A stretch of 64,000 nucleotides of DNA from Sphingomonadaceae bacterium (GTDB lineage Bacteria; Pseudomonadota; Alphaproteobacteria; Sphingomonadales; Sphingomonadaceae), in the NCBI GenBank assembly GCA_947463325.1, contig CANHQT010000003.1:1-64000 (forward strand), in the 5' to 3' direction. The notes beneath the pieces were generated by a model, which searched no databases, was not told where the DNA came from, and saw only the letters and a list, made by a program, of their open reading frames with translations. Shown one piece after another: positions 1 through 64,000 of this stretch. A program made the translations under genes and the position numbers. The first letter of the stretch is position 1. Every line of letters begins with the position of its first letter.

Positions 1-1
1 A

Positions 2-259
2 AACCTGATGATGGCGGGCAAGCATATCAGCGTCACTCACGTGGCGGGATCATCCACCAAACTGATGGGCAACGGCGCGCAGCACGGCGTTGCGGTGGCT
101 GCAGCCGCATCACTGTGCAACGGCTTAGGCGTATCGCCGCGAGAGCTGCACCGCGACCGGCTGACCGAGCTCAAGGCATTGGTCGAGAAGCTAACCGCCT
201 GCGACCACGACATGCATAGCCATCCGCCGACGCGAAAATTCGATGCTGTGCCGGGTTGA
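2..259 (+). CDS. FAD-dependent oxidoreductase, C-terminal end (partial)
   Basis: Only the last 85 codons are in the window; the reading frame is open from base 2, so the gene begins upstream. The visible peptide starts NLMMAGKHIS and continues with an HVA...LMGNGAQHG segment and an alanine-rich helix ending in LC. This is the C-terminal FAD-contacting signature of the PF12831-type FAD-dependent oxidoreductases (usually NLL.AGR.IS..HVA...R.MG). The substrate cannot be told from this end. The following crotonase at 517 lies about 260 bases away and may belong to the same catabolic locus. The family assignment rests on motif recognition only. Confidence 0.6.
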   Translation, partial: NLMMAGKHISVTHVAGSSTKLMGNGAQHGVAVAAAASLCNGLGVSPRELHRDRLTELKALVEKLTACDHDMHSHPPTRKFDAVPG

Positions 260-516
260 GGTAAAAAAGGTGCGAGCGGCTAAGTGGGCCCACCGCTGGC
301 GATGCAGCCAATTTGCCGGCAACTTGACATGGCCTAGGCTAATCCGGTCACCGCCATACTCGATTTCGAGGCCGAATTGCAGAGCGAGGCTTTCGTCGCC
401 AACGACCTGCAAGAAGAACAGTTGCCTTCGTGGAAAGGTGCTAGCCGCGCTTTAGTGGGACTTGATGCCTCATCTAGAGGCAACTGATGGACTGACATCC
501 GCTAGGGAGGATGAGA

Positions 517-1314
517 ATGCGCTATGCTACTGTGGATCTCGAAAAGAATGGGCCCATCTTCAGGTTGGTTCTGAATGTCCCTGAACGCCTTAATGCCCTT
601 AGCGACCAGGTTCTGCTCGATCTCAGCGAGGCGCTTGATGAATGCGCAGGCTCTAAGGAAGTTCGGGTTCTCATTATAACCGGAGCGGGTCGTGCGTTTT
701 GTGCCGGAGCTGACCTGAAGAGCAGAGGGCCTGTAAGTGGACCGGACAAGCATGATTCGCTTCGCCGCAGAATTTCCGACCAGTTCAATCCAACAATCAA
801 AAAGTTGCTTGCGTTGCCAGTCCCAACGATTGCGGCGGTCAATGGCGTCGCGGCAGGTGGCGGCTTTGGCCTGGCCTTAGCGTGCGACATAGTCATCGCT
901 GCGGAGAGCGCTGATTTCATCCTGGTCTTCACACCGCAATTGGGCTTGATTCCCGACATGGGGGCGTCATGGCACGCGCCAAGAAATCTCGGGCGGGCGC
1001 GAGCAATGGCAAGTGCGTTCTTCGGCGATCGCATCAGTGCCTTGGAGGCGCAAGCCCAAGGACTGATTTGGAGAGCCGTTCCTGATGAGACTTTTCCGCA
1101 GTTCGTCGATGAGACAGCGGGAAAACTAGCTAATGGTCCAACCCTCGCTTATGTTGCTAATCGGCAAGCGATTGACCGCGCACACACCCAAAGCCTGCAG
1201 GATCAACTAGATCTTGAAGCGGAAATTCAACCAGCCCTGCTCATGACGGAGGACTTCGCCGAGGGCCAGAGGGCATTCCTTGAAAAGCGCAAGCCTGCGT
1301 TCAAAGGCAGGTGA
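517..1314 (+). CDS. Enoyl-CoA hydratase/isomerase (crotonase superfamily, PaaG-like)
   Basis: A 265-residue crotonase expected to act on an acyl-CoA. Oxyanion-hole elements are visible at RAFCAGADLK (about residues 63-72) and GVAAGGGFGLALACD (about 111-125). At the usual hydratase glutamates the protein reads TPQLGLIPDMGAS, so both acid/base glutamates seem absent and an aspartate is present. That pattern is known from PaaG-type isomerases rather than true hydratases. I chose the ATG at 517 because AGGGAGG (504-510) sits 6 bases before it; the in-frame ATG at 511 directly abuts the ribosome site. It stands alone, with no gene close downstream. Confidence 0.85.
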   Translation: MRYATVDLEKNGPIFRLVLNVPERLNALSDQVLLDLSEALDECAGSKEVRVLIITGAGRAFCAGADLKSRGPVSGPDKHDSLRRRISDQFNPTIKKLLALPVPTIAAVNGVAAGGGFGLALACDIVIAAESADFILVFTPQLGLIPDMGASWHAPRNLGRARAMASAFFGDRISALEAQAQGLIWRAVPDETFPQFVDETAGKLANGPTLAYVANRQAIDRAHTQSLQDQLDLEAEIQPALLMTEDFAEGQRAFLEKRKPAFKGR

Positions 1315-1672
1315 TATCCCGCAAGCTTCAGCAAGATCGCCTTGGGTCAACGGTAGCCGGTACTCTCGCTCAGTAGCTCAGCGTCGCTATCGCTCACGGA
1401 GCTATCGCTGCGACAAAGGCTCATGGCTGGCTGCGCAAGCAGGATAGCGAATTGCAGCGCTGTTGGAAATCTTGGACGAACTAGCCAAGATATAGTCGAC
1501 CTGATTGATTATCGGGCATCCGTAGTTAGGCGAAAACAATCGCCTGCATCAGGCCCATTCGCGAATTCTGGCATCGGTGGAGCAGACAAATTCGCCCTGA
1601 ACGGACGACCGCTACTGGGGATGGACGACTGGGGACCGAACGGCAGGAAAGTTGTGGATAGCGGAAGGGCGG
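1315..1672. other. Gene-poor intergenic stretch
   Basis: No credible gene on either strand. A short direct repeat GCTATCGCT occurs at 1386-1394 and 1401-1409. Small open frames exist but lack ribosome sites and recognisable motifs; one reads ALLEILDELAKI and may be a decayed coding remnant. Confidence 0.4.
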
Positions 1673-2011
1673 CTATTTTCCGGTCAAGTCTGGCATGTGC
1701 TTCTCTACCCACCTGATGAACGAGACCGCTTCACCCCGGAGTGACTGACCAAGCGGGGTGAGCTCGTAACTGACGTGCGGCGGTATCGTCTGCCGATCTG
1801 TCCTCAGAACGATGTGCAACTGTTCCAGGGTTCTCAAGGTCTGTGTCAGCATTTTCTGGGAAATGCCTTCCACCGACCGAACCAGTTCACCGTTGCGCCG
1901 TGGACCTTCCCCCAGCGCATTGATGATGAGCAACGACCACTTATCAGCGAGAAGGGCCATGTAAACGCGCGATGCACAGCGTTGCGACATGACATTCGGC
2001 TGCGCAGTCAT
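1673..2011 (-). CDS. HxlR-family winged-helix transcriptional regulator
   Basis: A 112-residue DNA-binding protein of the HxlR (MarR-like) family. The order is family-typical: an N-terminal cysteine (C12), the ADKWSLLIINAL helix, GELVRSVEGISQKMLTQTLR as the recognition-helix region, and a wing before YELTPLGQSL. The single N-terminal cysteine matches redox- or electrophile-sensing members, but sensing here is inference. GAAGGA lies about 8 bases before the ATG at 2011. It is divergent from the DUF4345-like gene, with an inverted repeat between them, so it probably controls that gene and itself. Confidence 0.85.
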   Translation of the reverse strand: MTAQPNVMSQRCASRVYMALLADKWSLLIINALGEGPRRNGELVRSVEGISQKMLTQTLRTLEQLHIVLRTDRQTIPPHVSYELTPLGQSLRGEAVSFIRWVEKHMPDLTGK

Positions 2012-2036
2012 TCGTCAGCTTCCTTCAACGACATAG

Positions 2037-2050
2037 GCACCAAAAGGTGC
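2037..2050. promoter_or_regulatory. Candidate HxlR operator
   Basis: Inverted repeat GCACCAAAAGGTGC (5-bp arms, AAAA centre) in the gap between the divergent HxlR gene (start 2011) and the membrane-protein gene (start 2116). Its position and symmetry fit an autoregulatory operator; binding is inferred. Confidence 0.4.
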
Positions 2051-2115
2051 GTACTAGCATCATGGAAACATCACCGCTAGCTCACGCTTGTCTTTCGCAA
2101 CAGGAGTCTGGTGGA

Positions 2116-2475
2116 ATGGAGTGGCTCAATATCGCAGGAGCGGCAATCACCATCCTTATGGGATGTCTTGGCCTGTTTGTTCCCGATAAGGCTTCTGCCT
2201 TGACGGGCCTGATTGCCTCAACGCCCGCTGCGCGGGCCGAGTTCAGAGGAACGCTGGGCGTCACATTCATGTTTCTGGGCGCTGTGCCACTGGTCTCCGA
2301 AAGCCCATACGCCTTCCTGACTGCGGGGGCGTGCTGGCTCGGCGCCGCGATCGGACGTATCATTTCCATCGTCGCTGACAGCGGCAACGAGGCGAAGAAT
2401 TGGGGGGCAGTTGCCTTCGAGTTGGCAGTGGCCTGCCTGATGCTGTCGGGCGAGCCCGTACGATTGCTATCATGA
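2116..2475 (+). CDS. DUF4345-like small integral membrane protein
   Basis: A 119-residue protein with about four hydrophobic helices. The central segment ARAEFRGTLGVTFMFLG followed by LGAAIGRIISIVADSG resembles DUF4345 proteins (conserved AE.R..yGG and GR motifs). The family has no established function. The ATG at 2116 has AGGAG at 2102-2106; upstream ATGs (2062 and earlier) overlap or abut the putative operator and lack a ribosome site. Probably regulated by the divergent HxlR protein. Confidence 0.6.
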   Translation: MEWLNIAGAAITILMGCLGLFVPDKASALTGLIASTPAARAEFRGTLGVTFMFLGAVPLVSESPYAFLTAGACWLGAAIGRIISIVADSGNEAKNWGAVAFELAVACLMLSGEPVRLLS

Positions 2476-2742
2476 CTGTGCGAATGGCGTTTGCCGCCAA
2501 TCACTGACGGTGATTCCCAAAACGCCTGAACAACCGCATCGGGGTCGTGTCCGGAATGGCAGCTTTAAACGAATAATGATGGATAGCTGACGATCTTGGT
2601 GCACCGTCTCACAGCAGCGGGAGCCGTCCCAGCTTTAGAACATCGCATCAGGTCGACCGTGTGCTTGCTCAGGCCTCTGCCGGACGGGGGTTGCCCGGTC
2701 GGATTGGACTGGCGCGCACATAGGTGAACTCGCAAGTGTGAC

Positions 2743-3534
2743 TCACTCCCCCGGCCAAGTCCTCAACTTCTGACTACGCTCACGCGTTGCTTCCTTGGCC
2801 CAAGAGCGGTTCTCGAGCTTGGTCCGATAGCGCCTTGGCAGATTGTCGTTGATCAGATCGAAAATGTGCTGCTCGTGGTGCCAGTCATCAAGGAGGCGCT
2901 GCTTCTTGGCGGGATCGCGAGCGCTGCGATGCCGTGTGGCATAATAGGTAACTTCGGCCTGCGCCTCGTCGCGACGAGCAAGCTTCTGGTCCCACTCGAA
3001 CTTGTCTTCAGGTGTAACGGGCCCATTGTAGTGGACCGTTGCAGTCCGCAGATCGATGACGATATCGTCAGGGTGCGGCAAGGGCTCCGGCTCGTCGATG
3101 CCGTTCTTGCGCGCCCATTTGATATTGTCCTCCCAATTGGTCTTGTACTCGATCGCCGCCTTGAGAAATTCCATCCGGGTCTGCCGGTCCTGCTCCTCGA
3201 CCGTCTGCACCAGTTCTGCGATGGTCCGCTGCGCAAACCGATTGCCCTTCATCGCCGCCACGCCCATCGACCGGAATACAGCCTGGATTGCGGGCAGTTC
3301 AATGACTCGCTCGCCTTCGCGGATGGTGACGGGCCGATAGGCTTCTTCCATCAGCAGCGCGTTTGCAGGCTGCGAACCAAAGTCGAGGCTGACCGTCTGG
3401 TGCCGGTTCTGCTGCTGCGACTTGGGTTTCCTCGGCCGGCCGTTGGGGTTGCCTGACTTGCCCTTGGCAAACCGGTGCTCCGCCGGTGGCTTGCGATAGC
3501 CAACCTTGCCCGTGGCGTCAGCGTCGCCGCTCAT
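2743..3534 (-). CDS. DUF5681 domain-containing protein
   Basis: A 263-residue protein whose N-terminus carries the DUF5681 signature: Y-R-K-P-P...F-K-G-K-S-G-N-P-N-G-R-P (about residues 13-34), a basic glycine/asparagine-rich segment. The rest is charged and helical without a recognised catalytic motif. Such proteins are usually found in prophages, ICEs and transposon-like islands of alphaproteobacteria, often beside a ParB-domain methyltransferase, as here. Its ATG overlaps the methyltransferase TGA by one base, so the two are translationally coupled. Function unknown; a DNA-binding or packaging role would be a guess. Confidence 0.75.
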   Translation of the reverse strand: MSGDADATGKVGYRKPPAEHRFAKGKSGNPNGRPRKPKSQQQNRHQTVSLDFGSQPANALLMEEAYRPVTIREGERVIELPAIQAVFRSMGVAAMKGNRFAQRTIAELVQTVEEQDRQTRMEFLKAAIEYKTNWEDNIKWARKNGIDEPEPLPHPDDIVIDLRTATVHYNGPVTPEDKFEWDQKLARRDEAQAEVTYYATRHRSARDPAKKQRLLDDWHHEQHIFDLINDNLPRRYRTKLENRSWAKEATRERSQKLRTWPGE

Positions 3535-4868
3535 CAGGCGGTTACCTCATCAAGCACCACGCCGAGGCGGGTCTCATTCAGTTCTTCATAGGTCATGCCG
3601 CTCGACACATGACAAGCAAGCTTGCCGGTAAAGGCCTCCCATCGCCGCACGATGGTGTCGCAATAGCCTGGATCAAACTCGATCAGCCGCGCCTGCCTTC
3701 CGGTCTTCTCGGCTGCTACCAGCGTGCTGCCCGATCCGCCAAAGGCATCGAGGATGATCTCGCCGCGTCGCGAGCAGTCCTTGATCGCATCCGCAATCAG
3801 CGCAACTGGCTTGACGGTCGGATGCATCGCCAGCTCTTCGGTCCGGCTGGCACTGATGCTGCTGATGCCGGCATAGTCCCAGACATTGGTGCGGTAGCGA
3901 CCCGTCTCGCCAAGACCGAAGCTATTGGTGTGCTCGGCTGTCCCATGTTTGAAGACGAAGATGAGCTCATGCTTCGAGCGGTAGAATGCGCCCATGCCAC
4001 CGTTGGTCTTGTTCCAGACGATCAGGTTCTTGAGCTCGGTGAACACCGCCTGCCCTGCCGCGAGCATCTCACCCATGTGCCGCCAATCCATGCAAACGAA
4101 CGCGATGGCGCCGTCGCGCATGACATTGGCCATGGTCCCCAGGCTGTCGGTCAGGAATCGCGTGAACTGGTCCTCGCTCATCTCGCCGGTGGCCATAGCG
4201 AACTCACGATGTTTTACTGAGCCCAGCCCGCAGACGTGCCCATCGATCTTCACATTGTAGGGTGGGTCAGTGAAGACCATGTCGGCGCGCTCCGATTGCA
4301 TCAGCAGTGCCATATGCTCCGCGCTGCGGGCATCCCCGCAGACCAACCGGTGCCGTCCAAGCTCCCAGACATCGCCCACCTGAGTCACGACCGGACCAGA
4401 TGGCTCGGGAACAACGTCTTCCGGCGCGTCGGAGCCGTCAGGGTCGGCCTCACCAGCTTCGTCGAGAACGAAATCGACCTCGGCTAGACTGAATCCGGTC
4501 AGCTCGACATCAAACTCAAGGTCGATCAAACCCTGCAGTTCAATAGCCAGGATCTCGCGGTCCCAGCCCGCATTGAGAGCAAGCTTATTGTCGGCGAGGA
4601 CATAGGCCCGTCGTTCGGCCTCGCTGAGGTGCGACAAGGCAATGGTTGGCACCGACTTCATGCCAAGAAGCTTGGCCGCTTCCACTCGCCCATGGCCTGC
4701 TATGATTTCGCCATCGTCGCTGACAAGCACCGGGTTGGTGAAGCCAAATCGCTCGATCGATGCAGCAATTTGTTTAATCTGCTTCTTCGAGTGCGTCCGC
4801 GCATTGCGCGCATAAGGCCGGAGTGATCCGACCTCCCGTTCGATCATGCTATTGCTGGATATGGTCAT
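3534..4868 (-). CDS. ParB-domain site-specific DNA methyltransferase (N4/N6, beta class)
   Basis: A 444-residue fusion. Residues about 14-75 form a ParB-like N-terminal domain (PYARNARTHS, IIAGHGRVEAAKLLG). A linker precedes an amino-methyltransferase with catalytic DPPY at about 200-203 and the SAM-binding FGGSGST at about 376-382. DPPY before the SAM motif defines the beta class. No restriction endonuclease lies nearby, so it is an orphan, phage/ICE-style modification enzyme. The ATG at 4868 has a G-rich stretch just upstream and the ParB homology begins soon after; an earlier in-frame start reaches 4922. It is the first gene of a two-gene unit with the DUF5681 gene. Confidence 0.9.
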   Translation of the reverse strand: MTISSNSMIEREVGSLRPYARNARTHSKKQIKQIAASIERFGFTNPVLVSDDGEIIAGHGRVEAAKLLGMKSVPTIALSHLSEAERRAYVLADNKLALNAGWDREILAIELQGLIDLEFDVELTGFSLAEVDFVLDEAGEADPDGSDAPEDVVPEPSGPVVTQVGDVWELGRHRLVCGDARSAEHMALLMQSERADMVFTDPPYNVKIDGHVCGLGSVKHREFAMATGEMSEDQFTRFLTDSLGTMANVMRDGAIAFVCMDWRHMGEMLAAGQAVFTELKNLIVWNKTNGGMGAFYRSKHELIFVFKHGTAEHTNSFGLGETGRYRTNVWDYAGISSISASRTEELAMHPTVKPVALIADAIKDCSRRGEIILDAFGGSGSTLVAAEKTGRQARLIEFDPGYCDTIVRRWEAFTGKLACHVSSGMTYEELNETRLGVVLDEVTA

Positions 4869-5436
4869 GCCAACCCCCATTGCCCGTAAGGTTCCCCTTC
4901 GTCCGACATGGGAACGGATCACGTCAATAAAAGGGTGAAAACGGGAACGTTATCGCTCAAAAAGCACGCCCTGCCTCAATTTTGTGGTTGATGCGGTAGG
5001 ATATGGTCAGAGAGCATCCATATCTTACCTTTGCTTGGACGGGACGGCGTCATACCGACGCGCCCAGTACCGGCCGCCTGACTATCGACCGCCCCAGCCC
5101 CCACCGCTGATCTCCAATTGATCGATCCCTGTTACGGCGCAGGCCAGTCCCTGTTCGTGTTGAACAAATTCACTGTTATCGAAACGGGGAATTCCCTGTT
5201 GTTTTCCCGCCTATATCGCCTGAAATTGCCGTGGAAATGGCGCAAATCCTCGAGCAATCGCTCGTCGTGCCAGTCATTTTGCCCAACCAAAAATTGAAAA
5301 TTCCCTGTTACGGCGATCAAAACAGGGAATAACAGGGAAATCTCGCGTAGACCGGTTCGGGTCAGACTGCGTGGTGCGCCAGCCTCAGATTCGCGATTTG
5401 CCAGACCATCGAGCCGGTCGCGCCCTTCGGCAGCGG
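4869..5436. other. Intergenic region between the methyltransferase and DUF808 genes
   Basis: No supported gene. It holds the promoter side of the minus-strand methyltransferase gene and the TCCCTGTT repeat cluster. It is visibly more AT-rich in places than the flanking DUF808 gene. A 178-codon open frame runs in from the DUF808 antisense strand but lacks protein-like composition. Confidence 0.5.
5126..5339. repeat. Cluster of TCCCTGTT / AACAGGGA repeats
   Basis: Six copies of an 8-9 base motif lie in about 210 bp: TCCCTGTT at 5126-5133, 5148-5155, 5193-5200 and 5302-5309, and the inverse AACAGGGA at 5321-5328 and 5331-5338. The copies at 5300-5309 and 5321-5330 form a perfect 10-bp inverted repeat around 11 bases. 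The cluster sits in a gene-free gap (4923-5436) beside the methyltransferase remnant and could mark a mobile-element end, an iteron-like site or a decayed regulatory region. No protein-coding signal is convincing here. Confidence 0.7.
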
Positions 5437-6426
5437 TCAGTGCGCGGTGCCGCGTAGCGCCGTAAGTTTGTGGACGACGGCAGCGATGGCAGCGCCGACG
5501 ATAAGGCCGAGGATGCCGGCGAGCAGCGCGCCCACAGTCCATTCGATCAGCCCCTTGGCAAAGCCGAGCGCACCGGAAACCGCGTGCGCGGCATCGTGGA
5601 TAAGATGTTCGAGCGTTGCAAAGCCCAGCAGGGCCGATCCGTGAACAAGGATCTGGCCGCCGACCCACAGCATGGCGGCGGTGCCGATGATTGACAGGGC
5701 ACGCATCACCACTGGCATCCCGATCAGCAGGCCGCGACCCACAGCGCGGGACGCCGCATCAGCGCGCTGCGCCAGATGCAGGCCGATATCGTCCATCTTC
5801 ACGATGAGGCCGACCGCGCCATAGACAATCACCGTGACGCCCAGCGCCACGACACCGAGCACTGCCGCCTGCTCACCAAGCAGAAACCAGTCGAGACCGA
5901 GCCAGCCACCATTGTTCGCAGCAGGGCTTTCAGGCGAAACTTCGGCGAGGGCGATGGCCATGATTTCCGCCGAGAGGATGAAGTCGGTGCGGATGGCGCC
6001 CGAGATGCGCTCCTGCTCGAACGCCGCCATATCCTCGATCGGGCCGGTGATGCTCTTGCCATGCTTTTGGCCGCCCAAGGCCTCGATCGTCTTTTCCGCG
6101 CCTTCGAAGCAAAGAAAGGCGCCGCCCAGCATCAGCAGCGGGGTCACCGCCCAGGGGAGGAACGCGCTGAGCAGCAACGCGACGGGGAGAAGGATCAGAA
6201 GCTTGTTGCGCAGCGAACCCTTGGCGATCTGCCAGATGATGGGGAGTTCACGGTCGGGCGTGAATTCGGTGACGTAGCGCGGGGTCACCGCCGCATCGTC
6301 AACCACCACACCGGCCGCCTTACTGCCCGCCTTCATCGCCGCGGCGCCGACATCGTCTATCGAGGCGGCGGCCATCTTGGTGATGCTCGCAACATCATCG
6401 AGCAGGGCGGCGAGACCGGAGGGCAT
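5437..6426 (-). CDS. DUF808 (YedI-type) inner-membrane protein
   Basis: A 329-residue polytopic membrane protein. The N-terminus matches the DUF808 hallmark: a leucine-rich start followed by D-D-V...A-A...G-S-K-A-A-G-V-V-V-D-D-A-A-V-T-P (about residues 35-50), then R.LPI.W.IAKGSLRNK and several long hydrophobic segments. F-C-F-E-G-A-E-K is another family signature. Length matches the family. The physiological role is unestablished. It is transcribed towards the repeat region and separated from the FNR gene by about 160 bp. Confidence 0.88.
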   Translation of the reverse strand: MPSGLAALLDDVASITKMAAASIDDVGAAAMKAGSKAAGVVVDDAAVTPRYVTEFTPDRELPIIWQIAKGSLRNKLLILLPVALLLSAFLPWAVTPLLMLGGAFLCFEGAEKTIEALGGQKHGKSITGPIEDMAAFEQERISGAIRTDFILSAEIMAIALAEVSPESPAANNGGWLGLDWFLLGEQAAVLGVVALGVTVIVYGAVGLIVKMDDIGLHLAQRADAASRAVGRGLLIGMPVVMRALSIIGTAAMLWVGGQILVHGSALLGFATLEHLIHDAAHAVSGALGFAKGLIEWTVGALLAGILGLIVGAAIAAVVHKLTALRGTAH

Positions 6427-6588
6427 GGCAGGGCTTTCGCTGCGTCAGGAAGGCGCAACGTTAGCCCAGCGGGTAACTGGTCGGCAATGGGAGTCAGGAT
6501 TCCGCGCCGCGCCGCTTCTGCTGCTTGCGTTGCAAGCGTCGCTGAACACGCACCACCGCTTTATCGGGTGGGATCAACCCTTCTTTCC

Positions 6589-7284
6589 CTACCCCGTGAG
6601 ATCGGCGAGGCCTTGTCTGTCCAGAATGACAATGTCGCGCCGCGACGGCAGATCGATAAAGCGATCGGCCTTGAGCCGCGTCAGCTGGCGGCTGACCGTT
6701 TCGATGGTGAGGCCCAGGATATCGGCCACCTGTTGGCGCCCGAACGGAAGCGTGAAATGGTCAAGCGGCCCATCGGTCGCACGGCAGCTTGCGTCCACCA
6801 GCCGTTCCGACATTTCGAGAAGGAAGGTTGCCATCTTCTCAGTCGCCGATTTCCGGCCAAGCAGAAGCATCCAGTGCCGTGCGCGATCGAGTTCGGTGAG
6901 CGTGCGTTGCAGCAGCTTGTGCTCCAGCTCCGGATGCTGGCGGGCGAAGCCATCAAAGTCACCCCGGGTGAAAGTGCACACGCGTGCGTCAGTGAGTGCG
7001 GTGACGGTGTGCTGGCTGCGCGCACCGAAGGGCCGGCCGATGAAATCCGCGGGGTAGACGATGCCGACAATCTGCTCGCGCCCGTCCCCGGTTCCCGTCG
7101 AAAGTTTCAGTACACCTTCCATGACATTGGCGACGAGCAGCGAGTCATCGCCCTCCCAAATCAATGCCTCTCCCGCAGCTATGTTCCGCGTGCGACCGAT
7201 CTTGTTGAGCGATTGCAGCTCATCACCATCGAGCACCGCACAGATGGCGCGATTGCGGACGAGACAGGTGTCACAACTGGCCAT
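6589..7284 (-). CDS. Crp/Fnr-family regulator of the oxygen-sensing FNR type
   Basis: A 231-residue regulator. The N-terminal cysteines C4-x2-C7-x7-C15 plus an internal C103 reproduce the ligand set of the [4Fe-4S] cluster in FNR/FnrL. A cyclic-nucleotide-type beta-roll occupies about 20-115. The C-terminal helix-turn-helix (about 177-210) carries ETVSRQL, the recognition-helix E..SR residues that read TTGA half-sites in FNR. It is therefore predicted to be an oxygen-responsive regulator. It follows the nitronate monooxygenase gene on the same strand by 50 bp; no clear FNR box was found nearby. Confidence 0.88.
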   Translation of the reverse strand: MASCDTCLVRNRAICAVLDGDELQSLNKIGRTRNIAAGEALIWEGDDSLLVANVMEGVLKLSTGTGDGREQIVGIVYPADFIGRPFGARSQHTVTALTDARVCTFTRGDFDGFARQHPELEHKLLQRTLTELDRARHWMLLLGRKSATEKMATFLLEMSERLVDASCRATDGPLDHFTLPFGRQQVADILGLTIETVSRQLTRLKADRFIDLPSRRDIVILDRQGLADLTG

Positions 7285-7334
7285 CCGCCTATGGCTAGCA
7301 AAAGCACGGCATGTTTCAACCGCCCTCGCCAGAA

Positions 7335-8315
7335 TCAGGTCCGAAAAGCGGCCAGCCTCTGATCCATGATCGCCTCGGCCTCACCGATGATACGGTCAAT
7401 GAGTTCCCGGCAGGTCGGAATATCGTGGATAAGACCCTGCACCATGCCGGCCCAGAACACGCCCTTGGACAGATCACCTGTCTTGAGCAGTTCCGCGCCC
7501 GCTTTGCCCGAGACCAGTTCCTGCACGTCGCTGAACTGCGCATCGGGCTGCGACAGGCGGCGCACCACTTCTTCGGATACCGCAGAGCGGCCCACGCGCG
7601 CCGTGTTCTTGAAATTGCGGAAGATCAGGAAGCTGCCACGCTCGTCATTATCGACATAGGCCTGCTTCACATTGGGATGGATGGGCGCTTCCGCGGTCGC
7701 GCAGAAACGCGTGCCCATGTTGATCCCTTCGGCCCCAAGCGAAAGCGCCGCGATGAGGCCGCGTCCGTCGGCAAAGCCGCCCGAAGCGAGCATCGGGATC
7801 TTCACCTTGTCCGCCGCCGCAGGAATGAGGACGAGCCCCGGGATATCATCTTCCCCAGGGTGGCCCGCACATTCGAAACCATCGATCGAGATGATGTCGC
7901 AGCCGGCCCGTTCGGCAGACAGGGCATGACGCACAGCGGTGCATTTGTGGAGGATGATGACGCCATGCGGTTTCAGCATCTCCCAGATTTCCCGCACCGC
8001 CTGTGTGCCGGCAGTTTCGACGATCTTCACCCCGCCATCGATGATCGCCTGAGCATAGGCGCGGTAATCGGGCGCATTGATCGTCGGGAACACGGTCATG
8101 TTCACACCGAACGGCTTGTCAGTCATTGCACGGCAGCGCTCAATCTCCTCGCGCAGCGCATCGGGCGTGGGCTGGGTCAGTGCGGTGATGATGCCAAGGC
8201 CCCCGGCATTCGAAACGGCGCTGGCCAGCTCGGCATAGCCGACGCTCTGCATCCCGCCCTGAACGATGGGATGCTCAATCCCCAGCATGTCCGTGATGCG
8301 CGTCCTGAAAGCCAT
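7335..8315 (-). CDS. Nitronate monooxygenase (2-nitropropane dioxygenase family)
   Basis: A 326-residue FMN-dependent TIM-barrel enzyme. The N-terminal P-I-V-Q-G-G-M-Q motif and the AG(G)LG.I segment place it in the NMO family. DGFECAGHPGED supplies the catalytic histidine, and LASGGFADGRGL and GTRFCATAEA bind the FMN phosphate. Related proteins in this position often act on CoA-linked or nitroalkane substrates. The ATG at 8315 follows GGAGGG at 6-8 bases and the conserved N-terminus; an earlier in-frame start at 8339 is less likely. It is divergent from the acyl-CoA operon and shares its palindromic control region. Confidence 0.85.
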   Translation of the reverse strand: MAFRTRITDMLGIEHPIVQGGMQSVGYAELASAVSNAGGLGIITALTQPTPDALREEIERCRAMTDKPFGVNMTVFPTINAPDYRAYAQAIIDGGVKIVETAGTQAVREIWEMLKPHGVIILHKCTAVRHALSAERAGCDIISIDGFECAGHPGEDDIPGLVLIPAAADKVKIPMLASGGFADGRGLIAALSLGAEGINMGTRFCATAEAPIHPNVKQAYVDNDERGSFLIFRNFKNTARVGRSAVSEEVVRRLSQPDAQFSDVQELVSGKAGAELLKTGDLSKGVFWAGMVQGLIHDIPTCRELIDRIIGEAEAIMDQRLAAFRT

Positions 8316-8370
8316 GCCCTTGCCCTCCTCTCGATCCAAATGTTGTGGCCGGGACGATAATCCCGCTTGA

Positions 8371-8384
8371 CGTTTACGTAAACG
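8371..8384. promoter_or_regulatory. Palindromic operator between divergent nitronate monooxygenase and acyl-CoA operon
   Basis: CGTTTACGTAAACG is a perfect 14-bp palindrome centred between the divergent starts at 8315 and 8432. It is preceded on the plus strand by TTGACG (8367-8372), which could be a -35 element. A near-identical site occurs at 63985-64000. It resembles operators described for acyl-CoA and branched-chain catabolic regulators (for example MerR-type LiuR), but the actual regulator is not in the window. Confidence 0.65.
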
Positions 8385-8431
8385 GCCATTTCAATCGGCA
8401 CGATAACACAACATGAGAGAGTGCGGAGTCG

Positions 8432-9523
8432 ATGACCATTTTGCTCGACGAAGGCCAGCAGGCCATCGCCACTGAATCACGGCGCATCGCCGAAGCACGC
8501 GCCGATCAGGCCCGTGCACTGGCGCTGCTTGAAGGCGACGGCGGCTATGATGAAGGCTGGTGGACGATGGCGGGTGAGCAAGGCTGGAGCGCCCTTGCCG
8601 TGCCAGAGGAACATGGCGGCCTGGGCCTTGGGCTTGTCGAACTGGGTCAGGTGGCGCTCGGCATTGGAGCGACCCTGGCCGGGGCGCCCTTCCTGACCGG
8701 CGGCTATGCCCTGTCGGATGCGATTGCGCGGCATGGTGATGATGGGGCCAAGGCTCGCTGGCTCGGCGGCCTTGCCAGCGGCGAGACACGTGGCGCCGTG
8801 GCTATCGGCGAAGGCGCTGACCCGCTGCCGCTTGCCCCCGCAGTGACGCTGACGAACGGCAAGCTGACCGGTGTGAAGACTGCCGTCACCGGCGGCCTTC
8901 ATGCCGATGTCGCGCTGGTGCTGGCAAATGATGCTGGTGTGCCCCGCCTGTGCCTGGCCGATCTGGCCGGCGTCGAACGGCGGCGGATAACCAGTTTCGA
9001 CAACAGCCGGGGCGTGGCCGATATCCTTTTCCACGACACACCGGCAACACTACTCGGCAGCGCGGATGCCGTTGGCGCTGCCCTGGATGTGCTGGCGCGT
9101 TGCGCCATCGTCACCGCCTTCGAACAGGTGGGCGGGGCCGAGGCGCTGATGCTGCGCGCGCGCGATTATGCCGTGACGCGCAAGGCATTCGGCCAACCGA
9201 TCGGTGCCTTCCAGTCGGTGAAGCATCGCATTGCAGAGCTTTACGGCCTGGTCGAAATCGCGCGCGCCAATGCGCTCCATGCTGCTGCCAATTCCGAAGG
9301 GCCCCAGCTGGTGCGGCATGCCGCAGCGGCACGGCTTGCCGCCACCGAAGCTTATGACACGGCAGCGCGCGACTGCATCCAAATCCATGGCGGCATCGGC
9401 GTCACATGGGAGGCCGGGCTGCACCTTCATATGCGCCGCACCCGCACACTCGCGATCGAGGGAGGGAATATGATCTTCTGGGAAGACCGGTTGGTCGATG
9501 ATCTGGCAGGAGAAATGGCATGA
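8432..9523 (+). CDS. Acyl-CoA dehydrogenase (small-subunit-like)
   Basis: A 363-residue flavin-dependent acyl-CoA dehydrogenase: N-terminal helical domain (PEEHGGLGLGLVELG about 55-70), a short mid beta domain, and a C-terminal domain with RKAFGQPIGAFQSVKHR and Q-I-H-G-G-I-G-V-T-W-E. The mid-domain FAD/substrate segment is degenerate compared with the next gene. It overlaps the second dehydrogenase by 4 bases (ATGA), so the two may form an unequal heteromeric enzyme, as known for adjacent FadE pairs in steroid degradation; this is inference. It is the first gene of the four-gene operon under the 8371 palindrome. Confidence 0.88.
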   Translation: MTILLDEGQQAIATESRRIAEARADQARALALLEGDGGYDEGWWTMAGEQGWSALAVPEEHGGLGLGLVELGQVALGIGATLAGAPFLTGGYALSDAIARHGDDGAKARWLGGLASGETRGAVAIGEGADPLPLAPAVTLTNGKLTGVKTAVTGGLHADVALVLANDAGVPRLCLADLAGVERRRITSFDNSRGVADILFHDTPATLLGSADAVGAALDVLARCAIVTAFEQVGGAEALMLRARDYAVTRKAFGQPIGAFQSVKHRIAELYGLVEIARANALHAAANSEGPQLVRHAAAARLAATEAYDTAARDCIQIHGGIGVTWEAGLHLHMRRTRTLAIEGGNMIFWEDRLVDDLAGEMA

Positions 9524-10725
9524 CCGCGCTCGACACCTATCGCAGCGACGCCCGCGCCTGGCTTTCCTCTGTTGCGGGCGAATTCGGGCGAGAAGCCCGG
9601 CGCGGCCTTTCCGAAGCCGAGGATCTCGCGCTCGGCCGCCGCTACCAGCGCGCCAAGTTCGATGCGGGCTATGCCGGGATCAACTGGCCCAAGGAAATCG
9701 GCGGACAGGGCCTGACCCATATCGAAAAGGTGACGTTCGAGGCCGAGGAAATGCAGTTCGGCATGCCGAATGTCTATTTCGGCATCTCGCTCGGCATGCC
9801 GGTGCCGATCCTGATGCGCTACGGATCCGACCCCGCCTTTGTGAAGGAACGGGTGCTGAAAGCGCTCAAGGGCGAAGAGATTTGGTGCCAGCTTTTCTCC
9901 GAACCTTCGGGCGGGACGGACCTTGCTGCGCTGCGCACCAAGGCTGAGCCTGACGGCAATGGCTGGCGCGTCAACGGGCAGAAGGTGTGGACCAGCTGGG
10001 CCCATTATTCGGACTATGGCGTCATTGTCGTGCGCACCGACCCGACCGTGCCCAAGCACAAGGGCCTCACCTATTTCTGGGTCGACATGAAGGCCCCCGG
10101 TGTCACTGTCCGTCCGATCAAGCTTGCCGGCGGGGACAGCCATGTGAACGAGGTCTTCTTCGACAATGTCCGCGTCGAAGACAGCCAGCGCATGAGCCCG
10201 GTCAACGAGGGCTTTGCAGTCGCGATGACGACGCTGATGATCGAGCGCTATGTCGCGACCGACAGTGCCGGCTTCGGCCCGCACCTCGACCTGTTCGTCA
10301 GCCTCGCCAAGGACACGATGCTCAACGGCCGCCCGGCAATCGAGGATGGGCGCGTGCGCTCCGCCATCGCACGCAACCATGCGATGCGCAGCGGGCTCGA
10401 CGCGATCACCGCGCGCGCCATGCTGATGATGCAGGCCGGTATGGTGCCTGGGCCCGAAGGCAGTCTCAACAAGCTGGTCGCCGTCCGCTCACGCCAGAAG
10501 CTGTCGGAACTTGCCATCGACCTGCAGGGCGCACCGGGGATCGCGTACGACGATCACGCGTTCGGCAAGGAGGACTGGACCTTCAGCTGGCTCAACGCGC
10601 CGACCGGGCGCATTGCCGGCGGATCGGATGAAACCCTGCTCAACACCATCGCTGAGCGCATCCTCGGCCTGCCGCAGGATCACCGGCCCGACAAGGGCGT
10701 GCCATTCAACCAGATTCCGGCCTGA
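9520..10725 (+). CDS. Acyl-CoA dehydrogenase (large-subunit-like)
   Basis: A 401-residue acyl-CoA dehydrogenase. INWPKEIGGQG (about 48-58), WCQLFSEPSGGTDLA (the FAD- and substrate-binding mid domain, about 126-140), NGQKVWTSWAH and a C-terminal G-G-S-D-E-T...N-T-I-A-E-R-I-L-G-L-P are all family signatures. The start overlaps the preceding dehydrogenase by 4 bases, implying coupled translation and probably a joint complex. The next gene (SDR) follows by 15 bases. The substrate is unknown: fatty, isoprenoid or steroid side-chain acyl-CoAs all fit. Confidence 0.9.
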   Translation: MTALDTYRSDARAWLSSVAGEFGREARRGLSEAEDLALGRRYQRAKFDAGYAGINWPKEIGGQGLTHIEKVTFEAEEMQFGMPNVYFGISLGMPVPILMRYGSDPAFVKERVLKALKGEEIWCQLFSEPSGGTDLAALRTKAEPDGNGWRVNGQKVWTSWAHYSDYGVIVVRTDPTVPKHKGLTYFWVDMKAPGVTVRPIKLAGGDSHVNEVFFDNVRVEDSQRMSPVNEGFAVAMTTLMIERYVATDSAGFGPHLDLFVSLAKDTMLNGRPAIEDGRVRSAIARNHAMRSGLDAITARAMLMMQAGMVPGPEGSLNKLVAVRSRQKLSELAIDLQGAPGIAYDDHAFGKEDWTFSWLNAPTGRIAGGSDETLLNTIAERILGLPQDHRPDKGVPFNQIPA

Positions 10726-10740
10726 TCGGGAGAAGATAAG

Positions 10741-11523
10741 ATGCAATTGGGATCCGGCATTTCGGCCATCGTCACCGGCGGTGCATCCGGCCTCGGTCGC
10801 GCAACGGCAGAGGCACTGGCCGCTGCAGGCGTGAAGGTCACCATCTTTGACATCAACGAGCCACTGGGGGCCGAAGTTGCGGCATCAATCGGTGGCCTGT
10901 TCGTGCGGGTGGACATCACTGACGAGGACAGCTGCGTCGCCGGCTTTGCCGCCGCACGCGCTGCACACGGGCAGGAGCGCATCACCGTCCACTGCGCGAT
11001 GACCTCCCGCCGGGGCAAGACGCTCGCCTGGGACAAGGAAACCGGCCGCTACCGCCGCACCCCGACCGAAGATTATGCCTATGGCGTCAATGGCATCCTT
11101 GTCGCCAGCTATCGCATCGCTGCCATCTCGGCCGAAGGCATGGCAGGTGCAGAGCCGATGGAGGATGGCGAGCGCGGGGTCATCATCCTCACCGCTTCGG
11201 TCGCGGCGGAGGATGCGCAGATCGGACAGGTCATCTACGGTTCGGCCAAGGCCGGGGTGAACGGACTGGTCCTGCCCATGGCGCGCGACCTCATGGACAT
11301 CGGCATCCGCGTCAATGCAATCATGCCGGGCGTGTTCGAAACGCCGCTGGTCGCCAATATGAACCCCAAGGTGAAGGAAAGCCTGGCCGCATCGGTCCCC
11401 TTCCCAAAGCGGCTTGGCCGGGCCGAAGAATATGCCAGCCTTGCCCTGGAAATGGCCCGTAACGGCTATTTCAACGGTCAGGCTGTCCGTCTCGACGGTG
11501 CCATCCGCATGGCTCCGCGCTAA
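10741..11523 (+). CDS. SDR-family oxidoreductase (probable 3-hydroxyacyl-CoA dehydrogenase)
   Basis: A 260-residue short-chain dehydrogenase. The cofactor loop TGGASGLG is at about 12-19, catalytic S153, Y166 and K170 (YGSAK), and the helix asparagine N117 are present. The usual NNAG/NCAG motif is changed to HCAMTS (85-90). The position between acyl-CoA dehydrogenases and a thiolase suggests the third beta-oxidation step, as in type-10 hydroxysteroid/hydroxyacyl-CoA dehydrogenases. GGGAGAAG precedes the ATG at 10741 by a short spacer. Confidence 0.85.
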   Translation: MQLGSGISAIVTGGASGLGRATAEALAAAGVKVTIFDINEPLGAEVAASIGGLFVRVDITDEDSCVAGFAAARAAHGQERITVHCAMTSRRGKTLAWDKETGRYRRTPTEDYAYGVNGILVASYRIAAISAEGMAGAEPMEDGERGVIILTASVAAEDAQIGQVIYGSAKAGVNGLVLPMARDLMDIGIRVNAIMPGVFETPLVANMNPKVKESLAASVPFPKRLGRAEEYASLALEMARNGYFNGQAVRLDGAIRMAPR

Positions 11524-11557
11524 CCCTATCGCTGCCGTTTTCCGAAGGAGTATCCCA

Positions 11558-12805
11558 ATGCCCGAAGCCTATATCATTGACGCTGTTCGTACCCCGCGCG
11601 GGATCGGCAAGCCGGGCAAGGGCGCGCTGTCGCACCTGCACCCGCAGCATCTGGCTGCGGCCGTGCTGAAGGCGCTGAAGGATCGCAACGACCTCAAGAC
11701 CGAAGAGGTCAATGACATCATCTGGTCGACCTCCACCCAAAAGGGCAAGCAGGGCGGCGACCTCGGCCGCATGGCAGCGCTCGACGCCGGCTATGATGTC
11801 CGGGCATCGGGCGTGACGCTCGACCGTTTCTGCGGCGGCGGTATCACCTCCGTGAACCTTGCCGCAGCGACAATCATGTCCGGCATGGAAGATCTCGTCA
11901 TCGGCGGCGGGACCGAGATGATGAGCTATACCCAGACCATCGCCGCGGAAGAGGCCAATGCCGGCATCAAGCCGATGGGTATCGGTTCAGGCAATATGCG
12001 TCTGATGATGAAGCATCCGCAGAGCCATCAGGGCGTGTGCGGTGACGCCATCGCGGCGATGGAGGGCATCAGCCGCGCCGATGTCGACGCGCTCGGCTTT
12101 GACAGCCAGCAGAAAGCCAAGCGCGCGATTGAGGAAGGCCGCTTCGCCAAGAGCCTGGTCACCGTCTATAATGACGATGGCTCGGTCGCGCTCGACCATG
12201 AGGAGTTCCCGCGCCCCGACACGACGCTGGAGGGCCTTGCAGGCCTCAAGGCGAGCTTTGACGGGATTGCCGATTTCGATCTGGGCGGCATGACATTCAG
12301 GAAGCTCATCCAGATGAAATATCCCGACCTGCAATGGTCGGGCGTGCACCATGCGGGCAATAGTTCAGGTGTGGTCGATGGCGCGGCGGCAGTGCTGCTC
12401 GCGTCCAAGGACTATGCCGAGAAGAACGGCCTGAAGCCCCGCGCGCGGATCGTCGCTTTCGCCAATGTCGGCGACTGCCCGACCCTGATGCTCAACGCCC
12501 CGGTGCCGGCAGCGAAGAAGGTGCTGGCCAAAGCGGGCCTGACGCCCGACGACATCGACCTGTGGGAGATCAACGAGGCGTTCGCCGTGGTCGCTGAAAA
12601 GTTCATCCGCGACCTCAAGCTCGATCGCGAAAAGGTGAACGTCAACGGCGGCGCCTGTGCCCTCGGCCACCCGATCGGCGCGACCGGCTCCATCCTCATC
12701 GGCACGGTGCTCGACGAGCTCGAGCGACGCGACCTCAAGCGCGGCCTCGTCACCATGTGCGCCGCTGGCGGCATGGCCCCGGCAATCATCATCGAGCGGG
12801 TCTGA
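11558..12805 (+). CDS. Acetyl-CoA C-acyltransferase (thiolase)
   Basis: A 415-residue thiolase. The nucleophile C92 lies in DRFCGGG, the W-E-I-N-E-A-F-A motif and G-A-C-A-L-G-H-P-I-G-A-T-G carry the active-site histidines, and the C-terminal MCAAGG has the acid/base cysteine. It would cleave a 3-ketoacyl-CoA to acetyl- or propionyl-CoA, closing the cycle begun by the upstream genes. AAGGAG (11545-11550) is 7 bases before the ATG at 11558. The open frame runs further upstream inside the SDR gene, but the family N-terminus PEAYIIDAVRTPRG starts here. It is the last gene of the operon. Confidence 0.93.
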   Translation: MPEAYIIDAVRTPRGIGKPGKGALSHLHPQHLAAAVLKALKDRNDLKTEEVNDIIWSTSTQKGKQGGDLGRMAALDAGYDVRASGVTLDRFCGGGITSVNLAAATIMSGMEDLVIGGGTEMMSYTQTIAAEEANAGIKPMGIGSGNMRLMMKHPQSHQGVCGDAIAAMEGISRADVDALGFDSQQKAKRAIEEGRFAKSLVTVYNDDGSVALDHEEFPRPDTTLEGLAGLKASFDGIADFDLGGMTFRKLIQMKYPDLQWSGVHHAGNSSGVVDGAAAVLLASKDYAEKNGLKPRARIVAFANVGDCPTLMLNAPVPAAKKVLAKAGLTPDDIDLWEINEAFAVVAEKFIRDLKLDREKVNVNGGACALGHPIGATGSILIGTVLDELERRDLKRGLVTMCAAGGMAPAIIIERV

Positions 12806-12826
12806 ACCTAAAGCGGAACCATCCAG

Positions 12827-12858
12827 CCGGCGACTGCGGCAAGAGCCAAGGTCGCCGG
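12827..12858. terminator. Hairpin after the acyl-CoA operon
   Basis: CCGGCGAC (12827-12834) pairs perfectly with GTCGCCGG (12851-12858) around 16 bases, in the gap between the thiolase and the convergent GH43 remnant. There is no T-run, so it may be a weak bidirectional terminator. Confidence 0.4.
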
Positions 12859-12872
12859 TAGCTCCCGTCCGC

Positions 12873-13690
12873 TCACATGGCGCGAAAGCGAAAGTTGCTG
12901 AACTGTGCCTCGCCTGCTCCGGCTGAATAGAGGCCGGGGCGCAGCATCAGGAACCCGCCGCGCACATTATGGTGATAGCCGGACACCTCCATGCCGCGGT
13001 CAAAGCGGCGCCAGCTCCGGCCGCCATCGCCGCTCGTCTCATAAGTGACGATATGGGCATCATTGGTCACGCGCATCCGTATGCGGCGGCCATGCGGGTT
13101 GGCGGGGCGGGCGCGTTCGATGCCATATTGGTGGGTCACGAACCTTTGCTCGTCAAAGCCGAGACCGCAGTACAGCCGCTCATCATAAAAGAGCAGCAGA
13201 CCGGCGGTGCCGCCCGGTGCGATTTCGATATCGCATTCGAAACTGTAGCGCAGATCACCGGCAATCAGCAGCAAAGGCGATGAACTGGACGGCGCCACCC
13301 CGCGTGCGGCGAGATGGAGGATATTGTCTGCCACCCGCACTCGCGTCTGCTCATCAGGGGCGGGCTTGAAGAAGTTCCATTTGGTGCCGAGGCGCAGCGC
13401 ATCGAAATCATCCGACAAGGGCTGGCCATGTGGGCCTGATTTCTCTCCGCCCACAGGATTGGCTATCGGCTGGGACAGATCACCCCCGCGCATTTCGAAC
13501 CAGCCATCGTCTGTCCAGACGACCGGATCGAGCAACGCCTGGCGGCCGAGCGTCCAGAACCCCTGTTCATAACCATGATAGACTGACCACCAATCGCCTG
13601 CCGGCCCTTCAACCAGCGTCGCATGGCCGCGCGACCACCAGCGTTCTGCCGCCGAGAGGGTGCGCACCAGCGGATTGCGCGGGTTCATGA
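12873..13690 (-). pseudogene. GH43-type glycosidase, 5'-truncated remnant
   Basis: About 270 C-terminal residues of a family-43 glycoside hydrolase (beta-xylosidase/arabinofuranosidase type). NPRNPLVRT...RGHATLVEGPAGDWWSVYHGYE is the last part of the five-bladed propeller, including the GHA.LV histidine region. It is followed by the C-terminal beta-sandwich (LSDDFDALRLGTKWNFF onward to the stop). The propeller N-terminus, with its catalytic aspartate and glutamate, is missing. Upstream of about 13690 the frame only runs antisense through the dctM remnant. The sequence switches to dctM exactly where homology ends, so the gene was truncated by a rearrangement and cannot be functional. Confidence 0.8.
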
Positions 13691-14046
13691 CCCAGAACCC
13701 ATTGCTGACGTTGCTGATCATCAACCTCATGCTGCTTGCCCTTGGCACATTCATGGACATGGCTCCGCTGATTTTGATCACCACGCCGATCTTCCTGCCG
13801 GTGGCGATGGGCGTAGGCGTCGATCCGGTGCATTTCGGCATCATCATGATGCTCAACCTGGGCATCGGCCTTGTCACCCCGCCAGTAGGGTCGGTCCTGT
13901 TCGTCGGTTCGGCGGTGGGGAATATCCCGATCACCGCACTCATGCGGACCATTGCCCCCTTCTATCTCGCGCTGCTGGTGGCGCTGATGCTGATCACTTA
14001 CATCCCCGCCCTGTCGCTCTGGCTGCCGGGTGTCCTTGGCGATTAA
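13688..14046 (+). pseudogene. TRAP transporter large permease (DctM), 5'-truncated remnant
   Basis: About 118 C-terminal residues of a DctM/SiaM large membrane subunit of a TRAP dicarboxylate/sugar-acid transporter. NPLLTLLIINLMLLALGTFMD, the LITTPIFLPV segment and P-V-G-S-V-L-F-V-G-S are typical of the last transmembrane helices of the roughly 430-residue family. The first three quarters of the gene, and any DctP/DctQ partner, are absent. The remnant begins where the oppositely oriented GH43 remnant begins, so the two share a single junction. An in-frame ATG exists near 13687, but a functional product is unlikely. Confidence 0.8.
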
Positions 14047-14134
14047 CGATCGGGGATGGGGGTCTGTTGCATCACGCTGCTGCACGGCAAGCCGCGCAGC
14101 GCTCCCGCAGCATAGGTCTTTGCGTTCGCGAAAC

Positions 14135-14147
14135 GCCTCTCAGAGGC
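14135..14147 (-). terminator. Hairpin downstream of motAB
   Basis: GCCTC-TCA-GAGGC (read on the plus strand) is followed on the minus strand by GTTTCG, 17 bases past the motB stop. It is a plausible but weak terminator for the motAB transcript. Confidence 0.35.
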
Positions 14148-14163
14148 CCAGGCTGATCGCGCC

Positions 14164-15021
14164 TTACGGCATCACAGTGATCGATATGCGGCGATTTCTG
14201 GGATCCAACGGTGCCTCGGCAATCAGGGGCTCCCGGTCGGCGGCGCCTTCGATACGATAGATGCGAGAGGCCGCGATTCCGCTCTGCAACAGGGTCTGTC
14301 GTGTGACCTCGGCTCGGCTGGAAGACAGCGTCCAGTTATTGACCTCCGCGCCCCGCGGATAGGGGCGGCTGTCGGTGTGGCCCCGAATGATGATCCTGTT
14401 ATCCAGACCGCTCAGGGAACCCGCGACGGCTCGCACCAGCCGCATGGCTTCCGGCTCCAATGTTGTCGTAGACAGGCGGAACATGGAGAAACGCGCCTGA
14501 TCCATGAGATCGATCCTGAGGCCGTCCGCCGTCATGGTCAGTGAAACATGGTCCTGCATTTGGCGCAGCCCCGGGTCCCCCCTGATCGCCCGCTCGATGC
14601 TTTCCCGCACCCCGACAAAGCGGGACTCCGGTGTCGGGGCGTTGGGTGTGGCTTCGCTCGGCCCACCTGTCGCATCATGGGGAACCACAATCGAACGATT
14701 GCCGGTTTGCTGCATCCGGTTGGGGTAATTCCCCGAGGCGATGATGCTATCGCCGCCCAATATTCCGTTGGAGCCCGCACTTTCCTGTCGATATTCGATC
14801 AAGGTCGGAGCGAAATAGTCCGCCAGGCCCTTGCGCTTCTGCTCATCAGTCATGCCCAGCAGCCACATGAGCATGAAGAAGGCCATCATCGCAGTCACGA
14901 AATCGGCATAGGCAATCTTCCATGCGCCACCATGGTGCGCATCATGCCCGGCCTCGATGACCTTCTTTACGATGATGGGCCGAAGCGCTTCACGTCCCTG
15001 ACTGAAAAGCTCCGGCTTCAT
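14164..15021 (-). CDS. motB: Flagellar stator protein MotB
   Basis: A 285-residue stator subunit with one N-terminal transmembrane helix. GGAWKIAYADFVTAMMAFFM contains the proton-carrying aspartate D40. The N-terminal P-I-I-V-K-K-V motif is characteristic of MotB. The periplasmic C-terminal OmpA-like domain (about 150-280) has R-G-H-T-D-S and N-N-W-T-L-S-S-S-R-A for peptidoglycan binding. It anchors the stator to the cell wall and forms the ion channel with MotA. The start overlaps the motA stop by 4 bases. Confidence 0.95.
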   Translation of the reverse strand: MKPELFSQGREALRPIIVKKVIEAGHDAHHGGAWKIAYADFVTAMMAFFMLMWLLGMTDEQKRKGLADYFAPTLIEYRQESAGSNGILGGDSIIASGNYPNRMQQTGNRSIVVPHDATGGPSEATPNAPTPESRFVGVRESIERAIRGDPGLRQMQDHVSLTMTADGLRIDLMDQARFSMFRLSTTTLEPEAMRLVRAVAGSLSGLDNRIIIRGHTDSRPYPRGAEVNNWTLSSSRAEVTRQTLLQSGIAASRIYRIEGAADREPLIAEAPLDPRNRRISITVMP

Positions 15022-15881
15022 CGGGTTCTCATGCCGTCGAATACGTCAGCAAATGCAGGCTGGTTGGCATGTGCGATCCCCGAACGCGCGGCCTCGATCA
15101 CCAGCGGCAGCGGGTGCCCATGCAGCCAGGCTATGATGATCTGTTTGACCACATGATAGATGGCAGCGTCGGATTCGATCACGGTTTTGGCCCGGTTGGC
15201 AAAGGGCCCGACAATGCCATAGGCCAGCAGAACGCCGAGAAAAGTACCGACCAGCGCTGCGCCGATCATGCCGCCGAGGACGGCGGCCGGCTGATCAATC
15301 GACGCCATGGTTTTCACGACGCCAAGAACGGCGGCAACAATGCCCAAGGCGGGCAAGGAATCTGCAAGAGTCTGCAGCGAACCGGCCGGCCGCACCGCCT
15401 CATGATGGTGCGTCTTGATGGCATTATCCATCACGTCTTCGACGGCGTGGGGATCCAGCGTGCCGGACGAAACGACCACCAAGCGCAGGGTGTCGCAGAT
15501 CAAGTGAATCAGCGTCTTGTCCTGCATCAGCTTCGGATACTCGGAGAAGATCGCGCTGGTCTCAGGATTCTCGATATGCGGTTCGAGGGCCACCGGGCCC
15601 TCCGCCTTGAGCATCTTCATCAGCTTCGACACCAGGAAAATCGTGTCGAGATAGTCCTGCTTGTTATAGATTGGTCCCTTGAAGACGCGCTTCACCGCGC
15701 CGCCAATCGCCTTGAGATCGGCGAGCGAATGGCCTGCCACAGTAGCGCCGACAGCAGCCCCGCCGATGATCGACATTTCCAGCGGCAGTGCGCGCAGGAT
15801 CACGCCCAGGCTGCCTCCTCCCACCAGGAAGCTGCCAAAAACCATGATGATGACGATTACAACGCCTGCTGCAGCTAACAC
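15018..15881 (-). CDS. motA: Flagellar stator protein MotA
   Basis: A 287-residue inner-membrane stator protein with four transmembrane segments: two near the N-terminus (about 1-50) and two around 170-230 (ADSLPALGIVAAVLGVV, with the conserved proline, and ALVGTFLGVLLAYGIVGPFA). The cytoplasmic loop between them engages FliG. It starts at GTG 15881 with AAGGA about 8 bases upstream. A sigma-28-like element lies 36-60 bases upstream, consistent with late-class expression. It forms a motAB unit separate from flgL (99-bp gap). Confidence 0.94.
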   Translation of the reverse strand: MLAAAGVVIVIIMVFGSFLVGGGSLGVILRALPLEMSIIGGAAVGATVAGHSLADLKAIGGAVKRVFKGPIYNKQDYLDTIFLVSKLMKMLKAEGPVALEPHIENPETSAIFSEYPKLMQDKTLIHLICDTLRLVVVSSGTLDPHAVEDVMDNAIKTHHHEAVRPAGSLQTLADSLPALGIVAAVLGVVKTMASIDQPAAVLGGMIGAALVGTFLGVLLAYGIVGPFANRAKTVIESDAAIYHVVKQIIIAWLHGHPLPLVIEAARSGIAHANQPAFADVFDGMRTR

Positions 15882-15916
15882 GGGTTGGTCCTTGGCTTGC
15901 TCGGGTCAGAGTCTTG

Positions 15917-15941
15917 AACGCCACTTTGCGGGTGTCATTAA
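15917..15941 (-). promoter_or_regulatory. Candidate sigma-28 promoter for motAB
   Basis: On the minus strand TTAA (15941-15938), a 17-base spacer and CGTT (15920-15917). This is the geometry of enterobacterial FliA promoters (TAAA-N17-CGAT), and the same element occurs before fliC and the fliD unit. Confidence 0.6.
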
Positions 15942-15980
15942 GCGCGGATTTCGGACGCCGGGCGGCGGCCCGCTCCGGCC

Positions 15981-16826
15981 CTAACGCAACAGATCGAACA
16001 GGCTCGATTGCCCGAGCCGCGCATAGACAGCCTGCGCCGCTTGCAGCGTTACCTGCCCACTGGTGATGCGGCTCACCGATTCCGCGATGTTGGTGTCCAT
16101 GACCTCACCCAGACGGGCTTTGAACCAAATCTCCCGATCGGCCGTCGCGGCTGACAAGCGTTCAAGGCCAAGTCCGATGGCACCGAGCGCCGAACGGTCC
16201 TCCGCCATGCGTTGGCTGCCATCGCGCACGAAATCGAGAAACGCCGCCCGATCGCGCGGTGAGGCCGACGGATCGGTCAGAGCATCGGCTGCCTGGTCGA
16301 GAACAGCGTCGATGGAGAGCGACTGGCCATTGACCTCCGCCGTAAAGGCCTGGGCGCGTGCAATGGTCGCCGGAGACGAGGTCGCGCCAAGCGGAATGCT
16401 GATCGGCGTCCCTTCAGGAAACAGATCCTCACCGGTCGGCCCCTTGGCTGCGGACAGCGCCCTGAGATCTGCGGCCATCTGCCGGATTGCCTGCGCTGCC
16501 GTCGCCCGATTGCTGTCCGACGCAGTTCCCGTCACCACCGCCTGAATGCTTTCCATGGCCTGATCGAGAATGGTCTGGGCGGTCGCCAAATTGCTCTCGG
16601 CGAGGCTCGCCATGCTGCTGGCCTGACCGATGTTGCGTTGGATCACGGACAGGCCATCGATACCCTTGCGCAGCGATTCCACCTTTACCGCCGCCGCCGG
16701 ATCATCCGACGCGCGCAGCAACCGTGTGCCGAGACTGATTTTCTGCTGCTCCTCCGCGATGCCCTTCGCGAGACTGATCTGCCGACCGATTTCGATCGTG
16801 CTTCTTACCAAGGATCCACTGATCAT
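15981..16826 (-). CDS. flgL: Flagellar hook-filament junction protein FlgL
   Basis: A 281-residue hook-associated protein 3. Flagellin-like coiled-coil ends are visible: an N-terminal GSLVRSTIEIGRQISLAKGI helix with LLRASDDPAAAVKVESLRKG, and a C-terminal V-T-L-Q-A-A-Q-A-V-Y-A-R-L heptad region. The central domain is short. It joins the hook (through FlgK) to the filament and is secreted by the flagellar type III system. It is the last gene of the flg operon, 8 bases after flgK, with the motAB promoter just downstream. Confidence 0.9.
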   Translation of the reverse strand: MISGSLVRSTIEIGRQISLAKGIAEEQQKISLGTRLLRASDDPAAAVKVESLRKGIDGLSVIQRNIGQASSMASLAESNLATAQTILDQAMESIQAVVTGTASDSNRATAAQAIRQMAADLRALSAAKGPTGEDLFPEGTPISIPLGATSSPATIARAQAFTAEVNGQSLSIDAVLDQAADALTDPSASPRDRAAFLDFVRDGSQRMAEDRSALGAIGLGLERLSAATADREIWFKARLGEVMDTNIAESVSRITSGQVTLQAAQAVYARLGQSSLFDLLR

Positions 16827-16834
16827 CGTTTCAC

Positions 16835-18157
16835 CTATGCGATGTTAAGAATGGTGTTGATCACGTCATCAGCGGTCTTCAGGATCCTCGCTGCGGCATT
16901 ATATGCCTGCTGGTAGCGCATCAGATCCGCCGCTTCCCGATCAAGGTCGACGCCGCTCAATTCAGCCCGCTTGAGTGTCGCAGCCTCCAGTGTGGCATCG
17001 AGCAGCTTTGCCTGCGCCCGCGCAGAGGCAGTGGTCATGCTGTGGCCGCCCGCAATTTCCGTCCACCGGGCTTCAAAGCCTGCAGAGGCGCGGTTTCCGA
17101 TCAGCGCGAGCAGATTGCCGTTCGCCTGTCCATTGCCCTGCATGGGTAAAGCCCCGTCGAGCCCCGGTGCAGTTTCAAGTTCGCTGGCGCTTGCCCCGCT
17201 CAACAAAGTGCTGCCCGGCTGGCCTGTGCTCGTCAGCCCCTGGGCCGACCACATGTTGACGTGGGTGGCAAAATCGTCCGCCAGCTGATCGATCTCGGCG
17301 ATACGCAACTCCGCCGTCCGTGCAGCAAGCAGCATCCCGGCAATGCTGCCGCCCGCTGCCGAAAAGGTCATCGTCCCGGCGTCGGACGTGGCCCTGATAA
17401 CAGCACCGGGCTGGCCGCGTTCGAGCGTTAGCACAGACGGTTTGACACCATCGAGCAGGGCCACCGAGGATTGGGCTGCCTCTATGCGAACCATGCCGTT
17501 TTCGGCGAAGGTCGTGGTGACGGCGAGCCTAGAACTCAACCCGTCGAGGAGCCTGTCCCGTTCATCGAGCAGGGATGCGTGGGCCGCCGATCCCGGCCGT
17601 TCGCGCTGGATCCGGCCGTTGACCAACGCAAGATTGGCGAGCTCCTCATTCGCCGCCGAGCGCTGGGCTTCAGCAGCGTCCATCAGCTCTGCTGCCGTCT
17701 GCGAGACGGCGGAGGCGGTTGTACGGAACTGCCGCGCCGCTTCGGCCAAACTGTCCCGAAAAATTCTTTGAGAGGCCACGGACGATGGCTGAGCGGCGAG
17801 CGACTGGGCAGCATCGTAAAAGCGGCCGATCGATGTACCAATCCCGTCCTTGAGCAGGTCCAAGGACTGTTCGATCCGCGTCAGGCCGTCACTGCGGCTG
17901 TTGGCCGTGGCGGCCTCGCTGGTCTGTCGGCGGACGTTTTCGGAGAGGTAGGCATCATATTGCCGGGTCACCGCGGTCGTGACGACGCCGTTGAAGCGCG
18001 GCAGGTTTCGATCCCCGCCGGGGGGCAATTCAGCAAGACTGGTTGTCCGGCGCACATAGCCGGGCGTCTGGCTGTTGGCGACATTGCTGCTCACCGTGGC
18101 CAGAGCGGTCTGATAGGCCTTAATGGCCGAAGCGCCGATGGAGGCGAGGCCGCTCAC
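16835..18157 (-). CDS. flgK: Flagellar hook-associated protein FlgK
   Basis: A 440-residue hook-associated protein 1. The N-terminal S-S-N-V-A-N-S-Q-T-P-G-Y-V-R-R is the rod/hook-family consensus in the FlgK version. The body is coiled coil (about 90-200), and the C-terminus ends L-M-R-Y-Q-Q-A-Y-N-A-A-A-R-I-L-K, the family tail. It is shorter than the roughly 550-residue E. coli protein, so the variable middle is reduced. Its start overlaps the flgJ stop by 4 bases. Confidence 0.93.
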   Translation of the reverse strand: MSGLASIGASAIKAYQTALATVSSNVANSQTPGYVRRTTSLAELPPGGDRNLPRFNGVVTTAVTRQYDAYLSENVRRQTSEAATANSRSDGLTRIEQSLDLLKDGIGTSIGRFYDAAQSLAAQPSSVASQRIFRDSLAEAARQFRTTASAVSQTAAELMDAAEAQRSAANEELANLALVNGRIQRERPGSAAHASLLDERDRLLDGLSSRLAVTTTFAENGMVRIEAAQSSVALLDGVKPSVLTLERGQPGAVIRATSDAGTMTFSAAGGSIAGMLLAARTAELRIAEIDQLADDFATHVNMWSAQGLTSTGQPGSTLLSGASASELETAPGLDGALPMQGNGQANGNLLALIGNRASAGFEARWTEIAGGHSMTTASARAQAKLLDATLEAATLKRAELSGVDLDREAADLMRYQQAYNAAARILKTADDVINTILNIA

Positions 18158-18444
18158 CGTGACTTTGCTCCGTCCACGAACTGGCGTTGCAGCATTTCTG
18201 CGATGCCGAACGCATGGTCCTTTGCCATCTGATCGGCGATGGCGTCGAAATGCATGGCCTGGAATTGGAGTGTGGTCGAACTGGACAGAAGGTCATCGCC
18301 CATCCCCGCTTGCCGCATGGATGACAGCATCTGGCGCAGGAAGATGGCTTCGAAGGCATCGGCCGCTTGCCGCAGCTCTTCTGCCCGATCCGGCGCGGCG
18401 CGCCCGAGCCCCGACGCCGGCATCGCAGGGTTGATCGTCGTCAT
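18154..18444 (-). CDS. flgJ: Rod-binding protein FlgJ, scaffold domain only
   Basis: A 96-residue protein equal to the N-terminal rod-capping domain of FlgJ. R-Q-A-A-D-A-F-E-A-I-F-L-R-Q-M-L-S-S-M-R is the signature, followed by MHFDAIADQMAKDHAFGIAEML. The C-terminal glucosaminidase domain of enterobacterial FlgJ is absent. A separate lytic transglycosylase gene at 25946 probably supplies that activity. There is no Sec signal, as expected for a type III-exported protein. It overlaps both flgI and flgK by 4 bases. Confidence 0.9.
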   Translation of the reverse strand: MTTINPAMPASGLGRAAPDRAEELRQAADAFEAIFLRQMLSSMRQAGMGDDLLSSSTTLQFQAMHFDAIADQMAKDHAFGIAEMLQRQFVDGAKSR

Positions 18445-19544
18445 AGAATCTCCAGTTCGGCTCTCAGCGCACCCGCCTGCTTGAGTGCTTCGAGGATCGC
18501 TATGAGATCAGACGGGCCTGCGCCGATTTGATTAACTGCATCGACAATTTCGGACAGCGACGCGGAAGGCCTGAGTTCGAACATCGGGGCCCGCGATTCC
18601 GTCGCTTCGATACTGCTCCGCTGCTCGGTTTCAGTAGTGCCCTGAGAAAATGGTGCCGGCTGGACTACGAGCGGCTGTTCGGTCACCATCACCGTCAACC
18701 TGCCATGGCTGACAGCGGCGCGCTCAATCCGGACCGCACCATTGATGACTACGGTGCCCGTGCGCGAGTTGACGATGACCCGTGCCGGCGCCTCGGCCGG
18801 CGTCACCATGATATTCTCAATGCGGCTCATCAATGCCGTGCGGGCCGCAGCGCCGGGCTCGGCGTTGATCATGATTGAGACACCGTCGATCGCCGTGGCA
18901 ATGCTGCCCCCCATTTCCGCATTGATGGCAGCCGCGATGAGGTTAGCTGTCGTGAGATCGTCGGAGGAGAGGTTGAAGAAGATCTGCGGGCTGGTCGCGA
19001 AATCAGCATTGACCTCCCGCTCGACGGTTGCGCCTGCCGGGATGCGGCCCGCCGACGGAATGTTGACCGTCAGCTGCGACCCATCCGCCGCCGACACCCC
19101 CAGTCCACCGACAACCAGACTGCCCTGCGCCATGGCATAGATGGCGCCATCCGCACCCTGCAGCGGAGTGAGGATCAGCGTGCCGCCCCGGAGGCTCCGG
19201 GCGCGCCCGATGGCGGACACAGTGACATCAAGCTGTTGGCCCGGCTTGGCAAAGGGCGGGAGCTCGGCAGTGATCATCACCGCGGCACTATTGCGCAGCG
19301 CGGGGTTGACGCCCGGTGGCAGCGTGACCCCGAACCGCGAGGCAATGCCGCTCATCCCTTGCGTTGCATATGCAAGATTATCATCGCCCGTCCCGGCCAG
19401 ACCGACGACGATGCCATAGCCGACCAGTTGGTTGGGACGAACGCCCTGGAATGTCCCGAGATCCTTGATCCGGGATGCCTGGGCCGGCGCAGTGGCGGTC
19501 ATGGCCAGCACGACCGTCACCATGAGCATGATGATCCGTATCAC
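18441..19544 (-). CDS. flgI: Flagellar P-ring protein FlgI
   Basis: A 367-residue periplasmic P-ring protein. A Sec signal peptide (about 1-23, ending in A-Q-A-S) precedes RIKDLGTFQGVRPNQLVGYG, the near-invariant mature N-terminus. Other family blocks are T-G-D-D-N and the VNIPSAGRIPAGATVERE segment. The ring forms the rod bushing in the peptidoglycan layer. It begins 11 bases after flgH. Confidence 0.95.
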   Translation of the reverse strand: MIRIIMLMVTVVLAMTATAPAQASRIKDLGTFQGVRPNQLVGYGIVVGLAGTGDDNLAYATQGMSGIASRFGVTLPPGVNPALRNSAAVMITAELPPFAKPGQQLDVTVSAIGRARSLRGGTLILTPLQGADGAIYAMAQGSLVVGGLGVSAADGSQLTVNIPSAGRIPAGATVEREVNADFATSPQIFFNLSSDDLTTANLIAAAINAEMGGSIATAIDGVSIMINAEPGAAARTALMSRIENIMVTPAEAPARVIVNSRTGTVVINGAVRIERAAVSHGRLTVMVTEQPLVVQPAPFSQGTTETEQRSSIEATESRAPMFELRPSASLSEIVDAVNQIGAGPSDLIAILEALKQAGALRAELEIL

Positions 19545-19555
19545 GAGACGATCCT

Positions 19556-20236
19556 TCAGAAGGGGCTGATGCGGGTGAAGAAACGCTGGAGCCAGCCTTG
19601 GCGGCTGGCGCGGGCGATTTCGCCGCGACCCGAATAGGCAATCTCGGGGTCGGCCAGACGCGTCGAGAGCACGCGGTTGTCAGCGGCAATGTCCGCAACC
19701 CGCACAATGCCGGACACAGTGATTGTTTCATCGGAGCGGTTGATACGGATGTTCTTTTCACCGCGGATCAACAGGTTGCCATTGGTCATCACGCCGATGA
19801 CATGGGCAGTAATTTCGCCGGACAGCTCGTTCGACTGGGCGCTTGCCCCACGTCCGGCAAAGCTGGTGTCGGCACTCGCCTGTGTATCGCTCGGGCTGAA
19901 CAGCGAAAGCGGCCCAGTGGCGGGCGGCGTCAGGCCGATCCCGCCTTCCCGCTCGATGCCGCTTGAGTTGGTGACCGCGCCCTGTGTCCGTTCCGCGAGG
20001 ACAATGGTGATGACATCGCCGATGGTAGTGGCGCGCTGGCCATTGGTGAGCTGCGAATAGGGTAGCCCTGCCTGAAAGATCGATCCGCTCGGCCCACGGC
20101 CAGCGGCATGCGGCGCGGGTGCCGCCGGGACGGCATGCCCCACCGTCGCCGTCGGGTCCCCATCCTGCCCCATGGCGGGCGAGGCTCCGACAACGCACAA
20201 TGCCGCGAAGGCAGCAGACATCAGGAATAGGCGCAT
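19556..20236 (-). CDS. flgH: Flagellar L-ring protein FlgH
   Basis: A 226-residue outer-membrane L-ring protein. The core D-V-I-T-I-V-L-A-E-R-T-Q-G with downstream ELSGEITAHVIGVMTNGNLLIRGEK and VSGIVRVADI is the FlgH signature. The N-terminus has a Sec-type signal (to about A-M-G-Q), but its only early cysteine (FAALC) does not form a canonical lipobox, unlike the lipoprotein FlgH of E. coli. The ATG at 20236 overlaps the flgG stop by one base. Confidence 0.93.
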   Translation of the reverse strand: MRLFLMSAAFAALCVVGASPAMGQDGDPTATVGHAVPAAPAPHAAGRGPSGSIFQAGLPYSQLTNGQRATTIGDVITIVLAERTQGAVTNSSGIEREGGIGLTPPATGPLSLFSPSDTQASADTSFAGRGASAQSNELSGEITAHVIGVMTNGNLLIRGEKNIRINRSDETITVSGIVRVADIAADNRVLSTRLADPEIAYSGRGEIARASRQGWLQRFFTRISPF

Positions 20237-21024
20237 CACAGTTGCTGATTGGCCGTGCGCAGCATCTCGTCCGTTGACGAGATCATCTTCGAGTTCACCT
20301 CGTAGGCGCGCTGGGTTTCAATCATATCGACCAGTTCCTGGACGATGTTGACGTTGGACCCCTCCAAAAAGCCTTGGCGGAGGCTGCCGCGACCTTCGCT
20401 TCCCGCCGCGCCAGTCTGCGGCGTGCCGCTGGCCGCCGTTTCAGTGTAGAGGTTGCCGCCGATCGCCTGCAGGCCGGCGCTATTGGCAAAGCGGGCAAGC
20501 TCGATCTGTCCGACCTCTACCGGCTCCGCCTGTCCAGCCACCGACGCCGTGACGGTACCGTCCGGTGCTATGGTAATGCCCTGTGCGCCTTCGGGAATCT
20601 GAAGCGCCGGTTGCAGCGGCGCGCCATCCGCCGTGACGATGGCCCCCTCGGACGAGAGGTGGAAGTTGCCGGCACGCGTATAAGCGGTGGTGCCATCAGG
20701 CCGTTCGACCTGGAAAAAGCCGTCGCCCTCGATCGCCAGATCCAGAGGATTGTCCGTGGTTGCCAGTGTGCCGGCAGACATGATGCGGCCGGTGCCGGAT
20801 ACGGCGACGCCGGTGCCCAGGTTGAGCCCGATCGCATAGCGGTTGTCGCCGCCCGAGCTCGCGCCCGCAGCGGTGATCTGCTGATAGGCAAGCGTCTGAA
20901 ACTCGGCACGGTCGCGCTTAAACCCGGTCGTGTTCACATTGGCCAGATTGTTGGCGATGACCCGCATGCGCTCCGATTGCGCATCGAGACCGGTGCGAGC
21001 GACCTGAAGTGGGGCGTATGTCAT
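20236..21024 (-). CDS. flgG: Distal rod protein FlgG
   Basis: A 262-residue distal rod protein. The N-terminal block A-N-N-L-A-N-V-N-T-T-G-F-K-R and the L-D-L-A-I-E-G-D-G-F-F-Q-V segment (about 90-105) are diagnostic. The C-terminal coil reads S-N-V-N-I-V-Q-E-L-V-D-M-I-E-T-Q-R-A-Y-E. Length equals the usual 260. It is exported by the flagellar type III apparatus and crosses the periplasm within the P- and L-rings. Confidence 0.96.
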   Translation of the reverse strand: MTYAPLQVARTGLDAQSERMRVIANNLANVNTTGFKRDRAEFQTLAYQQITAAGASSGGDNRYAIGLNLGTGVAVSGTGRIMSAGTLATTDNPLDLAIEGDGFFQVERPDGTTAYTRAGNFHLSSEGAIVTADGAPLQPALQIPEGAQGITIAPDGTVTASVAGQAEPVEVGQIELARFANSAGLQAIGGNLYTETAASGTPQTGAAGSEGRGSLRQGFLEGSNVNIVQELVDMIETQRAYEVNSKMISSTDEMLRTANQQL

Positions 21025-21048
21025 TCAGCTTTCTCCTTCGGACTGAAT

Positions 21049-21792
21049 TTAGCTCGGCAGTCGCATCAGCTCACTCGACGCAGCCGCGAGGTCACGTGCG
21101 GTGGTGATGAGCTTCATCTGGGTGTCCCAAGACCGGCTGGCCTCGATCATGTCGACCAGAGCGTCGGTTGCCGTGATGTTGGCAGCTTCGATTGATCCGC
21201 TGACGAGCCGGCCGTTGACCGCAGCGGGCAAGACTCCGCCATCACGCACACGAAGCAGATTGTCCGTGCCTTTCACGACATCGCTGCCGCGTGGACTGGC
21301 AAGTTTCATCCGGTCGACCAGCTGCGGCGTGTTCGGATCGCCCCCTGGCGGCACGATCCAGATGGCACCTGCCTCGTCTATTCGCATCGATTCTGCGGGC
21401 GGGAGCGTGATCGGTCCCTGCTGGCCAATCAACGGGTGCCCGTCCCCCGTGGTTAGCAGACCATTTTCTGCCACCTGCAGGTCGCCGCGGCGGGTATATG
21501 CCTCCTGACCGTCCGACGCCTGCACCGTGAGGACAGCATCGCCATAGAGCGCGACATCCAGCGCGCGGCCGGTTTCAACTATCCGGCCAGCAGTCATGTC
21601 CGCTCCGAGCACCTCTTGGCTGGAGAAGGCACGCGAATCGAGGCCGGGGCCATTGAGCCACATCGACTGGGCGACGGACATGTCCGCCCGGAATCCGGCC
21701 GTGTTGACGTTGGCCAGATTGTGGGCGGTGCTCGTCTGCCGCAGCATCGCGCTGCGCATGGCAGAGAGTGCGGTATGTACCAGCCTGTCCAT
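21049..21792 (-). CDS. flgF: Proximal rod protein FlgF
   Basis: A 247-residue rod protein of the flagellar basal-body rod family. A-H-N-L-A-N-V-N-T-A-G-F-R-A is the N-terminal signature, R-A-L-D-V-A-L-Y-G-D-A the mid domain, and SIEAANITATDALVDMIEAS the C-terminal coil. The order flgE-flgF-flgG and the short 16- and 24-base gaps support the assignment over another rod paralogue. Confidence 0.94.
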   Translation of the reverse strand: MDRLVHTALSAMRSAMLRQTSTAHNLANVNTAGFRADMSVAQSMWLNGPGLDSRAFSSQEVLGADMTAGRIVETGRALDVALYGDAVLTVQASDGQEAYTRRGDLQVAENGLLTTGDGHPLIGQQGPITLPPAESMRIDEAGAIWIVPPGGDPNTPQLVDRMKLASPRGSDVVKGTDNLLRVRDGGVLPAAVNGRLVSGSIEAANITATDALVDMIEASRSWDTQMKLITTARDLAAASSELMRLPS

Positions 21793-21808
21793 CAGCGATT
21801 ACCCTTCA

Positions 21809-23080
21809 TCAGCTGCGCAGATTGATGACCGACTGGGTCATCTGGTTGGCCGTATCGAGTGCCTTGGCATTGGCCTGGAAATTGCGCTGGGCGGAGATCA
21901 GGGCCACCAGTTCCTCGGTCAGATCGACATTGGCCTGTTCCAGCATTCCGGTGCGGATGTCGCCCAATCCGGCTTCGCCCGCAGTGCCAAGCAAGGGAAC
22001 TCCGCTGTCGTTGGTTGCAGTCCAGCGCGCGTCGCCCTGTCGCTTCAAGCCATCGGGATTGGTGAATTCAGCAAGCGCGAGACGCCCGAGGAACTGGGTG
22101 GTGCCATCGGCGAAATTGGCGGTGATCAGGCCATCCGAGCCGATCGAGAAGTCGGAAAGGGCAGCCGGTGAAATCCCGTCCTGCGTGATTCCACTGACAG
22201 TGAATGCCCCGCCATTTACCTGCGTGCCGGCACTGAAGGTCAGCGAGATGTCGAGAGGGCTGGACGCGCCCGGCGGCATAAGCTGATCCAGCGCCACCGC
22301 GCCGGTCGGCGATGTAAGCATTCCATTCGAACCGAAAGCCAGGTTGATGGGCGTCGACGTCGCGGACTGGCCGCCGATATAGACACGCGCCGTCCAGCTG
22401 TCGGCAGGATCCCCCGCCGTGGTCGACGTTTCATTGACGAAATAAATGGTCGCCGGAATCGCCCTGCCAGTGCTGTCGAACACCCGCGTCTGCTGCGAGA
22501 AATTGTAGCTGTTCGGATCAGTCGGGCTGAACTGGTAGGGATAGGATGGGGAATAGGCCGACCGCAGGGCAGGCCGATCGACGGTACGGGGAAGATTGGC
22601 GACAAGCGACAGCTGTGCCGTGGCCCGAGGCTCGCCAGACGTGGTCGGCAACTGCAGGCTCGTGGCAGCGCCAACGCCGGTCGCGGATGTTGCCCCGGCG
22701 GAGTCCACCGGAAGGACCTGCATATAGCCCCCACTGGAGTCGACGAGAAAGCGCTGGGCATTCATGGCGAGCGCGCCGTTGCGGCTGAACAGCAGTTGGC
22801 CGCCGTTCGATTCCGAGCGCGACATGAAAAAGCCGTTGCCGCTGATCGCCAAGTCCAGGCTGCGGTTGGATAGCTCGAAACCGCCCTGCGTGAACTGCTG
22901 GGAAATCGACTGGACCTGCGTTCCCAGCCCCGGCGAGCTCTGTGACGGCGGCATGATGTCGCCAAAGTTGACGCGCGAGCGCTTGAAGCCGGTGGTGCCT
23001 ACGTTGGCAACATTGTTCGAGACAGTGGCCAATTCGGTCTGGGCGCCGCGCAGGCCGGACAGTGATGTGAAGAAGGACAT
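21809..23080 (-). CDS. flgE: Flagellar hook protein FlgE
   Basis: A 423-residue hook subunit. It opens with FFTSLSGLRGAQTEL and S-N-N-V-A-N-V-G-T-T-G-F-K-R-S, has the LDLAISGNGFFM segment, a long variable beta-rich centre, and closes with the VDLTEELVALISAQRNFQANAK coil typical of hook proteins. It assembles outside the cell under the FlgD cap to a length set by FliK. GGAGAGA lies just before the ATG; flgD precedes by 24 bases. Confidence 0.96.
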   Translation of the reverse strand: MSFFTSLSGLRGAQTELATVSNNVANVGTTGFKRSRVNFGDIMPPSQSSPGLGTQVQSISQQFTQGGFELSNRSLDLAISGNGFFMSRSESNGGQLLFSRNGALAMNAQRFLVDSSGGYMQVLPVDSAGATSATGVGAATSLQLPTTSGEPRATAQLSLVANLPRTVDRPALRSAYSPSYPYQFSPTDPNSYNFSQQTRVFDSTGRAIPATIYFVNETSTTAGDPADSWTARVYIGGQSATSTPINLAFGSNGMLTSPTGAVALDQLMPPGASSPLDISLTFSAGTQVNGGAFTVSGITQDGISPAALSDFSIGSDGLITANFADGTTQFLGRLALAEFTNPDGLKRQGDARWTATNDSGVPLLGTAGEAGLGDIRTGMLEQANVDLTEELVALISAQRNFQANAKALDTANQMTQSVINLRS

Positions 23081-23104
23081 GGGGTCTCTCCGCTTTGAAA
23101 GGGG

Positions 23105-23740
23105 TCAACCAAGCCGCTGGACAGCTTGGGGAGCATAATTGCCGTTGGTGGTAAGAACGCCGGGGCTGGCGCTACCGGGATCGCGCACGGCAATGACCGA
23201 AGCCCAGATACGTGGGCTGGCATCCAGCGGGACGCCGTTCTGGCGCAGCTGGACGGTAACCGGAGCCGTCAGGGCGGGCGGTTGCCAACCGAAGGTCGCA
23301 TGGCCAGTGGCATCGGCAGCGATAGGCTGTTCCGACATCAGCTTGCCAGCGCCATCGAGAAAGGCGATCGAAAGTCCGGTCGCGCCAGCGGGTGCCGATA
23401 CTTCGCCCCGGATATAGCCATCGGCCATCGGCATGGCAGTCCGGCTTTCCACCAGCGCAGACTTGCCGATCCATCCCGACAAATCGGCGTTGCGGCCCTG
23501 GGCCAGCATGGCGGCAATGCTGCCGAGCGACTGGTTGATCTCGGCAATACCAGTCACCTGGGAGAACTGCGCCATCTGCGCGATCATCTGGGTGTTGTCC
23601 GTCGGATTGAACGGATCCTGCGTCTGCAGCTGGGTGGTGAGGAGGCGGAGAAAATCCGCCTGGCCGAGTGTACGGGGACGGTCCGGTGACCGGCCGTCGG
23701 CCGAGGCGGGGACGCCCGGCGTGATGGATGTGACGGTCAC
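23105..23740 (-). CDS. flgD: Hook-capping protein FlgD
   Basis: A 211-residue hook cap. LGQADFLRLLTTQLQTQDP followed by N-P-T-D-N-T-Q-M-I-A-Q-M-A-Q-F-S is the conserved N-terminal block, and a FlgD Ig-like/Tudor region follows (about 85-190). It caps the growing hook and is replaced by FlgK. The start overlaps the flgC stop by 4 bases. Confidence 0.95.
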   Translation of the reverse strand: MTVTSITPGVPASADGRSPDRPRTLGQADFLRLLTTQLQTQDPFNPTDNTQMIAQMAQFSQVTGIAEINQSLGSIAAMLAQGRNADLSGWIGKSALVESRTAMPMADGYIRGEVSAPAGATGLSIAFLDGAGKLMSEQPIAADATGHATFGWQPPALTAPVTVQLRQNGVPLDASPRIWASVIAVRDPGSASPGVLTTNGNYAPQAVQRLG

Positions 23741-24141
23741 TGGCCGATCCTCAGCGTATCAAGGGTGAGGGTCTTGGCGGTCTGCAGGACCTGCACATTG
23801 TCCTGATACTGGCGGGCGGCCTCGACCATGTCGATGAGCTCCGCCGACGTATCCACAGCCGCATCCCAAACATAGCCATTCGCATCGGCCATCGGATGGC
23901 TCGGATCATGGCGGCGGGCGGGCGCGACAGTGCTGTTGTCGATGCGATCGACGACCACGGTTGCCACGCCGGGTCGATCCTCGACTGTACGGAAAACCGG
24001 ACGCAGCGACCGGTAGGCTCCGCCTTCCGAACCTGCCACCGTACCGGCATTCGCGAGATTGGACGCGACGGTATTCAAACGTACCAACTGCGCCGACATG
24101 GCACGACCCGAAATCTCGAAGACGTTCATGCTCATCATCAT
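23737..24141 (-). CDS. flgC: Proximal rod protein FlgC
   Basis: A 134-residue rod protein. NVFEISGRAMSAQLVRLNTVA with S-N-L-A-N-A-G-T is the N-terminal rod motif, and AELIDMVEAARQYQDNVQVL the C-terminal coil. Three tandem ATGs (24141, 24138, 24135) follow GGGAG; the first gives a 4-base ATGA overlap with flgB, the later ones a better ribosome spacing. Part of the flgBCDEFGHIJKL operon. Confidence 0.93.
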   Translation of the reverse strand: MMMSMNVFEISGRAMSAQLVRLNTVASNLANAGTVAGSEGGAYRSLRPVFRTVEDRPGVATVVVDRIDNSTVAPARRHDPSHPMADANGYVWDAAVDTSAELIDMVEAARQYQDNVQVLQTAKTLTLDTLRIGQ

Positions 24142-24491
24142 TCTCCCTTCAGGGCGCGCCTGAGTGTTGAAATTCGGCTGTCCAGAAACGCCAGGCTGGC
24201 GCGATACTGGAGGGCATTTTCAGTGAAGAGGGTCTGCTCGGTTGCCAGCTCGACCGTGTTCCCATCGAGCGAGGGCGTGGTCGGCACGCGATAGGAAACC
24301 GAATTCTCGACAGCCGTTCGCATCGACTGCCCCGCGCGCGCAGCATCCAGCGCTGCGGCGAAATCCATGTCGCGCGCTTTATAGCCGGGGGTCGCAGCAT
24401 TCGCGATGTTCGACGCCAGCATCATAAGGCGTTGCGACCGCAACACGAGTGCGGTGCCATGAACTCCGAACAGTCTCTCGTTAGCGCTCAT
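24138..24491 (-). CDS. flgB: Proximal rod protein FlgB
   Basis: A 117-residue proximal rod protein and first gene of the flg operon. RLFGVHGTALVLRSQRLMML with A-S-N-I-A-N-A-A-T-P-G-Y-K-A-R-D is the FlgB signature. The C-terminus reads ALQYRASLAFLDSRISTLRRAL. The ATG at 24491 is preferred over an upstream TTG at 24497. A consensus sigma-54 promoter lies about 63 bases upstream, divergent from the flgA promoter. Confidence 0.94.
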   Translation of the reverse strand: MSANERLFGVHGTALVLRSQRLMMLASNIANAATPGYKARDMDFAAALDAARAGQSMRTAVENSVSYRVPTTPSLDGNTVELATEQTLFTENALQYRASLAFLDSRISTLRRALKGE

Positions 24492-24553
24492 TGCCAATGA
24501 TCCCGATCTCGCCGTCGTGTTTTTGACGGCAGGCCATCATTCCGCTTGTGATA

Positions 24554-24569
24554 TGCATAGGGCGTGCCA
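24554..24569 (-). promoter_or_regulatory. Sigma-54 promoter for flgB operon
   Basis: On the minus strand TGGCACG-CCCT-ATGCA, with GG and GC separated by exactly 10 bases, an almost perfect match to the RpoN consensus TGGCACG-N4-TTGCA. It lies about 65 bases before flgB. Confidence 0.85.
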
Positions 24570-24685
24570 ACCGCTCCTGACGCGCGAGGCACGGCCGGGC
24601 CGATACGGCTGATCTCGCCTAGAAGTGGCCGATTTGGCGCTGTCCAAGCGCAAGCCACAGGATCGCCATCCCCGGCGCCGGCGAC

Positions 24686-24701
24686 TGGCACAGAATATGC
24701 T
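24686..24701 (+). promoter_or_regulatory. Sigma-54 promoter for flgA
   Basis: TGGCACA-GAAT-ATGCT with the GG-N10-GC spacing (GG 24687-24688, GC 24699-24700), 35 bases before the flgA ATG. It is divergent from the flgB sigma-54 promoter in the same 244-bp gap. Confidence 0.8.
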
Positions 24702-24735
24702 TCCATGGCCCTGACAAGCAGATCAGGAGATGGAC

Positions 24736-25251
24736 ATGTCATTTTTGCGACGCTTGAGTATCGCCGGATGCTGCCTGGCTGCGGTCACGGCATCGCCGTC
24801 CTTCGCCCAGCAAGCCGGGTTTCAGGATCTGGATGCACTGGACGCCGTGATTGCAACAGCATTGGGTGCACAGGTCGGTGAGGAGGGCGGCGCCGCCCAC
24901 CGGCTCGACCGCCGCCTGCGGCTCACCAACTGCGCCCAATCCGTCACCGTGTCTGAGCCACGGGCAGGAGCCGTGACGGTGGCCTGCGGCGAGAATGGGT
25001 GGCAACTGCGCGTTGCAGTCCGGCAGGCGAACCGACGCTCGTCTTCGGCGACATCGACAGAAACGGGCGATCCGGTAATCCGCCGCGGCGATGAGGTTCA
25101 GCTCGTGGTCGTGGGTTCCGGTTTCCAGGTTTCCACGCGCGCGATCGCGGACCAGTCGGCGCGAGCGGGAGACCGGGTAAGGATCAGGATCCCCAGCCGG
25201 CCCGCCCCAATTTACGGTATCGTAATGGCCGACGGGCGGGTCAGATTATGA
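24736..25251 (+). CDS. flgA: P-ring assembly chaperone FlgA
   Basis: A 171-residue periplasmic protein with a Sec signal (about 1-22, ending S-F-A-Q) and a C-terminal SAF-type domain. VIRRGDEVQLVVVGSGFQVSTRA and GDRVRIRIPS...YGIVMADGRVRL match FlgA. It escorts FlgI during P-ring assembly. AGGAG (24725-24729) is 6 bases before the ATG at 24736, so the ATG at 24730 is not used. The flgM promoter starts within 5 bases of its stop. Confidence 0.88.
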   Translation: MSFLRRLSIAGCCLAAVTASPSFAQQAGFQDLDALDAVIATALGAQVGEEGGAAHRLDRRLRLTNCAQSVTVSEPRAGAVTVACGENGWQLRVAVRQANRRSSSATSTETGDPVIRRGDEVQLVVVGSGFQVSTRAIADQSARAGDRVRIRIPSRPAPIYGIVMADGRVRL

Positions 25252-25255
25252 CGAT

Positions 25256-25279
25256 TTAAGATTTTCAGAGTTTATCGTT
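25256..25279 (+). promoter_or_regulatory. Candidate sigma-28 promoter for flgM
   Basis: TTAA (25256-25259), 16 bases, CGTT (25276-25279); taking TTTA at 25255 gives a 17-base spacer. It lies 36 bases before flgM. The same two boxes occur before fliC, motA and the fliD unit. Confidence 0.5.
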
Positions 25280-25315
25280 ATCTGATGCATTGGTCCGACA
25301 GAAAGGATGCAGCCA

Positions 25316-25597
25316 ATGGTTGAATCGATCAAACCGCCGAGGGTCGCGGGGACGACGTCGGCCGTCGCAAATCCACCCAAGTCCACCGCTACCGGCACGG
25401 CCCGTGAAACGGTCTACAAGGCCAAGATTGAAAGCCCCGCCGTTGGTTCGATGGCGGAAGCGATCATGTCGCTAGGCCCGCCGATCGACATCGCGAAAGT
25501 CACTGCCGTGCGTGCACAGATCGCACGCGGCGAGTATCGCCTGGATCCGGCAAGCACTACCAGCAAGATGCTGGACGATGGAGGGCTGAAGCCATGA
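25316..25597 (+). CDS. flgM: Anti-sigma-28 factor FlgM
   Basis: A 93-residue protein with a disordered N-terminal half and the FlgM C-terminal sigma-binding helices: P-P-I-D-I-A-K-V-T-A-V-R-A-Q-I-A-R-G-E-Y, then TTSKMLDDGG. It holds FliA inactive until hook completion, when it is secreted. AAAGGA is about 8 bases before the ATG at 25316; another ATG at 25307 overlaps the ribosome site. It is coupled to the next gene by a 4-base overlap. Confidence 0.88.
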   Translation: MVESIKPPRVAGTTSAVANPPKSTATGTARETVYKAKIESPAVGSMAEAIMSLGPPIDIAKVTAVRAQIARGEYRLDPASTTSKMLDDGGLKP

Positions 25598-25878
25598 ATT
25601 TCGCAATGCTGCGCGACATGGAAGACCGCCATCAGGAACTCGTCTCCGCGATCGACCTGCGCGACCCCGCGCGTATAGAGATGGCGGCAAAGCGCCTCCA
25701 GGCGGTTGTGAAGCGCGTGCAATCGCAAGACGATCTGTCAGCCGGGACCGAATGGGATGACCGCCTGATGCGCCTGCGCGGTGACATCATGGCGACCCGG
25801 ATGCGGGTCAATGTCGTTGCCGATGCTGTCGCCAGCCAGAAGCGCGCATTCGACAGGATTTTCCGCGCGAACGACTGA
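25594..25878 (+). CDS. Probable FlgN-like export chaperone
   Basis: A 94-residue, all-helical, charged protein without a signal peptide. Primary sequence gives no firm family match to me. Position directly after flgM with an ATGA overlap, length and helical content fit FlgN, the cytosolic chaperone of FlgK and FlgL. Treat the name as an inference from context. Confidence 0.55.
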   Translation: MNFAMLRDMEDRHQELVSAIDLRDPARIEMAAKRLQAVVKRVQSQDDLSAGTEWDDRLMRLRGDIMATRMRVNVVADAVASQKRAFDRIFRAND

Positions 25879-25901
25879 AATCACTGCGCGCGTGCCTCAA
25901 T

Positions 25902-25917
25902 TGGCACGCTGATTGCT
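25902..25917 (+). promoter_or_regulatory. Sigma-54 promoter for transglycosylase-flhA-fliA
   Basis: TGGCACG-CTGA-TTGCT, an exact consensus element with GG-N10-GC spacing, 29 bases before the ATG at 25946. It puts flhA and fliA in the sigma-54 class. Confidence 0.88.
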
Positions 25918-25945
25918 TAGTTCCATGTGAACGCATGGAGCTGTC

Positions 25946-26860
25946 ATGAATACGACACCCGTTGACCGAAATGGCACCAGAGGCACGGTGGTTACCGCCA
26001 TCCGCAATGCTGCGGTTCGCTCGGGTATCAATTTTGACTATCTCTATCATCAGGCCCGGCTGGAAAGCGGCCTGAACCCAACTGCCGCGGCACGAACATC
26101 CAGCGCGCGGGGGCTGTACCAATTTCTCGACCAAACATGGCTTGCCACTGTGTCGAAACATGGGGCCGAAAACGGCCTTGGCTGGGCAGCTTCGGCAATC
26201 ACGCGCAACAGCCGGGGGCGCTATACGGTCACCGACCCGCAGTTGCGCCAGACGATCATGAACCTGCGCAACGATCCGACGGCCGCCTCCTCAATGGCAG
26301 CGGCCTTTGCGAGCGACAATCGCGATTATCTGACGCAACGGCTAGGCCGTCCCGTCCAGGCGATTGATCTCTATCTCGCGCATTTTCTGGGATCTGCAGG
26401 TGCCGTCAGATTTTTGACGGCCCATGCCACCAATCCCGACCAGTCGGCGGCGCAGTTGATGCCCTCAGCGGCAGCGGCCAACCGCCCCATATTCTTCAAT
26501 CGCGGCGTTCCCCGGTCCGTGGCGGAAGTCCACAATGTCTTCGCGACCCGTATGGGCTTGGGGGTTGCCCATACCACGGTTGGCGGAATGCAGGACCGAT
26601 ACGCTGCGCCCTTTGGCGAATTGGCGCGGACTGTCCCCGCTGCGCCGAGACGGGCGCCCGGGATGATGGACATCCCAGATCCCTATCGCATGCCCCCGCT
26701 GGAGCCTTCGCTGCCTGGCGCAACAGCCAGTCTGGCAATGATGGAAGATGGCATTCCATCGGAGATCATGATGGCGGCGATGCAGGGCCAGACAGCCCGG
26801 GCGCCGCGCAACACTTATGCGTCGCTGGCTTACCTCACGCTCGCGCAATTGGGAGGCTGA
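25946..26860 (+). CDS. Flagellum-associated lytic transglycosylase (SLT domain)
   Basis: A 304-residue protein with an N-terminal SLT fold. The catalytic glutamate is in HQARLESGLNP (about residue 40), followed by SARGLYQFLDQTW. The C-terminal third is proline-rich and low complexity. It has no Sec signal peptide, so export by the flagellar type III system, as for E. coli FlgJ, is plausible. It sits between the flgM-flgN genes and flhA behind a sigma-54 promoter. Combined with the domain-less FlgJ at 18154, it likely opens the peptidoglycan for the rod. GGAG is about 6 bases before the ATG. Confidence 0.85.
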   Translation: MNTTPVDRNGTRGTVVTAIRNAAVRSGINFDYLYHQARLESGLNPTAAARTSSARGLYQFLDQTWLATVSKHGAENGLGWAASAITRNSRGRYTVTDPQLRQTIMNLRNDPTAASSMAAAFASDNRDYLTQRLGRPVQAIDLYLAHFLGSAGAVRFLTAHATNPDQSAAQLMPSAAAANRPIFFNRGVPRSVAEVHNVFATRMGLGVAHTTVGGMQDRYAAPFGELARTVPAAPRRAPGMMDIPDPYRMPPLEPSLPGATASLAMMEDGIPSEIMMAAMQGQTARAPRNTYASLAYLTLAQLGG

Positions 26861-26861
26861 C

Positions 26862-28961
26862 ATGGCGGCGTTGAGCGCATCACCGCTGCAGCGGTTCAAC
26901 TTTCACGGCGGCCTGCTGCCCGCCGCGACGCTGGTCCTGATAATCCTGATGGTCATTCCGATTCCGGCGTTCCTGCTGGACGTCGGTTTCATTGTGAACA
27001 TCATGATCAGTCTTGCCGTTCTGATGGTCGCGCTGAACGTGGCGCGCCCGCTGGACTTTTCCTCCTTTCCCGCCGTCCTGCTGTTCGCAACGCTGTTTCG
27101 CCTAAGCCTGAATGTCGCTTCGACGCGCGTCGTTCTGGTCGACGGCCATACCGGCCCCGACGCCGCAGGCCATGTGATCGAAGCATTCGGCAGCTTCATG
27201 ATCGGCGGGGATTATGTTGTCGGCATCTTTGTGTTCATCATCCTGATGATCATCAATCTGGTGGTCATCGCGAAGGGCGCGGGGCGCGTTTCCGAAGTCT
27301 CCGCCCGCTTCGTGCTCGATGCCCTGCCAGGCAAGCAGATGGCCATCGATGCAGACCTCAATGCCGGCCTGCTCACCCCCGACGAAGCCAAGCGCCGGCG
27401 GCAGGAAGTCGCAACGGAATCCGATTTCTACGGTTCCATGGATGGCGCATCGAAATTCGTGAAGGGCGATGCCATCGCCAGCGTCATCATCCTCGTCATT
27501 AGCATCGTTGGCGGCCTCGTCCTTGGCGTGGTCAGTCACGGCATGTCGATCGGCGATGCCGCTTCCACCTACATCCATCTGGCGATCGGCGATGCCCTCG
27601 TCGCGCAGATTCCGGCCCTGCTTTTGTCAATCGCCGCTGCGTCGATTGTGACGCGGGTCAGCTCACCGCTCGACCTGTCAGGCCAGATTTTCGAACAGTT
27701 CGGGAGCAGCAGGGCCTGGTACCCGGTGGCCGGCATCCTCGCCCTCATTGGCGTCCTGCCGGGCATGCCGAACCTGCTGATTCTGTCTGCCGCCGCTGGC
27801 GCCGGTTATCTCGCCTTTCGGCTGCAAAAGTCGGAAAGGCTGGCCGCCGAAGCGCCCCCCGAAGCGGCTCCAGTGTCAACGGTCAGCGTGGACTGGGACA
27901 GCGTATGCGATACGGCCCCGCTGGAACTGAAGCTTGGCTTCGGCTTGGTCGGTCTTGTGGATGAACAAAGGGGCGGGACCCTGATGGCCCGCATCACCGG
28001 CATCCGCAAACAGCTGTCCAAAGATCTGGGCTTCGTCATCCCGGTGATGCGCGTCCGCGACGAAATGAACATTCCGCCAAACAGCTACCGGATCGCGGTC
28101 GGCGGCGTCGAAGTCGCTTCCGGGGAACTTTGGCCGGATGACCTTTTGGCTATCGATTCTGGTGAATTGCTCAACCGCATCGAAGGGAGGCCGACCAAAG
28201 ATCCGACCTTCGGATTGGACGCGGTGTGGATCCCGCCGGCGCAGCGCGCAGAAGCGATCGTTGCAGGCTATACGGTGGTTGACGCACCATCCGTCGCCGC
28301 GACGCACATCAACCAGATCATCAAACAGGCGGCCCATGAACTCTTTACCGTCGACGAGGCCCAGCAGCTCGTCGATCATGTGAAGGAGAGCAGCCCGCAG
28401 CTGATCAGTTCCCTCACCCCGGCACCGCTTTCCATGCTGTCCATTGCCGCCATTTGCCGCGCGCTTTTGGCTGAGGCCGTGCCACTACGGGATTTCCCGC
28501 GCATCGCCGTTGCCATGGCAGACAGCGCCAGGACGGAAAGTGATCCGATCCAACTAGTCGAGGATGTGCGTCGGCGCATTGGCGGGCTGATCGTTCAGAC
28601 CATCGCAGAGGTCGGCACGCCGCTTGGCGTCGTGACCCTCGACGCCCAGCTCGAAGGGTTGATCTCCCAAGCGGTGCGGGCGGGACAGGACGCCAATCAT
28701 CCGATCGAGCCCAAACTCGCCAATCGCATCGTGGAATCGATATCGGATGTCGCGTCACGACTGTTCGGTGAGGGGCGCAACTTCGCGATTGTGACGTCGC
28801 CGCTTGCCCGGCGAGCGCTCAGCCGCCTGCTGGCACCGCACATTCCCGGCGTTCCGGTCATGTCGTTCCTCGAAATACCAGAATCTCGAGCTGTCGAGGT
28901 GCTGGCCGTGGTCGGACAATCCCCGGCCCCGACCCCCGCGCTGCTCGAGGCCGCAGAATGA
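26862..28961 (+). CDS. flhA: Flagellar type III export gate protein FlhA
   Basis: A 699-residue export-gate protein. The N-terminal half has seven or eight transmembrane helices with NVARPLDFSSFPAVLLFATLFRL and V-I-A-K-G-A-G-R-V-S-E-V-S-A-R-F-V-L-D-A-L-P-G-K-Q-M, the FHIPEP signature (around 140-165). The C-terminal cytosolic domain begins near 350. The ATG at 26862 follows GGGAGG by 5 bases and overlaps no upstream gene (1-base gap after the transglycosylase). Confidence 0.97.
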   Translation: MAALSASPLQRFNFHGGLLPAATLVLIILMVIPIPAFLLDVGFIVNIMISLAVLMVALNVARPLDFSSFPAVLLFATLFRLSLNVASTRVVLVDGHTGPDAAGHVIEAFGSFMIGGDYVVGIFVFIILMIINLVVIAKGAGRVSEVSARFVLDALPGKQMAIDADLNAGLLTPDEAKRRRQEVATESDFYGSMDGASKFVKGDAIASVIILVISIVGGLVLGVVSHGMSIGDAASTYIHLAIGDALVAQIPALLLSIAAASIVTRVSSPLDLSGQIFEQFGSSRAWYPVAGILALIGVLPGMPNLLILSAAAGAGYLAFRLQKSERLAAEAPPEAAPVSTVSVDWDSVCDTAPLELKLGFGLVGLVDEQRGGTLMARITGIRKQLSKDLGFVIPVMRVRDEMNIPPNSYRIAVGGVEVASGELWPDDLLAIDSGELLNRIEGRPTKDPTFGLDAVWIPPAQRAEAIVAGYTVVDAPSVAATHINQIIKQAAHELFTVDEAQQLVDHVKESSPQLISSLTPAPLSMLSIAAICRALLAEAVPLRDFPRIAVAMADSARTESDPIQLVEDVRRRIGGLIVQTIAEVGTPLGVVTLDAQLEGLISQAVRAGQDANHPIEPKLANRIVESISDVASRLFGEGRNFAIVTSPLARRALSRLLAPHIPGVPVMSFLEIPESRAVEVLAVVGQSPAPTPALLEAAE

Positions 28962-29009
28962 CATCGAAAAGCCGATCGTTCCCAGAAAGCAAAACGCACG
29001 AGTGAGACT

Positions 29010-29747
29010 ATGCCCCGACCCATGATACGTCAGGTAGCTGCATACGAAAAAGGTGCCGGCAAGGACGTCCAAACCCTTGTCAGTAGCCATGTCGGGCTTG
29101 TCAGGAAGATTGCCTGGCAGGTTCAGGCTAAGGCCGGATCGGCGATAGAGCTGGAGGATCTGGTTCAGATCGGCCTGATCGCGCTGATTGAAGCCGCTCA
29201 GAAATACGAGGATCGCGGCGTCCCCTTTGCCAATTATGTGAACATCAGAGCCAAGGGCGCGATGATCGATCATTATCGCAAGATATCGATCGCGAGCCAT
29301 TCGACGATGGCACGGCGCAAGGAGTTCACCGAAGCTTATCGCAAACTGCATACGACCTACGGCCGGACACCCACCGATCAGGAAATCGGTGATGAGATTG
29401 GGCTCACGCCCGCCGCTGTCCGCCGGATGGAGGTGGAACTCGACCGGTGGCGGGTCAGCAGTCTGGATGAGGCCTACTCGGAAACCTCGATCGATTTCGC
29501 GTCCGATATGCTGCAGCAGGACGAGGCAATCGACCGCAATTCAATCCAAGAGCAGCTGACTGCCGCGATTGCAGCGCTGCCGGAGCGTGAAGCCACGATC
29601 CTGCAGTTGATCTACTTTGAAGACATGAATCTGGAAGAAGTCGGCGCGGTCTTCAACGTAACCGCGGCGCGGGTCTGCCAGATCAAGAAAGCGGCCCTGT
29701 CCAAGATCCGAGATCGACTGGGCGACCTCGACATTTTCTACGATTAG
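29010..29747 (+). CDS. fliA: Flagellar sigma factor FliA (sigma-28)
   Basis: A 245-residue sigma-70-family factor lacking region 1. Region 2 includes L-V-Q-I-G-L-I-A-L-I-E-A-A-Q-K-Y and V-P-F-A-N-Y-V-N-I-R-A-K-G-A-M-I-D; region 3 is GRTPTDQEIGDEIGLTPAAV; region 4 ends with the helix-turn-helix NLEEVGAVFNVTAARVCQIK. It should direct late genes (fliC, motAB, fliD, flgM) and be held by FlgM. It follows flhA by 48 bases and shares its sigma-54 promoter. Confidence 0.95.
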   Translation: MPRPMIRQVAAYEKGAGKDVQTLVSSHVGLVRKIAWQVQAKAGSAIELEDLVQIGLIALIEAAQKYEDRGVPFANYVNIRAKGAMIDHYRKISIASHSTMARRKEFTEAYRKLHTTYGRTPTDQEIGDEIGLTPAAVRRMEVELDRWRVSSLDEAYSETSIDFASDMLQQDEAIDRNSIQEQLTAAIAALPEREATILQLIYFEDMNLEEVGAVFNVTAARVCQIKKAALSKIRDRLGDLDIFYD

Positions 29748-29748
29748 G

Positions 29749-29794
29749 GGCGTCTGGCCTGGATGTGGCGAAGAGCGGTGCAGTGACGCCTTTT
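29749..29794 (+). terminator. Possible terminator after fliA
   Basis: GGCGTC (29749-29754) pairs with GACGCC (29785-29790), followed directly by TTTT. The 30-base loop makes it weak. A second small hairpin GCCGGC-ATA-GCCGGC follows at 29795. Confidence 0.4.
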
Positions 29795-29841
29795 GCCGGC
29801 ATAGCCGGCCAGTCCGGCGCCAGGGTGCGATCCCGGAGCCG

Positions 29842-30921
29842 TCAGCGGGCCATATTATACTTGTTCATTTTCCCGATCAGGGTGGTGCGCTGGATTCCCA
29901 GCAGACGAGACGCCTCTGCAATGACCCCGTCCGCCAGTTCGAGGGCGTCCAGAATATATTGGCGTTCGATGTCTTCTATGATGCGGTTCATATCCAGCTT
30001 GCCCGCCCTATCCAGCGCGGGAAGACTGGAATCCATCCTTGGATCCTCCCCTGCCCTGGACGGCGCAACATGAGCGAGGGCGGCGTTCGGCACCGGCGAA
30101 GGGGTGTGCGACAGGGCTGATCGCCGGCGGGGCGTGAGGTTGATGAGATCCGCCGCATCCGCAGCGTCAATCGTCTTGCCCCCGAACAAGAGCATCGCGC
30201 GTTCGACAAAGTTGCGAAGCTCGCGGACATTGCCCGGCCAATTGTAGCTCTGGATGTACGATACAGCAGACGCACTGAGGCTGAAGGGCTGTCCGCCAAA
30301 GCCGGCTTGGAAATGGTCCACCAGCAGCGTCAAATCTTCCGGTCTTTCGGCAAGTGACGGCATGATGATCGGAAACACCGCAATGCGATAGAAAAGATCT
30401 TCGCGAAACAGCGAGGATTCGATCGCGAGATCAAGGTCCTTGTGGGTTGCGCACACCAGGCGCACGTCAATCGCAAGATCACCCGTCGCCCCGACCCGCT
30501 GAACCTTGCGTTCCTCCAGAACGCGCAGGAGTTTGACCTGCATCGCCATCGGCATGTCACCGATTTCATCAAGAAACATGGTGCCGCCGCTCGCCTCTTC
30601 GAAGCGGCCTACCCGACGCTGGATCGCACCCGTAAACGCACCCTTTTCGTGCCCGAACAGCTCGGATTCAAGAAGGTCGGCGGGAATAGCGCCGCAGTTC
30701 AAAGCCACCAGAGGATTTGTACGCCGGTTGCTCGAACTGTGGATTGCGCTGGCCACAAGTTCCTTACCCGAACCCGATGGTCCGGTAATGATAACCGAAG
30801 CGTTTGAAGGCGCGACGCGTGTTATTGCTTCACGAACCTGCCGGATACCATGCGACCTGCCGACAAGCATGTTCTGCATGCGGTATGAACTGAATGATAC
30901 AAGATCAGATATTGCAGACAT
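29842..30921 (-). CDS. Sigma-54-dependent flagellar regulator (FlbD/FleQ-like, no receiver domain)
   Basis: A 359-residue NtrC-family activator. The AAA+ domain begins almost at the N-terminus: Walker A GPSGSGKE at about 47-54, the sigma-54 contact loop GAFTGA at 94-99, Walker B MFLDEIGD at about 115-122, and NWPGNVRELRN near 230. A Fis-type helix-turn-helix closes the protein (RLLGIQRTTLIGKM). No receiver or GAF-like input domain is present; only about 18 residues precede the AAA+ core. It lies amid four sigma-54 flagellar promoters and is their obvious activator. Control may come from expression level or a partner protein. Confidence 0.9.
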   Translation of the reverse strand: MSAISDLVSFSSYRMQNMLVGRSHGIRQVREAITRVAPSNASVIITGPSGSGKELVASAIHSSSNRRTNPLVALNCGAIPADLLESELFGHEKGAFTGAIQRRVGRFEEASGGTMFLDEIGDMPMAMQVKLLRVLEERKVQRVGATGDLAIDVRLVCATHKDLDLAIESSLFREDLFYRIAVFPIIMPSLAERPEDLTLLVDHFQAGFGGQPFSLSASAVSYIQSYNWPGNVRELRNFVERAMLLFGGKTIDAADAADLINLTPRRRSALSHTPSPVPNAALAHVAPSRAGEDPRMDSSLPALDRAGKLDMNRIIEDIERQYILDALELADGVIAEASRLLGIQRTTLIGKMNKYNMAR

Positions 30922-31254
30922 TCAGCGTGGCCCGAACAAATTTTTCCATTACAATCGTGTTGACATGCGTATCGGTAACAGATTGCTTTCGATACATCCG
31001 TTATCGACCTATCCTGCTTTTGCACGGTGCTATGTCCGCCCTAAATTTCAATTATTTCCTTTGGTAAAGAGGAATTAGGGCGCAGATTGAGATGAATTAT
31101 TTGGTCCGTTTGTGATCGAAATCGTTACCGAATCGTAATCACAGGCGCCGTTTTGGGTCGATCATCGTCCCAATCAGGGAACATATGCCCGCGGCTGACG
31201 ATATTGATCGGGCAGCCGGTTTGCAGCCGGCTAGGCAGGCTGCGCTATCCGTCG
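30922..31254. other. Regulatory intergenic region between the flagellar regulator and fliS
   Basis: No gene is supported. The stretch is AT-richer than its surroundings. It holds the upstream region of the regulator gene and an extended inverted repeat: GCCCTAA (31038-31044) pairs with TTAGGGC (31075-31081), and inside it TTCCT (31056-31060) pairs with AGGAA (31070-31074). No sigma-54 element was found for the regulator, consistent with a top-tier housekeeping promoter. Confidence 0.45.
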
Positions 31255-31644
31255 CTATTTGATGGCCTGCCAAGCATCCGCAATCTCGGCAATCATGGCT
31301 CTTGCATCGTGTATAAGCGCGGGGTTGTTGTCACGGGACGCCTGCATGATCAACCGCCTCGCTTCACGGTAGATCGCCGCCAAGGAGTTGGCGAGCTCGG
31401 GAGCGGCCTCAAAGTCGAGGCTGCTGTCGAGGCTATGCAGTATCGTAAGCGCACGCGACTGCCTTGCCGCATATTGGGCATGCATGCGCGCACGATGGGC
31501 GATCGGCATGGCCTCCAAGGCCAGCAACAGTTCATCGAACAGGATAGACACCAGTTCATGCGGCGATGCCGAGGCAACGCGGCTGGTGAACGCGATCCAC
31601 CGATAGCTCTGATCCGCAGCGCGGTTGGCGGGTTTACCGTACAT
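31255..31644 (-). CDS. fliS: Flagellin export chaperone FliS
   Basis: A 129-residue helical chaperone. S-P-H-E-L-V-S-I-L-F-D-E-L-L-L-A-L-E-A (about 27-45) is the FliS family block. It binds the C-terminus of flagellin in the cytosol to prevent premature polymerisation. It follows fliD by 11 bases, the usual pairing, and ends the long fli operon. Confidence 0.88.
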   Translation of the reverse strand: MYGKPANRAADQSYRWIAFTSRVASASPHELVSILFDELLLALEAMPIAHRARMHAQYAARQSRALTILHSLDSSLDFEAAPELANSLAAIYREARRLIMQASRDNNPALIHDARAMIAEIADAWQAIK

Positions 31645-31655
31645 ATCCAGGCTCT

Positions 31656-33266
31656 CTAATCATTGCTTCTGGACCACATCCGAATCTGCTGATCCAGATA
31701 GTTTTGGGTGGCCTTGAACGACGAAACGCGGACATCCATGGCCGTGAATGATTGCAGCAATTGCGAATAATATTTGCCTGACTGAACCTCGAGCTTTTCG
31801 CGGTCTTCCGCGATGCTCCTGGCCTCCACCGCAAAGCCGGCCCGCGCCGAAGCGACAGCGCCGCTGGGTGCCTGGATGGATCTCTGTATCTGGGACAGCA
31901 TGCCGGACAGGCCTGGCTCGATCGTGATCGTCGCCGCATTGACCCCGGCCTCTACGCCAACGATCAAGCCCAGAGCGCGCGATGACGCGGGTGCGACGAG
32001 GTTGACCCCGACACCGGTCATGGCGACGCCGTCAATCCTGCCGGATGCTGCAACGCCCCCGCTGGCGGCAACCAAGTCGGTCAGTTCATAGCGGCCCGGG
32101 GCGACGCGATCAGGCGAACTCTTGATGACCACCCGGGGATCGCTGCTGAGCTGCTTCGGGTTGAAGAATCCCTCTATCGCATCCGGGAACCGCGCCAGCA
32201 TATCCGTCAGCCGCGCGCGATCGAGCGACAGGGAACCGTCGCGGTTGGTGCGCACCCCGATTTCCGCGAGGGTCTGCGGGCCGCCGGGGTCACCGACCAG
32301 CTTGGCGGTGGTGATTTCAGCAAATTGTTTGCGGATAGCCGTCACTGCCGTGTTGCCGCGCAAGGCACCGCTGCTGCCACCCTGCCCCGCTGCCAGCGCC
32401 GCATTCAGTTTGGTCATGACCTGGTTGAACGCATCAACGAAGTCACCCACCGCCTGACTGATGGCTTCATTGGGGCGGCTGACCGTGGTTTGCGCGATGA
32501 CGCCCGGCTTTTCCGCTGTCAGTTCAAACTGCAGGCCTTCGACCAAATCACGGACCAGGTTCGACGGCCGGGTGACCTGAACACCATCAATCCGCATGAT
32601 CGCATCCTGCGCGGCGACCGTCTGGTTCATGTCCGATACGATGCCGGCACCAAAGGCGAATTGCGCCAGCTGGGGCTCTGCATCATTCGCAGCCGTGAGG
32701 GTGAAACTGTTCGCCGCGCCCGCGCTTCCCTTGACCACAAGCCTTGCGCCAGTGCTGTCCGTGACGACCGAGGCCGAGATACCAAGGCCGGCCTGATTGA
32801 TGGCGCCAGCCAGACCGGTCAGGGAATTGTTGCTGTCATCAATGGTGATGGCCGCGCTCCCCGCCGATGTGGCCAAGGTCAACGTGCCCCTCCCCACGGC
32901 CGACAATCGGCTTGCCAGCGGCGCCGATTCCAGCGTCTGGCCTTTGGCCAACTGGCGCACCTCAAGGGAAAAGGCGTTGAGGTTGGCAGTCGATCCGGCA
33001 ACCGTCGTAACTTTGGCCAGCGACGGATCGGACAGGCTGACCTGCTTGCGCAGCGAGCCGCCGCGGACCAGTGTCGCCAAGGCAGAGGAAAAACTGCTGA
33101 CGCTCGATGCCACATCGGCAAGGCTCGAGATACGGGCCTCATTGGCGGCCTCACGCTTGGTTATCGCGGCTTCCCGCGGCGCTTTCACCGCGGCTGACAG
33201 GCGCTCCGCTATCGCCCTCACATCGATACCCGATCCGGCACCCAGTGCATTGGTGATATTGGTCAT
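31656..33266 (-). CDS. fliD: Filament cap protein FliD
   Basis: A 536-residue filament-capping protein (HAP2). The N-terminal G-A-G-S-G-I-D-V-R-A-I-A-E-R-L is the FliD_N signature, and the C-terminal coil with QSGKYYSQLLQSFTAMD closes the FliD_C domain. It caps the filament and folds incoming flagellin. The ATG at 33266 overlaps the stop of a small upstream ORF (33263-33400), implying coupled translation. Confidence 0.92.
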   Translation of the reverse strand: MTNITNALGAGSGIDVRAIAERLSAAVKAPREAAITKREAANEARISSLADVASSVSSFSSALATLVRGGSLRKQVSLSDPSLAKVTTVAGSTANLNAFSLEVRQLAKGQTLESAPLASRLSAVGRGTLTLATSAGSAAITIDDSNNSLTGLAGAINQAGLGISASVVTDSTGARLVVKGSAGAANSFTLTAANDAEPQLAQFAFGAGIVSDMNQTVAAQDAIMRIDGVQVTRPSNLVRDLVEGLQFELTAEKPGVIAQTTVSRPNEAISQAVGDFVDAFNQVMTKLNAALAAGQGGSSGALRGNTAVTAIRKQFAEITTAKLVGDPGGPQTLAEIGVRTNRDGSLSLDRARLTDMLARFPDAIEGFFNPKQLSSDPRVVIKSSPDRVAPGRYELTDLVAASGGVAASGRIDGVAMTGVGVNLVAPASSRALGLIVGVEAGVNAATITIEPGLSGMLSQIQRSIQAPSGAVASARAGFAVEARSIAEDREKLEVQSGKYYSQLLQSFTAMDVRVSSFKATQNYLDQQIRMWSRSND

Positions 33267-33400
33267 GCCAGCCGCTCCCGTGCAGGAGCAGTGCCGGACA
33301 GCAGAACCCGAACGGACGATCCGACGCGAAGCGGCCGCGCAACCGGCACGCCGGCGAAACCAGACTCTCCGATTTCTTTGGCAAGACCCGTGTCGGTCAC
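33263..33400 (-). CDS. Small ORF translationally coupled to fliD
   Basis: A 45-residue ORF (M/V-TDTGLAKEIGESG... to ...ARERLA). It starts at GTG 33400 with an excellent ribosome site, CAGGAGA, 7 bases upstream, and its TGA overlaps the fliD ATG. It occupies the place often taken by flaG upstream of fliD but shows no FlaG motif. It may be a real micropeptide or a leader that tunes fliD translation. No homologue is recognised. Confidence 0.5.
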   Translation of the reverse strand: MTDTGLAKEIGESGFAGVPVARPLRVGSSVRVLLSGTAPARERLA

Positions 33401-33436
33401 CGACTGTCTCCTGACATATCCATCCATGCGATCTGA

Positions 33437-33461
33437 AACGTTTCTATTGGCTGCAAATTAA
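33437..33461 (-). promoter_or_regulatory. Candidate sigma-28 promoter for the fliD unit
   Basis: On the minus strand TTAA (33461-33458, overlapping the flhB stop), 17 bases, CGTT (33440-33437), about 37 bases before the small ORF. It allows late expression of fliD-fliS apart from the fliE operon. Confidence 0.55.
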
Positions 33462-34594
33462 GCCATCGGTCGGCCATCGGCATCGAAGCGGGCCCCCTCT
33501 GGAACGGCTGCAACATTGGCGACGTTCGCAAGATCATGACGCCTTTCAACATTGAGGACGAAGGCAAGCACGACAGCGACGGTGGCGAACAAATCCTCAC
33601 GGATCACCTGCCCGTTACGCCCGGTGAAATAGATTGCGCGGGCAAGGACAGGGTGACTGACGATCGGCACCGCTTGTTCCTTCGCATAATCCTTGACGGC
33701 CTGCGCAGCGGCGCCCCGCGTCCTGGCGACAATCACGGGCGCGAAATCCACCCCCTGATTGTACCGCAGCGCAACCGCGAAATGATCTGGATTGGTGATG
33801 ACCATGGTCGCGGAATCAATGGCCTTCCGCATCGAACCGGAGAGCGTTTCATACTGTTTGCGGCGGACAGCGGCCCTTAGCTCCGGCGAACCTTCGGTCT
33901 GCTTATACTCGTCCATCAACTGCTGGCGGGTCATCATCAGGCGGCCCTTGCGCCGGAAAAATTCGATGGGAATATCGATGAGGGCGATGGCGATGAGGGC
34001 AGCAGCCATTGCGATCAGGGTCAGGGTCATCCCCGTTCCGAGCATCGCCAGCTGGGCCTGCGGATCAATGCCCTGATCATTCCCAAGCATGCGCCACTGG
34101 GAATAGAAGACGCCAATGCCGACGATGCCGATGAACAGGGCCTTGGCCAATGATTTGCCCAGTTCGATCAATCCCTGCAGCCCGAACATCCGCTTGAGGC
34201 CAGCGATGGGATTGACGCGCGACCATTTCGGCTGCGCCAGGCTCGCCCTAAAGTGCATCGAGCCGAGCACCGCCGAAGGCAGGATCGTTGCCGCCGTGAC
34301 GATGCCAATCAGGATCGCCAGAGGGAGCGCGATGGAAACGACGAGTTTCTCTGTCGCAAGACCGGGATCGAAATCCCGTATGTCCTTGGCATCAAGCGTC
34401 AGTCCGGTCTGCACCATGGCCAGCAATTCGCCGAAAATCCATGAGCCGATGACCGTCAGCCCGATCAGGCCAGACGCGGACACCAGCGCAACCGCGAGTT
34501 CCTTCGATTGCAGGAAATCGCCTTCCTTTTCGGCTTCGCGCAACCGCTTGGGTGTCGGATCAAACGACCGTTCGCCACTTTGTTCCTCTGCCAT
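33458..34594 (-). CDS. flhB: Export switch protein FlhB
   Basis: A 378-residue export-apparatus protein. FDPTPKRLREAEKEG is the N-terminal signature; four transmembrane segments follow, then a cytosolic domain with the autocleavage site. That site reads N268-P269-D270-H271 instead of the near-universal NPTH. The adjoining HFAVALRYNQG...APVIVARTRG is canonical. It sets substrate specificity between hook and filament export with FliK. The start overlaps the fliR stop by one base. Confidence 0.95.
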   Translation of the reverse strand: MAEEQSGERSFDPTPKRLREAEKEGDFLQSKELAVALVSASGLIGLTVIGSWIFGELLAMVQTGLTLDAKDIRDFDPGLATEKLVVSIALPLAILIGIVTAATILPSAVLGSMHFRASLAQPKWSRVNPIAGLKRMFGLQGLIELGKSLAKALFIGIVGIGVFYSQWRMLGNDQGIDPQAQLAMLGTGMTLTLIAMAAALIAIALIDIPIEFFRRKGRLMMTRQQLMDEYKQTEGSPELRAAVRRKQYETLSGSMRKAIDSATMVITNPDHFAVALRYNQGVDFAPVIVARTRGAAAQAVKDYAKEQAVPIVSHPVLARAIYFTGRNGQVIREDLFATVAVVLAFVLNVERRHDLANVANVAAVPEGARFDADGRPMA

Positions 34595-35367
34595 TACCTG
34601 TCTCCGGCGAGGCGCATGGCCATTTCAAAGCTCAAATCCAGCGCGGCGGTGATCGACTGGGCCATGACCGGCAGGCCGACGAGCATGAGCGCAAAACCGG
34701 CAAGCGTGGCGGCCGGCAGACCGACGGCAAAGAGATTGAGCTGGGGGGCAGACCGGCTGAGCATCCCCATGATGATCTGGATCAGCACGACAGCGAAGGC
34801 GACCGGCACAGCGATGGCCAATCCCGCCGAAAAGGCCGCCCTGCCGAAACTCGCAATATCCCAAAAGAAACTGCGCTCCGGCATGATCCCGAGGGGATAG
34901 CCATCATAACTCAAGCGGATGGCCTGGATGAGCAGAAGGTGGCCGTCTGCCGCGAAGAACAGGAACGCCGTAAGCAGCGTGAGCAACTGGCTGAGGGCGG
35001 GATTGCTTTGCGACGTAGAAGGATCAACCATGCTCGCAAAGCCGAGGCCCATGGCGTTGGCAATGACCTCTCCGGCGATGGTGGCTGCTGCATAGGCGGT
35101 CTGAATGATGAGGCCCAAGCCAAGGCCGACGATTACCTCGCCGACAATAACCAGCAGCATATCCACGCTGAGCAGTTCCGGAGGCCTGATCTCGACAGAA
35201 CCACCCAGAAACACGGAAATGGCGAAAGCGAGAATGATGCGCAGCTGGACGGGGACAATGGCGGACCCGAATATCGGCGCCACCAGCATGGCTGCGCCCG
35301 GCCGGATCATGCCCAAGGCCCACGCAAGCAGCTGCGGCTCAATCGAGGCAAAGCCGTCGGGGATCAC
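34594..35367 (-). CDS. fliR: Export gate protein FliR
   Basis: A 257-residue polytopic membrane protein with six predicted helices; length and the GMIRPGAAMLVAPIFG region, then V-P-V-Q-L-R-I-I-L-A-F-A-I-S, fit FliR. The C-terminal part PVAFAVVLIQIIMGMLSRSAPQLNLFAVGLP is the family's strongest block. Position fliP-fliQ-fliR-flhB is the conserved order; it overlaps fliQ by 4 bases. Confidence 0.94.
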   Translation of the reverse strand: MIPDGFASIEPQLLAWALGMIRPGAAMLVAPIFGSAIVPVQLRIILAFAISVFLGGSVEIRPPELLSVDMLLVIVGEVIVGLGLGLIIQTAYAAATIAGEVIANAMGLGFASMVDPSTSQSNPALSQLLTLLTAFLFFAADGHLLLIQAIRLSYDGYPLGIMPERSFFWDIASFGRAAFSAGLAIAVPVAFAVVLIQIIMGMLSRSAPQLNLFAVGLPAATLAGFALMLVGLPVMAQSITAALDLSFEMAMRLAGDR

Positions 35368-35636
35368 CTGACGACGTCCGGAATCCGGTCATAAATCTCG
35401 CGGGTGAAATCGACGAACAATCCCATGATGCTGGCACCGAAGATGGCCAGGCATACGCCGATCACGATCAGCTTAATGACAAACGCCAGTGTGGCCTCGT
35501 TGATCGAAGTCGCCGCCTGAATGAAGCCGACGACCAGACCCGTGATCAGAGCCGGCACCAGGATGGGGATGCACGCAAGCCCCAGAACCCAGAGCGCACT
35601 TTGCGTGACCGAAATGAAGTAACCGGAATCGGCCAT
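35364..35636 (-). CDS. fliQ: Export gate protein FliQ
   Basis: A 90-residue protein with two transmembrane helices. ALITGLVVGFIQAATSINEATLAF is the FliQ signature, and length matches exactly. The ATG at 35636 (MADSGYFISVTQ) begins the family N-terminus; the open frame extends 16 codons further but into fliP. Confidence 0.95.
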   Translation of the reverse strand: MADSGYFISVTQSALWVLGLACIPILVPALITGLVVGFIQAATSINEATLAFVIKLIVIGVCLAIFGASIMGLFVDFTREIYDRIPDVVR

Positions 35637-35638
35637 GG

Positions 35639-36421
35639 CTAGGTCACAAACGAATTTGCGAGCGTCCCCATGGTCAGCGCCCAACCATCAACCAGCACGA
35701 ACAGCAGCAGCTTGAACGGCATGGAAATCAGGGTCGGGGACAGCATCATCATGCCGAGCGCCATCAAGGTCGCGGAGACAACGAGATCGATCACCAGAAA
35801 CGGCAGGAAGATCAGGAAGCCGATCATGAATGCCGTCTTCAATTCACTCGTGACAAAGGCCGGAAGCAGGGTCGTGAAGGGAACATCCTCGGGCGAGGCA
35901 TAGGTTTCACCCCCGGCCATTTCAGCGAAAAGCTTGAGATCCGCCTCTCGCGTCTGTTTCAGCATGAAGGCGTGCAGCACTTCACCGGTCCGGACGATCG
36001 CCGTTTCCATGGTGATCTCGCCGCTCTGGTAGGGCTGATAAGCCTCGACCCCGATTTGGTCGATCGAAGGCTTCATGACAAAGAGCGAGAGAAAAAGAGC
36101 AAGCCCCACCAGCACCTGGTTGGGCGGCGTCTGGGTCAGCCCCAAAGCCTGCCGCAGGATCGAAAGGACGATCAGGATGCGGGTGAAACAGGTCATCATC
36201 AGCAGAATGGTGGGCAGGACCGCGAGCAGGCTCATCAGCAGCAGAAGCTGCAACGACATGCTGAGCGACTGGTTTTCGAAGCTGATGCCGGCCAGCGCCG
36301 AGCCGAGCGCGCGCGACTGGCTGCCCGCTGCCAGAACCGGCGCGGCGTTTGTCAGAAGCAGGATCGAGCCGGCAATGATGGCGGAGCGTGCCGCCATTGT
36401 GCGGAATTCAGTCCTTTTCAT
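35639..36421 (-). CDS. fliP: Export gate protein FliP
   Basis: A 260-residue export-gate protein with a cleavable signal (about 1-32). [15 protein letters not shown], then [18 protein letters not shown] and [13 protein letters not shown] are FliP hallmarks. I chose the ATG at 36421 (MKRTEF), which overlaps the fliO end by 14 bases and has a GGGG stretch upstream; 36397 is an alternative. Confidence 0.95.
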
Positions 36422-36713
36422 CGGATGCCCCATCGTCAATGGACCGGTCCTCGTTCGGCGAGGGGCTGACCTGCTGCTGCGACAAGCGAACGATCCCGCT
36501 GCGCGAAATCGCAAGCAGGATATGCTTGTCACCGAAGGCCACGACCGCCAGCTTCTGGCTGGGTGACATGGCAAGCGTTTCCACAATCCGGAGCAGTTTC
36601 TTGCCCTTGGGACCCTGCAGCTCATGGTAGCGCTTGAGCAAGAATAAGGAGCCCACCGCCAGACCGACGACCAGCGCCAGCATCAGCACAAGCTTGAGAA
36701 TATAGTAGGTCAT
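36408..36713 (-). CDS. fliO: Flagellar assembly protein FliO
   Basis: A 101-residue bitopic protein: one N-terminal transmembrane helix (about 5-26), then a cytosolic part with [29 protein letters not shown], the FliO domain. It helps FliP assembly into the gate. It directly follows fliN without a gap, in the conserved fliNOPQR order. Confidence 0.88.
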
Positions 36714-37046
36714 CTAGCTGCGGCGCTCCTGATTGAGGCTGCCCACACCGCCGGACACAACATCGATAATCCTGATGCCGAAGCGGTTGTTGACCGTGAC
36801 GACCTCACCCTTGGCGATCAGCGTACCGTTGGCCATGATGTCGAGCAGTTCATGCGCCTGCCGGTCCAGTTCGACGATACTGCCTTCGGCAAGATCGATC
36901 AGCTGCTGCAGCCTCAGCGAGGTACTGCCGACTTCCACCGACAGCCGGACCGGAATGTCCGCCAGAATTGCCAGATTCTTTTGTACCAGCATGTCGGCAG
37001 GGCCAGTTTCGCTGACAGCTTCGAATGTGGTTTCTTGAATGGTCAT
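36714..37046 (-). CDS. fliN: Motor switch protein FliN
   Basis: A 110-residue C-ring protein consisting of the SpoA domain. I-P-V-R-L-S-V-E-V-G-S-T-S-L-R-L-Q-Q-L-I-D-L and GTLIAKGEVVTVNNRFGIRI are the defining blocks. It has a short N-terminal tail compared with E. coli (137 residues). With FliM and FliG it forms the rotor switch. The start overlaps the fliM stop by 4 bases. Confidence 0.94.
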   Translation of the reverse strand: MTIQETTFEAVSETGPADMLVQKNLAILADIPVRLSVEVGSTSLRLQQLIDLAEGSIVELDRQAHELLDIMANGTLIAKGEVVTVNNRFGIRIIDVVSGGVGSLNQERRS

Positions 37047-38164
37047 CGGATGGGATCCTTCGAATGCATGATTTCGATCTTGAACGCGGCGCGTCCATTA
37101 TGCTCACCAATAGTTCCCAGCGCGATTTCACGCTCCTGGACAATAAGCGGAACCATTGATGAAAGATTGACCGGAATAATGTCTCCGGGAGACAATTTTA
37201 TCAGTTCACTCATGTGAAGATCAGGTCGCGCCAAGACTGTTCTAGCCTTGAATCGTATTTCGCGAACGGCCTTATGAAGATTGCGGCGCCATTCATGGCC
37301 ACGCGGGCCATGTTCGTCCTTATTTGACGTAGCGAGATCTCTTTCCACATGCCGCAGCGTCGCAATGGGATAGATTAGATCGATGCTGGAAGGTTGCCCG
37401 GAGTTGAACTCGAACACGAAACGAGCGACCGCCATCGTCTCTTCGGAACGGGCGAAGGTGGCATAGCCAACGTTCGATTCCCGGGTGCGCAATCGAAACG
37501 AGGCTGGCACGATTTCGCGCCACACTTCCTCCAGGGACGCAACCCAAGCCTGAAACAGCTTTTCAATCATCTTCTCTTCGGTGGGCGTGAACTCCTTGGC
37601 GCAGGTCGGCTGGATGTTTCCCGAACCACCATAATAGGTATCCACCAGTCGGCTGATCAGCATGGGCTCGATGACGAGGCCAACCAGACCATTGTGCGGC
37701 ATGAAGGCCATCACTGAGAGGCTGGAGAAATCTGACTGCGCCTCTTGCCATTCCTTGAAGGTCAGCGTCTGGATCTGCTGCGGGATCACCTTGAGCTTGG
37801 TGCGCGCCAGCGGTTCAACGGTCGTCCTGAGCCGCCGCGCCAACCGCTCGTTCATGCGGTCCAGAGCCGGCAAAGCAGAGGTGGTGGCACAGGATTCCGC
37901 CCCCAGCTTGAAGGGCATCGCCACCGCAGCAGCCGACCCATGGTCGCGTTCGGCAGTCGATGCCGCAATGTCGCCATCCTGCGGCTGCCCGCCATCAGCA
38001 GGGCCGGACACTGCGGTCACCCAGTCCAGGCCAGGCGACGCCGAGGCCGGCAAATCCTCAGCCGGTGCCTTGCGGCTCTTGGCCGGTTGCGCCTTTGCCG
38101 CAACCTCCGGCGAGCCTTCGACAGCCTGCTGGGCCGACTTCGTCGATGCTTTCCGCTTGGTCAT
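37043..38164 (-). CDS. fliM: Motor switch protein FliM
   Basis: A 373-residue switch protein. A long N-terminal extension (about 1-85, rich in Ala/Pro/Lys) precedes the CheC-like middle domain (LARRLRTTVEPLARTKLKVI; MAFMPHNGLVGLVIEPMLIS; YYGGSG) and the C-terminal SpoA domain with LSPGDIIPVNLSSMVPLIV. The N-terminal CheY-binding LSQDEID motif of other FliM proteins is not evident in the extension. Confidence 0.92.
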   Translation of the reverse strand: MTKRKASTKSAQQAVEGSPEVAAKAQPAKSRKAPAEDLPASASPGLDWVTAVSGPADGGQPQDGDIAASTAERDHGSAAAVAMPFKLGAESCATTSALPALDRMNERLARRLRTTVEPLARTKLKVIPQQIQTLTFKEWQEAQSDFSSLSVMAFMPHNGLVGLVIEPMLISRLVDTYYGGSGNIQPTCAKEFTPTEEKMIEKLFQAWVASLEEVWREIVPASFRLRTRESNVGYATFARSEETMAVARFVFEFNSGQPSSIDLIYPIATLRHVERDLATSNKDEHGPRGHEWRRNLHKAVREIRFKARTVLARPDLHMSELIKLSPGDIIPVNLSSMVPLIVQEREIALGTIGEHNGRAAFKIEIMHSKDPIR

Positions 38165-38730
38165 TGGGTTACCAGACTGGTGAAATAGACGCTGTCGATG
38201 CCGCCGAAGCCTTCGCGCTGTTCAAGCACGCGGTTGATCGCGACCGTCAGCTGCTGCTTGAGCTGTTCCTTGCCCTGCGTAGTCGTGATCAGGACGGGAT
38301 CCTGTTCTGCCAGGGTCATCAATACGGCGGAGCGGATCGCCAGTTGATGGGTCTCGACGTTCGCGACAACCTGGTCGTCATAGTATGTGGACAGGGCCAG
38401 CCCGATTTGGACAAAGGCGCCCCCGCCCTTCAGATTGGACGTGAAATTGTCTGTGACGGGGATGTAGGTTGCCTGGAACACGCGCGGATCGACCCGGCCT
38501 CGCCGCGCAGCGCGCGTAGCCGCGGTAATCTGTTCGTCGGTGGCGTCCTCACGTGGGCGCAACTGGGGCAAGGCCGGGTCATCCTCGGCAGCAGCCGGCT
38601 GCTGGGTGCCACCGAAGAAATAGAAGGTCGTGGCGGCCGTCGCCGCGACAACAACCAAAATCACGGCACCGAAGAGCAATATCTTCTTCAGCTTGCCGCC
38701 TTTGGGTTTGGGGGTAACGTCATCAGCCAT
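38161..38730 (-). CDS. fliL: Flagellar basal-body protein FliL
   Basis: A 189-residue bitopic protein: cytoplasmic N-terminal lysine-rich tail, one transmembrane helix (about 16-40), a Pro/Asp-rich linker and a periplasmic stomatin-like FliL domain with GGGAFVQIGLALS and the GFGGIDSVYFTSLVTQ C-terminus. It surrounds stators in other species. The start follows fliK by 10 bases. Confidence 0.9.
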   Translation of the reverse strand: MADDVTPKPKGGKLKKILLFGAVILVVVAATAATTFYFFGGTQQPAAAEDDPALPQLRPREDATDEQITAATRAARRGRVDPRVFQATYIPVTDNFTSNLKGGGAFVQIGLALSTYYDDQVVANVETHQLAIRSAVLMTLAEQDPVLITTTQGKEQLKQQLTVAINRVLEQREGFGGIDSVYFTSLVTQ

Positions 38731-38740
38731 CTGTCAGTCC

Positions 38741-39877
38741 TCAAGCAAATCTGTCAGTCACGCGGCCCGGACCGCGCCCTTCCTGGATCGAATGGCGGTC
38801 AGTGCTCGACCAGTCCTGCCGATCACTTTCCTTTCTCTGGTGTTCTCCCTGCCCACGGCCGGGGTTGCCCTGACCTTGTCCGGAGAAGATATGGGCTTCG
38901 ACGTCGCGCAGACCTGCGTGGCGGACATCGGCCATCAGTCGCGGCTGGGCATCCTGCAGCGCGACGAGGGAGGCGTTGTTGGCAACCGCCATGGAGACGG
39001 TTGTCTTGTCGGCCGCATTCTGCACCTCGACGTCAATCTTGCCGAGCGAGGACGGGTCCAGCCTGAACCGCAGCGTTCGATGGTCTGAGGTGATGGCGGC
39101 AATTTCTCGGGTAAGGCCTTCCAACCAGGCTTCGGACTGACCCAGATCTCCGGCGATAAGCGAAGCCTGCGACGGTGCCGGCGTGCCGGTCGCCACCTGC
39201 GCCGCACGCGGTGCGCCAGGCGCAGCCGCAGCGGCAAGAGCCACACCGAAGCTCGACCCGCTGTCGGCAGCCGGAAGCATGGCCGAAAGCGCCATGGCAG
39301 AGGCGTTGCCCGGTTGCGGCAGGCCATCACCATTCGCACCCTGCCCCGACAAGGCTGGCAATGGCGCTGCGCCCACCGGAGCGGTCTTCGCAGGCTCGGC
39401 AGCGCCATAAGAAGCAGGCCGATCCTGACCGGAGGACCGCGCCAAAAGCAGGGTCTGAATGCGCTTGACGAGATCGGCCGCGCTATAAACTTCGCCTTCT
39501 GCCGCATCCGGCGGGAGCGCAGGACCAGCGCGTTCCTCACCATCGGTTGCAAGCAGAAGGCTGTCCGGCTTGACCGAAGTCGCCGGGCCCCGCCCTTTCG
39601 GCGGTGTTTGAAGCGGGGCCGGATTGTCACCCTTCCCGCACGCCTGAGGCAGGCCCAACGCCAGCATCAGGGCCAAAGCATCCTCGCCACCTGCCGCGCT
39701 CTTGGCGGGCGGGGCATCGGCCACAGCCGGGCCGTCTCCGCGATCGTGAGAACCAGTGCCAAGCAGCATGGCAAAGGATGCAGCGGTATCGCCCGATACG
39801 GTGCACGGGTTCACCGGCGCATCCTCCGCCGTCGAGGCAGTTGGCGCGAGGCTGGCAGAAACGGCCGCGACCATCAT
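38741..39877 (-). CDS. fliK: Hook-length control protein FliK
   Basis: A 378-residue low-complexity Ala/Pro/Gly-rich protein with a conserved C-terminal Flg_hook domain at about 265-345: LRFRLDPSSLGKIDVEVQN followed by RLMADVRHAGLRD. The variable N-terminus is the molecular ruler, and the C-domain triggers FlhB switching. The start overlaps the fliJ stop by 4 bases. Confidence 0.88.
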   Translation of the reverse strand: MMVAAVSASLAPTASTAEDAPVNPCTVSGDTAASFAMLLGTGSHDRGDGPAVADAPPAKSAAGGEDALALMLALGLPQACGKGDNPAPLQTPPKGRGPATSVKPDSLLLATDGEERAGPALPPDAAEGEVYSAADLVKRIQTLLLARSSGQDRPASYGAAEPAKTAPVGAAPLPALSGQGANGDGLPQPGNASAMALSAMLPAADSGSSFGVALAAAAAPGAPRAAQVATGTPAPSQASLIAGDLGQSEAWLEGLTREIAAITSDHRTLRFRLDPSSLGKIDVEVQNAADKTTVSMAVANNASLVALQDAQPRLMADVRHAGLRDVEAHIFSGQGQGNPGRGQGEHQRKESDRQDWSSTDRHSIQEGRGPGRVTDRFA

Positions 39878-40305
39878 GGGCGGTCCTCCCGCAAGGCGAA
39901 AGCCGCGCGCCGCCGGGAGAAGGTCGACTGCCGCTTACGGTCCTGTGCCTCCCACTCGGCATCGGCTTTGCCCAAAAGCCTTTTCGCGCCTTCATGCGCC
40001 TGTTCGGCAACAATGCGCTGATTATCCTGCACCAGATGGGCTTCGCTCGCCTTGCGACAGAGCTGGTCCAGATGGACGCTGACATGATCGAGCCGGGACG
40101 CCATTTCCGCATGGCGGGCAAGGGCCGCTCCGCAAGTCGGGCCCACCGATATCTCCATCGACGCCCTCAGGCTGCGCACCCGTTCCTGGCTGTCCTCTAC
40201 TTTGGCCAGTTCGGCACGTGACCGAATATATGCACCGACGGCGATGTCGTGCTGCACCTTCCTCACCCGGAGCATGCGTTTGCGGGATGTGCGCTTGGCG
40301 TTCAT
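39874..40305 (-). CDS. fliJ: Flagellar export protein FliJ
   Basis: A 143-residue helical coiled-coil protein (MLRVRKVQHDIAVGAYIRSR onward). FliJ sequences diverge strongly, so the call rests on length, predicted coiled coil, and the fixed fliH-fliI-fliJ-fliK order. It would couple FliI to FlhA. It overlaps fliI by 4 bases. Confidence 0.75.
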   Translation of the reverse strand: MNAKRTSRKRMLRVRKVQHDIAVGAYIRSRAELAKVEDSQERVRSLRASMEISVGPTCGAALARHAEMASRLDHVSVHLDQLCRKASEAHLVQDNQRIVAEQAHEGAKRLLGKADAEWEAQDRKRQSTFSRRRAAFALREDRP

Positions 40306-41657
40306 GACTGGACCAGCTCCGCAAGGTCGACGCGGGACTGCTCAAAGGAGACGCACTGGCCTGCCTCTTGCGACAGAAAGGCCAGCACTGCGGCGCGCTT
40401 CGCAATGGCTTCATCAATATCCGCGTCAGTTCCGGGGGCATAGGCACCCATCAGAATGAGATCGCGATTGGATTCATAGGCAGACCAGAGGCGCCGCACT
40501 TCGCGAGCCGCAAAGACATGGTCCGGCTCGGCAACGTCACTCATCACCCGGCTAAGGGACTTGCCGATATCGATAGCCGGATACACCGACTGCTCGGCGA
40601 GGCTACGCGAAAGCACGATATGGCCATCCACGATCGCCCGTGCCGCATCCACAATCGGATCGTCGGTATCGTCGCCATCGGCCAGAACGGTGTAGATGGC
40701 GGTGATTGAACCGCCGCTGCTCTCGTCATTCCCGGCCCGTTCGACCAGCCGAGGGATCAGCCCAAGCGCGGAGGGCGGATAGCCTTTGACCGTGGGCGGC
40801 TCTCCGAGCGACAGGCCGATTTCCCGCTGGGCGTGAGCGACACGCGTAAGGCTGTCGAGCAGAAGCAATACCTTCAGCCCCTTTGACCGGAAATATTCCG
40901 CTATGGCGGTTGCGCGCATGGCTGCCCGCAACCGGAGCATGGGGGCGTGATCAGCAGGGACAGCGACCACAGCAGTCTTCGCGCGAACATCCGCCGGAAG
41001 CTTGGTTCCAACAAAGTCGCTGACCTCGCGTCCGCGTTCGCCGATGAGCCCCACCACGATGACATCGGCTATCGAACCGGCCATGATCTGGCCCATCAGC
41101 ACGGATTTTCCGACACCCGACCCGGCAATGATGGCGATGCGCTGACCGATCCCTGCAGTCAGCAAGGCGTTGATGGCGCGCACGCCGACATCAAAGGGTT
41201 CGGTTACGCTGGCACGGTTGAGCGGATTGCCAGCGCGACCGTGGAGCGGCCAGCGCCCGGAGGTCAGCACGGGCCCCAACCCGTCGAGCGGTTCACCCAG
41301 CGCATCGACGATCCGACCGAGCAGACCCATGCCCACACTGATATCGCCGTCGGCACTGTCAGGCCGGATCAGCGACCCGTTGACCAGCGCAGGATCGGCA
41401 TCAAGGCACATCAACAGGCAGCGCGGGCCCCGGAAGCCGACGACTTCAGCCCTGACCGAGCGGCCATGTGCCGGTTCGACAGTGACCGCAGAGCCAACCG
41501 GAAGCGTCAGCCCCGTCGCTTCCAGCATCAGGCCGTCGAAGCTTTCCAACCGGCCGAGAGGCCGCGGCCCGAGCTGGCCGCGAACACTGGTCAGGTCGAG
41601 TTGCGCCGCAGCTTCGAGCAGAGCATTTCCTTCGGTGCGAGAGGCGAGATCAAGCAT
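40302..41657 (-). CDS. fliI: Flagellum-specific ATPase FliI
   Basis: A 451-residue type III ATPase. Walker A is G-S-G-V-G-K-S (about residue 166), with the family block IAIIAGSGVGKSVLMGQIM; L-I-G-E-R-G-R-E-V and LLLLDSLTRVAHAQREIGLSLGEPP follow. It assembles as a hexamer at the export gate with FliH and FliJ. The ATG at 41657 (MLDLASR) has AGGGGC 6 bases upstream; an in-frame TTG at 41663 is less likely. Confidence 0.96.
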   Translation of the reverse strand: MLDLASRTEGNALLEAAAQLDLTSVRGQLGPRPLGRLESFDGLMLEATGLTLPVGSAVTVEPAHGRSVRAEVVGFRGPRCLLMCLDADPALVNGSLIRPDSADGDISVGMGLLGRIVDALGEPLDGLGPVLTSGRWPLHGRAGNPLNRASVTEPFDVGVRAINALLTAGIGQRIAIIAGSGVGKSVLMGQIMAGSIADVIVVGLIGERGREVSDFVGTKLPADVRAKTAVVAVPADHAPMLRLRAAMRATAIAEYFRSKGLKVLLLLDSLTRVAHAQREIGLSLGEPPTVKGYPPSALGLIPRLVERAGNDESSGGSITAIYTVLADGDDTDDPIVDAARAIVDGHIVLSRSLAEQSVYPAIDIGKSLSRVMSDVAEPDHVFAAREVRRLWSAYESNRDLILMGAYAPGTDADIDEAIAKRAAVLAFLSQEAGQCVSFEQSRVDLAELVQS

Positions 41658-42288
41658 GGCCAAGCCCCTGATGTTGAAGGGCGGCTTTGAGCTGCTGCAA
41701 TCTCAGTTCCGGTCCATCCTCGATCCCGCCACTGGCTGTGAGGACCCGGAATTCCCCGCGCCCGAGCGCGTGGTTGATTTCGACCGTCATGGCGAGGCTG
41801 GCCGTATCGAGGGCCTGGGCATCCAGAGGATTGAGTTCGAGCACAGCCGGCTGTGTGACAGTGACGACCGCTTCAGCCGCAGCCACGATCCGGGCCTGCA
41901 ACAGCGCGGGGTCAGGTTCTGTCACGGCCAGGACATCGCGCAGCACGGCATCGATCACCGTGGCGAGCAAGACGGCAAGATCGCGACTCTCGCAGGGCCT
42001 GAGCTGTTCGAGGCCGGACACGATGTTTCCGAGGGCTTCGATCGTGTGCCGGGTTTCCTCTTCGGCCTGGACCGAACCATCCGCGAAACCCCGGTCATAG
42101 GCATTGCGCAGCGCCGCCTCCTCCGGGTCACGCCGATGGTCCGCGTCTGCGGCGCCCGCCGGGTCGGTGGCCGGCCCGGAACCGAAGATGCCATCAACCC
42201 ATGGCGCAAACTCCGCACGCAGCTGATCAAGCAGGAAGCCATTGACAGCGAGGCGATCCGATTCCGCAGGCCGGAAGAGTTTAGACAT
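41650..42288 (-). CDS. fliH: Flagellar assembly protein FliH
   Basis: A 212-residue protein with a central helical stretch (EAALRNAYDRGFADGSVQAE) and a C-terminal domain similar to V-ATPase E subunits (VLRDVLAVTEPDPALLQARI onward). FliH sequences are poorly conserved; placement between fliG and fliI and the helical architecture support it. It overlaps fliG by 8 bases and fliI by 8 bases. Confidence 0.85.
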   Translation of the reverse strand: MSKLFRPAESDRLAVNGFLLDQLRAEFAPWVDGIFGSGPATDPAGAADADHRRDPEEAALRNAYDRGFADGSVQAEEETRHTIEALGNIVSGLEQLRPCESRDLAVLLATVIDAVLRDVLAVTEPDPALLQARIVAAAEAVVTVTQPAVLELNPLDAQALDTASLAMTVEINHALGRGEFRVLTASGGIEDGPELRLQQLKAALQHQGLGHA

Positions 42289-43312
42289 AGTCCTCTCCCC
42301 TGCCGGCCAGCATCAGCGCGCCGGAATCGGCCAGCCTGCGGGCGATGGTCAGCATTTCCTTCTGTGCTTCCATGACCTCTGCGAGGCGCATTGGGCCGCG
42401 GTCTGCCATGTCGTCGCGGATGGAATCTGCGGCACGGCTGGACATGCAGCCGAACATCTTGTCGCGCAGCCGCTCGTCGGCCCCCTTCAGAGCGACGACC
42501 AGAATTTCATTCTCCACATTGCGGAGGAGGATGCCGAGATTCTTGTCATCGAGCGCCATCAGGTCTTCGAAGACGAACATTTCGTCCTCGATCCTCTGCG
42601 CCAGTTTCTGGTCGAGCGTGTTCAGCGTCTTGATGATGCGCTGATCATTGCCCGGGCGGGTATTGTTCATGATCTTGGCCGCCTCGCTCGCTCCGCCACG
42701 TGCTGCTGCGGGGGCGGTCGCTATCCGCGCCATCTGGTGGAGAAGTGTCTCCTCCAGTTCGGCGAGCGCCTCTCCGCTGACGGTATCGAGGGTGGCGACG
42801 CGGTAAACGACATCGGCCTGCATCTCGACTGGCAGCAACTGCAGAACGTCCGCCGCAATGGGCGGCTCGAGATGGGCGAGTACAATCGCCGCGATCTGCG
42901 GATGCTCGTGCTCGATCAGGCCAGTGATGGTCTTGCTGTCCATCCAGCGCAGGGCATCGAGCGAGCGGCTTCGTTGCGGCGGCGTGATCCGGGCGAGGAC
43001 GGTCTCTGCCCGGTCGACGCCCAGGGCATGTTCCATCACCGCACGGATGCGCGGCGCAGCGCCAAAGCCGATGGTGGTCCGCACGCGCGCGCGATCAGTG
43101 AATTGGGTGAGCACATCGTCGACATGCTCCTCGCTCACGTCCACGACATGAAACATGGCGCGACCGAGATGCTGGACCTCATGCGGTTCCAGGTTGCTCA
43201 ATATCTCTGCGGCCTCCTGATCACCCAGCAGCATCAGGAGAATGGCCGCGACCTCGCTGCCCGAAAGGGTAGAGGTGTCCTGTTCCTTTTCCGTCGTTTC
43301 AGGCTCAGCCAT
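42281..43312 (-). CDS. fliG: Motor switch protein FliG
   Basis: A 343-residue rotor protein with three armadillo-like domains. SEVAAILLMLLGDQEAAEIL is the N-terminal block, E-H-P-Q-I-A-A-I-V-L-A-H-L (about 120-135) the middle EHPQ motif, and the FVFEDLMALDDKNLGILLRN region with the charged torque helix (LKGADERLRDKMFGCMSSRA) the C-terminus. The ATG at 43312 follows GGAGG by 6 bases, overlapping fliF by 8; a start at 43336 would be deeper inside fliF. Confidence 0.95.
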   Translation of the reverse strand: MAEPETTEKEQDTSTLSGSEVAAILLMLLGDQEAAEILSNLEPHEVQHLGRAMFHVVDVSEEHVDDVLTQFTDRARVRTTIGFGAAPRIRAVMEHALGVDRAETVLARITPPQRSRSLDALRWMDSKTITGLIEHEHPQIAAIVLAHLEPPIAADVLQLLPVEMQADVVYRVATLDTVSGEALAELEETLLHQMARIATAPAAARGGASEAAKIMNNTRPGNDQRIIKTLNTLDQKLAQRIEDEMFVFEDLMALDDKNLGILLRNVENEILVVALKGADERLRDKMFGCMSSRAADSIRDDMADRGPMRLAEVMEAQKEMLTIARRLADSGALMLAGRGEDYV

Positions 43313-45026
43313 TCGAGCCTCCACTGCGCTCGACATCGGACTTGATGAGGTCTCTCACGACCAGCGCAGCCCGGGCAGGGTCCTGAGCCACGAACTGCCG
43401 GATCAACTTGGCGCGTGCCTCGTAACCATGCGTCGCCCGAATCATCTCCACCGTGACGGTGGGAGTGGCCCCGGCGTCGCTGGAAGCTGGCAGCGCGCCG
43501 CCCGACCGGGGAAGGTTGGTGGTGAGAAGCGAAATCGTCTCCTCCGCCTTTCGTTCGGCGGCCCGTTTGCTGCGACGCTTATAGAGCGGCCAGAAGAGGC
43601 CGAAGATCAGCATCGCCGCGATGAGGGCAGCGGTGAGGTTGCGCGCCACGAGCGGCATCCAGGACGCTTGCCACCATGTTTCGCTCTCGGTCGGCTGGGC
43701 GACAAAGGGGCGCGCCGAGAGTGCGACAACATCGCCCCGGGCCTCATTGAAACCGACAGCACCTTTGATCAGCGATTCCAGCTGCTGCATTTCGCCCGCG
43801 CTGCGCGCGCCGTTCGCGTTCGCCTTTACGGCCACCGCGACCGTTATTCTTGCCAGCGACGGGCTTTGCTGCCGCGTGACGGAGACTTCCCGGCCCAGCG
43901 CGAAGCGGCGGGAATAGTTTTCCGTGCGTCGCCCGGACGCCAGCGCTTCCGCCGGCACCGCCACAGGCGCTTCTGCTACGACCGTCGCCTCCGGCGGTGT
44001 ATTGGAAATGGTGCCCGGAATGCCTTCTGCCGTGGCGCTCTGGTCGGTGGAAAGCTGGCGTTCCTCGGTTAGCAGCGCAGCGGGATCCGCCGGCACCCCT
44101 TCACGGGTCGATTGGATGTCGCTGAAATCGAGGTCCACATTAACGTCGGCAGTGAAATTGCCCTCACCCAAAACCGGGGTGAGCAGGTGATTGAGCGACC
44201 GGAGATAGTCTTCTTCCATCTGGCGCTTGACCGCGAGCTGACGCTCGGCAGCAGATGAACCGAGGCCGCCCTGCTGACTCAGGAGCTTACCCATCTGGTC
44301 CACGACTGCGACTTTGTCCGTCGACAGCCCGGGAACGGATGAAGCCACCAGATTGACGATCGCCTGCACCTGGGAGTCGGACAGTGACCGGCCGGGCGCC
44401 AGAGTGAGCATGACCGATGCGGCAGGCTCCGCATTGTCACGGACGAAGGCTGACGGCGTGTTCTCCGCAATATGCACACGCGCAGAGCTGACGATATCGA
44501 TCTGCTCGATCGTTCGCGCCAGATCGGTCTGGCGGGCGTCGCGGATCCGCTCCAGCTCGACGGCGCGCGATGACCCGAGGGGAATCGAGCCCATCATCTC
44601 ACCCATCGCCGGTGCCGAGCGCGGCAGGCCTTCGCTGGCCAGGGTCATCCGGGCGCGATGATAGTCGGTTTCCGAGACATTGATGATGCCGGTCGACGGG
44701 TCGATCGAATAGCCGATACCGCTGGCGTTCAGCGTTTCGACCATCTGCGACCGCTCGGCGTCGGAGGCTTGCGGAAACAGCGAACGGCTGGCGGGCTGGG
44801 CAAGCATGACCCAGGCGAGCGCGACGGCGCTGACGGCAGCAAGACCGATCAGGGCCGGCATCGCCCTGACTACGGCCGGCTGCTGCATGAAGGAGCCGAC
44901 CTTCGAAAGCGGCCCGTTCTGCCGTTCAAGCCAGCTCGCCATATTTCCGGTTGCGGCAGCCCCGCCCCTCTCCTGCAAGGGGAGGGTCGATGAGGCCGCT
45001 TGCGATGGCAGTGACAAATCCGCCAT
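43305..45026 (-). CDS. fliF: MS-ring protein FliF
   Basis: A 573-residue MS-ring protein. The YscJ-type domain (L-F-P-Q-A-S-D-A-E-R-S, then N-V-S-E-T-D-Y-H-R-A-R-M-T-L-A-S-E-G-L-P) lies between two transmembrane helices (about 52-76 and 450-475), and LARTIEQIDIVSSARVHIAE is typical. Residues 14-21 (TLPLQERG) are encoded by a palindromic repeat, suggesting an element inserted in frame. The start ATG overlaps the fliE stop by one base. Confidence 0.95.
   Translation of the reverse strand: MADLSLPSQAASSTLPLQERGGAAATGNMASWLERQNGPLSKVGSFMQQPAVVRAMPALIGLAAVSAVALAWVMLAQPASRSLFPQASDAERSQMVETLNASGIGYSIDPSTGIINVSETDYHRARMTLASEGLPRSAPAMGEMMGSIPLGSSRAVELERIRDARQTDLARTIEQIDIVSSARVHIAENTPSAFVRDNAEPAASVMLTLAPGRSLSDSQVQAIVNLVASSVPGLSTDKVAVVDQMGKLLSQQGGLGSSAAERQLAVKRQMEEDYLRSLNHLLTPVLGEGNFTADVNVDLDFSDIQSTREGVPADPAALLTEERQLSTDQSATAEGIPGTISNTPPEATVVAEAPVAVPAEALASGRRTENYSRRFALGREVSVTRQQSPSLARITVAVAVKANANGARSAGEMQQLESLIKGAVGFNEARGDVVALSARPFVAQPTESETWWQASWMPLVARNLTAALIAAMLIFGLFWPLYKRRSKRAAERKAEETISLLTTNLPRSGGALPASSDAGATPTVTVEMIRATHGYEARAKLIRQFVAQDPARAALVVRDLIKSDVERSGGSNG
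44966..44986. repeat. Palindromic repeat inside fliF 5' coding region
   Basis: A 9-bp stem (one G-U pair) around the trinucleotide GCA: CCCTCTCCT-GCA-AGGGGAGGG. It codes for TLPLQERG in FliF before the first transmembrane helix and belongs to the class of CTCCC...GGGAG hairpins scattered in sphingomonad genomes. Confidence 0.65.
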
Positions 45027-45370
45027 CAGACCGGCATGCCCATGATGTCTTTATAGGCTGAGAGGAGTCTATTGCGGACCTGCAGCGTCGCCTCGAAGCC
45101 GATCGAGGCCTGCTGGCGAGTGAGCATGACGGCCGCAATGTCGGTGACTTCGCCACGCTCATAGGCCTCGCTGATCGCCTGTGACTGCTTCATCGAACTG
45201 TTCACTTGCTGCAGGGCGTTTTCCAGCGCGGAGGTGAAACCTTCCTGCGGCACAGCGGGCGCACCAAGCTGGCCGGCAATTGAGTCACGACCAGACGCCC
45301 GCCGGATGGCTTCATTCTGGCTGAGAATGCTGTCTCTCAGTGCGAGCACCTGACTTGCATCGAAACTCAT
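45026..45370 (-). CDS. fliE: Hook-basal body protein FliE
   Basis: A 114-residue protein joining the MS ring and rod. F-T-S-A-L-E-N-A-L-Q-Q-V-N, then AYERGEVTDIAAVMLTRQQASIGFEATLQVRNRLLSAY, is the FliE signature. The ATG at 45370 (MSFDASQ) has GAGGG about 6 bases upstream. It is the first gene of the fliE-to-fliS operon and lies 54 bases after a sigma-54 promoter. Confidence 0.93.
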   Translation of the reverse strand: MSFDASQVLALRDSILSQNEAIRRASGRDSIAGQLGAPAVPQEGFTSALENALQQVNSSMKQSQAISEAYERGEVTDIAAVMLTRQQASIGFEATLQVRNRLLSAYKDIMGMPV

Positions 45371-45423
45371 CTGAACCCTCGGCTGCATAGGCACGACGCT
45401 CTCCGCGCCGCAGACGCGAAAAC

Positions 45424-45439
45424 AGCAAAAGGCGTGCCA
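45424..45439 (-). promoter_or_regulatory. Sigma-54 promoter for the fliE operon
   Basis: On the minus strand TGGCACG-CCTT-TTGCT, full consensus with GG-N10-GC spacing, about 54 bases before fliE. It drives the basal-body/export operon. Confidence 0.88.
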
Positions 45440-45529
45440 GTCCCAGAATTTCGCGATTTTCCGTACCTTGCGTGCAGCGGTCTGTCCGGATTTCGTCGCG
45501 ATCCGACGATTTTCTGACTCCCCCCCTGT

Positions 45530-45554
45530 TTAAGCTTTGGCGGGGACGGACGTT
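45530..45554 (+). promoter_or_regulatory. Candidate sigma-28 promoter for fliC
   Basis: TTAA (45530-45533), 17 bases, CGTT (45551-45554), with TTAAGCTT matching 6 of 8 positions of the FliA -35 element TAAAGTTT. It lies about 55 bases before the flagellin ATG. Confidence 0.65.
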
Positions 45555-45608
45555 CGTTGTCTGGCGACCTGATGGCAGGTCAGATGGCGAAGAGAAGGAC
45601 AGACCGAC

Positions 45609-46418
45609 ATGACCGTAATCAACACCAACATGGCGTCCATGCGTGCGCAGAATGGCAGCCGCCTTGCCGATCAGGCGCTGGCGACTGCAATGGAACGCCT
45701 GTCGACCGGCAAGCGTATCAACTCGGCTCGCGACGACGCAGCAGGCCTTGCAATTGCTTCCTCGATGACCTCGCAGATCCGCGGCATGAGCCAGGCTGTG
45801 CGCAATGCCAACGACGGCATTTCGCTTGCTCAGACGGCCGAAGGCGCGCTGAACGAAGTCACCAACATGCTGCAGCGTGTTCGCGAACTGGCCGTGCAGA
45901 GCGCCAGCGGCACCTACAGCGATGATGACCGTGCCAACCTCCAGGTCGAAGTGGCCGAGCTCGGCGCACAGATCGATGACATCGTCGCGAACACCAGCTT
46001 CAACGGCACGACGCTGTTTGGCACCGCGGACGTGACCATCACTATCCAGACCGGTTCGGCTTCGACCGATCAGACTGACCTTGTGATCACCGGCTTCGAC
46101 CTGACGGACGCTTCGGGCTCCGACATATCAACGGCTGGCGGTGCGACGACCGCGATCGGCGATGCTGACACTGCTCTGGAAGCCGTGGCTGCAACACGCG
46201 CCGCTCTCGGTGCCGGTCAGAGCCGCATGGAATCCACCGTGAACAATCTGGCCAACCAGATCACCAACCTGAACGACGCCCGGTCGCGGATCGAAGACGC
46301 CGATTATTCGGTTGAAACGGCCAACCTGGCGAAAGCCCAGATCCTGAGCCAGGCATCGACAGCGATGCTTGCACAGGCAAACCAGAGCCAGCAGGGCGTT
46401 CTCAGCCTTCTGCGCTAA
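45609..46418 (+). CDS. fliC: Flagellin FliC
   Basis: A compact 269-residue flagellin. The D0/D1 ends are complete: [40 protein letters not shown], and the C-terminal [20 protein letters not shown]...[13 protein letters not shown]. The surface-exposed D2/D3 part is reduced to about 60 residues. Only one flagellin gene is in the window. GAAGGA precedes the ATG by about 10 bases, and a strong terminator follows. Confidence 0.96.
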
Positions 46419-46443
46419 AACATCCTTGGTCCCTACCTTGGAG

Positions 46444-46477
46444 GGCGGCTTGGACATGGTCCAGGCCGCCTTTCTTT
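46444..46477 (+). terminator. Rho-independent terminator of fliC
   Basis: A 12-bp stem (GGCGGCTTGGAC / GTCCAGGCCGCC, one G-U pair) with an ATG loop, followed by TTTCTTT, 25 bases after the fliC stop. Confidence 0.9.
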
Positions 46478-46579
46478 ATGGAACCCGCGCAAGCAACTGA
46501 TTGCCTGATCGTGTCATCACGCCACGGCTCATCGTGAATTGGTTCAGAACCAGGTGAGAATGGGAAAACGCCTCGGCGC

Positions 46580-46619
46580 GGGGCTCGCTGTGGCCCGGGG
46601 CTCACTATGGCCCGGGGCT
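46580..46619. repeat. 17-bp tandem repeat
   Basis: Two tandem 17-base units, GGGGCTCGCTGTGGCCC and GGGGCTCACTATGGCCC, plus a partial third GGGGCT, just downstream of the tRNA-Ser gene (minus strand). Confidence 0.6.
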
Positions 46620-46634
46620 AAAGAACGCAGAAAA

Positions 46635-46727
46635 TGGCGGAGACGGAGGGATTCGAACCCTCGGTAGCCCCTTAAAGACTACGACGGTTTAGCAAACCGC
46701 TGGTTTCAGCCACTCACCCACGTCTCC
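46635..46727 (-). tRNA. tRNA-Ser (GCT)
   Basis: A 93-base serine tRNA including the encoded CCA. The acceptor arm GGAGACG/CGTCTCC, a D-arm with GTGGCTGA, the anticodon loop TTGCTAA with anticodon GCT, a long type II variable arm and GGTTCGAATCC in the T arm are all visible. It reads serine AGC/AGU codons. Confidence 0.97.
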
Positions 46728-46917
46728 GCACTTTTGAGGGCCGCGGCGGGCTATAGAGAGCGCTTCGGGCGCGTGCAACCGCAATCCACGGATTCATTCT
46801 GCCGCAAATAGGATTCGGCTCGGCGCGCAGGCACTATCCTGTTGTAGCATAGGCGATTCATGATGCAGACAGGTGTAGTGCGTCATGTTTCGTGGCTGCA
46901 CATCAGGGAGAATTTTC

Positions 46918-47718
46918 ATGGCGGACTGGACCCGATTGAAGCGCGCTGCGGCTGGTATCTCGGCAGCCATCGCCGTGCTCGCATCGCCGGTCGCGGCCCA
47001 GGTACGCACGGTCGATCCCAACACGGTGATCGACGCCGACCTCGATCAACCGGCCACGCCGGCACCTGCTCCGGCCCCGTCAGCAGGCGCGGCATGGACG
47101 ACCGAAGGGCTTGCAACCGATGAAACGGTGTCCGCCGCAGATGCCGATGCTGCTACGCCCACCCCTCCTCCGCCAGTCGATGCTTCCGCAGCCGCCAGCG
47201 CGGCTGTCGCATCGGTACCCACTGCACCGCCCAGCCTTACCTATCAGCGCGATGATCTGATCGGTGCGGCAGAGGGTGTGTTCGGCCGCGGCGCCGAGGG
47301 CGTGGCGCGGATGATTGAGAATATCCTGCGCGAACAGGGCGAACCCAACGGCTATATCGTTGGTCGCGAAGCAGGAGGAGCCTTCATATTCGGGCTACGA
47401 TATGGTTCGGGCACGCTCCATCATCGCGTCGAAGGCCAACGGCCCGTCTATTGGACCGGCCCATCACTGGGTCTCGACGCTGGCGCCAATGCATCCAGCA
47501 CCTTCGTGCTGATCTATAACCTGCATGATAGCGAAGAATTGTTCGAACGCTTCCCGGCAGGCGAAGGCGCCGGCTATCTGATCGGCGGTCTCAATGCCAG
47601 CTACCTGAGGCGCGGCGATACGGTGCTGATCCCGATCCGAGCCGGTCTGGGCGCGCGTGCAGGGGTGAATGTGGGTTATATGAAGTTTTCCCGCCGGCAG
47701 CGCTGGCTGCCGTTCTGA
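46918..47718 (+). CDS. DUF1134 / EipA-family periplasmic protein
   Basis: A 266-residue exported protein. A signal peptide (about 1-25, ending V-A-A-Q) and a Pro/Ala-rich linker precede a C-terminal DUF1134 domain with Y-I-V-G-R-E-A-G-G-A-F-I-F-G-L-R-Y-G-S-G and the GPSLGLDAGANASSTFVLIYNL block. The family includes the Brucella cell-envelope integrity protein EipA. AGGGAG at 46905-46910 fits the ATG at 46918. It converges with apt. Confidence 0.88.
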   Translation: MADWTRLKRAAAGISAAIAVLASPVAAQVRTVDPNTVIDADLDQPATPAPAPAPSAGAAWTTEGLATDETVSAADADAATPTPPPPVDASAAASAAVASVPTAPPSLTYQRDDLIGAAEGVFGRGAEGVARMIENILREQGEPNGYIVGREAGGAFIFGLRYGSGTLHHRVEGQRPVYWTGPSLGLDAGANASSTFVLIYNLHDSEELFERFPAGEGAGYLIGGLNASYLRRGDTVLIPIRAGLGARAGVNVGYMKFSRRQRWLPF

Positions 47719-47725
47719 GGGCGCT

Positions 47726-48289
47726 TCAATAGACCAGCAGGGCATCGCAGGCGATGCCCTGCGCCTCAATCGGTGCCCGCCCGCCCAGTGCGGCCAGTTC
47801 GATCAGGAACAGCGCGCCCACAGGATCACCGCCCGCGCGGCGGACCAGTTCAGCGGCCGCATTGACCGTCCCCCCCGTCGCCAGCAAATCATCAATCAGC
47901 AGGACACGCGCCTGCTGCTCTACAGCGTCGACATGGATCTCCAGCCGGTCTCGGCCATATTCTAGGCCATAATCGACCCCGTGCGTGTCGGCAGGCAGCT
48001 TTCCGGGCTTGCGCACCGGCACCAGCCCGATGCCGAGTGCCAGCGCGACCGGTGCCCCGAACAGGAAACCGCGCGATTCAACCGCGACGATCACATCGGG
48101 TTCGAAACGCCGCGCACGTTCCACCAGCACAGCAACCGCATCAGCGAAGAGCGCGCCGTGGCCAATCATCGGCGTAATGTCGCGGAACAATATGCCTGGC
48201 TGCGGAAAGTCCGGGATGATGCGAATGGCCGCATCGATTGCCGCCAGACGATCGGCTTCGGAAACGACAGGGGGCGCGGAACCGGTCAT
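47726..48289 (-). CDS. apt: Adenine phosphoribosyltransferase
   Basis: A 187-residue type I phosphoribosyltransferase that salvages adenine to AMP using PRPP. F-P-Q-P-G-I-L-F-R-D-I-T-P (about 28-40) is Apt-specific, A-V-E-S-R-G-F-L-F-G contacts adenine, and V-L-L-I-D-D-L-L-A-T-G-G-T is the PRPP loop. Its last codons contain a near-perfect 22-base palindrome (47739-47760). Confidence 0.95.
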   Translation of the reverse strand: MTGSAPPVVSEADRLAAIDAAIRIIPDFPQPGILFRDITPMIGHGALFADAVAVLVERARRFEPDVIVAVESRGFLFGAPVALALGIGLVPVRKPGKLPADTHGVDYGLEYGRDRLEIHVDAVEQQARVLLIDDLLATGGTVNAAAELVRRAGGDPVGALFLIELAALGGRAPIEAQGIACDALLVY

Positions 48290-48341
48290 TCCGACCGCCC
48301 TCCGCGCCCCCCGATGTGGAGCATCAGCTCCGTCAAAACCG

Positions 48342-49184
48342 TCAACGGCCTTTCTTTTCCGCCCAGATCGACCGGTAGGACATGTAAGCCAGGATGGTGA
48401 AGATCAGCAGGAAGCCGAGCACGGCCCAACCCGTCTTGATCCGGTTTTCCAGCTTCGGTTCGGATGTCCAGACGAGGAAGGCTGTCACGTCCCGTGCCAT
48501 CTGGTCGGGCGTCGCGCGGGTGCCATCATCATAGGTCACCTGGCCTTCACCGGTCAGCGGATTGGCCATCGCGATGTTGAGGCTGGCGAAATAGGGGTTG
48601 TAGCTCAGTCCGACGCCGGGGCGCAGTGCCTCCGGCAACTCCGCCGGAACATCGCGATAGCCGGTGAGCAGCGAGTAGATATAATCTTGATGCCCCGCGC
48701 GCGCCTTGACGATCAGCGACAGATCCGGCGGGATGGCATTGTTGTTCGCGGCCCGGGCTGCAATTTCGTTAGGATAGGGCGACGGGAAGCGATCGGTTGG
48801 GATCGGTGCGCGCATTGCTGCCTCGCCCGTGTTCGGATCAACCGACGGCGTCTGGATCGGCCACTCAGCCGCAATCGTCTTAACCTGGTCTTCGCTGTAG
48901 CCAATCGCTTCGAGATTGCGGAACGACACCAGATTGAGGCCGTGACAGGCGGCGCACACTTCCTTGTAAACGCGGAAGCCGCGCTGCAGCTGCACGCGAT
49001 CAAACTGGGCGAACGGCCCGCTTGACGGCAGGTTCGCAGGGCGCGGCTCCTGCTGCCAAAAATAGGGCGTGTTCTTGGGGTCTTCAGTCGGCGTGGTCGC
49101 CATCGTCCACACTGTGGTGACGAGCGCGAACACCAGCGCCATGCAGAAGCCGAGACCGACGAGGATACCGAGCGGGCGAACCAT
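48342..49184 (-). CDS. petC: Cytochrome c1 of the bc1 complex
   Basis: A 280-residue cytochrome c1. The haem site C-A-A-C-H is at about 69-73 (EVCAACHGLN), with axial methionine region further on (SLNIAMANPLTGEGQVTY). A C-terminal transmembrane anchor (GWAVLGFLLIFTILAY) and an N-terminal signal/anchor (about 1-25) fit. It passes electrons from the Rieske centre to cytochrome c. It is the third gene of petABC, 22 bases after petB. Confidence 0.95.
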   Translation of the reverse strand: MVRPLGILVGLGFCMALVFALVTTVWTMATTPTEDPKNTPYFWQQEPRPANLPSSGPFAQFDRVQLQRGFRVYKEVCAACHGLNLVSFRNLEAIGYSEDQVKTIAAEWPIQTPSVDPNTGEAAMRAPIPTDRFPSPYPNEIAARAANNNAIPPDLSLIVKARAGHQDYIYSLLTGYRDVPAELPEALRPGVGLSYNPYFASLNIAMANPLTGEGQVTYDDGTRATPDQMARDVTAFLVWTSEPKLENRIKTGWAVLGFLLIFTILAYMSYRSIWAEKKGR

Positions 49185-49206
49185 TTTTCTAATCCTTTCC
49201 CGAAGC

Positions 49207-50499
49207 TCAGGCAGTCGCCGGCGTGGCGCCGACAGCGGGGGTTTCAGCCTTGCCGAGCACCGATTCGGTGATCGACATCGGCAGCGGCTCGGGCTTTTCG
49301 AAATAGGAGATCATCGGAATGATGATCAGGAAGTGCGCGAAATAATAGAGCGCGGCGACCTGACCCAGCGGCACCCACAGGCCCTCTGCCGGCATCGCAC
49401 CCACCACACCGAGCACGGCGATACAGGGCAGTAGGCCGAACCAGAAGAACTTGCGATACAGCGGACGATAGCTGGCCGAACGGATCGGCGACTTGTCCAG
49501 CCAGGGCAGGAAGAACAGCAGCGCGATCGAGCCGAACATGGCGATGACGCCCCACAGCTTCGCGTCGATCCAGAGGAAGTTGTAAGTGAACGCCTTCAGG
49601 ATCGCATAGAAGGGCAGGAAGTACCATTCGGGCACAATGTGCGCCGGCGTCGAGAGCGGGTTGGCCGGGATATAATTGTCCGGGTGGCCCAGCATGTTCG
49701 GCGCGAAGAACACAACCGAACAGAAGGCGATCAGGAACACGCCAAGGCCGAAGCCGTCCTTGGATGTGTAATAGGGGTGGAACGGCACCGTATCCTGCTC
49801 GCTCTTCACATCGATACCGGTGGGGTTGTTCGACCCCGGGATGTGCAGCGCCCAGATGTGCAGGATGATGACACCCGCAATCACGAACGGCAGCAGATAG
49901 TGGAGCGAGAAGAAGCGGTTGAGCGCGGCATTGTCAGGCACAAAACCGCCCAGCAGCCATTCGCGCAGCGGTTCACCCACCAGCGGGATGGCGGAGAAGA
50001 AGCCGGTGATCACCTGCGCACCCCAGAAGCTCATCTGACCCCAGGGAAGCACATAGCCCATGAAAGCAGTCGCCATCATCAGCAGGAAGATCACGACACC
50101 GAGCAGCCACACCATTTCACGCGGGGCCTTGTACGAACCGTAATAGAGGCCGCGGAAAATGTGGATGTAGACGACAATGAAGAAGAAGCTGGCGCCGTTC
50201 ATGTGCAGATAGCGGAGCAGCCAGCCGGCGTTCACGTCGCGCATGATATATTCGACGCTGTTGAACGCGACCGCGGTGTTCGCGGCATAGTTCATCGCCA
50301 GCACGATGCCGGTGATGATCTGGATCATCAGCGCGAACCCGGCGAGGACGCCGAAGTTCCAGAAATAGTTGAGGTTGCGCGGCACCGGATAGCCGGCACC
50401 GATCGCGCCATAGACGAGGCGGGGCAGCGGCAGACGTTCATCCATCCACTGCATGAAGCCGTTCTGCGGCTGATATTCCTTTGCCCAGGGGAAGCTCAT
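49207..50499 (-). CDS. petB: Cytochrome b of the bc1 complex
   Basis: A 430-residue, eight-helix cytochrome b. Haem-ligating histidine pairs lie in the [16 protein letters not shown] and [20 protein letters not shown] helices. The Qo-site P-E-W-Y and [13 protein letters not shown] motifs are both present. It is the core of quinol oxidation. It follows the Rieske gene by 11 bases. Confidence 0.97.
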
Positions 50500-50510
50500 G
50501 CTCTCGCTCC

Positions 50511-51071
50511 TCAGCCGATCAGGACGGCGGTGTCAGACGTGAATTCATAAGGCGGCACGACGAGGTTCGTCGGAGCCGGGCCTTTGCGGATGCGGCCCGC
50601 GGTGTCGTAGTGCGAGCCATGGCAGGGGCAGAAATATCCGCCATATTCGCCCTTGTTCTCGCCCTCGGCCGCGCCCAGCGGCACGCAGCCCAGATGGGTG
50701 CAGACGCCAAGCGTGATGAGATAGGCTTCCTTGCCCGGCTTGGTCCGCTCGGCGAGCGTCTGCGGGTCACGCAGGTCGGCAGAGGGGACATCATTCGCCT
50801 CGGCAATTTCTTCGGCCGTCAGATGGCGGACGAACACCGGCTGCTTGCGCCAGGTGGTCTTGATTGCCTGGCCCGGCTGGATCGCCGCAACATCGAGTTC
50901 GGTCGTCGACAGGGCCAGAACATCGGCGGCGGGCGCCATCTGGTAGACGAGCGGAGTCACGGCCGCGACCGCGCCCACGCCTGCGAAGCTGACCGCTGCG
51001 ATGTGGATGAAATCGCGACGACGAACGCCGTCCGTACCCTCTTCGCCGAGCGGCCTTTGCTCATCAGCCAT
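50511..51071 (-). CDS. petA: Ubiquinol-cytochrome c reductase iron-sulfur (Rieske) subunit
   Basis: A 186-residue Rieske protein. A Tat-type RRRDFI motif before the single N-terminal helix (about 15-45) and the cluster ligands C-T-H-L-G-C and C-P-C-H-G-S in the C-terminal domain identify it. It is the first gene of petABC, divergent from trmL. Confidence 0.96.
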
Positions 51072-51296
51072 AAAACAACCCTAGCTTTCCGCCCCTCGGG
51101 GCCTATCCGCAACCGCGCTTTCGGAGGCCTGTGCCGGCGGGCGCATCTACGCCATTGCCGCCGCCTCGTGGCGTCGATTTGGCGGCCTGATAGCGATGGC
51201 CCGCGCCATTGCCAATGCGATTCTTGCATGGCTGTGACAGTGAAATTCGGCATACCCTTGCCGCCGGGCCAGACAGGCGTCACTTTGGGTGCCGAA

Positions 51297-51761
51297 ATGC
51301 GCCCTGCTCTTGCTCTGATTGAACCTGATATCGCCGGAAATGTGGGCGCTTTGCTGCGCACCGCAGCCTGTTTCGGGGTCGAGGCTCATGTTGTGGAACC
51401 CTGCGGTTTTGCCTTTTCTCCAGCCGCCTTTCGTCGATCAGCGATGGATTATGCAGATCATGTTGCCATCCACCGCCATGCAGACCGGCAGGCTTTTGTA
51501 GCCGCAATGGGGGCACAGGGCCGGCGGCTCGTGCTCCTGACCACCGCAGGCGATGTGCGACTGGACAGAACGGACTTCACGCCGGAGGATGTGCTGATGC
51601 TGGGCAGCGAAAGCAGCGGCGCGCCAGCGGACATGCATGACGCGGCAGCACTGGCGGTGCGCATTCCACTTGCGCCGGGGCTTCGTAGCTTGAATGTCGC
51701 GATCGCAGGGGGCATCGCTCTGGCGGAGGCTCTACGCCAGACGGGAGGATTTGGGGAATGA
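51297..51761 (+). CDS. trmL: tRNA (cytidine(34)-2'-O)-methyltransferase TrmL
   Basis: A 154-residue SPOUT-class methyltransferase. ALIEPDIAGNVGALLRTAACFG is the N-terminal block, L-M-L-G-S-E-S-S-G-A-P the SAM-binding knot, and IPLAPGLRSLNVAIAGGIALAEALRQ the C-terminal motif. It methylates wobble nucleotide 34 of tRNA-Leu. I place the start at 51297 (MRPALALIEP), matching family length, though in-frame starts exist back to 51228. hemF overlaps its stop by 4 bases. Confidence 0.9.
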   Translation: MRPALALIEPDIAGNVGALLRTAACFGVEAHVVEPCGFAFSPAAFRRSAMDYADHVAIHRHADRQAFVAAMGAQGRRLVLLTTAGDVRLDRTDFTPEDVLMLGSESSGAPADMHDAAALAVRIPLAPGLRSLNVAIAGGIALAEALRQTGGFGE

Positions 51762-52633
51762 CGGAAATGGAAAGCCGCAAGGCCGAGGCGCGCGCCTGGT
51801 TTGAGTCGCTACGAACGCGCATTTGCGAGGCATTTGAGGCCATTGAGCGCGAAGCCGGCAGCGACGCGAGCTTCGATTATCAGGCCTGGGACCGCGAAGG
51901 CGAAGGCGTAACGCCCGGCCCGCTGGAGGCAGGCGGCGGCGGTGGCGGCGTGCGCGGCGTGATGAAGGGCAAGGTGTTCGAGAAGGTCGGCGTCAACGTC
52001 TCGACCGTCGGCGGCGCATTTTCGCCCGAGTTTGCCAAGCAGATCAACGGCGCCGCCGATGACCCCCGTTTTTTTGCGACCGGCATCAGTCTGGTCGCAC
52101 ACATGGCCAACCCGCATGTCCCGGCTGTCCACATGAACACCCGGTTCCTGGTGACGACGAAGAGCTGGTTTGGCGGCGGAGCCGACCTCAATCCGCCGAT
52201 CCCCTATGAGGAGGATACGCAGGCCTTTCATGCGCGATTCCGCGCGGCGTGCGCGCCCTTCGGGCCGGATGTCTATGAACGCTATGCCAAATGGGCGGAC
52301 GACTATTTCTTCATTCCCCATCGCGGCGTCGCCCGCGGCGTGGGCGGTATCTTCTATGACCATCTGGAATCAGACAGCGACACCCTGTTCGAGCGTAACT
52401 TCGCCTTGACCCGTGCCGTGGGGGAAGCATTCCTCGATGCTTATCCGCCGATCGTGCGGAAAAGGATGAATGCGGATTTCACTGACGCTGACATTCACAC
52501 CCAGCGCGTCTGGCGCGGCCGCTATGCCGAATTCAATCTGGTGCATGACCGCGGCACGCTGTTCGGCCTCAAGACCGGCGGCAATATCGATGCGATCCTG
52601 ATGAGCCTGCCGCCGCTCGCCGCCTGGGACTGA
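51758..52633 (+). CDS. hemF: Oxygen-dependent coproporphyrinogen-III oxidase
   Basis: A 291-residue HemF, converting coproporphyrinogen III to protoporphyrinogen IX. E-K-V-G-V-N-V-S-T-V, H-M-N-T-R-F (about 126-131), WFGGGADLNPPIPYEED and YAEFNLVHDRGTLFGLKTGG are all family signatures. It is coupled to trmL by an ATGA overlap. A hairpin terminator follows at 52657. Confidence 0.96.
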   Translation: MTEMESRKAEARAWFESLRTRICEAFEAIEREAGSDASFDYQAWDREGEGVTPGPLEAGGGGGGVRGVMKGKVFEKVGVNVSTVGGAFSPEFAKQINGAADDPRFFATGISLVAHMANPHVPAVHMNTRFLVTTKSWFGGGADLNPPIPYEEDTQAFHARFRAACAPFGPDVYERYAKWADDYFFIPHRGVARGVGGIFYDHLESDSDTLFERNFALTRAVGEAFLDAYPPIVRKRMNADFTDADIHTQRVWRGRYAEFNLVHDRGTLFGLKTGGNIDAILMSLPPLAAWD

Positions 52634-52656
52634 ATCAAGCTGACCCGCAGATAACC

Positions 52657-52692
52657 GAAGGGCGCGCGGAGCATCTGCTCCATGCGCCCTTC
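52657..52692. terminator. Bidirectional hairpin between hemF and a convergent gene
   Basis: GAAGGGCGC (52657-52665) pairs with GCGCCCTTC (52684-52692), and an inner GGAGCA/TGCTCC pair extends the stem. It lies between two convergent stops. Confidence 0.7.
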
Positions 52693-52718
52693 TTGCACGG
52701 CCCCTCAGCCGATCTCGA

Positions 52719-53585
52719 TCAGGCGAATACATCACCTGCATTATTGGGCACCAGCGTGCGATAAATGCCTGCTGGAATGGCGACATAGGCCAACGCGATT
52801 GGGATGCCGGCGATGATGCCACTGATCATGGTGCCGATGAACATTCCGGCGCTCAACTCCCCACCAGCACCGGCGGCACCGATCATGCCGATCGCCGCGA
52901 TCATGCCGAGAATCATCGCCAGCACAATGAAGCCGATCAGCAGCACAACCATGTAGCCGAGGATCGGCCATTGCGATGGCCCCGTGAGGCGCCAGCTGGC
53001 CGCAATGCCATAGAGCGGATTGACGCTCCGCGCATCGGCCATCGCCGGGCCAATCACGCTGAGGCGCGCGCCCAGCCACAGGAACAGGAAAAACATGACC
53101 GGAATGAGAATCAGAAACAGTCCGCCAAGTGAAGAGGCATCGCCGCCAGCAGCGGCGCCTGCACCCAGCAGCCCAAGTGGCAGACCGATCAACAGCACCG
53201 CAGCGATGACGAGAACAATCGTCGCGATCAGCCACATTGCAGCAGCGCCCAGGGCGTAAGTCACGGTAGAAGCAGGCTCCTCCGTACCTCCGGACAGGCC
53301 GTGCCGCCAGGAGGCATAATAGCTGGCGCTTTGAATGATCTGGCCAAGGATAGCGGCAACGACGAACCCGGCACCAAAAGCACCGAGTGCCGCAAAGGGA
53401 TTGTCGCCCGACGCGATCATCGCCTGCGGGTCGAGCATGCTCTCCAAAGTCCCGCCGATCAGCAGCAGCTGGATGACCAGCGGCAGCAACACCCCGGCCG
53501 CTGCATAGATCAGGATCATTTTGAAATGGGCGGACAAAAAGGCGACGGCCTGTGACCAGGCTTCGCCAATAGAAAATCCGTTCAC
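52719..53585 (-). CDS. Polytopic membrane protein (glycerophosphoryl-diester-phosphodiesterase membrane-domain-like)
   Basis: A 288-residue protein with about six long Ala/Gly/Ile-rich transmembrane helices. FSIGEAWSQAVAFLSAHFKMI at the N-terminus and RLSVIGPAMADARSVNPLYGIAASWRLTGP after the fourth helix resemble bacterial DUF-type membrane proteins annotated with the GDPD membrane domain. No catalytic motif is present. Function unknown. Confidence 0.6.
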   Translation of the reverse strand: MNGFSIGEAWSQAVAFLSAHFKMILIYAAAGVLLPLVIQLLLIGGTLESMLDPQAMIASGDNPFAALGAFGAGFVVAAILGQIIQSASYYASWRHGLSGGTEEPASTVTYALGAAAMWLIATIVLVIAAVLLIGLPLGLLGAGAAAGGDASSLGGLFLILIPVMFFLFLWLGARLSVIGPAMADARSVNPLYGIAASWRLTGPSQWPILGYMVVLLIGFIVLAMILGMIAAIGMIGAAGAGGELSAGMFIGTMISGIIAGIPIALAYVAIPAGIYRTLVPNNAGDVFA

Positions 53586-53708
53586 GGCGTCTCCCCTTGT
53601 GCCGTTGATAGTGCGGTTGTTGTGCCACAGAGGGCCGCAAGCGCAAGCGCTTTGCTTCCCTTCCGCAAATGCTTGCTTCGGACAGGCAGGCCGGCCTAGT
53701 GCGCGGCC

Positions 53709-54380
53709 ATGACCGCCGCCAATCCTCGCGCGCCCGAATGGCAGGCTTCACCCGGCCTTACGCCCTATCCCGAGGCGCTGGCTTCGATGGAGGAGCGTGC
53801 CGCGGCCATTCATGCCGGCACTGCAGGCGAACGTATCTGGCTGCTCGAACATCCGCCGCTCTACACCGCAGGCACCAGCGCGGATCCCGCCGAACTGATC
53901 GACCAGCGCTTTCCCGTCTATGATGCCGGGCGCGGCGGAAGATACACCTATCACGGGCCGGGCCAGCGCGTGGCCTATATCCAGCTCGACCTCACGCAGC
54001 ACGGACGCGACGTGCGGAACTTCGTGCATGCGGTCGAAGGCTGGGTCATCGATGCTCTGGCGCTGCTGGATGTAGCGGCACGGCGTGCACCGGGGCGCAT
54101 CGGGATCTGGTGCGACGACCAGCAAGGGCGCGAAGCGAAAATCGGCGCGATTGGCGTGCGCGTGCGTCGCTGGGTGACGCTGCATGGTCTGTCCATCAAT
54201 GTCGCGCCGGACCTGTCGCATTTCGGTGGCATCGTGCCCTGCGGGATCGCCGAGTTTCCAGTGACCAGCCTGGAAGCGTTGGGCAAGACGGCGCGCATGG
54301 CGGACGTCGATGCAGCACTGGCCGCAAAGCTGCCGAGCTTTCTCGGCGCGCTTTCCCCTGCTCGGAACCATTTGTCCTGA
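53709..54380 (+). CDS. lipB: Lipoyl(octanoyl) transferase LipB
   Basis: A 223-residue octanoyltransferase moving octanoyl from ACP to lipoyl domains. [13 protein letters not shown] (about 76-88) is the LipB block, the catalytic lysine is in A-K-I-G-A-I-G and the catalytic cysteine in I-V-P-C-G-I. It stands between a divergent membrane-protein gene and a small lipoprotein gene. Confidence 0.95.
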
Positions 54381-54385
54381 TTCAG

Positions 54386-54412
54386 CCCTTCGACAAGCAT
54401 GGGGCGAACCGG
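54386..54412. repeat. Sphingomonad short interspersed repeat (diverged copy)
   Basis: CCCTTCGACAAGC followed by a G-rich arm (GGGGCGAACCGG) just after lipB. I recognise this as a diverged copy of a short palindromic repeat (CCCTTCGACAAGCTCAGGGC type) common between genes in sphingomonad genomes; the arms GCCC/GGGC can pair. Confidence 0.5.
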
Positions 54413-54438
54413 TAAAGGGAAGCGGATTTGGAGTGACC

Positions 54439-54789
54439 ATGACCAACCGACCAGCCGCAGCCTTTATCGCCATTTCAGCGCTGACCCTTGCCGGGTGCGA
54501 TCTTTTCTCCGGCGGAAGCACCGCCGATACGACCATGCGCAATGTCGAGATCCTGCCCGGAACAGCGAGCGACGAGATGATCACGCTCGATCAGGCAAGC
54601 GGCGATGGCACCGCCATAGACACTGCCGCTGCGGTCGACCCGGCGGCTGCTTCGGATGAGGAAGCCGAAGGCGGCGAAGCATCAACCGACGAGGAAGGTG
54701 GCGACAGCAGTGGCGGGAGCGAGGCCGATGATCTCGTCATCCGTCCGCCCGCCGGCGGTGCGGAACCGGATGCGCCAGCGAAAAAATAA
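54439..54789 (+). CDS. Small acidic lipoprotein, hypothetical
   Basis: A 116-residue protein with a lipoprotein signal: A-L-T-L-A-G-C places the lipidated cysteine at about residue 20. The mature part is unstructured, rich in Asp, Glu, Ala and Gly, ending P-A-K-K. GGAG lies 5 bases before the ATG at 54439. No family is recognised; it is probably anchored in the envelope. Confidence 0.7.
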   Translation: MTNRPAAAFIAISALTLAGCDLFSGGSTADTTMRNVEILPGTASDEMITLDQASGDGTAIDTAAAVDPAAASDEEAEGGEASTDEEGGDSSGGSEADDLVIRPPAGGAEPDAPAKK

Positions 54790-54798
54790 CGGCTAAGG

Positions 54799-55431
54799 TC
54801 AGGCCAGCCCAAGCAACTTGTGTGTTTGCAGGCTGAGCCGCCAGCGGGGATTGGCGAGCGCGAATTCGGTGGCGGCGCGGACATTGGCCTGCCCGCGGGC
54901 ATCGTCCATCGGCTGAACCAGCCGGTGTGCGAAATCCCATTGCTCCATCACCGCAACATCGCTGCCCGGTTGCGGCCAGACGAGCTTCAGTTCATCGCCG
55001 CTGGTCTGAACGACCGTGCTGCCGGCCTTGGGGCTGATGCAGATCCAGTCGATACTGCGCGGCACAGGGAGCGTGCCGTTGCTTTCGATGGCGATCTCGA
55101 AGCCTGCGTCGTGAATTGCGTCAATCAGCGCATCGTCAACCTGCAGCATCGGTTCTCCGCCGGTCAGAACGACATAGCGACTTTCTTCGCCCTCACCCCA
55201 GCAAGTCGCGATGGCCGAAGCGAGCGCGGCAGCATCGGCAAAGCGACCGCCGCCCGGCCCGTCCATGCCGACAAAATCCGTATCGCAAAACTGGCAGATG
55301 GCGCTCGCCCGATCAGCCTCTCGCCCAGACCAAAGGTTGCAGCCGGAAAAGCGGCAGAAAACCGCGCGGCGGCCGCTGCGCTGCCCTTCACCCTGCAAGG
55401 TCAGGAATATCTCTTTGACCGCATAGCTCAT
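54799..55431 (-). CDS. queE: 7-carboxy-7-deazaguanine synthase QueE
   Basis: A 210-residue radical-SAM enzyme making CDG from CPH4 in queuosine (7-deazaguanine) synthesis. F-L-T-L-Q-G-E-G is the QueE N-terminus. Cluster cysteines are C31 and C46-x2-C49 (CQFCDTDFVG), the spread-out CX14CX2C pattern of QueE. V-L-T-G-G-E-P binds SAM. It is coupled to queC by a 4-base overlap. Confidence 0.93.
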   Translation of the reverse strand: MSYAVKEIFLTLQGEGQRSGRRAVFCRFSGCNLWSGREADRASAICQFCDTDFVGMDGPGGGRFADAAALASAIATCWGEGEESRYVVLTGGEPMLQVDDALIDAIHDAGFEIAIESNGTLPVPRSIDWICISPKAGSTVVQTSGDELKLVWPQPGSDVAVMEQWDFAHRLVQPMDDARGQANVRAATEFALANPRWRLSLQTHKLLGLA

Positions 55432-56123
55432 GGCTGCGCGGGCTCCACGGCATAGCGGGTGGGATCAGGAAGGCCGGCCTCGACAAAGCCCTTGTGCCGC
55501 AAACGGCACGCATCACACTCACCGCAATGGAGGCCATCCGGCGTGGGGTCATAACAGGTCCAGCTCATCCCGGCATCGATGCCGAGCCGGTGCGCTTCGC
55601 GCGCGATGTCCGCCTTGGTCATGTGCAGCAGCGGGGTTTCGAACAGGAAGGGGTCACCTTCGACCCCCGCTCGCGTTGCAAGATTGGCGGTCGCTGCAAA
55701 GGCCTCCACAAATGCCGGGCGGCAATCGGGATAGCCGGAATAATCCAGTGCGTTGACGCCCACATAGATGCGCTTGGCGCCACGTGCTTCGGCAAGGCCG
55801 AGTGCGAGACTGAGGAAAATGGTATTGCGTGCCGGCACGTAGGTGACGGGAATGCCGGGCGCGACGCCATCCTTCGGCACAGCGGTATCGCTGGTCAGTG
55901 CCGAGCCGCCGAAACCCCTGAGGTTGAGCGGCAGCACGATATGTTCGGACACGTTGAGCGCCGCCGCCACCCGGCCAGCCGCCTCAAGTTCGCAGCGGTG
56001 GCGCTGGTTATAGTCGACCGTCAGCGCGATCACACGATGCCCCGCCTCGCGCGCCAGCGCGGTGCAGACCATCGAGTCCATTCCTCCGGAGAGGAGAACA
56101 ACAGCGAGCGAGGGATCGAGCAT
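55428..56123 (-). CDS. queC: 7-cyano-7-deazaguanine synthase QueC
   Basis: A 231-residue ATP-dependent ligase making preQ0 from CDG and ammonia. The PP-loop V-V-L-L-S-G-G-M-D-S is at about 9-18. Zinc-binding cysteines appear as C-G-E-C-D-A-C near the C-terminus. Y-V-P-A-R-N-T-I-F-L-S is also conserved. It is the first gene of queC-queE. Confidence 0.96.
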   Translation of the reverse strand: MLDPSLAVVLLSGGMDSMVCTALAREAGHRVIALTVDYNQRHRCELEAAGRVAAALNVSEHIVLPLNLRGFGGSALTSDTAVPKDGVAPGIPVTYVPARNTIFLSLALGLAEARGAKRIYVGVNALDYSGYPDCRPAFVEAFAATANLATRAGVEGDPFLFETPLLHMTKADIAREAHRLGIDAGMSWTCYDPTPDGLHCGECDACRLRHKGFVEAGLPDPTRYAVEPAQP

Positions 56124-56185
56124 CAGCGCGCCCCTAGAGGATTTTCACTGCTGGTGAAATCGGCTTGTGCGTTCCAGCACCCGAC

Positions 56186-56221
56186 AAAAAACAGGGCCGC
56201 CGGCATTGCTGCGGGCGGCCC
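56186..56221 (-). terminator. Rho-independent terminator (minus strand)
   Basis: GGGCCGCC (56194-56201) pairs with GGCGGCCC (56214-56221), and on the minus strand a TGTTTTTT tract follows. It would end transcription from the DUF3617-like gene before queC. Confidence 0.75.
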
Positions 56222-56313
56222 AGTGGAGATCCCATGGAAGGATCTGCTAGGGAGGAAGTGAGCCACAAAACTGGATCACCCCCTGCTTCTGACAGACTGT
56301 GGTTAACGTTCGG

Positions 56314-56724
56314 TTAGCGGCCTGACCCGGCACAAGCGCCAATGCGGCGCGCCTCGTAACTTGCGCTGAATGGCCCGCCATCCGCCATGCCTTGTGTTTC
56401 AATCTGCGCCAGGCGGCCGGTTTCGCGGCGCAAAACAGTGCGTCCATTGCCATTAGCGCCGCAGCGATAGGTCACGGTCACTGACTGCGGGGTTTCCTCA
56501 ACCACGAAATGCGCACAATCGAACCGCTCGTGCCGCAGCTGGAGCAGCACGCGCCCATCGCCGATGCAGATATTTCGCGGCGGACTCTGCGCCTCTCGGT
56601 CGCGCAACTGCCACAGGCCCGGCTCAAGCCTCTGCAGCAACGCAAGCGACGGCGCTTCGGCCGCGGCCGGAACGGCAACGGCCGCCAGCGCGGCAGCGCG
56701 AAGAACAAGCGTAACAAACGACAT
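56314..56724 (-). CDS. DUF3617-like exported protein
   Basis: A 136-residue protein with a Sec signal (about 1-22, ending A-E-A). The mature domain has EPGLWQLRDRE, conserved cysteines (N-I-C-I-G-D-G, D-C-A-H-F, Y-R-C-G) and a terminal GPFSASYEARRIG, which matches the DUF3617 pattern of a G-L-W start and paired cysteines. Function unknown. The ATG at 56724 starts the signal peptide; the frame extends 18 codons upstream. Confidence 0.6.
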   Translation of the reverse strand: MSFVTLVLRAAALAAVAVPAAAEAPSLALLQRLEPGLWQLRDREAQSPPRNICIGDGRVLLQLRHERFDCAHFVVEETPQSVTVTYRCGANGNGRTVLRRETGRLAQIETQGMADGGPFSASYEARRIGACAGSGR

Positions 56725-56911
56725 GGCGGCAACCGGCCCTGCAAATCCGTCCGGCCACAAGCCGGACACGACGATCAAGGTTGCGACCCCTTTTCGCGTC
56801 CTTCACGGCTTGTGTCAGGCGCTTTCAAGGCAGTCCGTCACAAACCATACACACCAATAGCGCGCACAAGATGAACAGGTGTTTTACGGCGCCAAACCGT
56901 TCGGACTGACG

Positions 56912-57844
56912 TCAATGCGCGGCAGGAATAGCGTCCGGATCAATGGAAAAGATCCGCGAGCAAAAGGCGCAATCGACGGATATTTTGCCATCATCTCCGG
57001 CCATTTCGGCGCGTTCACCCTGCGGAAATCGCGCAATGACCGAGGCGAGATAATCAACGCTGCAACGGCAGCCACGCGACAGCATGTCACCCTTTGCCAC
57101 GCGGACTTCCTGCTCGTCATGATAGAGCCGCCACACCAGCGCCTCCAGACTGAGACCGGGATCGGTCAGTTCCTCGTCCCGGATAGTCTCGGCAATCGTT
57201 GCAACATGGCCCCACACCGCATCGGCATGAACCCGCTCGCCGCGTACCTCCAGCCGCTCACCACCTTCCTCACCCACCGCAAGGCTTTGCACCAGCACGC
57301 CACCGGCGATGCACTTAGCCCCGGCGTCATGGCGCGTGGCGACACGGATGACAGTCGGCAGCTGTTCCGACTGGCGGAAATATTGTTCAGCCGCTTCGGA
57401 CAGGCTCGCGCCTTCCAGCGGCACGATGCCCTGATAACGGTTGCCGGCGCTTTCGAAGGTGAGCGCGAGGAACCCCTTACCGAACAGGCCGAACAGCGTC
57501 GGATCGGCGCCGGCCTCCACCAGCCGCTCGGCATCGAAGGACAGGTAACCGCGCAGCTTGCCGCCAATATAATCGCACACCAGCAAGCTGATCGCGCCAT
57601 TGTCAGTCTGCGCCTGCATGGTGAGCTGGTCACCGGGCTCCTTCAGCGTGGAACCGAGCAGCGCGGTGAGCACCAAGGCTTCGGCAAGCACCTTCTCGGC
57701 CACCGGCGGATAGGCATGGGCCGACAGGATGGTGTCGAGCACCGGCCCAAGCCGCACGACGCGTCCGCGCGCATCCTCATGCGAAAGGGTGAAGGTAATC
57801 GGCCGGTCGAAGCCGGTTTCGTCAGTATGCGACGTCAATTCCAA
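56912..57844 (-). CDS. hslO: Hsp33 family redox-regulated chaperone
   Basis: A 310-residue Hsp33. The C-terminal zinc/redox centre is seen as G-C-R-C-S-V-D and D-C-A-F-C-S-R, the CXC...CXXC switch. The N-terminal domain carries A-H-A-Y-P and LTALLGSTLKEPGDQLTMQ. It becomes an active holdase when oxidised. It is immediately downstream of argF on the same strand (75-bp gap). Confidence 0.92.
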   Translation of the reverse strand: MELTSHTDETGFDRPITFTLSHEDARGRVVRLGPVLDTILSAHAYPPVAEKVLAEALVLTALLGSTLKEPGDQLTMQAQTDNGAISLLVCDYIGGKLRGYLSFDAERLVEAGADPTLFGLFGKGFLALTFESAGNRYQGIVPLEGASLSEAAEQYFRQSEQLPTVIRVATRHDAGAKCIAGGVLVQSLAVGEEGGERLEVRGERVHADAVWGHVATIAETIRDEELTDPGLSLEALVWRLYHDEQEVRVAKGDMLSRGCRCSVDYLASVIARFPQGERAEMAGDDGKISVDCAFCSRIFSIDPDAIPAAH

Positions 57845-57919
57845 ATCTCCGTTCGTCCCGCGCGATGGCGAGGGACGATTTAGCGTGTCTTGCCTTCGCT
57901 CGACACGAGCGGCGTGGGT

Positions 57920-58846
57920 TCAACCCAATTTGCCGAACGCCCACAAAAGAACGGATTTCTGGGCGTGCAGGCGGTTTTCAGCCTCATCCCAGATCAGCGA
58001 GCGAGGCCCATCAATCACCGCATCGGTCACTTCCTCCCCACGGTGCGCGGGCAGGCAATGGAGGAAATGGGCATCAGGCGCAGCCAGCGCAAGCAGCGCT
58101 TCATCCACCTGATAGGGCGCCATGGCCGCCAGCTTGTTATGGGCATGGTTCTGGCCCATCGACACCCAGGTGTCGGTGATCAGCACATTGGCCCCCGCTG
58201 CCGCCTCTCGCGCGTCGCGATGAACGGTGACGGTGGCGCCTGCACGGCGCGCCGCATCAATAAAGGCGGGATCGCTGTCATAGCCCTGCGGACAACCGAT
58301 GCGGACGTTGAACTTCATCAACCCCGCGGCCTCGACAATCGAGTTCAGAACATTGTTGCCGTCACCCAGCCAGGCGACCTCCAGCCCAGGCAGGCTGTGG
58401 CCATGTTCAACCAGCGTCAGCATGTCAGCCATGATCTGGCAGGGGTGTGACAGGTCGGTAAGGCCGTTGATCACCGGCACACTCGCGTGCGCGGCCATTT
58501 CCTCGACCTTGGCATGATCGTCGGTGCGGATCATGATCGCGTCGACATAGCGGCTGAGCACGCGCGCGGTATCCGCCACTGTCTCGCCACGGCCGAGCTG
58601 CATCTGCCCTGCATCAATGACAATGCTGGTCCCGCCGAGCTGGCGGATCGCCATATCGAAGCTGACTCGGGTGCGGGTCGAACTCTTTCCGAAGATCATG
58701 CCCAACACATGACCGGCGAGCGGGGCATCCGCATCTGGGCGCCCCTTCGGCCAGCCTGCACGCGCCGACTTGCGGTCAATCGCATCAGCCAGCATCGCGG
58801 CAATGGCATCGCCACCCGCGTCCGAAAGATTCAGGAAATGTCTCAT
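57920..58846 (-). CDS. argF: Ornithine carbamoyltransferase
   Basis: A 308-residue OTCase forming citrulline from ornithine and carbamoyl phosphate. S-S-T-R-T-R (carbamoyl-phosphate loop), [16 protein letters not shown] and the ornithine loop D-T-W-V-S-M-G-Q are visible; [11 protein letters not shown] is the C-terminal catalytic motif. The ATG at 58846 follows GGAGGAG; an in-frame start at 58870 lies across a palindromic repeat and is rejected. Confidence 0.96.
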
Positions 58847-58861
58847 TTGTTTCTCCTCCCC

Positions 58862-58877
58862 CTCCCGCAAGCGGGAG
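58862..58877. repeat. Palindromic repeat between argD and argF
   Basis: CTCCCGC-AA-GCGGGAG, a 7-bp stem in the 42-bp argD-argF gap. It is of the CTCCC...GGGAG class, similar to the element inside fliF, and lies just before the argF ribosome site. Confidence 0.65.
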
Positions 58878-58888
58878 AGAGCTGAACC

Positions 58889-60076
58889 TCATGCCGCTGC
58901 CGGCATCTCGTAGCTTGCGGCACCAGCCGACAATTTTTCGATGAATTCATCGATGTGGCTCTGTTCGATGGTGAGCGGCGGCAGGATGCGCAGGGTGTTT
59001 TCGCCCGCCGCAACCGTAAGCAGGCCGTGATTGTCGCGCAGGTGGGCAACAAAGGCCCGCGTCTCGTGCGTCATGACGAGACCGAGCATCAGCCCCTTGC
59101 CACGCACCTTCACGAACAGCTCCGGATAATTGCCGATGAACTGCTGCAACGCCTGCGTCAGCTTTTCGCCGAGCGCGGTCACATTTTCGAGAAAGCCTTC
59201 GGCGAGGATCACGTCAAACACCGCCTGGCCGGCCGCCATCGCAAGCGGATTGCCGCCATAGGTCGACCCGTGCGTGCCGACGACCATGCCCCGCGCCGCC
59301 GTTTCAGTGGCGAGGCAGGCACCCATCGGAAAGCCGCCGCCGATACCCTTGGCCGAGGCGACGATGTCCGGCGTGATGCCGTAATGTTCATAGGCATAGA
59401 GCTTGCCGGTCCGCGCAACACCGCACTGCACCTCATCAAGGATGAGGAGGATGCCATGTTCATCGGCAAGCGCACGCAAGCCCTTGAGAAACGCATCAGA
59501 CGCCGGGCGCACCCCGCCTTCGCCCTGCACAGGCTCGACAAGGAAAGCCGCTGTCTTGTCCGTGATCGCGGCGCGCGCGCCTTCGAGATCGTCGAACTCG
59601 ACGTAGCGGAACCCCTCCAGCAGGGGCAGAAAGCCCTTGTGCATCTTTTCCTGATTGGAGGCGGAGATGGTCGCCATCGTGCGGCCGTGGAAAGCCTGCT
59701 TGAAGGTGATGATCTCGAAACGGTCGGACCCGGCCGACTGGTGATAGACGCGCGCAGTCTTGATCGCGCATTCGACCGCCTCGGCACCCGAATTGGTAAA
59801 GAAGACTGTGTCCGCGAACGTGTTGTCGACCAACCGCTGCGCAAACGCTTCCCCCTGCGGACTTCCGTAGAGGTTGGAGACGTGCATCAGCGTCGCCGCC
59901 TGATCCTGGATCGCCTTGGTCAGGTGCGGGTGGCCGTGGCCGAGCAGATTGACCGCGATACCGCTGGCGAAATCGAGCGCACGGCGACCATCATCGGAGA
60001 CCAGATAGGCGCCCTCCCCTCGCACTGGACGGAATCCGCAGCGCGGATACACGGGCATCAGCGGGGTAATCGCCAT
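58889..60076 (-). CDS. argD: Acetylornithine aminotransferase
   Basis: A 395-residue class III PLP aminotransferase. F-F-T-N-S-G-A-E-A-V-E-C-A, L-I-L-D-E-V-Q-C-G-V-A-R-T-G-K (cofactor aspartate) and the Schiff-base lysine in S-A-K-G-I-G-G-G-F-P are present. The location immediately before argF makes acetylornithine transamination (arginine synthesis) the likely role. The ATG at 60076 follows GGAGGAGA. Confidence 0.94.
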   Translation of the reverse strand: MAITPLMPVYPRCGFRPVRGEGAYLVSDDGRRALDFASGIAVNLLGHGHPHLTKAIQDQAATLMHVSNLYGSPQGEAFAQRLVDNTFADTVFFTNSGAEAVECAIKTARVYHQSAGSDRFEIITFKQAFHGRTMATISASNQEKMHKGFLPLLEGFRYVEFDDLEGARAAITDKTAAFLVEPVQGEGGVRPASDAFLKGLRALADEHGILLILDEVQCGVARTGKLYAYEHYGITPDIVASAKGIGGGFPMGACLATETAARGMVVGTHGSTYGGNPLAMAAGQAVFDVILAEGFLENVTALGEKLTQALQQFIGNYPELFVKVRGKGLMLGLVMTHETRAFVAHLRDNHGLLTVAAGENTLRILPPLTIEQSHIDEFIEKLSAGAASYEMPAAA

Positions 60077-60090
60077 CGTCTCCTCCAAAG

Positions 60091-60120
60091 CAAAATGGCG
60101 ACCCCCGTTTCAGGGCCGCC
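60091..60120 (-). terminator. Possible terminator after the LLM oxidoreductase gene
   Basis: On the minus strand an interrupted GGCGGCCCTG...GGGTCGCC stem (60120-60097) is followed by ATTTTGCTTT. It sits between the LLM stop and the argD ribosome site, so it could alternatively be an argD leader hairpin. Confidence 0.4.
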
Positions 60121-60158
60121 ACGATCTTTTTCCCCTTTAAGCCCCCATCTGCGCGGAA

Positions 60159-61151
60159 TCAATGCGCAGCGATGCCGAGCGCATCCGCAGCAATCGAGAG
60201 CGAACGGCGGCGCTCTGCGGGGTCAAACATGGATCCGGCGAGAATGACTTCATCGACCCCCGTCGCCTCAACAAAGCGGGCGACTGCATCGGCAACATCT
60301 GCACCAGTTCCCACAGCGCTATATTGCAGCACATGATCCAGCATTGCCTGCGCCGTCGGTGGCAGGCTTTCGCGGAAACCGGGGCGCGGCGGCGGCAGAC
60401 GGCCGGGATTGCCGGTGCGCAGCGCAACGAACGCCTGTTGCTGCGATGTGGCGAGCAACTCCGCCTCTTCGCGGCTGTCGGCAGCAAACAGGTTCATGGC
60501 CGCCGCCGCATAGGGCCGATCCAGCCGCTCCGAAGGGCGAAAGGTGCGCCGGTAGGTATCAAGCGCCGGCAGCAGCGCATCGGGCGCGAAGTGAGAGGCA
60601 AAGGCATAGGGCAGGCCGAGCATGGCTGCGAGCTGCGCACCGAACAGGCTGGAGCCCAAGATCCACAGTTCGACATCTGCACCAGCACCGGGCGTGGCCG
60701 TGATGCCGAGCCGTTCGTCAGCGGAAAAATAGGCGGCAAGCTCCACCACATCGCGCGGGAACTGGCCTTCATCGGAGGCCAGGTTGCGCCTCAAGGCATG
60801 GGCAACGCGCCCGTCCGATCCCGGCGCACGCCCGAGGCCAAGATCAATGCGGTCCGGATAGAGCGCGGCGAGCGTGCCAAATTGTTCGGCGATCGCAAGT
60901 GGTGCATGGTTTGGCAGCATGATGCCGCCGGCACCCAGCCGGATGCGGCTGGTCGCCGCACCGACATGAGCGAGAACGACGGATGTCGCTGCACCCGCCA
61001 CACCAGCCATGCCATGATGTTCAGCGACCCAGTAGCGGTGAAGGCCCAAGGATTCGGCGTGGCGGGCATAATCTGCGGCAGCATCCAGCGCAGCGGCAAC
61101 GCTGCCCCCTTCGCTTACCGGCACAAGATCGAGGATCGAAAATCGCGTCAT
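60159..61151 (-). CDS. LLM-class flavin-dependent oxidoreductase
   Basis: A 330-residue luciferase-like TIM-barrel protein. [11 protein letters not shown] at the N-terminus, [10 protein letters not shown] (with the conserved E-H-H), [24 protein letters not shown] and [13 protein letters not shown] place it in the MsnO8/YhbW-type LLM subgroup. It uses reduced flavin; the substrate is unknown. The ATG at 61151 matches the family N-terminus. Confidence 0.88.
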
Positions 61152-61190
61152 CACACCGCCAGATGGCAGGGGCATGGACGCAGGACAAGA

Positions 61191-61343
61191 TCAGTCGACA
61201 GACGATTCCCGGTTGAAGCGCGCGGCGCCTCTCTCAATTCGGACACCGCGTTTGGCGAGCATCCGGACAGCAAGCAGCGCAACCACGGCAAAGCCGGCCA
61301 ACACCGCCAATAGTGCCACAGCCTCAAGGGCAGCCCTGTCCAT
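61191..61343 (-). CDS. Small membrane protein, hypothetical
   Basis: A 50-residue ORF with one transmembrane helix (EAVALLAVLAGFAVVALLAV, about residues 7-26) followed by a basic stretch (RMLAKRGVRIERG) and polar tail. It lies alone between the LLM gene and the divergent hydrolase gene. The ribosome site is weak (GCGGGA). The single helix with positive-inside flank is the best evidence that it is translated. Confidence 0.45.
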   Translation of the reverse strand: MDRAALEAVALLAVLAGFAVVALLAVRMLAKRGVRIERGAARFNRESSVD

Positions 61344-61465
61344 TGCTTTGCGTCCCGCTCTGCACGGATCTTAAATGCCCGTCTCTATTGGATTTTCTGG
61401 CATTTCCACCGCGCAACATCAACGGATGGTTGCGCCAAACTGGCACTATTGGCAGTGAAGGCTCC

Positions 61466-62350
61466 ATGCCGTCTCACCAACTTCCGCTCTCTGGGCCCTC
61501 TTCGCAGAGCTTTATCTCGCAACGCCTCAGGCTTCATTATGCCGACTGGGGCAATCGCGGCGCGCCGCCGCTGATCCTGCAGCATGGCGGGCGCGACCAT
61601 TGCCGCAGCTGGGACTGGGTGGCCGAACAGCTACGCCACGATTGGCACGTCATCTGCCCCGACATGCGCGGCCATGGTGACAGCCAGTGGGCGCCTGACG
61701 GCAATTACGACATGGAAGCGCTGGTTTATGACTTTGCGCAGCTCGTCCACACACTTGATCTCGCGCCAGTGACCATTGTTGCCCATTCCCTCGGCGGCAA
61801 TGTCGCGACGCGCTATGCCGGCCTCTATCCCGACAATGTGAAAAAGCTGGTCTGCATCGAAGGATTGGGTCCTTCGCCCGATCGTCGCGCCAAACGCGAA
61901 GCACCCGGTATCGCAAGCCGGATGCGCGATTGGATCGAGGGGCGCCGTTCCGCTGCCGGCCGCCAGGTGAAGCGCTATCCCACGATCGAGGCGGCCTATG
62001 CCCGTATGATCGAGGAGAACAGCTACCTCACCGCCGATCAGGCGCGCCACCTCACCGAACAGGGCATCGCCCGCAATGAGGACGGCAGCTGGAGCTGGAA
62101 GTTCGACAATTATCTCAACATCTGGCCGATCATCGACATCGGCCCGGATCAGCTCGCGGAATTGTGGGAAGCCATCACCTGCCCCACGATGCTGCTCTAC
62201 GGCAAGGATAGCTGGGCAACGAGCCCGGCCGAGGACGGGCGGCTCAAGCATTTCCGCAACGCACAGTTGATGGAGGTTGAGAACGCCGGCCACTGGTTGC
62301 ACCACGACCAGTTCGACCGGTTTATGGGGGTCCTCCGGGAGTTCCTGTAG
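61466..62350 (+). CDS. Alpha/beta hydrolase
   Basis: A 294-residue alpha/beta-fold hydrolase. Oxyanion loop LQHGGRDHCRSW (about 38-49), C-P-D-M-R-G-H-G-D-S, nucleophile elbow A-H-S-L-G-G (Ser about 109), and a C-terminal NAGHWLHHDQ histidine are present; the acid is in YGKDSW or nearby. Substrate unknown. The ATG at 61466 is followed by the family N-terminus; GAAGG lies about 5 bases upstream. Confidence 0.88.
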   Translation: MPSHQLPLSGPSSQSFISQRLRLHYADWGNRGAPPLILQHGGRDHCRSWDWVAEQLRHDWHVICPDMRGHGDSQWAPDGNYDMEALVYDFAQLVHTLDLAPVTIVAHSLGGNVATRYAGLYPDNVKKLVCIEGLGPSPDRRAKREAPGIASRMRDWIEGRRSAAGRQVKRYPTIEAAYARMIEENSYLTADQARHLTEQGIARNEDGSWSWKFDNYLNIWPIIDIGPDQLAELWEAITCPTMLLYGKDSWATSPAEDGRLKHFRNAQLMEVENAGHWLHHDQFDRFMGVLREFL

Positions 62351-62357
62351 GACGAAG

Positions 62358-63137
62358 CTAGCCTTGCCCGCGCCCGCGTTCGATCACTGCACGGCGGCGC
62401 GCCTCGACATCTGCTGCCTCCACCCGCGCGTTGGCCGCGCGTGAGCGGCGTTGTTCGATCTCCAGTGCTTCGCCGAAGCTTGCCGCATAGCCTTCGTTGA
62501 TCAGCCCCTTGTAGGCGCCGAGCATCGCTGGATCGATGCCCGCCATATCCTGCGCCAGAGCCACTGCCGTCGGCAGCAGCGCATCGGGTGCAACGACGCG
62601 GTTCACCAGGCCCCAACGCTCGGCTGTCACGGCGTCGATGAAATTGCCGGTAAAGGCGAGTTCCTTCGCCCGCCCGATACCGATCATCCGCGACAATTTC
62701 TGGGAAAGGCCCCAGCCGGGCATGATGCCGACACGCGCGTGCGTATCAGCAAAGCGCGCGTTGGCCGATGCGATCAGCAGGTCGCAGGCGAGCGCGACTT
62801 CAAACCCGCCGGTGATGGCAACGCCATTGACCGCCCCGATCACCGGCTTGGTGCACAGCTCGATCGCCTTGACCGGATTGTCATCCGCATCCTCGGCATT
62901 GGCCGCGCCGAGGTTGGCCGTGTCGGCGCCCAATTCTTTGAGATCAAGGCCGGCGGTGAATGCCCGCGTGCCTGCCCCGGTCAGCACGACCGCGCGGATG
63001 CCGTCATCAGCCTGCACCGCGCGCATCGCAGCGGCCAGTTCGCGCCGCAATGCCTTGGACAGGGCATTCATCGCCTCCGGCCGGTTCATTGTGACGATGG
63101 CGACCGCGCCTTCACGGGTGATGGTGACAAGAGTCAT
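62358..63137 (-). CDS. Enoyl-CoA hydratase/isomerase
   Basis: A 259-residue crotonase. T-R-A-F-T-A-G-L-D-L-K and GVAITGGFEVALACD form the oxyanion hole, and R-V-G-I-M-P-G-W-G-L-S-Q-K-L replaces the canonical glutamate region, a variant common in uncharacterised alphaproteobacterial crotonases. It lies 11 bases past a second crotonase on the same strand. The ATG at 63137 is preferred over GTG 63146. Confidence 0.88.
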   Translation of the reverse strand: MTLVTITREGAVAIVTMNRPEAMNALSKALRRELAAAMRAVQADDGIRAVVLTGAGTRAFTAGLDLKELGADTANLGAANAEDADDNPVKAIELCTKPVIGAVNGVAITGGFEVALACDLLIASANARFADTHARVGIMPGWGLSQKLSRMIGIGRAKELAFTGNFIDAVTAERWGLVNRVVAPDALLPTAVALAQDMAGIDPAMLGAYKGLINEGYAASFGEALEIEQRRSRAANARVEAADVEARRRAVIERGRGQG

Positions 63138-63157
63138 GGCCTGCACTCCAGAACGGT

Positions 63158-63955
63158 CTAGCGACCCGCATAGTTTGGCGGGCGCTTTTCAAGGAAAGCC
63201 GCCATCGCCTCGCGATGATCCTCGGTCGCGGCGAGGATGACCTGTTGCCGGTCCTCCACCGCCATGGCAGCTTCAAGGCTGGGCGCATCGAGCGCGAGAT
63301 TAAGCGCCTGTTTGGATAGCCTCAGGCCCCAAGGCGCGGTCAGCAGCATCTCGTTCGCAAGTTCCATCCCGGCATCGAACAGCGCGTCTTCGGCCACAAT
63401 CCTGCTGACCAGGCCCCGCGCCAGTGCGCGCTCGGCATCAATGAAGCGGCCGGTGAGGATCAGTTCGGCAGCAAGGCTGGCGCCGACCAGGCGCGGCAGG
63501 AAATAGCTCGATGCCATGTCGCACCCGCCCAGGCCCACCTTGATATAGGCGGCGTTCATGCGGAGGCTCGGCGCGGCAATGCGCACGTCGCTTGCCAGCA
63601 GGAGCGAGAAACCGCCACCGCAGGCCGCGCCATGGCCAAGAGCGATGATCGGCTGTGGGCAGGCGCGCATCGCGCGGTAGATGTTGCCGATCGCGGTCTG
63701 TGTGGCGAGCGTGCGCAGCACCGGGGTCTCGTCACTCTCCGACCGTTCAGCCTTGATATCGAGGCCGGCGCAAAAGGCGCGCCCCGCTCCGCGCAGCAGC
63801 ACCACACGCACATCCGGGCGCGCCTTCAACCCTTCGAAATAGCCGGACAGAGCCGCTGTCAGAACCGGATCGAGGGCATTGAGGGCGTCGGGGCGATTAA
63901 GCGTTGCCACCTCGACCTCGCCGCGCCGTTCGACCAGCAAAACTTCTTCTGCCAT
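63158..63955 (-). CDS. Enoyl-CoA hydratase/isomerase
   Basis: A 265-residue crotonase. G-R-A-F-C-A-G-L-D-I-K and H-G-A-A-C-G-G-G-F-S-L-L-L-A-S-D are the substrate-binding loops. The catalytic-region motif reads VGLGGCDMASSYFLPRLVG, with aspartate in place of the usual glutamate. It is first in a two-gene unit with the crotonase at 62358, behind the palindromic operator at the window end. Confidence 0.88.
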   Translation of the reverse strand: MAEEVLLVERRGEVEVATLNRPDALNALDPVLTAALSGYFEGLKARPDVRVVLLRGAGRAFCAGLDIKAERSESDETPVLRTLATQTAIGNIYRAMRACPQPIIALGHGAACGGGFSLLLASDVRIAAPSLRMNAAYIKVGLGGCDMASSYFLPRLVGASLAAELILTGRFIDAERALARGLVSRIVAEDALFDAGMELANEMLLTAPWGLRLSKQALNLALDAPSLEAAMAVEDRQQVILAATEDHREAMAAFLEKRPPNYAGR

Positions 63956-63984
63956 CGTCTGAATCCCTCTCTTCCCGCAACTTT

Positions 63985-64000
63985 CCGTTTGCGTAAACGG
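63985..64000. promoter_or_regulatory. Palindromic operator upstream of the crotonase pair
   Basis: CCGTTTGCGTAAACGG, a near-perfect 16-bp palindrome, 30 bases before the crotonase start, matching the operator at 8371 (CGTTTACGTAAACG) except for one central base. The window ends here. Confidence 0.65.

Follow-up and report, generated by a model that had tools for sequence, protein, structure and literature searches.

In eroding bacterial genomes, illegitimate recombination leaves deletion scars in which two unrelated gene remnants are joined at a single point and the missing parts are gone from the genome. A pair of gene ends in a 64,000-nucleotide stretch of DNA from a Sphingomonadaceae bacterium (the window) resembles these scars in both respects, but here the remnants stand head to head and may be the product of more than one event. 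The two genes, a GH43 glycosidase and the TRAP transporter permease gene dctM, are known together and intact from an erythrobacter-like locus with the order TonB-dependent receptor, BD-FAE-type esterase, GH43, dctP, dctQ and dctM, followed by convergent genes for altronate dehydratase (UxaA), glucuronate isomerase (UxaC) and an enzyme of the mannitol-dehydrogenase family (assigned from the frames and, for genome G162, from Pfam). Plasmid pCME4A9I of Croceicoccus marinus is an annotated example, with some additional genes between dctM and UxaA. It holds the same two genes in one locus as the window does, with a dctM 82% identical to the one described here, but its GH43 and dctM are full-length and lie in tandem.

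A second type of locus is found in Sphingopyxis, the genus that we take the source genome to belong to. The GH43 genes of these loci (e.g. Sphingopyxis microcysteis Z10-6, locus L064) are about 80% identical to the GH43 fragment over the whole of it, and in most congeners they have the same strand relation and order with respect to motB. Unlike in the window, the GH43 gene is full length with a TonB receptor before it, dctPQM are lacking and, in L064, an MFS transporter precedes UxaC. A convergent UxaA follows within 500 bp of GH43 in 24 of 80 named GH43 loci, the carriers being Sphingopyxis records or congeners; some Sphingopyxis loci, L081, L088, L095 and L134 among them, have no UxaA beside GH43. 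Within the flanks examined, dct genes were found near a GH43 of the Sphingopyxis-type group in none of the 80 loci.

The features around the junction are, in window coordinates:

11558 to 12805, plus strand: thiolase, intact, the left neighbour, ending 67 bp before the GH43 stop codon (Pfam)
12873 to 13683, minus strand: GH43 3' fragment, the end of the catalytic domain plus GH43_C2, with the 5' half missing (Pfam, congener identity)
13680 to 13683, no strand: junction CGGG, a possible 4-bp microhomology (alignment of relatives of both parents)
13680 to 14046, plus strand: dctM (TRAP transporter large permease) 3' fragment, the last 119-122 or so of about 427 residues (Pfam, relatives' identity)
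14164 to 15021, minus strand: motB, intact, the right neighbour, at the flagellar cluster's edge and 117 bp past the stop codon of dctM (Pfam)

A GH43 glycosidase has a complete five-bladed catalytic domain with acidic catalytic residues, whereas the stretch 12873-13683 retains only positions 224-288 of the 288 in PF04616, plus PF17851 (GH43_C2), corresponding to the last 270 or so residues of an enzyme that elsewhere has about 550. In the GH43 of congener G028 the conserved stretches HPDPS and FAPEGPKI start at residues 101 and 252 of 569, and homology to the fragment begins near residue 300, so both stretches belong to the lost half. The fragment was matched in 25 of 35 congeners searched (24 at 76-82% identity, G016 at 54%), and the open frame around the homologue is full length, at 537-656 aa, in 24 of these 25; in the remaining one, G010, the frame is cut by the contig end. 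The permease is equally incomplete: a DctM is a full-length permease with DctP and DctQ partners, whereas 13680-14046 covers only positions 306-413 of the 413 in PF06808 and scores 122 bits against NCBIfam TIGR00786, where the cut-off is 268. Among 396 other genomes of the family, 61 match the dctM fragment (E ≤ 1e-20), the best at 87-88% identity in full-length frames, and the frames over the homologues mostly measure 427-673 aa, with a few shorter or longer. Full-length orthologues equal in size to the fragments, which would have spoken against truncation, were thus not what the relatives carry.

The two fragments differ in where their relatives are found. A quick tree of GH43 (112 of 161 rows plus the window row, with duplicates and own-genome loci excluded) places the fragment, on a long branch of 0.36, in a group of Sphingopyxis rows that also includes a single Sphingomonas MAG (no starred set; SH-aLRT 81), and the nearest GH43 found is 82% identical. 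For dctM, a quick tree built under the same exclusions (32 of 57 rows and, in addition, the window row; 119 columns) leaves most of its forks unresolved, and places the fragment among the family rows that the identities also indicate. The dctM fragment was absent from all 35 congeners in the first search, and in a search of 79 congeners only G280 matched, with a different TRAP permease at 34% identity. On these counts (0 of 35 and, apart from the G280 permease, 0 of 79) we rejected the idea that this dctM is an ordinary gene of Sphingopyxis. As a separate observation, the 3.3-kb MAG scaffold L063 (Tagaea sp. CACIAM 22H2 scaffold05088) has a GH43 that is nearly the same as the one in Sphingopyxis genome G028 (dN 0.005, dS 0.04); its presence under a Tagaea label looks like bin contamination.

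At the DNA level, similarity of GH43 to congeners ends at 13683 in seven of the eight rows among the matches listed, and at 13654 in the eighth, while similarity to dctM starts at about 13680 in the nearest rows of the junction alignment. Compared with intact homologues, both genes therefore lose their 5' parts at one point, at 13680-13684; Pfam, the reading frames and DNA similarity agree on this, and the first-pass annotation had placed the shared truncation of the minus-strand GH43 and plus-strand dctM correctly, near 13685. CGGG stands at the junction in 6 of the 14 GH43 rows listed (two more have CGG, and the ungapped display shifts the other six) and in 5 of the 14 dctM rows listed. Judged from these alignments, a CGGG microhomology is possible, although some aligned relatives lack the motif and four matching base pairs may be coincidence. 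There are no repeats at the junction, the region having only chance-like ones of 12-14 nt. A 33-bp match of the region at C3:99687-99718 falls inside a 506-aa frame that is presumably a class I fumarate hydratase, and was set aside as a chance match.

The missing parts are gone from the genome, an assembly of 2,293,810 bases (2.29 Mb) in 57 contigs that is rated 99.99% complete with 0 contamination. Searches of it with the GH43 N-half, the DctM N-part, DctP and DctQ, and with this bait extended by UxaC and UxaA, gave no match at E ≤ 1. The six-part bait found all its targets in G162 and G063, and the GH43 N-half, UxaC and UxaA in G028, G449 and G016; because G162 and G028 supplied pieces of the bait, the independent controls are G063, G449 and G016. 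Among the congeners G280 and G489 it gave only weak matches (23-35%).

The truncation of both genes at one junction, together with the lack of matches to their missing parts and to UxaA and UxaC, leads us to read the junction as a decay scar of a xylan/hexuronate locus: the two gene ends are most likely leftovers of a discarded locus, by ordinary genome decay. This bears out the first-pass annotation insofar as it saw here the scar of a lost sugar or uronate locus (relatives carry the TonB receptor, esterase, GH43, dctPQM, UxaA and UxaC) adjoining the flagellar cluster. Among the literature titles that we searched, none concerned this locus or a Sphingopyxis genome of reduced size.

How the scar arose is a separate matter, and we give a probability of roughly 0.55 to a single illegitimate recombination between divergent GH43 and dctPQM genes that removed both 5' parts and the intervening DNA. 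In the ancestor, an intact leftward GH43 would have had its upstream side toward the flagellar cluster, as it does in most congeners, and a rightward dctPQM operon would have occupied the space between GH43 and motB. A single illegitimate recombination, for which CGGG is a possible site, would have fused the interior of GH43 to that of dctM and in the same event deleted both 5' parts and the DNA between them; UxaA and UxaC would also have gone. The leftovers, which lack the HPDPS/FAPEGPKI part of GH43 and about 70% of the permease, should be inert. The divergent ancestral arrangement, the single event, the microhomology, the recent date and the lack of function are the parts of this explanation that we infer; the divergent ancestor is itself hypothetical, this dctM being absent from all 79 congeners.

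The position of GH43 relative to motB is in agreement with a deletion. GH43 is on the strand of motB in all 19 congeners that have both on one contig, and in 17 of the 19 motB lies on the upstream side of GH43 (15 at 38.8-44.9 kb, two at 233 and 373 kb), while in the other two it is on the opposite side; in five further congeners the two genes lie on separate contigs, and one more lacks a motB match. The window keeps the majority order and orientation, at a spacing of about 0.5 kb, which favours deletion. On the left side, in the eight congeners with both on one large contig (G002, G005, G007, G013, G015, G016, G019 and G023), 0.5 Mb or more separates GH43 from the best match to the thiolase. 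The first-pass annotation had proposed looking for relatives with an intact GH43 and dctPQM between the thiolase and motB: none of the 79 congeners has this arrangement, and none of 27 stretches around dctM or GH43 of other relatives contains thiolase, motA or motB, the same queries having matched control loci. Among the relatives examined, then, none carries both genes at this place, which by the annotation's own rule leaves its interpretation unproven.

The wider neighbourhood has been rearranged as well. In G028 a flagellar block stands between GH43 and motB (in G025, too, it is beside motB). In the window this block is found at 29842-46418, beyond the mot-flg block and largely inverted relative to G028; its displacement and inversion imply that more than one rearrangement took place in the region, a point against the single-deletion reading. 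Viewed over 14164-46418, a block of about 15 kb plus one gene has been shifted across the mot-flg block in comparison with G028 and G025, the block being inverted. The only tRNA of the window, tRNA-Ser(GCT) at 46635-46727, lies directly beyond the last matched gene of the flagellar block (46418). MotB (14164-15021) is only 50-56% identical to its counterparts in the 34 congeners that have it; MotA is 71-73% identical (eight nearest) and the thiolase 76-82% in most congeners.

The arrangement of the two genes elsewhere in the family supports a different course of events. We searched the 61 dctM-bearing family genomes for the GH43 fragment, 20 of them at E ≤ 0.001 and 41 at E ≤ 1e-40, and dropped weak matches (30-37%). 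Strong matches remained in 25 of the 61; taking the best dctM per genome, the two genes are at most 25 kb apart on one contig in 22 of these and unlinked in three. Wherever a close GH43 (70-76%) is linked to dctM, in 17 of 17 genomes, the two are in tandem with GH43 upstream, at an operon spacing of 2.4-2.5 kb in 16 and at 22.5 kb in one. Four genomes with a 58% GH43 have the genes co-directional with dctM upstream at 20.6 kb, and in G335 (GH43 51%, dctM 72%) they are divergent and 14.8 kb apart, which makes G335 the only divergent case of the 22, the other 21 being co-directional. Genomes with a dctM of the fragment's type normally have GH43, where it is linked, directly upstream in tandem, and from a tandem ancestor an inversion is needed to give head-to-head fragments. 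Thus one deletion between divergent intact genes, as the first-pass annotation had it, is possible, with G335 and the motB order speaking for it and the tandem order in all 17 genomes with a close linked GH43 speaking against it.

In the inversion scenario, which we regard as unlikely though a serious competitor, the tandem operon from TonB receptor and esterase through GH43 to dctP, dctQ and dctM was inverted with breaks inside GH43 and dctM, and a later deletion took what remained of the inverted segment, from between the thiolase and the stop codon of GH43. Such breaks yield exactly the head-to-head pair of 3' fragments; the tandem order of the close relatives (e.g. Croceicoccus marinus pCME4A9I, and 16 at 2.4-2.5 kb), the affinity of dctM and the already rearranged neighbourhood all fit. 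It requires at least two events, however, the reciprocal pieces are unmatched in the genome, and the nearest relatives of the GH43 fragment are not those of the dctM fragment, with the reservation that the dctM tree is mostly unresolved. The motB order in congeners, the Sphingopyxis affinity of GH43 and the G335 precedent support the single deletion, which we rate at about two to one over the inversion.

Less probable again is a chimera of assembly or amplification, a join that arose in the sequencing library or during assembly and that the living chromosome lacks. Amplification chimeras typically show inverted joins where a few bases are shared, the assembly is in 57 contigs, and the join is seen only in this genome, its dctM part being found in none of the 79 other genus members. 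Nevertheless, both flanks of the junction are Sphingopyxis-like, and a false join of true loci should leave the other halves in the genome, where none was matched in a 99.99% complete assembly.

The single deletion, or whichever event made the join, was probably recent and followed long selection, judging from the substitution rates. In comparisons with the eight nearest relatives, dN/dS is 0.10-0.14 for the GH43 fragment and 0.06-0.13 for the dctM fragment, within or below the range of the intact thiolase (0.11-0.22) and motA (0.13-0.19), with motB at 0.20-0.34; since dS often exceeds 1, these ratios are a rough guide. The values are somewhat above most of those between relatives (0.07-0.15 for GH43 and 0.02-0.09 for dctM, first ten pairs). 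Low ratios like those of intact neighbours, and the lack of stop codons seen within the two fragment frames, indicate that the break is probably recent.

The same open frames and low dN/dS could be taken to mean that the shortened frames are working genes, either a stand-alone GH43_C2-type protein together with a small membrane protein, or one chimeric frame that runs over the junction. We consider this very improbable: low dN/dS is equally expected after a recent break, HPDPS and FAPEGPKI were in the lost half of GH43, and the long junction-crossing frames (12873-13952, minus strand, and 13660-14046, plus strand) begin in sequence antisense to the other gene. The idea that the join gave rise to a chimeric or shortened product under selection, such as a GH43_C2 sugar-binding protein, and so to a young gene and not debris, is the least credible of all.

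None of these readings is biologically surprising, and what they describe is ordinary genome erosion. Most of the 79 congeners have genomes of 3-5 Mb. Of the six smaller than 3 Mb, five are less than 90% complete and the sixth is G280 (2.3 Mb, 99%). In G280 and in G489 the GH43 N-half was unmatched at E ≤ 1 and the other parts of the locus matched only weakly, from which the xylan/hexuronate locus may have been lost more than once in the genus. The scar described here records that a small-genome bacterium has lost this locus, in a genus whose other genomes are mostly of 3-5 Mb; the loss is, to judge by the low dN/dS, probably recent, and a sister strain with an intact locus would allow it to be dated.
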